Shown: positions 1 through 64,000 of the stretch, piece after piece
How the letters are laid out: every line of letters starts with the position of its first letter
Numbering within the stretch: the stretch's first letter is position 1
The notes under the pieces: generated by a model
Told to the model about the DNA's origin: nothing
Database searches by the model: none
The model's input: only the letters and a program-made list of their open reading frames with translations
Translations under genes and position numbers: made by a program
Source of the DNA: Liolophura sinensis
Taxonomy: Eukaryota > Mollusca > Polyplacophora > Chitonida > Chitonidae
NCBI RefSeq assembly: GCF_032854445.1
Contig: NC_088300.1
Coordinates: 67,306,984 to 67,370,983, forward strand
Length of the DNA: 64,000 nucleotides
Reading direction: 5' to 3'

Positions 1-587
1 AGTCCAGTTTTCACCTCAAATTATGGATGATTTTTAAGTTTTATTTTCATACTCTCCTCTAACATTGAAAAAAGATTGATTCTGCCTGTAAAACAACAAT
101 TTGCCTAAGTCAGCAAAGTCTCATGAAAATACTATGTCTGTCAACTAAGGTATGTACACTGAAAACGTACACTGAATACTGGGACTAGTTTTTCGAAAGT
201 GTATTGGTTAATACCTACATTAGGTGATATTTTAAAATTAAATTTCAGCCAAACTCAGCAGCCAATGCTATTGTCCAAAGTCAAAGTATAACAGCGAACA
301 GTTTTAGTTCATACATAATACTGTAACAGAATTCTTTTTGGATTGTGTACAAATTTGATGGTTTGGTTTAAAGCTGAATCTGGTATTAAGTCTTAATACA
401 GTCTTGAACAACCAGGCCCTAAACATCTGAGTATACTGGAAGCTAGAAAGTGACCAGCAAGTAACCATACATTACTGACACCTTATCTCTTAATCACAAG
501 CATAAACATAGAATGCCCTTATACCAAATGCTTAAAATCGTAAATGTCTCCTGTCATCAGGCCAGAATGAGAAGTATATATACATAC
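1..587. other. ABCB10 intron 9 (partial)
   Basis: AT-rich sequence without an exon or repeat that I recognise. It begins downstream of the exon 9 donor on the minus strand and continues past the left edge. Confidence 0.7.
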
Positions 588-667
588 CTGACTAACAGTA
601 CCCATTTGACCTCTCAGCCAGAGAGGGTCAATCTCCTTGATGTCATGTCCATCTAATGTCACGCTAC
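588..667 (-). CDS. ABCB10: ABCB10 exon 9: NBD through Q-loop
   Basis: 80 nt, phase 1 to phase 0. Acceptor ...TTTTGATCAG|, donor CAG|GTATGT. It encodes [20 protein letters not shown] and MGTVSQ, ending at the Q-loop Gln. The next exon, expected to begin EPxLF, is not in positions 1-587, which read as intron. Confidence 0.9.
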
Positions 668-3600
668 CTGATCAAAATTAAACACAAGGTTTTCCTGATT
701 TGTGCCGCTCTGCAGATCTTAGAAAGGTTTTTGAGAGGTTTTTGGAAGGCGGGATGACATCTCACAAGGAAAAGGTAAAGATCAGCACCAAAAGTAATTT
801 TTATGACTTTTTATTTGCCTCTAAAAATACACTTTTTGCTGCAAATTGTTAGGTGAAATACAGTATACCCTAATTCAACAGGAAAGAGTTGTAGTGCAAG
901 ATTCTCACCCTGGTCTGGGTCGTAAAATCTTAGGAGGAGCGCAGCTAAAGTCGACTTCCCCGAACCGCTCGCGCCCACCACAGCTGTCACACATCCTGAA
1001 GGCACTCGCAGACAAAATTCACGCAAAATAGGCAAATCCACCCGCGAAGGGTACGCAAAGACAACGTTCTGGAACTCTATGCTGCCCTGCACGGGAAACG
1101 TTTTCAGGCTTGGATCTAAGGGGTAAACATATTCGTACAAGAACAGCACCTTTACAACTAAGCAAACAAAATATTCTTACAAGCTTTCGCTGGCAATATA
1201 TGTCAACTTCATCAGGCAAAGTCATTTGGATATCCGCGAAGGCTATAGCAAATGAGGAATTATATATATCAGCTTCATCAGGCAAAGTCATTTGGGTATC
1301 CTTGATGGCTATAGCAAATGATGAATTATATACGTCAGCTTCATCAGGCAAAGTCATTTGGATATCTGTGAAGGCTATAGCAAATGAGGAATTATATATA
1401 TCAGCTTCATCAGGCAAAGTCATTTGGATATCCTTGATGGCTATAGCAAATGAGGAATTATATATGTCAGCTTCATCAGGCAAAGTCATTTGGATATCCT
1501 TGATGGCTATAGCAAATGAGGAATTATATATGTCAGCTTCATCAGGCAAAGTCATTTGGATATCCTTGATGGCTATAGCAAATGATGAATTATATACGTC
1601 AGCTTCATCAGGCAAAGTCATTTGGATATCCGTGAAGGCTATAGCAAATGAAGAATTATATATATATCAGCTTCATCAGGCAAAGTCATTTGGATATCCT
1701 TGATGGCTATAGCAAATGAGGAATTATATATGTCAGCTTCATCAGGCAAAGTCATTTGGATATCCTTGATGGCTATAGCAAATGAGGAATTATATATGTC
1801 AGCTTCATCAGGCAAAGTCATCTGGATATCCTTGATGGCTATAGCAAATGATGAATTATATACGTCAGCTTCATCAGGCAAAGTCATTTGGATATCTGTG
1901 ATGGCTATAGCAAATGATGAATTATATATGTCAGCTTCATCAGGCAAAGTCATTTGGATATCCTTGATGGCTATAGCAAATGAGGAATTATATATGTCAG
2001 CTTCATCAGGCAAAGTCATTTGGATATCCGTGATGGCTATAGCAAATGATGAATTATCAAAGCATACAGCAGTACAAATCCATGTGATAATATATGATAA
2101 CTTGTTTAATATACAATCTGATGAAACATTTCAATACAATTGAACAATACACTACAACAGCGACAGAGTAATTCCACTGGTATTTAATGCCATAAACAAG
2201 AATTTTCCAATTTTAAGATGAAGGTCAGTGTGGATGAAACAGAATGCCAGATGTAAATCATCGACCTGTAGAAAGTTACTGACAAACTTTTGCACGTCAC
2301 GTCTCATGTCCCTCATGGTTGGGGGCAAGTACTTTACTACCGCTATTATTATTTTATATCACAGTACTAAACTACGGATGGTTTTCTCCAATCTCTGCCC
2401 AGTTTCCTCCCACTATGATGCTGGCCACTGTTGCATAAGTGAAATATTCTGGAGTACAGCGTAAAACACCAATCAAATAAATAAATTAAATGATGTGAGA
2501 GATCATGATACAAATCCTAATATATTTTATGGCAATCAGAGAGAACCAATTACCGAATAAGGTGAATTTACAACAACGGGCACAAACAAAATACATCTTC
2601 ATTTGTAGTCAGAGACAAATAATCTGAAAACATTGCAAAAGGCTTTTTGAAAGTCTTGAACTTCTAAAATTGTAAATAATGATAATTTATGAAGACAAGA
2701 TTTAGTGCAAGCTCTTCATTTAAACGGTGTTGTTTAATCCCTCTTAGTGCAGTTCTGCTAAGCTTACCATGGAGAGTAATAGCAGGTTGTTTATCAACAA
2801 GCTCCCAGAGTCTTGTACTGGCTCCTAAACCACGCATCAGTTCAGTGTAGAAAGAACTCAGACCTATGGAAGATTAACCGTTAGCTCTCAAATAAAAAAA
2901 ATTACATTCCTATTGTAACAATTTAACACTGAACAAAAGAAGTCATCATTATCCATACTCAGTATTAACAAATAGAACTGCTTTATCCTGGGATAAAGAT
3001 AATCCCAGTTTTATCTAATTGTTGTAACCCTACATGTCAGGAAAAAAAATTTATTGAAATCAAGAATGTGAAGACTGTAATGGCATATAAGTTCCATCAC
3101 ACAAAATACAGGTTCAGTAATACTGGCTAGTTTTAGAACATCTCAAGACTAACATGCTGGGGAATTTATAAGGCTGCCTGTTATATTTACACCTTCCTCT
3201 ATTCTGTGCATGTAATGACTAATCCTGTACATCATGAATGCCTGGAATTTTACCACCAATCTGTTATTTTCTTGAATGGAAAATAACTTTTCCTGAATCT
3301 TAATGGAAATCCTACAACCCCAACAAAACTAACACTGTGATATCTCTCCTGGAATAAATGAATGATGTTGCTGGGCACAAAACTCCAGAATTTCTGCACT
3401 TTTGTCAGGTTTACAGGTGGAGAATACTGGCATTAAGGATTGAAGAATTACACATATGATGGAGACCAGTCACCTACCTGCTATGGAAAAGCCTACATAA
3501 GCAGCATAGAGTAAAAAGGCTGAGAGAGCACCAACAGTGATTTGCGATTCTGTCATCATCAGACCACCATAGTAAAACACAGACAAGACAATGACGTTCC

Positions 3601-6600
3601 CCGACAAGCCAGTCTGTAAATATAAAAGGGAAAAATGGGTTTCATTTGTACGGCTCACTTTTGATTTCACTGCCGTTTTACAAAGTTTCAGCATCTTCTG
3701 AACCAGTCTGCATTTCGTCATTTCTAATATGCCAACAGACTACAGCTAGCTTCAAAGGCAGATTTGAAACTAAGAACAAACACATCAGGTAGCAAACCCG
3801 TTTTCAAAAGTTAGAAATAACAAGGCATTCAGAGAATCCCACCAGCTTGCCTGATATAACAGTCTCGGTAGACAATACAATCAGGAGAAAGATGAAAGCA
3901 TATTTTAATTTGACTGGTAAAGGTATTTCACTTGTTTGACAGCAGTGACTTTTAAGCAACCAGGGAGCCTGGTGTGACAATGCCCTGTCTGTTTAGTCGT
4001 TGTTGTGTGTCCCTCTCCCAAGGACCTACCCTATTTCTTCTAATTTTTGGGACATCTGGTCTGCTCTTTTCAGCAAATACACATGTAATTTTAACAAGTT
4101 TACACAGTTTCTATCTCCTGACATGGTAAGTTAGTCTAATGAATAATACATCCATATCTTTACCTATCTAAATAAAGTCTGGGAAAAAGGTAATTTTTGA
4201 TTTTTTTAGCACTGCTGATACTTGTTCTAAACATTAGAAGAAAAATAGGGTACTGACGCAAGGTTGATTTGTTTACTGGTTTCAGTTTTATTGGATTTGT
4301 GAAAGTTTTTTTTTTTAGTCATTTTGATTGATAGACTTTCAATGCAAGAAATTACCAGTTATATAAACGTCACTTTGTTTTCTGTAGTAAATACATCTCC
4401 ACTAGGAAGTCTCCACGCAGGTCTACAATTCTCACACACTGTTCGACCCATATGAAAGGGGCAATGAACAGCTTTCGAGCATACTGTTTGGACATTTTCT
4501 CCCAGTTTCCTCTTGTATGCATATTATCTACAGAAAACGTATATAAAACGTCTGTAACGTATAAGGCTACAATTTTTGTGCACAGTTCTACATACAGAGT
4601 GTTCGTACATGAGAACAAAAAGGCTAATGGCATGTAGCACTAGGGTCCTAGGACACAGGCTGATGTGTGTGTGTGTGCGTTCCCAAGGATTACATCGGAA
4701 TGTTTAAACCATCCACAGATGATCAGTGTTGCCAGCTGAACATTTGCTCAGTCAAGCGTACAGTTACGATGGTCACAATAGTGCATGGATAGCCAATAAT
4801 GGTTCCTGATTTGCATATGAACCTGCATGTTATGTGGAGGCTGCATCCATTATGTTTCAAGTAATAGCTTTTGTCATGGAATAAATGAACGGAAACTTTC
4901 TTTCATGGTGAGATATAGATTCATTCAGATTTCTGACATTCTTCTCCTTCAAGACCCTTTACAATGCAGTTGTTGTGAGTTCAAGTCCAGCTCATGCTGG
5001 CTTCCTCTCCGGCCATAAGTTTGAAGGTCAGTCTGAAACCTGCTGATGGTTGTGGGTTTCCCGCGGGCTCTGACTGTTTTTTTCTCACCATAATTCTGGC
5101 CACCATCTTATAAGTGAAATTTTCTTGAGTACAGCATAAAACACCAATGAAAAAAATACATAAATTAACTATGGTGGCATAAAACACCAATCAAATAAAT
5201 AAATTAAACCACGGAGCTGAAAAAATAAAGCTTAACCTTCAATCCATGTTCATGTATGAAAGCCCATTGTATGCATACTGAACCTAAAGAAAAAAGCTTA
5301 ACCTTCCATCTGAGTATGTACATCTACACACCGTAGACTAGGCAGTTGAAAAAAAAAAAAGCTTAACCTTTCATCCAAGTATGAGAGCCAATTATACAAC
5401 AGCTGAAAAAACAAAAAAGCTTAACTGGACACCAAAACCGACACTTTCCTCTCTCTCACGATACCTCACCTTACTTCATACAGGCGAGATAAAAAGTGTT
5501 TGACAACTAGAGGAGTTGATTTATTTGATTTATTTATTTGATTGATGTTTTACGCCGTACTCAAGAATATTTCACTTATACGACGGCGGCCAGCATTATG
5601 GTGGGAGGAAACCGGGCAGAGCCCAGCAGAAACCCACGACCATCTGCAGGCTACAGGCAGACCTTCCCACTTACGACTGTACATGAGTTGAAAGTGTTTT
5701 AAACACACACAAATACACAAATAATAATGGCAAAAGTACTTACAGATCCAAAAAACAGGCCTCTAGCTAGTGCTTCTTTATATGCCAATCTAAGGACTCC
5801 ATCCACCCTAGCATTGTAAGCTTGACATTCCTTTGATTCTTGGGCAAATGCTCGAACTAAGCGGATATTTCCTATTCGTTCTTCTGCAACCTTTGAGGGA
5901 ATAAAATAATGTACATGATAAATCTTAACCAAAAGAAAAAGAAAAAAAATCAACAAAAAATGTTCTATTTTGAGAATGAAACCTGAATAAAAGTACACAG
6001 CAACAACCAGATCAGAATATATACCCACGTGCAGTTCCTCAGTAGCAGGTCACTCATTCAGCGCTAACTGGCTCCTAGTATTTCATTACAATTCCTTTAT
6101 TCCATATCTGGTAAGTGGGAAGGTCTGTCAGCAACCTGTGGATGGTCGTGGATTTCCTCTGTGATTTGCCAGTTTCCTCCCCTCATAATGCTGGCCACAG
6201 TCATAAAAGTGAAATATTCTTGAGTACGGCGTAAAACACCAATCAAATAAATAAATAAATATTCCATATCTGATATCCGAAGGTGTAGTGTACACATGGT
6301 GCAAGTATTTTCAGATATGTTAACCAGCTAGAACTGTTCTTATTTGTTTTACAGTCATTCCATAAGTGCACCACATGCACACCATTGGTAGCCAAATGGT
6401 TCTCTTCTATTCAGTGTGAACATTTGAATTTTGAAATTTCAATTTGAAAATATGACTTTACATACATGTATAGATTGAGTGATTGTTGTCTGAAGCCACA
6501 CTCCAGAATGTTTTACTTATTTGTGTAAGGTGATGGTCAGTTTTATGGGTGAAAGAAACCAGAGTGCCCAGGGTAAACCTCCAAGCTTTGGCAAATTAGC

Positions 6601-9600
6601 GACATTGTTTTCCTCCATCCTTAAGCCTGACTGCCGTGATACAAGTGAAAAATTCACTGGTAGTGCTGAATGACAAGTTGTCTTTGACAGTTCCTTACTG
6701 TCCTTTTGAGGCCCTGAGAACAGTGAAAGCAAGGCAAATTCCCTGCCCAAGGCTGGAATTGAACACAAAGCACATGTGTTCTAAGAATTAACCAGTCAAC
6801 CACAACCAGCTTGCTCCACCACATTTTAAGTATCTGTGAAAATTAACTTACGTCAGTCGCTGAGGCTAGAGAGTCTTGTACTTTGGCTGTGATCCTCCTG
6901 ACATATCTACCATAGACAATAGAGAGTGCTGCAATAGGGGGAACAATTCCGAGGGCTATGCCAGTCAACTGTGGTGAAACATAGACCTGCACATGGAATA
7001 AAGACATCGACATCCAGTCAATACAAATCAGGAGTATAAGCAGGATGCCTAACTGAATTACCACAATCTCTGCATGACCTTTGTTTCGTGAGCAATCTAC
7101 CAATTTTGTGCCATGAAAAAATTACTCATATTACGTATTACACATTATACCCAACCACTGATTGATTTATTGATTGATTTATTAATAAACTTGATTAAGG
7201 TTTAATATTGTCGGAAGTTTCACTTATTTATGACAGCATGTAAATTTAATGGCTGGTGGAAACTGGGAAGCAGGTGGCAAGCCACAACTCACCACGACAT
7301 CAAGTACTACTGGACAGACTTTCTTCACCAGACTTTAGCTAAGTGGACTTAAAACCCAAAGGTCATTGGATCAGGGTTTATCATGCAAATTTTAGACCAT
7401 CTCTTAAAGCAGCCATACAAGATTTGGTCCTAATTTTCATTGCATTCACAATGACACAAATACATCAGATCTGTTTAAGAAGCTGTCAAGTCTGAGCTAC
7501 CTCACAATGTGAGCTAAGCACTGCAGAATTTATAAATATAGCAGGCATTCTTACCATCATACCCACACCCCCTAAAGCCTGTGCTACAGCTCGTAAGCCA
7601 TCAGAAATGTTCATCGTAACAGACTGGCCCACGAGGGATGTGTCCGTAGACAGACGATTGATTAACTCCCCTGTCTTGGTCTTGTCAAAGAAGGCAATTT
7701 CTTGTTTCATTATTGAAGAAAAAAGACGTTCCCTCAATGTTCGTACAATGTTTTGGCCTGAAACAAAAATTGAAAAATAAAAACTGAAAAAAAAAAACCC
7801 AAGGCCAAAAACAAAGGAAAGGCACAATTTGTGACAGTTAATGTATACATAAACAATTTTGATCTACTTGTGTGCTATCATACTTCCTTTAGTCTTTGCA
7901 AACTCTAATGTTAATTTAATGATGCACTTTGCGACGTACATAGAACGTGTCGTGATGTACAGATATGCACACAATACTGTTGAAAGATAAGTGGTCTTCA
8001 GTGCAAGTCAGATTGTGGGAATAGATGGCACGAAGTTCAGAATTCACCTGCCAAGAATAGTCATTTCTGGCCAAAAGAATAAATACTGTATACAGAAACT
8101 TTGCTCATAGATTTAAAAACATTTCTGCATTCCAAAAAAGGGTTGGGTGATGTAGCAATTGAGACCTCCACAAACATCTGTCTCACAACTTATTTTTCAT
8201 TTAGCATTGACAGTGCCTTTAAAATATCTAAAATAAATTTGAACATAAAGAAAAAAAAAACAAATTTTACTGAATGTAGCACTCAATGTTAAATTTCCCC
8301 AATTCTTACCTGATACCTGCATCAAATAGACGCGCCCAAAGTTTGCTACGCCTCCAATCAAAAACACCACGATTAAAATTTTACATATTTTTGTCAGCTT
8401 CTCTTTCATGTTGCCATCATGTGCTGCTTCCTGTAGTATGTCTATCACCTTACCCATACAGAAGGGTACAGCCATGGTCACACCGCTGGACACAACCAGT
8501 AAGAGGATGGCACCTGATGAAGGAGCAATAGTTACAACTTGATCAACTAAAGTACAGGTACACCTTTATATAGCAACCGAATAATGGTAACATCAACCGG
8601 AGACAAAACTGTTTACCTAGAATAAAAGCCAAATTCTATAAGCACATGTAAGCATTCAGTAAAATTAACCACCAAACTATATTATGAAGTAAGCTTCACA
8701 ACAACTGGATTTGAACCCTTGGCTTTAATTTATTTATTTATTTGATTGGTGTTTTACGCCGTACTCAAGAATATTTCACTTATACGATGGCGGCCAGCAT
8801 TATGGTGGGTGGAAACCGGGAGCCCGGGGGAAACCCACGACCATCCACAGGTTGCTGGCAGACCTTCCCACTCACAGTTGGAGAGGAAGCCAGCATGAGC
8901 CGGACTTGAACTCACAGCGACCATGTGACACTAAACATTCAAGTGCAAAATACTGGGCCAAAATAAAAATGTTGCTTCCTTGGAGTAACAGTTCATTTTG
9001 TGAACTTTGGATAGATGGATCACCTTTTGAAAAAAAAATTGTTTTATTTTTTAAAGAATGTACTCTCTGCACGTCGCAGTTATTCTAAAGACTATTCATA
9101 ATATGCAAGCTTATGGAGAGTGGACTTCAGCGTTGAATTTAATTTTCAACTAAATTAACACAGATTTACATTTCACATTTGTTGAATAATAAGGTGAATG
9201 AAGTTACACTGTGGTTCGCAGTTAGCAGTTAGCTATTCAATGGGGACAAGTCATTATTTCTATAAATTATACATTAGGCCGTATCTCCATTAATACTGCA
9301 CCTACAGACATCATACTTGGTACATTATTGACACTTAATGCGAGCTACAATGTCATGCATATAATTCCCGATTACAACACCGGGGGGGGGGGGGCACTTA
9401 GGTGGATAGTTTGCATAGCAGTCTGGCCCATATATCCATTATTACTGCACCTACAGACATCATACTTGGTACATTATTGACACTTAATGCGAGCTACAAT
9501 GTCATGCATATAATTCCCGATTACGACACTGGGGGGGGGGGGGGGGGGGGGTGGTACTTAGGTGGATAGTTTGAATAGCAATCTGGCCCATATATCCATT

Positions 9601-12600
9601 ATTACTGCACCCACAGACATCATACTTGGTACATTATTGACACTTAATGCGGGCTACAATGTCATGCATATAATTTCCGATTATGACACCAGGGGGGGCA
9701 CTTAGGTGGATAGTTTGCATAGCAGTCTGGCCCATATATCCATTATTACTGCACCCACAGACATCATACTTGGTACATTATTGACACTTAATGCGGGCTA
9801 CAATGTCATGCATATAATTCCCGATTATGACACCAGGGGGGGCGCTTAGGTGGATAGTTTACATAGCAGTCTGGCCCATATATCCATTATTACTGCACCC
9901 ACAGACATCATACTTGGTACATTATTGACACTTAATGCCAGCTACAATGTCATGCATATAATTCCCGATTGTGACACCAGGGGGGCGCTTAGGTGGATAG
10001 TTTGCATAGCAGTCTGGCCCATATATCCATTATTACTGCACCCACAGACATCATACTTGGTACATTATTGACACTTAATGCGGGCTACAACGTCATGCAT
10101 ATAATTCCGGATTACGACACCAGGGGGTCGCTTAGGTGGATAGTTTGCATAGCAGTCTGGCCCATATATCCATTATTACTGCACCCACAGACATCATACT
10201 TGGTACATTATTGACACTTAATGCGGGCTACAATGTCATGCATATAATTCCTGATTACGACACCAGGGGGGGTGCTTAGGTGGATAGTTTACATAGCAGT
10301 CTGGCCCATATATCCATTATTACTGCACCTACAGACATCATACTTGGTACATTATTGACACTTAATGCGAGCTACAATGTCATGCATATAATTCCTGATT
10401 ACGACACCAGGGGGGGTGCTTAGGTGGATAGTTTACATAGCAGTCTGGCCCATATATCCATTATGACTGCACCTACAGACATCATACTTGGTACATTATT
10501 GACACTTAATGCAGGCTATCACACGATTGCAATAATTCCCAATTCTGACACCAGGGGGCGCTTCTGTGAATAGCAGTCTGAATAACAGTCTGGCTCATAT
10601 CTCCATTAATAATGCACCTACAGACATCATACTTGGTAACATTTTTGTTGATATAAATTTTTTTCAGACAAAGTAGTGGTTTGTTAATTGGTTAAGAATC
10701 ATGAAACTAGTGAACAATTTTGTCAAGAAGTTCAGCTAAGAATTTAGTGCGATTTCAGATGGCATCGGACGTTTAAACGTTTATCTTTTGCTTAAGGCGT
10801 TAATGCTGGTTTACAGATCAGTTAACAGGGTTACTGCTGATTTTGACGCCACCTGCAGTCAGATGTTAAGACTCTTGGTGTCACTTTGTACTGTTTGGAA
10901 AGTTGTGTTTAATTACCAAGTAAAAACGGTGTGTATGAATCTGTATGAAAACTGCTTTTCACACTGCTATTCATAGAAGCGCATAGAGGCGCAATATTAC
11001 CGGAGACATAGCCCAATGCGTAATTAATAGAACTAATGACCCTAATAGCTAACTGCTAACTGCAGCAAGCTTTAAATGAAAAATTTTTCAAAAACAAAAA
11101 AGAACAAAGACAATTATAGCTGAAATGCTCACTTTAGATATAAAAATAAATGTGTCAGGTCTTGTTTCACTGGGTACGTAGGGTTACACAAAACAAAAAA
11201 TTGTATCATTTATGTTATGTGGACAGGAAAAGCCTAGCTGCTGCATCCCTGTATGTTAGGATGTACCACACACCTGAACTGACCTCCCATGCCCCTAAAA
11301 CACAGCAGCTGTCACAGATATCCTAATACATAAAGTGTTATAGCTTCTGTATGTTGACAAAATGCTCATGTCACATGGCCACTACCTAAACCAGCAATTC
11401 TGACACTTTATTTACGAAATCATGCCCTTTAAAAACATTAAACCGACTGTAATAAAAATCAAAATGAAATGCAACCTAATACATGATTGTATAAGTTGAA
11501 TATCTATATCGAAACATGTATCATGCACCAGTACAATTCTTTAATAGTTAGGCCTACATATTAAGTGCTGTCGGTAAAGAAACTAACATTGTATCATAAT
11601 TAGGGCAGGCTGGATGGTCAAAATAAATAGACTAATGCATGAATATGTATGTGTGCTTGGGGTTTAACATAGTACTTAATCATTTTTCAGTCATATGACG
11701 AGGAGGAGTCATTAGGTGTGTAGGCACTTTGTTCCTTCTTGTGGCAGGGCAAGTCCATGCTGCCAAAGTGCTGCCGCCACTAAAGCTTCATGCCGAAGAC
11801 ACCAGACATGACGCCCTGTCACATTATACTGACACCAGGTCAACTAGTCATGTTTCCTTGCTCTAACCTCTCACTGCTGAGCTCCAAGCGCGCCAGTAGC
11901 AAGTACCATTTTTGAAAGCCTTTGGCATGACCAGACCCAGGTTTGAGCTCAGGGTCTCCCTACTTCCAGGTGGACGCCCTAACCATTGGATCACCGAAGC
12001 AGTCAATCAACCAATGTATGAACACTGCAATAAGACACGTGTGTCTACTGTCTTTGTAATTCTAAGGTAGGTTTACTGTAAGCATTCTTCATTTTTGTAG
12101 GACTGCTGTGGTGGCCTAATGGTAAGAGTGTCTGCCTCAAAGCCAGGAGACCCGGGATCAAACTAATGTCACGTCATATACCGAAGACTTCAAAAATGGT
12201 ACTTCTTTCTGCCCTGTTTGGCACTAACCATCCAGAGGTTAGAGCAAGCTAGAAACAGGACTGGTTAGCCCGGTGTCAATACTGAACTAGCTTAACATGT
12301 CAAAACTTTCTCCAACTATAAATATGTTGTCAAGTATCTGCATGCTGCTGTGTATAAAACTGTTACCTCCTGCCCCACAATACCATATATGCATATGTTT
12401 CTATGAAGGAGTAAATTTAAATGGGGGCCAACATGCATGCTGCTATGGTACATCATTTTTATTTATTTATTTATTTGATTGGTGTTTCATGCCGTACTCA
12501 AGAATATTTCATTTATAAGATGACGGCCAGCATTATGGTGGTTGGAAACCGGGCAGAGCCAGGGGGAAACCCATGACCATCTGCAGGTTGCTGGCAGACC

Positions 12601-13600
12601 TTTCCACTGACAACCGGAGAGGTTTCCAGCATGAGCTGGATATGAACTCACAGCGACTGCATTGGTGAGAGGCTTCTGGGTCATTACGCTGCGCTAGGGC
12701 GCTAACCAACTGAGCAACGGAGACCCCCCCATAATTTTTAGTAGTTGAGTTAATTGCCAATACTCAAGAGCTTACAAATTGGTCTAGACACACAACACTG
12801 CTTTTAAAACACCAGTATGGGATAAATGGTTTGCAGAAATGTGCATTGCAAACATTACGCAAAACTTAAAAAAAATATAACAATTTTTCAGTCATATTAT
12901 GACGAGGAGTCATTAGGTGTGTGTACAGATGCTGTGTCTTCCTGGGGCAGGGCGAGTTCATGCTGCCAAAGTTCATGTTGCCCCACTGAAGTATCATGCC
13001 AATGACACCAGACATGAAACCCCACCCAGTCATATCATATTAGTTTCTGCATTTTATAAAGATGTGTGCAATTTATCAAAAACACGTACATGATGCAATC
13101 TGATTTTTGCCCGAATTAAAACACAGTCTGGTCAACTCACCTGTGAGCCTCCATCTTTCTGGTTTAGCTAGCCCAAGCAATCGTCTGACATCCGATAACT
13201 TGGGTGCTGCCCCTTTACGCACTGTAGCCTGGGCTGCTTTTGAGGGGACATTCGTGGGCGCAGTTTTTGTGGAGTAACGGCAGTTTAGTTTTTGGAGGTG
13301 TCGCTTGTCAACATTTCTTCTAAAAAATACTGCAACTGTTTTGACGTTAACACCATGACAGCTGCTATAATATCGACAAATTGCAGTCCTTATTACACCA
13401 CGTGTTTTGCAACACTGAGATCTTGCAATTAAATGACTCTGCATCTTGACCGAGGTAGAAATCGACCGATAGTTTACAGAGGGACAGGAGAGATGCTGTC
13501 TGCCCGGCATGACGCTTGTCCCCAGGCGAGATGTCCAGCCTGACCTCTCCGTACTCTTCCTCGCCCAACTCCGACAACATAATCCTAGCCATGACATCAT
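588..13600 (-). CDS. ABCB10: ABCB10-like mitochondrial ABC transporter gene, 9 exons, 3' end outside window
   Basis: Half-size ABC exporter of the mitochondrial inner membrane. In vertebrates ABCB10 supports haem synthesis and redox balance and is linked to biliverdin export. Nine exons with matching phases give 556 residues: an Arg/Ser-rich, acid-poor leader (about residues 1-110) typical of a matrix-targeting sequence, a six-helix transmembrane domain (about 140-445), then the start of the nucleotide-binding domain with Tyr482 as A-loop, Walker [10 protein letters not shown] at 508-516 and a Q-loop Gln at 556. The motifs [18 protein letters not shown] and AEERIGN are hallmarks of the ABCB8/ABCB10 group; TGLSGN with [10 protein letters not shown] favours ABCB10. 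The ABC signature, Walker B and H-loop must lie left of position 1. Introns hold many SINEs, a 66-bp and a 143-bp array. Family assignment is from remembered motifs, not a search. Confidence 0.93.
909..1115 (-). CDS. ABCB10: ABCB10 exon 8: NBD start with Walker A
   Basis: 207 nt, phase 1 to phase 1. Acceptor ...TTTACCCCTTAG|ATCC, donor CAG|GTGAGA. It encodes [19 protein letters not shown] (A-loop Tyr), Walker [10 protein letters not shown] and LRFYDPDQG. An upstream reading to 1149 is open but sits before the acceptor and breaks the phase, so I excluded it. Confidence 0.93.
1198..2058. repeat. 66-bp minisatellite, about 13 copies, open on both strands
   Basis: Tandem units share the core TCATCAGGCAAAGTCAT and are 66 bp long, so both strands stay open: 22-residue repeats read on each strand. 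One copy near 1660 has a 2-bp insertion that breaks the frame. The array lies wholly in ABCB10 intron 7 (1116-2767). Units differ mainly at GAG/GAT and CTTGATGG/GTGAAGG sites, suggesting higher-order duplication. Not a gene. Confidence 0.95.
2395..2488 (+). mobile_element. SINE-A fragment
   Basis: 5'-truncated copy carrying the family 3' end: CTGGCCACTGTTGCATAAG, GAAATATTCT, then CACCAATCAAATAAATAAAT. Confidence 0.85.
2768..2863 (-). CDS. ABCB10: ABCB10 exon 7: transmembrane-to-NBD linker
   Basis: 96 nt, phase 1 to phase 1, donor ATG|GTAAGC. It encodes [20 protein letters not shown] then [12 protein letters not shown] found it by frame and phase: it has no internal ATG and is short. Confidence 0.9.
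3478..3613 (-). CDS. ABCB10: ABCB10 exon 6: transmembrane helices 5-6
   Basis: 136 nt, phase 0 to phase 1, acceptor ...TATTTACAG| and donor CAG|GTAGGT. It encodes [20 protein letters not shown] and [20 protein letters not shown]. Confidence 0.92.
4950..5207 (+). mobile_element. SINE-A copy, tail duplicated
   Basis: Body and 3' end of the family, starting inside the head (GTGAGTTCAAGTCCAGCTCA). The tail CACCAAT(C/G)AAA occurs twice, at about 5137 and 5178, suggesting a short tandem duplication or a second partial copy. Confidence 0.85.
5218..5430. repeat. Irregular direct repeats with AAAGCTTAACCTT core
   Basis: The core AAAGCTTAACCTT followed by CATCC-like text recurs three times, with a fourth weaker copy, at roughly 60-85 bp spacing and separated by poly-A. 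It lies in ABCB10 intron 5. Confidence 0.6.
5519..5680 (-). mobile_element. SINE-A copy, truncated head
   Basis: Reads tail first on the plus strand: ATTTATTTGATTGATGTTTT, CGCCGTACTCAAGAATATTT, GACGGCGGCCAGCATTATGG, ending in the GGCAGACCTTCCCA region. Confidence 0.9.
5744..5890 (-). CDS. ABCB10: ABCB10 exon 5: AEERIGN coupling helix
   Basis: 147 nt, phase 0 to phase 0, donor TCT|GTAAGT. It encodes [19 protein letters not shown] and ends RGLFFGS. The AEERIGN-VRAF motif is diagnostic of ABC exporters of the B subfamily. Confidence 0.93.
6103..6262 (+). mobile_element. SINE-A copy, truncated head
   Basis: Starts at GTGGGAAGGTCTGTCAGCAA and ends with CACCAATCAAATAAATAAAT; in ABCB10 intron 4. 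Confidence 0.9.
6515..6795. repeat. Degenerate dispersed repeat (type D)
   Basis: Contains GGGTGAAAGAAACCAGAGTG and the AACCTCCAAGC type motif seen again near 28150, 33850 and 35160. Boundaries are poorly defined and the copy is old; the related block at 7170-7385 may be another. Confidence 0.4.
6852..6986 (-). CDS. ABCB10: ABCB10 exon 4: transmembrane helices 3-4
   Basis: 135 nt, phase 0 to phase 0, donor |GTAAGTTAA. It encodes [20 protein letters not shown] followed by [20 protein letters not shown], equivalent to the VSPNL...GRYLRKLT stretch of vertebrate ABCB10. Confidence 0.92.
7555..7757 (-). CDS. ABCB10: ABCB10 exon 3: [10 protein letters not shown] segment
   Basis: 203 nt, phase 1 to phase 0, donor |GTAAGAATG. 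It encodes [19 protein letters not shown] and [18 protein letters not shown], the intracellular coupling loop conserved in ABCB half transporters. Confidence 0.94.
8310..8513 (-). CDS. ABCB10: ABCB10 exon 2: transmembrane helices 1-2
   Basis: Acceptor ...TTCATCAG| and donor |GTAAGAATT bound 204 nt, phase 1 to phase 1. It encodes [17 protein letters not shown] (helix 1), the loop KVIDILQE and a second hydrophobic run [19 protein letters not shown] ending in QVSG, matching the ABCB10 pattern. Confidence 0.92.
8729..8922 (-). mobile_element. SINE-A copy, truncated head
   Basis: Minus-strand copy: ATTTATTTATTTGATTGGTG tail, GGCGGCCAGCATTATGGTGG body, head lost after GAACTCACAGCGACC. In ABCB10 intron 1. 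Confidence 0.9.
9305..10640. repeat. 143-bp tandem array, about 10 copies, with G-runs
   Basis: Units share CATCATACTTGGTACATTAT, then GTCATGCATATAATTCC and a G-run of 5 to more than 20 bases that varies between copies. Regular spacing is about 143 bp; copies 1 and 2 are longer because of their G-runs, and the last copies are diverged. It is within ABCB10 intron 1 and not coding. Confidence 0.95.
11655..11998 (-). mobile_element. SINE-C, near full length
   Basis: On the minus strand the tRNA-like head is followed by GGTACTTGCTACTGGCGCGC and the 3' end GTTAAACCCCAAGCACACA. The A-box-like GATCCAATGGTTAGG and B-box-like region GAGCTCAAACC are recognisable. Confidence 0.85.
12105..12295 (+). mobile_element. 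SINE-C 5' part
   Basis: Head with A-box-like TGGCCTAATGGTAAGAG and B-box-like GGGATCAAAC, then the family body up to GCCCGGTGTCAATACTGA; the 3' end is missing. It resembles a tRNA gene but continues directly into SINE body. Confidence 0.8.
12460..12726 (-). mobile_element. SINE-A, near full length with tRNA-like head
   Basis: Runs from the ATTTATTTATTTGATTGGTG tail to the head GTTGGTTAGCGCCCTAGCGC on the minus strand. The head has an A box, and the B-box-like GTGAGTTCATATCCAGCTCA follows. This is one of the most complete copies. Confidence 0.93.
12870..13045 (-). mobile_element. SINE-C 3' fragment
   Basis: Contains CAATTTTTCAGTCATATTAT and GACGAGGAGTCATTAGGTGT, matching the 3' half of the 11655-11998 copy. 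It ends about 100 bp before the ABCB10 exon 1 donor. Confidence 0.75.
13141..13600 (-). CDS. ABCB10: ABCB10 exon 1: start codon and mitochondrial leader
   Basis: The open frame begins with two adjacent ATGs (13600 and 13597); I chose the first. It encodes residues 1-153 and ends ...KPERWRLT just before a consensus donor (CAG|GTGAGT), phase 1. The leader is rich in Arg, Ser and Cys with almost no acidic residues, as expected for mitochondrial import. ARRLLGL-like text ([16 protein letters not shown]) matches the pre-transmembrane segment of ABCB10. Confidence 0.88.
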
Positions 13601-14213
13601 GCCACTCGAGTTTCTATCTCACCGTCTGCAACACTATCGGGTTTTAATTTCACCCATCGAGTACTCCGTCTCGTCCTCCCAAAAGCTTACAGCACATGTA
13701 CATGCCTCTCTGATCAGAGCACGCTGACTTTATGTAACTTCTGATACCGACTGACGAAAACTTCTCCCTGTTCAACAACCGGTAACTCTCCGATAATGGA
13801 TGATATTCCGGCACATAGTTATCTCCACTTGACCTGTTAAGGTTGCTCGGTACACAACATCTTGAAACGCAAAGATTAAAAAAAAAATTGTCAAATTATA
13901 GCTTTTATCATAGCAACAAATAATATGGAATAAGGAATGGGAGTCACTGAAGTAATTTTTGTCTAATCAGCATTTGAACTGCCTTCGCATAGGCAACATA
14001 AATTTGTAATGCCTATGCAAATCACACAGATGTATATGTATAGATTTTCTGTTCACTTGAGCGCTCGGATTTCTTTTAAAATATGCTACAGATAATTGAA
14101 AAAAAAATCATCGTCAGAATGAAAAATATTAAATAAAGGATAGGTGTCACCCAACTAGTTTTTTCCCTCACGTGAGTGCAAAATGTCTTTATATGACGGA
14201 ATGCACACATGTA
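13601..14213. other. ABCB10 5' flank
   Basis: No ORF that I support. Candidate promoter sequence for the minus-strand transporter. Two loosely similar blocks (about 13915-13970 and 14115-14165) may be an old duplication. Confidence 0.5.
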
Positions 14214-14310
14214 GATTTATTTCATTGGTCTTTTACGTCGTAAGCTACCCAAGACTATTTCACTTATTATACAACGGCGGCCAGCTTTATGGTGGGGGGG
14301 GGGGGGGGAG
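14214..14310 (-). mobile_element. SINE-A 3' fragment with G-run
   Basis: TTATTTCATTGGTCTTTTAC through ACAACGGCGGCCAGC and TTATGGTGG, then a run of 13 Gs. A second G-run follows at about 14370. Confidence 0.75.
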
Positions 14311-14412
14311 GAACGAACCTTCCCGCGTACTGTACGACCGGACACAGATGAACGTATAAATTAAGTGGAGGGGGGGGGGGAGGGGGGTACGTCACTTTAG
14401 TGACGCTAAACG

Positions 14413-14420
14413 TGACGTCA
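14413..14420. promoter_or_regulatory. Perfect CRE palindrome
   Basis: TGACGTCA about 0.8 kb upstream of the ABCB10 start codon. TGACG half-sites occur at 14400 as well. Functional use is inference. Confidence 0.35.
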
Positions 14421-15733
14421 TATATTGATATACATCATGTACGTTCATCTAGGGTTCGAGCCGTTTTTTTTTATAGTGAAGCTATGACCGAAGCTGGGGT
14501 TTTCGGTTGGAATGTCCAGCTTAGCTTTGGGCTACGTCGATCATAGATATAACAGGACACTGATGCGCAAATATCAGCGCAGAAGAAACCTTTCGAACAG
14601 CAGATTCTGCATATGGTTTCACAATACACCACTTTTGTGAACAAAAATGCATCTGTTCCGTTCAATTAACTGCGGTACGCACCACTTCAGTGCTGGGATA
14701 TCCTTTTATTTACTTCTATGGCTATCTCCAGTCAGTTTGTGGTCAAATGTACAGGTGTTGACGTATGGCACAATCAGATCGCATGTTTATTCTAGCCCTT
14801 TTCCTATTAATGTTGAAAATGTATGTCAACATTTGTCTTGTATATATTTATTCAAGAATGCTTCACTCTTCTTTTGATATGATTGTTCGATGCTAATTAA
14901 TGGAGGAAAAGAGGGGGCACAGATCTAAATTTGCCCTTTAACGGGACCGGCATACGGGCGGATTCTTCTCTTGCAACAGGCGGTGAAGCGACTTTGAATT
15001 AGGAATTCTAATATCTAGTATTTATAAATGAAAAATATAAATTGTTGCGCAACATAATATTTTGCTTGTTTTATGTGTGCATGGATGGTTAACTCACTGT
15101 GACGTTGCGCCTCGGAGCTCTGCCGAGCTTTCACTTTCGTAAATTGTATGGAGCATATATTATGATATATAGACAAAGTTTTTCCAATCTAATTAAAATC
15201 AGATCATACAAGTATAGCAAGGGCGCAGACTACACTAAGTAGAATGAATACTTGAATTTCCCATTTTATAATATGAAAAACATAGCCTACAGTAAATAAA
15301 AGTCCGTGGCACTGGTAGACCTGAGTTCGGTATTTTGCGAGCATCCGGTAATACATCAACAACAACAGTTCTGACCCGTCTTGCTCGCTTCTCCTGTGGT
15401 CCAAGAATGTCGGGTAAATACTCCTTGTTGTCTCTTCCATCAGATAAATCATTGTTTGTATGGAAATGATATTAATATAACTTAATTTTGTGTTGGACAT
15501 ATTTATATATTTGGCTGTTTTACATGTTATTGCGCAATTCACTAAAATGGGTCAGTTTTCATTCAGTTTAGGAACTGTCTTTAGAAAAAGTCAGCGTCAA
15601 CTTTTGTTAGATATAGGCCTAACACAGAAAAGATTAATTAATCAGAATGGTTTTGATATAGATATAGCAATGGCGTAAGGGTAAAAGCAATAAATATATT
15701 TACAGGAGCACGTTGACATATAAACATTCCACA

Positions 15734-15903
15734 AATAGATGGCTTGCAAAGGCAGCCATCTTTGAGGTAAGTTGGTGTGTAGTGCCCATTGTATGCCATT
15801 ATCAGCCAAGGGCCTCTGTCCAGCTGATGACACCTCTAACAGTAGACACCCAGTGGGCAATACACAAACTTACCTCAAAGATGGCTGCCATTGCCATCTA
15901 TTA
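15734..15903. mobile_element. Foldback MITE-like element
   Basis: The ends are inverted repeats: AATAGATGGC...GGCAGCCATCTTTGAGGTAA on the left and TTACCTCAAAGATGGCTGCC...GCCATCTATT on the right, about 60 bp each with a short centre. Confidence 0.85.
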
Positions 15904-17249
15904 TTAAATTCTGATTAAATGTGGATCAGAGTATGTATTGTCAATGTATGATAATGTATCCATGGTGTATGTGTTAACAATTAAGATGCTTGAAAGTACA
16001 CAATTAAACTACCTGTAGTACAAAACTATCTAATTAGGTCTGGCTTGATTAACATAGATTGACAAAAAGTCCAATCGGCATTTCAAGGGTCTTGGGTGTT
16101 CGCGCATATTTGGCCAAGAGAAGGTGGGGGCTCTTGCAAACTACTGCAGTGAAAAGATGGGATTGTATGTTACATGTAAACGGCGCCACCAAGTCAACAG
16201 ACAGATTTGTATTCAATCAAGCAACTACCATAAAATAACATCTTTTATCTACGTTGGTTTGCGAGATCCCCCACCTGTCTCGTGGATATCTGTGTGAACT
16301 TGTGAGGCCCCTGAAAAGCTGATTGAACTTATTAGGACTCTTGCAACGTCAGGTTCACTGCATACCCTCAACCAGAGAAATACAGTGTTATTAGGCAGAG
16401 GTCATCTGGTAGAATATCCAACAGGAATGGACATTAGAACAATTCCCTAAGTAATGTGATTGTCTTCAATTTTGTTATTATTATACATTAGACACAAACG
16501 TTCATTTAGGGGAGAAACATTTTATAGTTGGTTGCCATACAAATCAGGTATTTTATCAAAGTTAATAATTTCAGTTTAAATACAAATCTACAGCCAATCC
16601 TACAAAGCAGATTTTGAAATAAGTCAAAATTTAAAATTTCAATATGTTGCATTGTTTTTGGTATAAAAAGTTGGTTATTGGATAAATTTTTTTGGCTGAA
16701 AGATGAGACACCAACTTGGAGTCTGTTGAGCATTTAGGGGATTTCAAACCGGGAAAACTTTAAAATTTATATCCAAATGGGTTCTTAAAGAGTAAATTTT
16801 TTTCTGCATGCAGAACACTCCAAACAGTGCGATGTTATTATGAGTCTATTGGTGTCAAGAGTTAGCAGAGGCCCAGTTATGGAGACATGAAAAAATGTGA
16901 AGAAATTTCCGAAAGTAGTTTCATCCAAGTGCCAGAATGTGTAACAAAGTAGACCGTGTTGTGGTCAAATGTTAGCTTCCTTTTGTGATTGTTTTGTTGG
17001 GATTTATAGGTAGTTAATAAAAATAGTAATCATGTTTGATGTCGTGCTTTCATTTATTATCCTTTCAATTTTATGTTGCAAATGGGCTCTTAATTACATC
17101 TGCCACATGATTAACATTTGGATATAAAACCATCAGGTTCAAAGGTTCAAAGTTTAGCTAGTTGTGAGTGTGTTTTTTTTATTTTCCTGTTGCTCAAGCC
17201 TTTGGTGTGCACTGTTGGACCCCGCAGTTATTCTGTTCAGTAGGCGATT

Positions 17250-17525
17250 TTCTTTTCTTGTGGATAGGGGAAGAAGGTCAGCCAACAGTTTTTTGATTCA
17301 ATATGTTCATGCGCCTCTTTTCTTGTGAAAAGGGGAAAAGGGTCAGAGAGTCAACCGACAGCTCATTGGTTCAATATGTTCATGTGCCTCTTTTCTTGTG
17401 AAAAGAGGAAAAGGGTCAGAGGGTCAACCGACAGCTCATTGGTTCAATATGTTCATGTGCCTCTTTTCTTGTGAAAAGGGTCAGAGAGTCAACCGACAGC
17501 TCATTGGTTCAATATGTTCATGTGC
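17250..17525. repeat. About 70-bp tandem repeat, 4 copies
   Basis: Units share CTCTTTTCTTGTGAAAAG, GTCAACCGACAGCTCATTGG and TTCAATATGTTCATGTGC. The first copy is diverged and the last has lost part of the purine stretch. Confidence 0.9.
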
Positions 17526-18130
17526 AGCCGGGTAATCTAATACGTCACTATGCTAAAAATAGAAAAAGCACATGGCCACACATCAGTGGGTTTTCCAGAC
17601 AAACTGATGACGGTAACAATCATTGATAACTACTTATATCGACCGGTAATGACTGGGATGCCTGGAATGGCAGTGTGACATTAATCAGATAAGGTTTATT
17701 GCTTCTTTTTCATTGTTTGTATGGGAAGTGGAGAGTATACATCATTGACTCGGTTAGTGAGAATTTATATCTTGGTATTAAAGGCTGTATGTGAAGGTGC
17801 TGTTGAATTCTGAAACTGAATGTTGAATGCCATCTCGGGCCTGTAGGAACAAATACATGTTTTGTACCAATTTTTTACACGTCATTTCGAATGGGCCATG
17901 TTGTTCGCCATGATAACTCTCAAAAACGTACAAAGACTAGAACATCTATACTGACGAACTGAGATCAAAATAAACTGTGAACTAATTTTGAAATGAATCA
18001 CCTAACAGTTGGTTTCATCCATTGAGGGAAAATAAGGGCTTTAAATGTATACACAAACTGTGATGAATTTGGACGTGGTGGGTTAGAAAAGTGGAAGTTC
18101 ATTCATCTTTAGTTTGATAAATCTTCAACA

Positions 18131-18478
18131 TGCCAGTAAAAGTGAAAAGAAAAAGTAGATACCTTAACCATCTTTCAAAAGTAATCCAGCCGTTTAAGTT
18201 TGAATCAGACAACACAAATCAACGTCTGCCATGTTTGGATTTTTTTTTTTTTTCTTCGGGCAGGGAGATGGGCTGCGAAAAATTTATCCCACCCAACATT
18301 CTGTGACAGGGCATGCAATTCTCAAAGAGAATGTTGCATAAGATAAAATTTTCATGGCCCATCACCTTGCCCAAAGTTGAAAAAAAATTCCATTCATGGA
18401 GGACGTTGATTTGAGTTGTCCGATTCAAAAGTTTAAACGGCTGGATCACTGTTAAAAGATGGTTTACCACTACTGGCT
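18131..18478. mobile_element. Foldback MITE-like element, about 350 bp
   Basis: Terminal inverted repeats of about 70-90 bp: GCCAGTA...CCATCTTTCAAAAGTAATCC and ATCCAGCCGTTTAAGTTTGA on the left pair with AAACGGCTGGATCACTGTTA and ...TACTGGC on the right. Confidence 0.85.
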
Positions 18479-19247
18479 TTAACACATTACCTTTCGGGCA
18501 TTTTAGGGAATCGGTGGCTAGCAAAAATAAAGTAGGGTTAGAGCCGGGGTTTTTTTTTAGTGAAATTAGCCGCGTGGAAGTCTATATGACTGAAACTGGG
18601 CATTACAGTTGGAACGTCCAGCTTAGCTTTGGGCTATGTCCCCCCCCCCAACATCATACCCAATATGAAAAGTTCCTGAACTGTTTAAAAAAAAAAAATT
18701 TGTTCATGTCATCAGTAACAAGTAATCGTGTAATTCTCTGAACAAAGATAAACTATATATACTTTTTTGTGTGTGGTGCATTTTTCTGTCAGGAAGGGCC
18801 TTAAAAATTGGGGAAGGGCCAATTGATTTGCAAGTCAATTGGCCCTGCTGGCCTTTTGATTTGTGGGGCATATTTTTACCCCTGTATAGTGATATTTATG
18901 TCGCCCTGAATCCCCAGAACTGTTTGATTTTATTCACCTTGTATTAAAACTTGGAGTAACTGCATACTTTGTGATCCTAGATTTGATCTAGATTCTGGTG
19001 GATTTGCGCAAAGCAAACCTACGGGAATCCGTTTAGATTCTGGTAAAGACGTACGAAATTAACGTCCTGTTATACAAATGAAAAAATTGTTTGGTACAAC
19101 GTTAAAGCACTCAATCACTCACTCGGCCATCCCCCCCCCAAAAAAAGATTGTTGTGCTCCTTTGTGAAAGTGTTTTTTACCATATTCATACTTGGTGACA
19201 TCAAAAAGTAATATTAGTACTATATAATATATATATAGTACAATAGA

Positions 19248-19540
19248 GCGGCCCTGATAGCATAGTTGGTAGAGCGCCCGCTTATGGAGCAGTAGATCCA
19301 TGGTCAGCCCTGGGTTGAGTCACACTTCAGACCTTAAAAGAGGAAGTTGTAACTTCTTCGCATGGCGTTCACCATGGAGGGGATAGTGCAACGACTGGTT
19401 GACCCGTATCAATATAATGGCTCCAGTGGGGCAGCTTACTTGCCTGTGGTAAGGCGTCTTAGTGAAGCAGCACTAGATAAAAGAGTGGTGGAAATCCGTT
19501 GTGCAACAAGTAGGTACATCACATGCACTCTAAGGATTTG
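19248..19540 (+). mobile_element. SINE-B copy, 3' end replaced
   Basis: Head GATAGCATAGTTGGTAGAGC with an A box, then AGGAAGTTGTAACTTCTTCG and GACTGGTTGACCCGTATCAA. The usual GTTAAACCCCAAGC tail is absent. An apparent 78-codon ORF here is SINE sequence. Confidence 0.88.
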
Positions 19541-19969
19541 TTTGGTTTTTTTTTATTCTTGCTTACACATATGTTTTTTCTTACTGTTGCAAGGCTAAAG
19601 AATTATTAATCTGTTGCTGGGTTCTTGAATACCGACAGAATACTCTGGCCCTTTGTGGGTGGACATCGAGACCTAAGAATTGTGCTGAAAGACAGCTGGT
19701 CATTAGTTACAAAAAAAAAATGTAGTTAGAAGAACAACAATGGACCCATTTCACAGCCCTTGGGCTCTATTTTTTTTATATTGGATTTAAAGATGTTGAT
19801 ATTTTAGAAATGATACATCTAAACCAGACCCTCTGTATGACACGGGAAACTCGCCAGTTTATACTGAAAATGATATAGTTAGGGGTATGAGATCTGAATA
19901 AATCAGTGCATATGGGTTTTCTTAACAGTATTTCTAATCATATATCTTCAATCTGTCTTTTTATTTTAG

Positions 19970-20050
19970 ATTGGGTTGTGATATACTCAGGTGGAACAGT
20001 GACATCCACAATTCAGGAGAAATGCAACCTGAGAAATATCACCTGGTTGA
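19970..20050 (+). CDS. Death-domain gene, candidate exon a
   Basis: Strong polypyrimidine tract and acceptor (CTTTTTATTTTAG|) and donor (TTGA|GTAAGTG). 81 nt, phase 1 to phase 1; only that frame is open and it fits the next exon. It encodes WVVIYSGGTVTST, CNLRNITWL. No homology recognised, so it is less certain than the later exons. Confidence 0.6.
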
Positions 20051-23000
20051 GTAAGTGTTGGAACATATACTGAATGATCTGCACCAGGAAGTAATCTGCC
20101 AGCTGTGAATACATATAGTATGGTCTTCAGTGGTGTCGAAATGAGAGGATTTAGTATTTTCCTCAACACAGATATCCTCTCCAGCTTGCGTCTTCACGTA
20201 AGATCGGTCCAGTAAAATAAATGTGCATTTTCTTTTATATCAAAGTTTGATTACCGTGTCGGTGTTCTTAGTATTTGATTTGTTTATTTATTTTATATAT
20301 ACACAGCTGTGGTCAGGGTGATGGGAGGAAACTTCTTCTCTTTGTTAGGAACGTGTATATGTTTATAACTGAGCCAGCAAGAGCTCTTAGTATTTTCGAG
20401 GCAATCCCAGTCCACATTTGGTTTATGGCATTTAGCACTGAAATTGTTATTAATGACTGTCAGTGTGATACACATGCATGTGCATTCATGAACTTTTTCA
20501 GATGTAGATGAGCCGTGTGCTGAACCCAGTGAGCTGAATTTCACAAAGATCTTGTTTATTGTGAATAAACGTTTCCTTTCTTTCTTGAGAAAACGACAGA
20601 ACCACAGATGGATGAAATTTCTTGACGGTAAACCAAAAATAATATTTTATGCTTATCAGGAGAAGTAAAGATTGTCCAAAGATATGTACATACATGATTA
20701 TATCGGCCAATGACCCTCAGATGTTTGCTGACAGTGTGGCCAACAATGCTGTCAAATAAGTCAGATATAGATTTGACAGTCATGACATTCTGCACATTCA
20801 AGCAGAATGTGTTTGATGATATATTGGGCATGACAAAGAACACACTCATGAGCAGTACTCCCACAAAAATATGAAGATGGAAGAATTTGTGATTTTTAAG
20901 TACCTAATATATTAAATATAATATAAAGTAAAATGTATTATTATATATCTAGTACATTAAAGTAAATATTATATACACGTTGTAATATACCAGAAAAAGA
21001 CTTATATACATGTATTTCTGACATTGAAAGATATCTTCTATGGGTCTTTATACTAACAGACTTATTGAATTCAGTAACTTTTTTGTTTTTTTGTTCTTGA
21101 TATACTTGGATGCTTAATATTACCTGTGGAGTGTTACTTGTGAGACTTATCGTGGGTTTGCATTTGGCAGCTGTTGCTGAAAAGGGAGACTCTGGTAACA
21201 ACCTGAGCAGCACTGCAGAGAACTTGCAAGCTGTTGTCTTTGCTGGCTTATCTGGGGAAGATCTGGAAAATGGAGATGAGCTCTTTCAGGGGTTAGAGAA
21301 GATTCTCTTGGAGCCTGGACAGGATCTGTCCACTTTGCTGATGCAGATATTAGTACGTGGCACAGGTGAGTCATGCGTACAATCAAATCAGATAGAACGA
21401 ATTCTGACTGATTCTTCCATCTTAGTTTTCTTGTGAAGTTTCATAAATTTCTTATCAGAAAAACTTTAGTGTTAGCATAAATGTATCATGTGCTTCTAAA
21501 AGTGCATTTTTATATGTCAAACTTTACGTGAAATACAGTAGTTTGAAACAGGATTCGAATGCAGGCTGTTCCTTTTCACTGCTCAGAAGAAATTTATTAA
21601 TTTATCATAAAAAGACAGGGAAAAGGGTGCTAAAGGTAATGAATATTGAGATCCATTACACTGTTGTGTAATGGTGAGTTGACTTGAGTTTTGGCTGTGA
21701 CTCAGTAGCTCTATTAAACTTTGTGTCATCCTTTTAACATGGACACCCTATATTTTAACCACGACATCCTATATCTTTTAAAAAGGACTATTTATTTAAC
21801 AAGAGACCTGTATGTAAGACAACAAGAAATCCTAAGTGGGCGATGTCACAGCTATTTGTGAATTTGCACTTGTTAGGATATCAAAAGAACAATATCTGAT
21901 GAAAATTATAACCAGCAGAAAATAAATACACATTGCTTTTTGCCTTAAATGGATTTATTTTTGTGAAGCAGATACTTTCTTCAAACAGATAGGCCTAGAG
22001 GACTTACATCTTACAGGAATCATCCTGGAATTTGATTATTTCTGATGTGAATACATGTCTGTTTTCAGGTCAGATATTGAGTAGCAGCCAGGAGCATATG
22101 CCTCAAGATCATAGTATTCCCCCTGGCTATGGCTCTGTCTCTGACTATGTCATGGGCTGTACAAGCGGGCTGGATGCCACGCGCTCTATGAGCTCCTGTG
22201 GGTTAGCAATGGCGCACCCGCAGTCCATGACAGGGCTAGCTGATATACACGCCCCCTCTCACATGACCCCACCACACCAGGCCAGTTGTCCCAATAGTAG
22301 TGAGATGGCTTACATTCCCCTCCCTGTGTCTGAGCTCAGAATCAGTCTGGATGACCAGCACCTCCATCCCCCACAGGGAGGTGCTGTGAGCACTTATCAC
22401 TCAGGGAACGGCTCCTACAGAGGGATGTCTCACCAGCATGGGCAGCATGTGTATGCACAGCCATTTAATATAACCTCAGACAGATCATTAGAAGGTTAGT
22501 GCTGTTTGTACTGAATTTGTCCAATCTGTTTTATATTCATGAAGTAACCGTTACACAAATTTTTGGTTTCCAGGATTTCCTTGCCTATAACTTTATATAG
22601 AAACAATTGTAAGAATTATGTTACTAGGGAGTACCTCATAACATACAAGTAATGGTGGGAAATAATAGAGATTGTCATTACCTGTTCTCTGGTAACTTCT
22701 GAAAGTAATAACAATGTGAAATGTCGTCAGGTAGTGTGTAGAATCTCTTGTACTCTTGTACCTTCATCACATACATTTGACAACCATGTGAAGTGTCTTT
22801 CTACCAGAAATTAACGTCAAAAGTAATAACAAAATGCCTTTATATGATATTTAGAATTACTTGTTCTTTAACATAGCTTCATAATCTGAACATGATGTGA
22901 ATCGTCTGTAACTGAAATTTCCCTGGTTTGTTTGTTTCATTGCAGAGTTCAATCCTGGCTATAGCACTGTGTTATTTTGTCTGCCTCTTTTCATATTTCA

Positions 23001-24855
23001 GATAATAATTCTTCAGGAGTCTCGTCATCTCCATGGCCTATGGTAAGTTAAACTTTACTTTTCATCACTAACATTCAAAAGCTGTTTTTCAGCTAAAATT
23101 TTCATGATAAAGAGCTTTTAAGGCCACTCATGTTTGCATATCAGCTGTGATTTTTGTTTCGGGCCTGATGGTGTTTGAGAATAATTATTTTGTTTGCTGA
23201 TACAATGGAAGAAGTTAATGAAAGTGTCATTTCTTTGAGGTTTAACATATGTAAAGGAGAACTAAACATACAGTGGGAGAAAATCAACTATATGCTTTCT
23301 CTTCACAGACCTCTTATAAGGCTGGGCTGAGCACAGAGGGTGGAGCATGTCATGTGGACCCTAAGCCATCTTGTAAGATAATAACAGGGAAAGTCACAAA
23401 TGACTTAAACATTTGCTTTTTGTGTGAATTTTATTGATATGGAAGTCAGTATTCTGACACGTGTTAGCCGGAGCCGTGTAACATGCACAAATGTTATAAA
23501 TATGCTGGAGCCATTTAACATGCATGAATGTTGTAATAATGCTGGAGCCAGGTAACATGCATGAATGTTGTAATAATGCTGGAGCCAGGTAGCATGCATG
23601 AATGTGATAAATATGCCGAAGCCAGGTTATTTGCATGAATGTTATAAATATGCGAGTTGATTTTATTACACCACGCATCCACCAAAAATTATTGCTTTGA
23701 GTCTATTCGTTTGTCATGCTTTCATTTCATTGCAATAACTCCTACAAATATTGTGTTTTTGATGTGCAGGTTCAAGTTGTGAAATGTCAGATCAAGTGCA
23801 AAAAGTTGAACTCACTTGATCTGTGCATAATTTTTCATATTTAACAATTACTTTGATAGGTCATTGGTTTCTAATCTATGAAATAACTGCTTTTAATATT
23901 ATTCTGTTTTGATTAAGTTTTGTGTGCTGTTTTGTGTGCGGCCCCTCAGATCAAGATCGTGCTTCGCTTTTGCATGTTTAGCGCACAGTCTGATTATTTA
24001 GCGCACAATTTGATTATTTGGAGCACGATCTGATTATTTAGCACAGAATCTCATTGTTTAGTGTACAGTCTAATTCTCGGAATCTGTTTGTATTAAGATG
24101 TATATTTATGGCCCATGTTACTTGGATTTATGGCTGTTCTGTGAATGTTAACTGGAGAAAATGAAAAAGAAACCTGTGACAAAGACATGTTCACATTGTT
24201 TTATGTGAACAGAATGCTCCTATAAGTCAGTGAAACTGTATGCTGACATCTTCTCAACAATTATTAAGTTCACCTGATTGAAAAAAAGTCACGATTTTTA
24301 TATTATAAACACCTGAGGGTAGCTATGTCTATTTCGCATTGAGGTGCAGCTTTATTTTTCAGCCACTAACATTACATGATCAAAAACTATATGCACTTTC
24401 ATTGAAAAGGAATATATGTAAATGCAAGCAAGGAAAGCTTCAAACAGTTTCAGGGAATGTTTCAGATATTAAGCCTTGCTTTAATGGCTTTGTTTATTCA
24501 GTTCCTGTTTTCTTGGATGATTTCAGCTAGCTGGACAGGCGACAAGGCCTCTGGTCTCTATGACGACGACTCATTGGTGATTGACTTACCTGTGACTGTC
24601 ATGCAGTACCTGACCAGTGAGATGGACATCAGCCCGAACTATGGCAAGGGCTGGACGGAGCTGGCTGCCCTCAAGGGTTACATCCACTCTAGGGTGAACC
24701 GCATCAAGGGCAACCACAGCATTGAGTCCCCATTTCAGTATCTTCTGGGTCAGCAAGAGTTTAGCGGTTACACCTATGGTCAGTTGAAGAGAGACCTCAA
24801 GATTTTACCCAGACTGGATATCCTCAGACGACTTCAGAATGGAAACTTTATGTAA
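19970..24855 (+). CDS. Death-fold protein gene, 5' incomplete
   Basis: Six phase-compatible exons (19970-20050, 21171-21365, 22069-22494, 23002-23042, 23309-23372, 24527-24855) encode 377 residues with no start codon in view. The middle (from the third exon) is rich in Ser, His, Gln, Pro and Gly and looks disordered. The last about 85 residues match a death-domain pattern: helix LPVTVMQYLTSEMD, then GWTELAALKG, a middle helix, TYGQLKRDL and RLDILRRL, stopping five residues later. C-terminal death domains occur in UNC5-like receptors, EDARADD-type adaptors and others; the LPVxxxxxLxxxMDxxxxxGxxW spacing resembles UNC5-type domains, but I see no ZU5, kinase, Rel or transmembrane segment. The family is seen in the fold only; function unknown. 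Confidence 0.75.
21171..21365 (+). CDS. Death-domain gene, exon b
   Basis: 195 nt, phase 1 to phase 1; acceptor TTTGGCAG|, donor ACAG|GTGAGT. It encodes an acidic, leucine-rich helical stretch including AVVFAGLSGEDLENGDELFQ and LSTLLMQILVRG. The ATG at 21110 is in the intron. Confidence 0.8.
22069..22494 (+). CDS. Death-domain gene, exon c (low-complexity region)
   Basis: 426 nt, phase 1 to phase 1; acceptor GTTTTCAG|, donor GAAG|GTTAGT (an atypical donor). It encodes 142 residues rich in His, Pro, Ser, Met and Gly, for instance HAPSHMTPPHQAS and GMSHQHGQHVYAQP. Base composition is distinctly more GC-rich than its introns, supporting coding. Confidence 0.85.
23002..23042 (+). CDS. Death-domain gene, exon d (41-nt micro-exon)
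   Basis: Acceptor CATATTTCAG|, donor ATG|GTAAGT; phase 1 to phase 0. It encodes NNSSGVSSSPWPM. An upstream acceptor at 22944 would keep the frame open and give a longer alternative exon. Confidence 0.75.
23309..23372 (+). CDS. Death-domain gene, exon e
   Basis: Acceptor TCTTCACAG|, donor CTT|GTAAGA; 64 nt, phase 0 to phase 1. It encodes TSYKAGLSTEGGACHVDPKP. Confidence 0.78.
23466..23655. repeat. 37-bp tandem repeat, 5 copies
   Basis: Units share AACATGCATGAATGTTGTAA and TAATGCTGGAGCCAGGTAAC; in the intron before the last exon of the death-domain gene. Confidence 0.9.
23970..24078. repeat. 21-bp tandem repeat, about 5 diverged copies
   Basis: Units of the form TTTAGCGCACAGTCTGATTA. Same intron as the 37-bp array. 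Confidence 0.75.
24527..24855 (+). CDS. Death-domain gene, last exon with death fold and stop
   Basis: Acceptor GATTTCAG|, phase 1, stop TAA at 24853. It encodes SWTGDKASGLYDDDSLVIDL, then the death-fold domain through RLDILRRLQNGNFM. GC-rich codons contrast with the AT-rich 3' flank. The ORF start at 24457 is intronic. Confidence 0.88.
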
Positions 24856-25421
24856 AAGTCAGAAAAGGCAATACCATAAGTACAACACCTTTTTGTTTTG
24901 TTTTTTAGTTTTGGAGGATTTGGGTGGGGGAGATTTTTTGTTTTTTGAATGATGGTGAAACCATAAAATATTTGTCATATTAAACTTTCTTCCATATACA
25001 TGTAAGTTCACAGAAAGACAAAGTTGATGCATAAAATTTCATTAATCCATGTTCAGAAAAACTTATCAGATGATAACTGAGTAAAATTCATGTGTAAAAG
25101 TGTCTAATTATATGCCCCTGCCAAAGGGCAGAGCGCTTTATGTAATAACGATTTGTCCATCTGTCTGTCCATCTGTATTTGTGTCTGGGCTTTAACTCCA
25201 ACAGTTTTCAACATAGAGTTTTAATATTTGGTGGATACATAGATACACAGAAGCAAAATCTTGTGTATTATAATCTTTTATAGGAGCAAGTGACTTATTA
25301 GGTAGAGTGCTTTGATGTAAGTAGTGCTACTGTGGTTTTGAGGTTGAAAACGAAAACCACAGTAATGTAAACATTTGCATCATGCATACAATATGGTGTC
25401 TCATTGAAATGTTACACTGCT

Positions 25422-25671
25422 GCTATTTATTTATTTCATTGGTGTTTTACACCATGATCAAGAATATTTTACTTATATGACGGTGGCCAGCATTACAGCG
25501 GGAGGAAACCAGACAGCCCAGGGGAAACGCACGACCATCCACAGGTTGCTGGAAAGCCTTCTGAAGTATGATCGGGGAGGAAGCCACCCTGAGCTCGAAG
25601 TGACCACATTGGTGAGAGGCTCCTGGGTCAGTGTGATGTATTAGCACGCAAACCCCTCAACCACGAAGGCC
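25422..25671 (-). mobile_element. SINE-A copy
   Basis: Minus-strand copy from ATTTATTTATTTCATTGGTG to the tRNA-like head, moderately diverged (for example ACGGTGGCCAGCATTACAGC). Confidence 0.85.
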
Positions 25672-27640
25672 CCTATGCTATTGTTAACGATGGACATTAG
25701 TTGGTAAATTTTCATTATTTTAAGGTATACCTTAGGGATCATGGTTTTGTTCATCCAATGCCAAATAGTTAATACCGATGCTATTGAAGAGCAAACACAA
25801 AAAGCAGTATGAAACCAGTATCATTGACAATTTCACATGATTGAAATTTAGTTTGCTCAAGAACATTTGTTACTGTTATACCATTGGCTTAGTCATGCAT
25901 AATACTCATCATTATGAGCATTCCATTACCATGACATGCATTCTCATTATACAGGAGGTCTCACCTTGATGATTTTGGCTGAGGCATATTTATGGGGTAA
26001 TTTTAGTTCAGTTCAAATATATGTCTTGTTCAAATATACGTTTTGACGTGCGAGAACAAAGGAGCTATCATGACCAGAGTGTTTGTCTTATAATAAGTGT
26101 GTAAATCAGGCTAGATCGCTTGATTACACAGCGTGGACAGAAACAACATGGCCAGTGTTCTCTTGTGACTGATGACATCTGCCCAGAGATTTCATAGAAT
26201 GGCCTAGCTAAGATTAACCTAGAACTGTGTCAGATTAGCTGTAGTGCTCAATACAGTCAAGGGATCGCTTGCGACGAAGAGAGGAAGAACTGTTAGCATT
26301 GGGAAGTTAAATGACGTTATACTAATTTAATAGAATTTTTAAAAAATGGAAATAATCAAAGGACTGATATTGTTTACATCAGAGTTCCTTAGCAGAAAAT
26401 TCATCTTAGTGATCTATTTACATAGTGCGTGTTCATCTGTGTTGGACATGAATTCTGGTGAAAAGGGTCTAACCACTTGTTGGTCATGGCATATTTTGGG
26501 TATATTTCCATAATGAACTGTTTTTTTTACCTGGAAAAGCTGCAGTTTTAACCTATAAATTTGTTAAGTTTCATGAACTTATTGTAAAGGTATGATAAAA
26601 GGGGAAAAAAAAAACACTTTGTTTGATGGCTTACATGTATTGATGGCGTACATGTATTACAAGTTACTGTTGTAGCTGTCAGCCCACAAGTTTCCAAGTC
26701 AAAGACAAGTTCCAAACTATTTAACACAATTTTAATATCATGCAGCAGAAGAATTTCCAAAATTTCACAATTTGTGTGTGCACACTGTAAACCATGTCAA
26801 TAGAAGAAATCGAGATATATTTTTTCTGATGTAAATAATTGTCACATTTGTATCGCGCAAATTTATACGATTTTCAGCCTGACATAGTTTTATATGGTTT
26901 ATGGTATAGTTTATAGTTGTTGACTGACATGTTTTACTAGTTCTTGTAAACATGTTGCACTGTATAAACATGGTTACCAGTCAGTGTCAGAGTTGTGAAA
27001 AAATGAATGTTCCAGTCATGAATAGTCATGAGAAAAGGCCTGTGCAATACGGGTCTTCAGATATTCTCATTTCTTATGGTAGAAATCATTAATTACTGTC
27101 AGATTTAGTCATGCAACTTCAAGAATTTTTGTTTTGACACATCTTTGGCGATAAGGGTACTCTACTAACCTTTTTATAAAAAAAAAGCATTAGTGCATTT
27201 TTTTTTTTAAGGATCAAGGAATTTTTGATTTACATGTAATGTTGTCTGTGCCACTTTGGTGCTATACTCTTCCTGTCTTAAACAATTTGGAATTTAATTG
27301 TAATCACTTATTCATTTTTTATGCACATTTCTTAATGTGTTTATTTTTCCTTAATTTTTGCAATTACATATACTGCAATGAGTGTGCTTCATTATGTAAA
27401 TTTAAGGTTGAGTATTAGATATTTCAAAGTCAAGTAAGTGCTGCATTGTTTTCTTTATTTTTAAATTTCCATTTGTTAAACTTAATATGTGCATTATTTT
27501 AAATTCTTTCATTTTGTTACACATTTCATTGTTATCTATTATTCCATAACAATTTTAGTCGTTTTGTGATGTTATGTTTTCAGTTCACATGTTTGCTTTC
27601 TTCTTCTTGGATGAACATCAGTACATGTACATCCTGCTGA

Positions 27641-27646
27641 AATAAA
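27641..27646 (+). terminator. Candidate poly(A) signal, death-domain gene
   Basis: AATAAA followed within 30-40 nt by a GTGTTGTGTTT stretch, a reasonable downstream element. Confidence 0.4.
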
Positions 27647-27780
27647 TTACATGTACGAACAACTCAGTGTTGTGTTTACGAAACCTTTGTCGCTGATTTA
27701 CTGGAAGGACATTCATACATGTAATTCAAGTCTTCCTTGTTTAAAATATTGGCAAAGTTGTCAAAGATGTCGCGTCGCAT

Positions 27781-28130
27781 AACTGCCAGAAAGTTGCATG
27801 ACTTGATGTAGCTGCCAGAAAGTGGCATGACTTGATGTAGCTGCCAGGAAGTGGCATGACTTGATATAGCTGCCAGGAAGTGGCATGACTTGATGTAGCT
27901 GCCAGAAAGTGGCATGACTTGATGTAGCTGCCAGGAAGTGGCATGACTTGATGTAGCTGCCAGGAAGTGGAATGACTTGATGTAGCTGCCAGAAAGTGGC
28001 ATAACTTGATATAGCTGCCAGAAAGTGGCATAACTTGATATAGCTGCCAAAAAGTGGCATAACTTGATGTAGCTGCCAGAAAGTGGCATAGCTTGATGTA
28101 GCTGCCAGAAAGTTGCTTGACTATGTAGCT
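27781..28130. repeat. 29-bp tandem repeat, about 13 copies
   Basis: Unit core AGCTGCCAGAAAGTGGCATG plus ACTTGATGT. Because 29 is not a multiple of 3, three minus-strand frames each read a 29-residue periodic peptide; these are artefacts. It lies between the convergent genes. Confidence 0.95.
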
Positions 28131-28144
28131 GCCAAAGGTTATAG

Positions 28145-28300
28145 AGTGATTGGTCGATTGAGTGGTTGGTGTTTTAACACCGAGTTCCAGAATTTTTCAC
28201 TTTTGTGGCGGTAGTCAAGTTTTGTGGTGGAGGAAACCAGGCTTAACCACCGGAAACCACCGAGCTTCGTCAGATTCCTGATACATCTCGATTTTAAAAA
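28145..28300. repeat. Degenerate dispersed repeat (type D)
   Basis: GGAAACCAGGCTTAACCACC and ACCACCGAGCTTCGTCAGAT resemble the blocks near 6540, 33880 and 35170. Confidence 0.4.
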
Positions 28301-28412
28301 GTTGTAGCTGAAACCACAGTGTATTTTCATGGATGTTCCTGAGCCGATGGCAAAGGTTTGATGGGTTGTAACACCAACCCAATTGTGGTTACAATTCTTT
28401 CAAATTAAAGCT

Positions 28413-28474
28413 TTTATTCAAAAGCCATCAGCCAAAAAACAATGAGGATTTGCATGTAAGGAAGACTTTTTATT
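28413..28474 (-). terminator. Two poly(A) signals for the F-BAR-like gene
   Basis: AATAAA on the minus strand at 28474-28469 and 28418-28413, 180-240 nt after the stop codon. Confidence 0.6.
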
Positions 28475-28651
28475 TCTTTGAATAATATACTCATTGTACA
28501 GGTACGTACGCATACAATTATATATCCCTTAACTTTGAGCTATGAAAGTATCCATGATAATTTTATCTGAAAATGACAATAATTATAATCATAAAGCATT
28601 TGGCATTTTCATGACACACTAGTTGTGCACATGCATGTCCCCATTTTTATT

Positions 28652-28752
28652 TCAGTGTGAACATTTCAGTCGTTTTTTATTTGCTTTGTTACGAACTCGT
28701 CGGTCAGGGAGTGCTGGCTTTGGGTCACAAGATGGTGGTTCCAAATTCAGTC
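28652..28752 (-). CDS. F-BAR-like gene exon 10, stop codon
   Basis: Acceptor CATTTCAG|, phase 1, then LNLEPPSCDPKPALPDRRVR and NKANKKRLKCSH followed by TGA. I found it by phase: the joined frame stays open for 32 codons and ends just upstream of two AATAAA signals. Confidence 0.78.
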
Positions 28753-31700
28753 CTGAAATGGTGCATATAAATCTTTTAACATGTTGCCGAAAGTTGAAAC
28801 AAGCTGAATCCAACACACATGTACATGTATGTACGAGTAGGCTTACATGTGTGTACGTGTAGACTTACATGTATGTATGAGCAGGCTTACATGTGTGTAC
28901 GTGTAGGCTCACACGTGTGTACGTGTAGACTTACATGTGTGTACCTGTAGGCTTACATGTGTGTACGTGTAGACTTACATGTATGTATGAGCAGGCTTAC
29001 ATGTGTGTACGTGTAGGCTTACATGTGTGTACCTGTAAGCTTACATGTGTGTATATGTAGGCTTACATGTGTGTATGTGTAGGCTTACATGTGTGTACGT
29101 GTAGACTTACATGTATGTATGAGCAGGCTTACATGTGTGTACGTGTAGGCTTACACGTGTGTACGTGTAGACTTACATGTGTGTACCTGTAGGCTTACAT
29201 GTGTGTACGTGTAGACTTACATGTATGTATGAGCAGGCTTACATGTGTGTACGTGTAGGCTTACATGTGTGTACCTGTAAGCTTACATGTGTGTATATGT
29301 AGGCTTACATGTGTGTATGTGTAGGCTTACATGTGTGTACGTGTAGGCTTACATGTGTGTACGTGTAGGCTTACATGTGTGTATGTGTAGGCTTACACAT
29401 GTGTACTTGTAGACTTACATGTGTGTACGTGTAGGCTTACACATGTGTACGTGTAGACTTACATGTGTGTACCTGTAAGCTTACATGTGTGTATATGTAG
29501 GCTTACATGTGTGTATGTGTAGGCTTACATGTGTGTACGTGTAGGCTTACATGTGTGTACGTGTAGGCTTACATGTGTGTATGTGTAGGCTTACACATGT
29601 GTACTTGTAGACTTACATGTGTGTACGTGTAGGCTTACACATGTGTACGTGTAGACTTACATGTGTGTACCTGTAGGCTTACATGTGTGTTTGTGTAGGC
29701 TTACATGTGTGTACGTGTAGGCTTACATGTGTGTACGTGTAGGCTTACATGTGTGTATGTGTAGGCTTACATGTGTGTTCGTGTAGGCTTACATGTACCA
29801 GTTTCAATAAGAAAATCAAAACTTCCAAAGCCAAGCACTAGGTAAAACTTACCTGTGTGGAGACTATGAGACTCGAAGGTGAGGTTGTCTTACCTGTGAT
29901 TGGACTAGGAGACTCAGAGGGGAGGTTCTCTTACCTGTGTGAAGACTATGAGACTCAAAGGGGAGGTTCTCTTACCTGTGTGAAGACTAGGAGACCCCGA
30001 GGGGAGGTCTGAAGACTATTAACCTCAGAGGGGTGGTTCTCTTACCTGTGTGAAGACTATGAACCTCAGAGGGGAGGTTCTCTTAACTGTGCGGAGACTA
30101 TGAAGGGGAGGCTCTCCTACCTGTGTGGAGACCACGAAACTCAGAGGGGAGGCTCTCTTACCTGCTTGAAAACTAGGAGTCTCTGAGGAGAGATTTTCTT
30201 ACCTGTTTGAAGACTAGGAGACTCAGAGGGGAGGTTCTCCTACCTGTGTGATGACTAGGAGAATGAGAGGGGAGGTTCTCTTGCCTGTGTGAAGACTGTG
30301 AGGTTCGGTGGGGTGGTTCCCTTACCTGTGTGAAGACTACGAAACTCAGAGCGGAGGTTCTCTTACCTATGTGAAGACTAGGGGGTTCGGAGGGGTGGTT
30401 CTCTTACCTGTGCGGAGACTACAAAACGAATGGGAGGTTCTCTTACCTGTGTGAAGACTATAAGACTCACAGGGGAGGTTCTCTTCCTTGGCCTCTTTCA
30501 GCACCTGGTCCGTGGCTATGGGTATGTCTGGATTGCTAGAGGATTTGATTACCGTATTACCTGTATCCACAAAGGCACAGTAGTACAGAGTGAGGCAACA
30601 TTTTAGAATATGCACGGCGCCAATACAATACACCCATAGGTGTACAGGTATATATCGCGTTATGTGGTTACCTTTAAAGTTACTTCACAGATGATATAAA
30701 AGACGAGAGTAAAAACCAAAGTAGTGACGAAAGTGTGAAATCGGTAACTGCTAATACGAAACCCGTGAAATCTCCCTTCTGTCAATCTACCTCATTTAGA
30801 TTATGTATACATTTTCATCTGTTTATGTAAACGCTTAAACGTCAACTGCTCTTAATACCATGGCAAAACACAGAATTACGTAGTTTAAAAGATGTGCCAT
30901 CATGTTAACTGCAATTTATTAAATGTCGCAGGTCAAGAATTAATTAACATTACGATTAATGAACAACCATATTGAAAAAATGACTGATTTTTACTACACG
31001 TAAAAAACCGTAACAATTTATACATGTACGTGTATAATAGTGCTTGTATGTATATCCTTCACTTAGTATAATTTCAGTGGAAGACTCCCGGAAGGGTTAC
31101 ACAAAAGGGTCCAAATCGCAGTACAACAGTTTTTTTCTGTGATACAGCACAGTTTGTGTACTACTATAGGTGCTTTTTGACCCGACACATACACCGATAA
31201 TTCCTTATATTATGATGTGTTATAGTGAGAATTGAACAATTATTTATTTGTGTATACACTTTGAATTTCTGGGACATCCCTGTCAATGAGTTGAGCGAAT
31301 GAAAGAAACTGTTTCCCCATATATATGGAGTTAGACAAGGTAGCCCAACAGTACGCACGTCCGTGAAAGCTGAGACTATTATGGGATAAAGCTGCGGAGA
31401 TATATGAATCCGCCCTGCAAATATTGTCAGTTACACATGCCAGATTAAAACCCCATTCCCATCAAGTCCGAATGCACAATGGATACTTCACGAGTACCAA
31501 GATTCGTCAAATTGCATAGTTGGGTGTGAATTCCCGTAAAATCTATTTTAGAAACAGTTTTCAAGAATCCTCAACGGTTACAACACTAATAAAATCGGTT
31601 GTACAACGGAAACGCAACGGTCAAGGCAACACTAACAAGGAACTGACCATAGATTACGAGGGAAGCCCCACTTGCGGTTTTACACAGTTCAGTGGCAATT

Positions 31701-34700
31701 GTAATCTACAAGAAAGAAGGTGTCACACAAGTTTTTTTGTCCAAGTAAATTCGTTTTTTGTTAATTAAATTGTTCACTAATTATCGCTCCTCGCCAAGCA
31801 GGTATTATTATTATTTGATAATAATGAGTCAGGGATAGAACAAGACCCTCAGACTTTACTCCCTCCATTTGCGAGATATATCATTATACATATATTTACG
31901 TATGGTGAATTAACATTCATTTCAGTTCTTCGACGGGCGACACTTGATAATCCAGGAAGATCAACGCTTTCCCACCAGTGCCAATCAACGCGACTAAACT
32001 GGCCGTAATCGTGAGACAACAATGAGATAATAGTGAACAAACATTGAGTTTCCCTTGCTCTTTGGTGGATACCCCGGTTTATCCCAACGGTTGTCTAACT
32101 GAGAAGCTCAGTTTTGCCGCCTCCATGAAAGTTTTGAACTTTTCAGGGTTGGTGGGACTGTGGCTTAGGACCGGTGCATGGTTTACTGATACTAAGAGAG
32201 TAGCGTAGAATCAGATGTTTCAAAAGCATTTTACTCGCTAGGGATGTTTATTGCAAAGGGGGCTGGTCGGATGTATATGGCCGTAGGCTTGCATAATAGT
32301 CCCAGATGTAAGTATATTCTATGATAGCCAGTATTACCGATGCTGCCTCTCCATATAGCAGGTGATAAAGCGTGAATGTACGTAACGCTACCATGTCTAC
32401 CTACATCTACCCCTATTTGTCAAACCGAATGTACAGTAGGCCTATTAAGCCTTAAAAAGTGTACTGTTCCACAATAGCCATACAAGACACCATCATGTGT
32501 TGTTACTTTATAGCCTAGGTGCAACTTGTGAAAACGGCGCCTACTTCTATGCAAGGTTTTCGTGGCTTTCCTAGTTAAACCACGTGGCCTTATATGGAGA
32601 TATGATAGAGCATTAAGAAGGCACATGTCATGCCACCGCAGAAATAAAGTTATCCGCATATACGAGAAAACGAGAAACTGGGCCAAACTGTCGAGCGCCT
32701 AGTTGTGTTCGACATAATTTGTACTGTGCTTTATAGATACGTCCCCATGGTGTTGTAAACGTGCACGTGGTTTTGGAAGTGCGTGAAGTTAGTAACGGGA
32801 GGATCATATAACGTTATAAGAGTACATAATGTTAAGAGCGCAAAGCTAGCCCTCTTTGAGTGGAAGCAGGTTTTTGTAGGCCTATCCTGGTTGTAGTGCT
32901 CTAGCTTCCTGCATGAATACCACTTTATACACACAACAATAGATCGCAACATCCGCATTGAAGAGTTTTAAAAGGGCTATCCTTATGCGTAGAATCTGCT
33001 GAATTGACTGGCTGTATCCAATACTTGACAAAATGGTAGTTGGGCAATGTTAAACCTTTGCCGAAAGGAAATGAGACATTCAGTTCGTCACGCCTACATA
33101 GTTCTGAAAGCAGAGTTGCACCGGATTACCTTTGTTTTCTTCCTTGTCGCCGGCCAGGTTTGCGGATAGTAATGGTGCTTTCACGGGGCTGGTGACCGGT
33201 GATGGAGGACGTTTTACATCGTCCTTCATAGGATCGTATTCCTACACCGAAAAAACAGATGTTTAGCATTTAAAAGGGTGATAATCTCTTTGCAACACAT
33301 AATAAACGTGTTTAATATTTAACTGTAATGCACTTAAATGTCATTATTCAACAACTAATAATACGACCGCTTCCTAATATTGATCACTTACATTAAAACA
33401 TTTAAATCACTCCGATTAAGCAATAAATCTATCCATTTAACTACATAAATGATTGTATTTATATAGCACATGTAAGTATTTATAACATACTGCATGTATT
33501 TATAAAATAAATCCATGTATTTATGAAACAAACGCGAGCGTTTAAAAAATAAACACATTGAACATGTTAAACATTAGCATTTATTTGTATATATAAAAGC
33601 AAGACGACTTTACTTTTGAACTCGTTAAGCAATTGTCATCAATCTTGCACAACAAGTTCACCTATATCTACAGCCCTCTTGTTTTCCAATGACCTTGTAT
33701 TATTTTTCAGGGTTGGTGGGCCTGTGTTTCCAATACCTTGTAATAACACAATAAATGCGTCTTGTATCTACTGTACATCTGGCGGATGGTAAGGTAGAAC
33801 ATTATTTTATTATATTTCTCAGGCCACGATAATGGTCTTTTCTTCCGTGTATAAATTGTGGATTTTTTCACTTATACGGCGGTGATCCGGTTGAGGGAAA
33901 TACGAAGAAAAACCATCTACTTTTGACAGGTACCTAACAAACCTCCTGACTTACATGCAACATCGCAGTCAAATCAGCGAAAGCTGAATTCGGGCAAAAA
34001 GGCCTGACAGTCGCAAAGAGCCATCCAACCGTGTACGTAGATGGGGGATGAACTAATTAACATACATTTATTATTTATTTATTTATTTGATTGGTGTTTT
34101 ACGCCGTCCTCAAGAATGTTTCACTTATACGACGGCGGCCAGTATTATGGTGGGTGGAAACCGGGCAGAGCCCGGCGGAAAACCCACGACCATCCGCAGG
34201 TTACTGGAAATTAACATACAACCTATATACCTCATGTAATACCTCATAGAGTGGCATCGCCACTTCTTCACAGTTTATCTTTAGCCAGCCTTCGACGAAT
34301 TGCTTAGCGTTCATCATGTGCGACTGTTTCCGTAAAAACACTACCATTCCGTTTTTAGCACCGCCTTGCCTGAAAAAACATACAGTCATTATGCAAAATT
34401 ATGTGAATGGAAAACACTGAGTAGTTCAGTAACGAATTCCACATCCTGTAAAGTACAGTAGCAAGTATATTTACTTATTTATTAGATTGTTTTTTTACGC
34501 CATTCTCAAGAATATTTCACTTATACGATGGCGGCCAGCACTATGTTGGGAGGAAACCGGGCAGAGCCCAGGGAAAACGCACGACCATGCGCAAGTTGCT
34601 GGCAGACCTTCCCACGCACAGCCGGAGAGGAGCCAGCATGAGCTGGACTTGAACTCACAACGACCGCATAGGTGAGAGGCTCCTGGGTCATTGCGCCGCG

Positions 34701-37700
34701 CTGGCGTTCTAACCACCTCGGACACGGAGGCCCTCGGTAGCAAGTATAAGGTATATATGGAAATATGGAAAGTGTTTTATATCTGTTGTCTGTAGGCTAT
34801 AGCTGGATCGAATTTCATGAGAATTCTTATAAGGATATTGCAAATGGAAAACATGGTTGATGACTTACGATTTCACAAGGCTGGTTTTCTCCAGCCAATC
34901 AGCAGCCATGGAATATGCTTCTTTCTTCTTCAAGAACAGTTCAAGTTCGTGTCGCATTAAGGTGGTTCTTGTGGCGCGGCAAAGCTGTTTTCAAAGTAGG
35001 ACAAAACACTACACATACTGGACTACTGTAATTAACACTTTCGAAATTTTATCTAAACATTTTCCTCCCATGTCACGAGGGGATTTAACATAATACACTG
35101 ATGGGTAGACAGATTCATTGCGATGTATTTTTATTTTAAAGTCTGTCGCTAAATAACGCGGCGTCAGGTTTATGGGTGGAGAAAACGGAAGTGCCCGGAA
35201 TAAATCACTGGCCTGATTTGATAAATACCTGACAAATCTCCTGATTTAAAGCAGCACCCGAATTAACCACGCAGCAAGAACTGGGTTCGAGCCTGCAGCC
35301 TTATTGATCTCAGATTGATCACCTATAGCTGCGGCCCTCAAGAACAAGACTTTATCTCAATGAGCCTTCGATTGTCCCTTAAGGATTAATCTGCATGCAG
35401 TAGGCCGTATGTCTGGAGGGGGTTGGTGTCTGTATTCTACATACTCAACATTTCAATATTTATTGGGATATATGCGGGGCTATAATAACAATTGTACCCC
35501 CCCCCCCCCCCCCCCCCCCGACCCCGGCCGAATGGTTAACGTGGTAGAGCACGTACGTGGGAAGGTCTGCCAGCGGACAGCGGGTGGTCGCGGGTTGCCC
35601 TGGGCTATGCTCACACCACAGAATGTTGTCATACGAACACCCAATCAAATAATTAAACTAATATTCATTTATTTGATTAGTGTTTTACCCGAAACCCAAG
35701 AACATTTCACCCATACGACGGCGGCCAGCATTATGATGGGAGGAAACCTGGCAGAGCCCCATGGAAACCCACGATCATCAGCAGGCTGCTGGCAGACCTT
35801 CCCACGTACAGCCGGAGAGGAAGCCAGTATTAGCTGGACTTGAACTCACATATATATATATTGTATAATACCTTCAGAAAAAATGGTCTTTCGTTTTGTT
35901 CGGTCTGGATGTACTTCTTGTATTCCATTCGCATTTTCTCAAGCTGGACTTTCATCTCCTCAGGCGCGTCCGAGTTCTGGAATCTCTGGCGATTTCTTGC
36001 AGTCAACTCTTTCTCCCGTTCTTTCATCGACAAAGCCATTTTCCAGCAATAGTAATATGCCTGAAAGTAGTGGGACTATGACTGATTGCTTTTTTGACGT
36101 AACAAATAAAATACAATACGTCTGAAACAATCCACGTTTGTGTTCACTCTGTGTTTATCTACTCCTCGCGTCTTGAGATTCACAATGTATATTCATTTAA
36201 CTCTCACGTCACGAAATTCAGAATATATTCATTCTATCCTCACCTCTCGAGATTCACAGTGCATTCATCTAATCCTCTCCTCTCGAGATTCACAGTATAT
36301 TCATCTAATCCTCTCCTCCCGAGATTCACAATGTATTGATCTAATCCTCACCTCTCGAGATTCACAATGTATTGATCTTATCCTCACCTCTCGAGATTCA
36401 CAATGTATTGATCTAATCCTCACCTCCCGAGATTCACAATGTATTCATCTAATCCTCACCTCCCGAGATTCACAATGTATTCATCTAATCCTCACCTCCC
36501 GAGATTCACAATGTATTCATCTAATCCTCACCTCTCGAGATTCATAAAGTACACAAAAAATGAATCTGTTAAATTTAACAGAAAGTCTGTCGTCTGAGTT
36601 ATGCCATAATGCATTCCGTTATTAAAACACAATATTGTGTCATATTCAACACACTATCATGTCCAATACAGTCTTTATGTTAAATTAATAGAATATGTGT
36701 TATATTTAACAGAATAATCAGCTGCAAAAAAAGAACACATTCCAGCATCACTCGGATAACACACAATTAACAGATTATTTTTTGAGAATATTGCCCCTTC
36801 TCACGTCTCGAAATTCACATTGTATTCATCTTATCCTCACCTCTCGAGATCGCTTAATTTCTCTCAGGATGTTCGTCCTGTGTTTCATCATTGCCACAAG
36901 ACCCAGGTCATACTTAGAATTAACAAGTGTTTTATGGTTGTTTTCCGACTCTCCTATGATTCTACAAAAGAAAAGTAATCATAAAACACATACAGTGAGT
37001 AGGCTATACGATACATGATATTTTCCCACAGGTCTAGTACTGTGCATAGTATAATGGGTTTGCAGGTTCATGAAAAGAAAGTCAATTTATACCGTACAAC
37101 ATGTTTGTCTATATTCCGTCAACAGTACACATGTACATGCATGTGTGTCACCAGTTGTTCAGATTTAAAATGTGTTACAATTTATGTCAAACATATGTCG
37201 TTGTGCCGGGGCTCGTTACATGAAACATTTTAAACTTTAGTCCAGATTGAAGAAACTATACCGGACTTAATTTTAGATAACGGCACGGACCATATTAGAC
37301 AAGACAGATCGAATCGGTTGTGGCATTTGAGACATATAACATATTTTGAGATAATGACCCCTCGTCGTCATTTGACTGAAAAATTGGTAAGTACGACGTT
37401 AAACTCCAACCATTAATTCATTCATTTATTTTGAGAAAATTTTAATACGTTAAGGTATAAGTACACATGCAGATGTTATAACAATAATTTCACTCGGCAT
37501 GTCTTGTTGTGATGAAGAGCCTACAAATGAAATGTGGTTGATTCGGTTAAAGAAGTCACTGTTCTCATCTGAAATAATAGCGATTTGATAAGATATTATA
37601 CTGCAAAAACAGATGCAGTCTGAGCAAAACAGCCCTTTAAACCTCATATGGTAATGCGCATTTTGTATCCAATTAGTTGTTTCCAGATAACAGTGTACGG

Positions 37701-39456
37701 TACACTGCATGACTTGCTCCCACATCATACGACATGGTGAGTTTTGGGACTTTCTATGAACACTACAGTACATATACTTGATATAAAGCAAATGTAACGT
37801 TAGCCAGTTTTGTATCAGAGTAGTTCCAATGCTGAAAGTTTGAAGGTTCCCGGTAAAAGCACATGTACATGATTTACATACTGTCGGATCTTGTCGATGG
37901 CTCCGTTTTTGATAGCCAGGGCTTCCTGTTCCTCACAGTTCCGGCACTGAGTCTGAGCTTCTCGTATGGCCTTCACTCCAAAGTCGTCAGAAAATGGATC
38001 GTCTGCATGAAAAATGGCCAAAAAAAAAAATTACCACTTTCTGATAAATAAACATCCGTACATGACCAATTCGTAAGATATTTTAATTATTAAAGAGTCA
38101 GCGGCCTGAATACAAATTAGGCTACAGTACATAGATAGTAAATCAGAGCAGGGACGACAGTGTGTTAGTTGGCAAATTGACGGTGAAATCTGAGATCTGT
38201 TTTTATCACATATGCATTACCAGTCGCACAGTATTGCATTTTCCGAGAAAACTATATGAGCAGGTCACTTTTGCCATGTTTTTTACGGAACAATGCACAC
38301 CACACATTAATTTCTTACCTCGACATTTCATCCACACCTTTTGCAAATCCTTCCGACAGTAGTAAGCTGCATCCCCACATTGAACTTCGTGCTTGACGAT
38401 ACATTTTATCATTTTCTTCAAATTCCTCAGGCCATAAAGGCTGCAACAATTTCCATATATCTTTTAGATACGTCTCAACTAATGGTAATTTAAAGCACAG
38501 AACATGTTATATAAGTCTGCAATTTAGACTGCACCCATTTTGGTTATGCACCGTAAAAGGGCTCGCGCAGAACAGAGTCATCCAATTATAACTCTGTTAT
38601 AGTTAATAGGTTTTGCTGTCTTGAATGGAATGGTGTATTGGTAAAACGTTTTGCTGTCTTGAATGGAATGCTGTATTGGTAAAACGTTTTGCTGTCTTGA
38701 ATGGAATGCTGTATTGGTAAAACGTTTTGCTGTCTTGAATGGAATGCTGTATTGGTAAAACGTTTTGCTGTCTTGAATGGAATGCTGTATTGGAAAGGTA
38801 ACAGAATGATATATGATGCAAAACATCAAACATTATTACTTTAAGGTCGAGGGATTGCAAGGCACCTAAAGTAATGGTGGCGGTGTCCACCGGGTTGTCC
38901 ATGTTTCGTCTACCCATAAACATGACTACCCTTAATTGGGTAGGGGCAACATTCTTGAGTATATGCGCGGTAAAAACTGGACAATCTGTTTGTTAAATAT
39001 AAAAGACTACTCCAAAGAGTGCAGATCCAGAGCAGCAACAACAGCGTCATAGTTTGCAAATCATCAGACGTAGGCTTAACCAGCGAATTAGGCCTATACC
39101 GGCTCTTGACAATTAATCTCAGTTAGAGTTTTATTCTCACCGTTCATGTAACTGCAAAAGTAGTAGCAATTTAAGAAATACATGCACTCACTGAACGCAC
39201 AATTATCAATATCACAGAGTGTAGCCTATTTAGTTAGGCCTATAGAACAAAGCATGCAGACCTTCCCATGTTTCGGCATGCATTTGTAAACTTGACTATG
39301 GGGGCCTACAGGCCCTATATTGCCTATGTGCCACAGATATTCGTAAGCGAGTCTTTCTGAACAAACACCATACACTTACTCAAACCCATCTTGTCTAATT
39401 TTCTCCAGTATTGTGGCGGTGGGACACAATTCTGTGGAGTTCTGATGTCCAGCCAT
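28652..39456 (-). CDS. F-BAR-like helical protein gene, 10 exons, complete
   Basis: Ten phase-matched exons encode 403 residues. Residues about 20-290 are almost entirely charged amphipathic helix. The start (EDLYGLRNLKKMIKCIVKHE then AAYYCRKDLQKVWMKC) follows the F-BAR pattern 'ill-defined acidic start, Leu-rich helix, YxKxLxKl', and AYYYCWKMALSMKEREKELT fits the third-helix region, so I infer a membrane-curving F-BAR-type dimer module. Residues about 300-330 are Pro/Ser-rich with PPSPVTSPVK, a possible proline-directed phosphorylation site. The C-terminus is basic (DRRVRNKANKKRLK). There is no SH3 domain. A helical coiled-coil protein of another family is the alternative. Two exons end within repeat units of adjacent minisatellites (see findings). 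Confidence 0.78.
28815..29795. repeat. 22-bp minisatellite, about 45 copies, higher-order structure
   Basis: Units of the form GGCTTACATGTGTGTACGTG plus TA, rich in alternating purine-pyrimidine. A variant (ACTTACATGTATGTATGAGC) recurs at about 28863, 28973, 29106 and 29217, showing duplication of multi-unit blocks. It lies in the last intron of the F-BAR-like gene. Confidence 0.96.
29838..30487. repeat. 41-bp minisatellite carrying splice donors, about 15 units
   Basis: On the minus strand each unit reads AGTCTTCACACAG|GTAAGAGAACCTCC..., that is the end of exon 9 plus its donor. About 11 of 15 units keep GTAAG; others read GTTAAG, GTAGGA or GCAAGA. The array begins inside exon 9 (30448-30487) and extends 600 bp into the intron. 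Confidence 0.93.
30447..30560 (-). CDS. F-BAR-like gene exon 9, ends in a minisatellite unit
   Basis: 114 nt, acceptor GATACAG|, donor CACACAG|GTAAGAG, phase 1 to 1. Encodes NTVIKSSSNPDIPIATDQVL and EAKEENLPCESYSLHT. Its last about 40 nt are one unit of the 41-bp array that follows. An inner donor (CCCCT|GTGAGT) would give TGA at the junction with exon 10, so I chose the outer one. Confidence 0.82.
30561..33129. other. Intron 8 of the F-BAR-like gene
   Basis: About 2.6 kb with no exon, SINE or array that I recognise. Confidence 0.6.
33130..33241 (-). CDS. F-BAR-like gene exon 8, Pro/Ser-rich linker
   Basis: 112 nt, acceptor GGTGTAG|, donor AAAG|GTAATC, phase 0 to 1. Encodes EYDPMKDDVKRPPSPVTSPV and LLSANLAGDKEENK. 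Confidence 0.82.
33845..34040. repeat. Degenerate dispersed repeat (type D)
   Basis: GACAGGTACCTAACAAACCT and CCTGACTTACATGCAACATC match the 35160-35345 copy. Confidence 0.45.
34072..34206 (-). mobile_element. SINE-A copy, strongly truncated
   Basis: TTTATTTGATTGGTGTTTTA through CCATCCGCAGGTTACTGG; it abuts the intron side of the exon 7 donor within 25 bp. Confidence 0.9.
34231..34369 (-). CDS. F-BAR-like gene exon 7
   Basis: 139 nt, acceptor TTTTTTCAG|, donor GAG|GTATAT, phase 2 to 0. Encodes GGAKNGMVVFLRKQSHMMNA and EGWLKINCEEVAMPLYEVLH. Confidence 0.85.
34468..34735 (-). mobile_element. SINE-A, near full length
   Basis: Tail TTATTTATTAGATTG through the head (GGTTAGAACGCCAGCGCGGC on the minus strand), including the B-box-like GTGAGTTCAAGTCCAGCTCA. 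In the intron between exons 6 and 7. Confidence 0.93.
34869..34984 (-). CDS. F-BAR-like gene exon 6
   Basis: 116 nt, acceptor AAAACAG|, donor TC|GTAAGT, phase 0 to 2. Encodes RTTLMRHELELFLKKKEAYS and ADWLEKTSLVK. Confidence 0.86.
35160..35345. repeat. Dispersed repeat (type D), best copy
   Basis: GCGTCAGGTTTATGGGTGGA, GATAAATACCTGACAAATCT and a head-like GAACTGGGTTCGAGCCTGCA at the right, so it may be another tRNA-derived SINE on the minus strand (B-box-like GGTTCGAGCC seen on the plus strand). Confidence 0.5.
35499..35519. repeat. Poly-C run, about 21 bases
   Basis: Homopolymer next to a SINE-A-like segment (GGGAAGGTCTGCCAGC at 35560). Similar C-runs occur at 55650, 59332 and 59420; G-runs at 9381, 9532, 14296 and 14372. 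Confidence 0.9.
35662..35852 (-). mobile_element. SINE-A copy
   Basis: ATTCATTTATTTGATTAGTG through GAGCTGGACTTGAACTCACA type head junction; it stops about 20 bp from the exon 5 donor. Confidence 0.9.
35872..36060 (-). CDS. F-BAR-like gene exon 5
   Basis: 189 nt, phase 0 to 0, acceptor CTTTCAG|, donor AAG|GTATTA. Encodes AYYYCWKMALSMKEREKELT and a helix ending QTEQNERPFFLK. Confidence 0.87.
36150..36546. repeat. 36-bp minisatellite carrying splice donors, about 11 units
   Basis: Minus-strand unit AATCTCGAGAG|GTGAGGATTAGATGAATACATTGTG (split at the donor-like site), matching the end of exon 4 and its donor at 36841. Seven units keep GAGAG/GGGAG plus GTGAGG. About 240 bp of AT-rich unique sequence separates the array from a single unit at the exon. 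Confidence 0.92.
36841..36961 (-). CDS. F-BAR-like gene exon 4, ends in a minisatellite unit
   Basis: 121 nt, acceptor CTTTTGTAG|, donor CGAGAG|GTGAGG, phase 2 to 0. Encodes IIGESENNHKTLVNSKYDLG and MMKHRTNILREIKRSRE. The last bases (TCTCGAGAG) and donor are shared with the 36-bp array at 36166-36545. Confidence 0.83.
37350..37428 (+). mobile_element. SINE-B/C 3' tail fragment
   Basis: TCGTCGTCATTTGACTGAAA and GTACGACGTTAAACTCCAAC, the shared B/C tail. Confidence 0.7.
37882..38002 (-). CDS. F-BAR-like gene exon 3
   Basis: 121 nt, acceptor TCATGCAG|, donor CA|GTATGT, phase 1 to 2. Encodes DDPFSDDFGVKAIREAQTQC and EEQEALAIKNGAIDKIR. Confidence 0.85.
38319..38440 (-). CDS. F-BAR-like gene exon 2
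   Basis: 122 nt, acceptor GTTGCAG|, donor CGAG|GTAAGA, phase 2 to 1. Encodes LYGLRNLKKMIKCIVKHEVQ and CGDAAYYCRKDLQKVWMKCR. Confidence 0.85.
38608..38798. repeat. 37-bp tandem repeat, 5 copies
   Basis: Core TTTTGCTGTCTTGAATGGAA, TGCTGTATTGGTAAAACG. It lies in intron 1 of the F-BAR-like gene; the periodic minus-strand ORFs here are artefacts. Confidence 0.93.
39380..39456 (-). CDS. F-BAR-like gene exon 1, start codon
   Basis: ATG in the context CCGCCATGG, close to the Kozak consensus, then AGHQNSTELCPTATILEKIR; donor TTTGA|GTAAGT, phase 2. Confidence 0.82.
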
Positions 39457-39567
39457 GGCGGAACACGTCTGTTACGCCAATATGTCTGACTTATAACGTG
39501 GACGACGTAACGTCATGCGCGTCTGTATGTCATGGACACAACTGTGTCACAGAATATCGACAAAGAG

Positions 39568-39575
39568 TGACGTCA
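39568..39575. promoter_or_regulatory. Perfect CRE palindrome upstream of the F-BAR-like gene
   Basis: TGACGTCA lies 112 bp upstream of the start codon, inside a cluster of ACGTCA/TGACGT half-sites (about 39508 and 39609). It could bind CREB/ATF factors; inference. Confidence 0.5.
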
Positions 39576-39780
39576 CAATATATAATAATCACTGCACGCA
39601 TATAACAATGACGTTATGTGGAAAGCAGACTGGGTCTGGACATGACCATCGAATTCTGACATTTACTGAAAAACTATCAAAGTAAGAGCCCCAGCTGAAG
39701 CAACGACAGCTGGATTTGAATACGGGACCACATTGGTTAAAGGCTGATCGGCATGCACGCTACAAGAACGACGCTTTTCG

Positions 39781-40040
39781 TAATTTATTTATTTTTTTGA
39801 TTGGTGTTTTACGCCGTACTCAAAAATATTTCACTTATACGACGGCGACCAGCATTATGGTGGGAGGAAACCGGGCGGAGCCCGGGGGAAACCCACGAAC
39901 ATCCGCAGGCTGCTAGCAGACCTTCCCATTTACGGCCGGAGAGGAAGCCAGCATGAGCTGGATTTGAATTCACAGCGACCGCATTGGTGAGAGACTCCTG
40001 GGTCATTACGCCGTGCTAGCGCGCTAACCAACTGAACCTT
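39781..40040 (-). mobile_element. SINE-A, near full length
   Basis: TTTATTTTTTTGATTGGTGT to the head (GTTAGCGCGCTAGCACGGCG on the minus strand). Confidence 0.93.
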
Positions 40041-42660
40041 TTCGTAATTGCAGACCCAGGATCATGAAGACCTAAGACTTCGTCTTCACATAAGAAAAAG
40101 TTTATTATCCCAAAATTGTCCTTTTACATTAAGAATTTATATTTGTAATATAAGTTACTTTTTGGTTTTCACGACAAAGTTGAAGAAAAGTGTTTAATAT
40201 CAAATCTAAGGTCAGGAAGAATACAAATGATTGAATACAAAGGTGTTTGATCTGAAAGTTGATGTTACAGAAGTAAATATATGATGACAGTGATGACGCC
40301 ATTGGCATGTTCCCCTTGGATTTTAGAACCGTCATCAACGTCACAAAAATTGCTACAATTTTTTTTAAACGATGGGCATTTTCCGTCAATGATCGGTTTG
40401 TTCATTGAAACTTATTGGTAACAAGTGGTTGACTATTGGCGCTCGGTATAAGAGGTATAGGCCATGCAAGTATACTGGTCGACCAGGTGTCAGCCTGTTT
40501 TAATACAACGTAATGATATTTATGACCCAAATATAATACTGAATCGACGTTAAAACCCCTGCGTTCAAAACAAAAAAACATAAGCGGCTGACGATCAGCT
40601 ATGGGTTGATTGTGCGGTCTTAAATTTGCTGAGGACCACTTTGACTTTCACCATACAGTATGGTGCGCTAATCTGTACGTCATTCGTGGGAAAGTTTGTT
40701 AGTTTGCTTGCCAAAGGTCGGCGGTTACCTTGAGCAATCGTTCAGTTTTGCTCCATCCATTGAACTAAACATGTATAACTGTTAATGCATATGTGAAAAA
40801 TTATGGAGTAGAAAGAAAAGTCAACATTTCACCAAATGTAAAGAGTTTTTGTTATTTGTAAAAAAACTATGCTGTAAAAAGCATATTTTTTTTTCTCAGT
40901 TCAAAGCACATATAAGTGAAATCATATACATTGGGACAATCGAAAGCTCGCCATTTTATAAGTTTTATCCAATGAACCGCGAGTTATTTATAAAATCCGA
41001 GGACGCGTCTCTTACCGCCTATACATCGTCGGGACACTATTTTGCCTTTCAACCATATGTAGCGGGTACCAGTGACGCAGTACCGTGTTTCCAGTTGAAT
41101 TCACATGGCGATTCCCTTTGCCTCGTAAAAATTCCTCATTAAAAGTAGATTTATACAGTAACCAAACACAGGTCCCGTTTATGTCTGTTTCCCCTCTCTG
41201 CTTAATAAACACGTTATATTAATTTTTGTTATCTTCTCTTTAAGAGTATAGCCGCCATTGTATAAGTGAGGGATTCGTAACCATAGCGTTGAACAGCAAA
41301 TAAATGGAATATATCGAATATAAGGACACAATCGAACAGTGAAGCGACCTAGCTACACCCATAAAGCCTGAGTGCATGAACGAGACAATTTAACAGGTTA
41401 TTAATTAACCTCGTATCGGAATATTCTGGTCAATAAAAGCTTTTCAGGCTCAGAGATACCATGCTTTCTACTTAACTTTCCCTCTAACGCATTATTTAAA
41501 ATTTTGTCAGACCTACATGATAAAGTATCGGGGTCTAGAGCTTTTGGAGTGGGTGGTGATCATCTACAATTTGACTGAAATTTATTTAAAATACTTTCTG
41601 CTCATAAAGATAAAATTGATATTGGGCGATCATTTGATGGCTCAGTTGATTTTCCAAGTTTGAAGAAGGTTTAACAACATTTTAGAGTTGCACAAATCAT
41701 GACATTAAAGAGGAAACCATATTTTATAGCTTATACAGAACATGAAAACCATGCACATGTACCATTCTGAAGTTCACTTGGACTTTGGCGTAAACATTTG
41801 AGGAGATTTAGTGGCATTTTACAGAGATGCAAATGGTGCGATTCCATAGAGATTTCTTCCTCAGCATCGGTGAGACAGTTGAGGGGATATAGGCCTTGCG
41901 TATGTAAGGGCCACACAGAACATGAAAACCCGATATTTTCCAAAGAAAATATACGGTAAGATGTATATGTGGTTAATATTTTGAATGGCTCAAGTGTACA
42001 ACGCAAGGCGACATAAAAAAGCATGATAACGGGAAAAAAGCAAACACCTCATACTGTTTTATCAACGAAAATTTTCTAACATCATCATGCCGATGCATCC
42101 TCTACAGGCCTAACCTCACACGTTTCACAACAAGGAACTGAGAACAAGCATCGAAACCAGTTCCTAACTTAATTTAAGACAGAACTTTTTATATTTTTTG
42201 TGAGCAATAGCTTCACGCAAACCAAAATATTATGTGCCTCAGTGCAAAAGTAAAAATACAGGAGTAGGCTATATGTGCGTGGGAGCAATCCCAGGAAACT
42301 TGATCAATAGACTACTCCAAGTAGGCCCATCTGGCATATGTTATGTGGAAAAGGGAGTTTAAATGATATGGGCAAGCTATGGAAAAAATGCACAACGTAG
42401 TCCAAGATCAGTTTAAGACACTTACAACTTGGTCTGATGACAATAAAGGTGTTGAGGCAAAATCAACTTTTAAGCTCGGTATTCCGACTTTTAAAGTCCG
42501 GGTCCACCTGTCTTTCGAACGGAGCAAACATAAAATAAAATAAAATAAAATAAAATAAAAGACTTTCTCCCCCACCCGCCACCATGTCAATTTTTTTTTT
42601 TTTTTTTGTTTTTTTGTTTTTTTTTTTTCCTTTTCCTAGGAATTTTTCACATGTCGCTTA
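40041..42660. other. Intergenic region between the F-BAR-like and CCDC85 genes
   Basis: No gene supported. It contains a (TAAAA)n stretch at 42534-42559 and poly-T at 42590-42630. The open frame at 40849-41142 has no recognisable features or splice context. Confidence 0.55.
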
Positions 42661-42679
42661 CGGCCTGGGCCTATATTAT

Positions 42680-42838
42680 TTGATTTATTTTATTTGATTG
42701 GTGTTTTACGCCGTACTCAAGAATATTTCACTTGTACGGCGGTGGCCAGCATTATGGTGGGTGGAATCCAGGCAGAGCCCGGGGGATACCCACGACCATC
42801 CGCAGGTTGATGGCAGACCTTCCCACGTACAGCTGGGG
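42680..42838 (-). mobile_element. SINE-A copy, truncated head
   Basis: TTTATTTGATTGGTGTTTTA through GGCAGACCTTCCCACGTACA. Confidence 0.9.
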
Positions 42839-43079
42839 CCGATATTATATAGCGCTTCTGTTAGCCAACCGGTACATTAGTGCTGGATGAGAAATTGACA
42901 ATCGCGGGCCTACGGTTTAGAAAAATTAAAATAGGCCTACAGGCCGTATTATTTTTATACGGTTTCCCTACTACCGGAACTATAGGCCCCTCGGAAACAA
43001 CACCATTTAATAACTGTTATTGCTTTGTTTTTATTGCCCTCTAACACCTTCCCCTTTTTCGATAAGCCAGCTGCCTTCC

Positions 43080-43503
43080 CACTTCCATTTGTCTGTGTGG
43101 TGGCGCCCCCTAGCGTTGACCTCGGCACTCATCGGAAGCAGTATCGGAATGTCAGAGGTCAGCCATATTGCGGTGGGACTCACGAGCGAAGGAGACAGCA
43201 TAGTTTGTCAACTTCTCCTCGTGTTTGGCGTGTTTTGACTGGAACCCAATGTGCTGTTTTCCGTCCACTGACCCAGTTTAGTGGCAGTGGGGACAAAGTA
43301 AGTGCAGCATAAGCGAAGTTTGTCGATGGAAAAAAAAGACAACAATGACTGAAGTGTTGATGGGTTGAACAGCGAAGTTTCTTGTCTCGTGTTCGACTCA
43401 CAAGCGAGTGGCAGAGCGAGTGGCTTCTTCAAAACACCCCGGCATTCAACTCACACATCGATGGAAGCTTGTGGAGAGAGCTACTGCTACGGATAATTGG
43501 CAG
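43080..43503 (+). promoter_or_regulatory. CpG-rich promoter and non-coding first exon of CCDC85 (candidate)
   Basis: Locally GC- and CpG-rich relative to flanks and ending in GGCAG|GTGACT, a usable donor. The coding exon at 45233 has an acceptor 10 nt before its ATG, so an upstream non-coding exon must exist; this is the best candidate. Confidence 0.5.
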
Positions 43504-60237
<16,734 letters not shown>

Positions 60238-60679
60238 TCAGGAGTCAACTTAAAAGTTCACAGTGTGAAACACATCTGTATTAAGATTTAGAGTAGGTTC
60301 TAGTGCACATGACCAATATGGGGCTAGAGGTAGATAAACAGCAATATGTATCTCTTTGTTAAACATTGTAACCCTTGGCAATCAAACATATAAGAGGGTT
60401 TGCTTGACCTACGCATGTAATTTTGGCAGCCATACTGGAGTACAGCTGCTTTGCCAGCCCATGTGAACAGAACACCAATCTGGCTGACTAGCTGTTGTAG
60501 TGCTAGTGGGATGATGTCACACGCAACCCTCCTCTCTGCAGGACATTTTGTGTGTATTTATGATGTGAATCTTTGGGACACCTGAAATTGTAAAATATGG
60601 GATAGAATTATTCAGGGCAGCTGACCATTCTACAGAACCACCAGTCTAGAGCTGCTTAGTTAAATGCGCAGTTATGTGG

Positions 60680-60932
60680 CCTCCGTGACCTCGTGGGATG
60701 GTGCTAGTGCAGAACAGTGACTTGCGGAACCTCTCATCAAAGCCGTCGCTTTGAGGTAAAGTCCAACTCATGGTGGCTTTCCCTTTAGTCGTACGTGCGA
60801 TGGTCTGCCAGAAACCTCTGGATGTTCGTGGCTTTCCCTGCACTCTGCCCCATGTTTCCTCCCGTCTGCTGGCTGCAGTCGTATAAGTGAAATATTCTTG
60901 AGTATGATGTAAAACACCAAACAAATAAACAA
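60680..60932 (+). mobile_element. SINE-A copy, diverged
   Basis: GGCCTCCGTGACCTCGTGG head to GTAAAACACCAAACAAATAA tail. Confidence 0.88.
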
Positions 60933-62087
60933 ATTGTCCTGTACACCACCATAATGTTCGCCACCTTCATACGAGTGAAATATAAGGCAACTCTAATCAG
61001 ATACATGAATAAATCGGCTTGCGCTTCTGCTTGTCTGCCATATGACCTCTTCTGCGCATGTGTACTGATGCACTTGTAACTGCCATCTGGCTTCATAGCA
61101 TCTCTGATCATGTGCAGCCATTCCTTTGAATGCATCACTACTAAAAGTTATATACCACAGACGTTGTTAGGAAATCAGCAATGTCAGTGAAATATGAAAA
61201 CATTGTCATGTGACTATTTACCTCAGTAGACTAAGGCATGCAGCATGCTTATGTGAGAGCAAGTCACAAAGTAGACTGACAATTCCTCTGAAAACAAGGT
61301 TAGATTTGAAATGTTACTCCGTTGTTATATTCATCACTTTTTAGACACCATTTTGTGACCAGGGTAACTACATGTATTTTGCTGAACACAATACTCAGGT
61401 GTTTGATGAAATATGCAAGTCATTCTTTGAAATATGTCATGGAAGTTGTGCTCTATTAAAATGTGATAACAGTTCAATGATTAAGTTTTCTAAGGTTCTA
61501 AGAACTAAGTTTGTCACCACATATCTGTAAAAATAGAATGATTTAAGTTCATTACTTTTTCAAATGTTTCATTCATATATTAGGTCAAATCATGATGTCT
61601 GTATTTTGATCATGCTGTATGTGTTTGTCAATTATTTTTTTTTTGTTTGTTTCTTGTTGTTTTTTTTTTGGGGTCAGCAGGAAGTTGCAGGTGCACAATA
61701 ACACAGAAGAGAGATTATTTTTGCAGTTTCACTGAGACAAGTATTTACATTTTGTATTTGACAATAACATGGTTGTGACTTTTTTTGACTTGCTTTATAA
61801 TATAACTTCATTTCCTACAGCTACATATAAACATGAATTAATCATTTTGCAGATTTGTATATAATATAGTTTTCTGATGGGAATGTGCTTGTTGGCTTAC
61901 ATATCGCCCTCATACTGATTTATATCATTGTGTAAATAGTTTATTCTATTGTTTTAGGACTGAAAACAAATACATGTATACATTTGTGTTGAACCCTGAA
62001 CTGACAAAGCACCTTGATAAAGGATATTCACTGATTTTATGGCCTCCTGCCTGGTCAGTTGACTTTTATTATACTACTTTTATGACT

Positions 62088-62602
62088 TTAAGGTGACACA
62101 TTGGCTTTTATTGTTGACATTTGCAGCATTATGCCTTTGGTGACACGTTGACATTTATGGCATTATGCCTGTGGTGACATGTTGACATTTATGGCATTAT
62201 GTCTAAGGTGACATGCTGGCATTTATAGCATTATGCCTAAGGTGACATGTTGACATTTATGGCATTATGCATAAGGTGACATGTTGACATTTATGGAATT
62301 ATGCCTATGGTGATACGCTGACATTTATGGTTTATGCCTATGGTGACATGTTGGCATTTATGGCATTATGCCTATGGTGACATGTTGACATTTATGGAAT
62401 TATGCCTATGGTGATATGCTGACATTTATGGTTTATGCCTACGGTGACATCTTGACATTTATGGTATTACGCCGAAGGTGACATGTTCACATTTATGTCA
62501 TTATGCCTGTGGGGATATGCTGACGTTTATGGTTTATGCCTATGTTGACATTTACATCATTATGCCTATGGTGACATGTTGACATTTACAGCATGATGTC
62601 AG
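62088..62602. repeat. 34-bp tandem repeat, about 15 copies
   Basis: Units of the form GGTGACATGTTGACATTTAT and GGCATTATGCCTAT; a few copies are shortened (TGGTTTATGCC). Confidence 0.93.
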
Positions 62603-64000
62603 TATTTTGACACATTGAGTTTTTGATTGCACAAAACCGTCCAAGACACTGACATCCTATCTTATGAAAATTTAAGACATATGCAAATATAGTTGTAAGG
62701 CAGCATCTAATGGTCCACACATGAAGTAATGAATGAATTTTGGGTACGTACTTCGTAGAGTTCTGTCTTATTCACTATATGGTTCTACATGTGCTACATT
62801 TTACAGTATTAACACTTGGCTTTTAAATTTGAGATGTGCTGCGGAAATTGTGCACTTAATTTTATATATTGTGTTTATTTGATCTATGTACACGATGTAA
62901 TCTCCAAAGAGAGATTTACTCCAAGGTACTGTGTCATATAGCTCATTCAGAGTGGTGATATTTTATATGTTTAATGTCACATACATGTAGGTGTTTCACT
63001 GCTGTCTTTCTTGTGAAAACACATTCCTGCTTTTTGTGTGTTGACTTCAAGAGTTTTACAATAGAGTTACAGTGTCACCATTTTGGAAGGACTACAAGTA
63101 AATATACATATGTACATATTGTTTATCAGTTTTAGAGGTTATTCGAGCATGGAACAATGGTATGTCCGTCCTCTGACAAATACAAATGTTACAAATTTTT
63201 GGACAGATGTAGCAACAGGGAATTTACTTTTGATTTGACTTTTCACAGACTCTTTGCGTATAAACGATGAACAGGTTTTTACATCCAAGGGATATAACTC
63301 TTGACTGTCTCCATTATAACCAAGCATTACTATGATTTTTTTTTTGTAACTACTTTAGTGGAGCATTCCTCTATTGTAAATGAATATTTTATTTTGAACA
63401 TTTGTGTATTTGTGAGTTTTACGAATTATCTTTTATCTTTTTATTTTAGCTATGTATAAATTTTAGAAAATTTTAGATTTTATACACAAGTTTGTTCAAA
63501 ATTTAGAGTCCAGTATTCTGATAATTTGCAGAAGTTTTAATGTTATTTTTTCCCCCCCACAATGTGGAAATTTGATTGGTATAATAATAGCTGTTTTACT
63601 TTGTGGGTGCATTCAGACAGTTTGTCTGTTTTGGGAGTGATTAAGGGTTTGTATTGTTACAAGATGTTTGTGCTGCTAATATGGGGAACTGGGTACTGCC
63701 TTATTGTGCATTATGACCATATTTGGTTTATGAACCTGAGTTGTTTTGTTCGGCTGAACTACCTTTATAATACACAGCATCACATAGTGCCCCACATGAC
63801 ATGCCCGGAACTGTTAATATATAACAAATTTTAGATCTGTCTTTTCGCTGTTTCGGGAGTCAAATGAAAATGATGAAAGTAATAACATACTTTCTTTTTC
63901 GTTTTCTGCGTAAAAAAAATGAGATTGTTATGGGAAATTTTTATTGAAGATCCCCAAGAATTTCTGACGGTAGATGCAAGTGTGAAAAATTTTGTTATAA

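What the first reader, a model, noticed from the sequence alone, without database searches (positions are those of the whole stretch)
29838..30560. Exon end and its splice donor multiplied into a 41-bp array of decoy donors
On the minus strand the last about 40 nt of exon 9 plus its donor (CACACAG|GTAAGAGAACC) form the repeat unit of a minisatellite that continues about 600 bp into the intron. About 11 of 15 units keep GTAAG. The coding end of exon 9 (ENLPCESYSLHT) is therefore itself one repeat unit. The first decoy donor (exon end 30408) would extend the exon by exactly 39 nt in the same phase, adding 13 open codons; the next (exon end 30367) introduces a TAG. Copy-number change at this minisatellite could therefore move the 5' splice site and alter the protein between individuals.
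Basis: partly seen in the sequence, partly recalled or inferred. Interest (0 to 1): 0.85.

Follow-up and report, generated by a model that had tools for sequence, protein, structure and literature searches.

The report
Splice donor copied into minisatellite
In a chiton gene the end of an exon and its splice signal have been copied some fourteen times in a row into the following intron, and similar arrays lie beside several other exons of the same genome, making a natural test bed for how cells choose among near-identical splice sites.

Summary
Confirmed: on the minus strand the last 39 nt of exon 9 (30560-30447) plus its donor are the first unit of a 41-bp minisatellite (29848-30485) with 14 further donor-like sites in the intron; 11 of 15 sites keep GTAAG. 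A hand-built ten-exon model gives an open 399-residue frame with nine GT-AG introns. Flanks suggest one birth event: slippage between exonic GGAAG and intronic GTAAG (shared AAG), leaving the presumed old intron start (GTAAGTTTTACC) behind the last copy. It is not unique. Exon 4 of the same gene founded a second, 36-bp array, and 9 of 23 CAGGTAAG arrays sampled on contig C1 begin as copies of an apparent exon end (exons recognised by eye), six with at least weak family support, including RNA polymerase III RPC1 and a GH31 glucosidase. Decoys that keep GT match U1 about as well as the real donor, but donor motifs are not preserved better than control words in other arrays. Best reading: ordinary minisatellite birth across a 5' splice site, tolerated because the exon-side donor survives. 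Use of decoys and variation between individuals are untested. Closest precedent: human IFI6 (6-16).

The parts
28652..39456 (-). host gene, ten coding exons: 39456-39380, 38440-38319, 38002-37882, 36961-36841, 36060-35872, 34984-34869, 34369-34243, 33241-33130, 30560-30447, 28752-28652
   Evidence: open 399-residue frame plus stop, nine GT-AG introns, phases fit (borders of exons 2 and 3 were reset after to fit the frame); single copy in the genome; no Pfam or PDB relative; no transcript evidence
30447..30560 (-). exon 9, 114 nt; donor CAG|GTAAGA
30447..30487 (-). exonic founder unit (GGAAGAGAACC...CACACAG), 38 of 41 identical to the array consensus
29848..30485 (-). 41-bp minisatellite carrying the exon end and donor; 15 donor-like sites including the exon's own
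30408..30446 (-). in-phase 39-nt extension if the first decoy is used (+13 codons, 412 aa)
30326..30407 (-). next two decoys (exon ends 30367 and 30326): TAG at 0 and 41 nt from the last exon junction, 392 aa without the last exon's tail
29853..30325 (-). eleven further donor-like sites (30285 GC and 30087 TT lack GT); the same TAG lies 82-514 nt before the last junction, NMD predicted
29841..29859 (-). last copy CACACAG|GTAAGTTTTACC: presumed original intron start, 9 of 9 match to the U1 consensus, strongest predicted pairing of the series (-12.1 kcal/mol)
28822..29796 (-). second, unrelated 22-bp array filling most of the rest of the same intron; unit contains CATGTAAG
36841..36961 (-). exon 4; its end ATCTCGAGAG|GTGAGG is the apparent founder of a second array
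36143..36551 (-). 36-bp array (11.3 copies) in the intron after exon 4; the 36 nt across the exon 4 junction match its unit at 34 positions
28652..28752 (-). exon 10 (last coding exon), acceptor AG ending at 28753

Best explanation
A minisatellite was born across a 5' splice site. Shown from sequence: the repeated unit is the last part of exon 9 plus the first five intron bases, flanked by GGAAG (exon side) and GTAAG (intron side); the exon side keeps the coding copy and the far end carries a GTAAGTTTTACC flank. Inferred: a slippage or end-joining event at the shared AAG duplicated the 41 bp, and further slippage or unequal exchange expanded it into the intron. Such duplications are tolerated because the copy next to the coding sequence keeps exon and donor intact, and they have happened beside a number of exons in this minisatellite-rich chiton genome. 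The exon-side donor is probably the one mostly used; the intron copies are near-equal U1 targets that drift neutrally and may be used at low level, giving a +13-residue form (30408), a form without the last exon's tail (30367, 30326) or NMD targets (the rest).
For: Unit structure and flanks; gene model; exon copy 38/41 to consensus. Direction exon to array is supported where the exon tail is conserved: the L014 exon matches RNA polymerase III RPC1 through the repeated tail (E 3e-9), the L015 exon matches GH31 glucosidases likewise (5e-25 in PDB; 3.8e-14 in Pfam). Recurrence: exon 4 of the same gene (34/36), and 9 of 23 donor-word arrays listed on C1 1-80.2 Mb, with weaker family hits for L016 (choline dehydrogenase 3e-4) and L017 (deoC 2e-3), L035 (TSP1 3.5e-4) and L037 (PHD 1.4e-3). 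No special preservation of donor words. In 9 of the 12 arrays examined the frame running on from the exon meets a stop within 26 codons (the 12 are E9, E4 and ten loci, one of which, L011, was later dropped), so wide decoy use would usually be damaging.
Against: Nothing here shows which donor is used. Decoys with GT pair with U1 about as well as the real donor (-9.4 to -12.1 kcal/mol, real -11.0), so sequence strength alone does not explain use of the first. With duplicated strong donors an intron-proximal preference has been described (recalled, not read here). In three of the 12 arrays decoy use would keep the frame open. The window's own two arrays rank 0.82 and 0.86 for donor preservation, though two arrays prove little. 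No relative of the gene was available to show the state before the array, and the gene model has no transcript or homologue behind it.
Confidence: 0.68

Rival explanations
1. Functional multi-donor switch: several copies are used, and array copy number tunes isoforms or NMD level of the gene.
For: All 12 GT-bearing decoys pair with U1 about as well as the real donor, the last one best; the first decoy is in phase and open; in L015, L035 and L037 the frame stays open through 5, 7 and 4 decoys, all in phase.
Against: Donor words are not better preserved inside arrays than control words; 9 of 12 arrays hit a stop early if decoys are used; two of the 15 sites here have lost GT.
Confidence: 0.15
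2. 5' splice sites are preferred birthplaces of minisatellites (for example through U1 binding, R-loops or transcription), not merely tolerated ones.
For: On C1 1-80.2 Mb the donor word CAGGTAAG forms 23 triple-tandem arrays against 6, 6 and 6 for three same-composition words (arrays counted by eye in the listings), more than its 2.06-fold excess as a single word: 1.86-fold per site, one-sided p = 0.034.
Against: The excess is small and the p value marginal; single-word counts were measured for only one of the three controls; gene regions may simply hold more arrays; the share of exon-founded arrays (9 of 23) is no higher than the share of CAGGTAAG sites that would be real donors if the single-word excess reflects them (about half).
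Confidence: 0.2
3. Exonisation the other way round: an intron minisatellite came first and the exon grew into its first unit.
For: The exon 9 tail lies in a protein with no Pfam or PDB relative, so its age cannot be tested here.
Against: In L014 and L015 the repeated exon tail is conserved with proteins of known structure, so the exon came first there; the perfect donor flank behind the last copy fits an original donor.
Confidence: 0.08

Closest known systems
Human IFI6 (6-16, G1P3) minisatellite with multiple splice donor sites (Turri, Cuin and Porter 1995, NAR 23:1854)
   Same: A minisatellite that provides several splice donors in one transcript. I saw only the title, in other papers' reference lists; the paper is not held. 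That it is the IFI6 gene and sits at an exon end is recalled.
   Different: There, by its title, several donors are provided to the transcript; a unit of about 12 bp is recalled. Here the unit is 41 bp with up to 39 nt of coding exon, use is unknown, and the same arrangement recurs beside several exons of one genome.
Intron creation by tandem duplication of AGGT-containing exon segments (Hellsten, Gao and Lynch, Zhuo; recalled, not read)
   Same: Tandem duplication spanning a splice-site-like sequence.
   Different: Here an existing donor is multiplied inside an existing intron; no new intron is seen.
Ordinary minisatellites born between short direct repeats (Haber and Louis model; recalled, not read)
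   Same: Unit bounded by a short direct repeat (AAG).
   Different: The founder happens to include a coding exon end and a 5' splice site.

Membership tests
Minisatellite (tandem repeat, unit about 10-100 bp) | Head-to-tail units of 10-100 bp, several copies | tested here: met
   period 41, 16.1 copies
Minisatellite (VNTR) | Copy number varies between individuals | not testable with these tools
   one assembled haplotype only
IFI6-type donor minisatellite | First unit overlaps an exon end and its donor (feature recalled) | tested here: met
   given the hand-built gene model
IFI6-type donor minisatellite | Most units keep a consensus donor | tested here: met
   13 of 15 GT, 11 of 15 GTAAG
IFI6-type donor minisatellite | More than one copy is used as a donor in mRNA | not testable with these tools
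   no transcript data
Intron creation by tandem duplication | A new intron absent from relatives | not tested
   no related animal genome is held; intron 9 has its own distant acceptor

The most novel reading that the evidence does not exclude
In chitons 5' splice sites are preferred birthplaces of minisatellites, and the resulting multi-donor introns (perhaps eighty or more in this genome, by extrapolation) act as copy-number-tuned splice-site arrays that vary protein ends and NMD output between individuals.
Probability: 0.08. Interest if true: 0.88.

Novelty: new variant of a known kind. Interest (0 to 1): 0.55.

Why it matters
Series of up to 15 near-identical donors in native genes, with coding exon ends as founders, would let the open question of what singles out one 5' splice site among equals be tested directly, and would show that splice sites are not shielded from minisatellite birth. 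If decoys are used, copy number becomes a heritable dial on isoforms.

Tried and rejected
Function from donor conservation: not supported, donor words are no better kept than control words (19 of 23 donor arrays usable, as L001, L003 and L010 lack the word in their consensus and L018 gave no array of 3.5 copies; 13 of 14 control arrays usable, L024 lacking its word). Both sets were chosen for three exact copies of the word, which biases both alike. The nine exon-founded arrays taken from the same output average rank 0.61 (my arithmetic). E9 and E4, not chosen by the pattern, rank 0.82 and 0.86, but are only two.

Rfam on the window at gathering threshold: no match. Pfam and PDB for the 399-residue protein: none. 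Paralogue to show the array-free state: none, all ten matches are this gene's own exons. PDB for L016, L017 and L020 exon peptides: none; PDB for L035 and L037: best E 0.21 and 0.083, not significant. Pfam for the L016, L017, L020 and L005 peptides and for the L014 and L011 frames: none; Pfam for L036 and L011 peptides: none; NCBIfam for L020, L005 and L011: none.

Batch Pfam scan of open frames near the array starts (20 of the 23 arrays; 111 sense frames, 17 families; 115 antisense frames, 14 families; E up to 0.01): repetitive frames score on both strands (antisense ELK 1e-19 and Annexin 2e-8, not traced further; the sense tRNA_SAD 1.2e-11 comes from an array-derived frame of L012). I kept only GH31 from it.

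L011 was first taken as exon-founded by eye and dropped: its exon suffix scores 4 against a null maximum of 7. L017's exonic match is short (9 nt), L005's and L036's are 10 and 12 nt; the null positions were not restricted to AG|GT sites, so these short matches are weaker than their scores suggest. In the other 13 of 23 arrays I saw no exon; for L003 the array reaches almost to the edge of the fetched stretch and L001 and L013 start with degenerate units, so these are not judged, and noncoding exons would be missed. The two other donor-like arrays in the window (23470-23653 and 57848-58401) show no exon founder when read. Acceptor-founded arrays were not counted: acceptor words are too weak for the pattern test.

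Full report
Where it is. The window lies on contig C6 of a 609,464,459-base genome in 632 contigs. Contig C1 is 96,433,062 bases. The chiton assembly published as Liolophura japonica has 632 scaffolds, the same longest scaffold and 609,495,693 bases in all (PMC11068029, passages read), about 31 kb more than is held here. The identification by size is mine. A correction to the species name exists (PMC12441733; only the start of its abstract seen, in the listing).

The gene. Ten minus-strand exons (39456 to 28652) join to a 399-residue frame with nine GT-AG introns and matching phases. The model is hand-built: the borders of exons 2 and 3 were reset after a first try to make the frame fit; exon 9 and its neighbours needed no change. 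The gene is single copy and has no Pfam or PDB relative. Intron 9 is 1694 nt and holds 54 GTAAG, against 5 in the 7911 nt of the gene's other eight introns, because it is almost wholly two arrays: the 41-bp one and an unrelated 22-bp one.

The array. Fifteen donor-like sites from 30447 to 29853; steps are 41 nt except for one each of 39, 34 and 70. The exon's last 41 nt match the consensus at 38 positions. The exonic unit begins GGAAG, the later ones GTAAG or a variant of it, and the last donor runs into TTTTACC. The simplest history is one duplication between the two AAGs, then expansion. The presumed original donor, CAG|GTAAGT, is then the one at the far end; the exon's donor today is the junction form CAG|GTAAGA.

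Consequences if decoys are used. 30447: 399 residues. 30408: 412. 30367 and 30326: 392 residues, losing the last exon's tail, with the stop 0 and 41 nt from the last junction, so NMD would probably be escaped. All others: the same stop 82-514 nt upstream, NMD predicted by the usual 50-55 nt rule (recalled).

Not a single case. In the same gene, exon 4 ends ATCTCGAGAG|GTGAGGATAAGATGAATACAATGTGA, 34 of 36 identical to the unit of the array at 36143-36551; a degenerate second copy (donor-like site at 36805) and about 250 bp of other sequence lie between the exon copy and the main array. Genome-wide, three CAGGTAAG spaced 12-42 nt occur 895 times against 285 for the reversed word and 249, 47, 211 and 121 for four other words of the same composition. 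These are hits, not arrays. The listing stops after 100 hits, at 80.2 Mb of C1; in that stretch I counted by eye 23 donor arrays, and 6, 6 and 6 for the three control words that were listed. All 23 were fetched. In 10 an apparent exon end stands at the first unit; one (L011) failed the similarity test, leaving 9 of 23: L005, L014, L015, L016, L017, L020, L035, L036, L037 (suffix scores 9 to 36 against null maxima of 5 to 7). Six have family support: L014 RPC1 3e-9, L015 GH31 5e-25, L016 choline dehydrogenase 3e-4 and L017 deoC 2e-3, L035 TSP1 3.5e-4 and L037 PHD 1.4e-3; the last four lie below those models' curated cut-offs, as may be expected of 39-52 residues. L005, L020 and L036 rest on open frame and repeat match only. 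Scaling 23 arrays per 100 listed hits to 895 hits gives about 200 strict arrays, perhaps 80 exon-founded; this is extrapolation, and C1's first 6 Mb hold 12 of the 23, so the sample is uneven.

Is it more than tolerance? The single word is 2.06 times its reversed control (30,137 v 14,616), arrays 3.8 times; per site 1.86-fold, one-sided p = 0.034. This is suggestive only. Donor words inside arrays are not specially preserved.

Literature. Five searches aimed at this showed in their listings no account of donor-founded minisatellites in chitons or as a recurrent class; one search matched 4,751 papers of which 20 were listed, one search returned only papers on another subject, and subscription papers are not held. 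Two more searches served the assembly and splice-site competition (listing only). The IFI6 precedent is known to me by title and recall.

Verdict. The recurrence, twice in one gene and in about four in ten donor-word arrays sampled, is what makes it worth following.

Noticed in passing
28822-29796: A 22-bp array of 44 copies (unit with CATGTAAG) follows the 41-bp array in the same intron, so the intron is almost wholly tandem repeats with 54 GTAAG.
   Followed up: partly
36551-36805: About 250 bp between the exon 4 copies and the main 36-bp array contain short inverted motifs (CTGTTAAATTTAACAG and the like); perhaps an inserted element that split the array.
   Followed up: no
L015, L035 (C1:71465600-71467600), L037 (C1:80154700-80156500): Donor arrays with units of 39, 45 and 45-48 bp stay open in the exon's frame for 92, 122 and 71 codons, so decoy use would add repeated peptides.
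   Followed up: partly
C1:0.49-6 Mb of G000: 12 of the 23 donor-word arrays listed on C1 lie in its first 6 Mb, a subtelomeric crowding as known for human minisatellites (recalled).
   Followed up: no
45236-45925 (+): CCDC85 family gene (Pfam E 1.1e-69).
   Followed up: no
811-13895 (-): Exons that look like a half-size ABC transporter of the ABCB10 kind (by eye), with 66-bp and 144-bp arrays lying among them.
   Followed up: no
24406-24855 (+): Weak death-domain match (E 0.0098).
   Followed up: no
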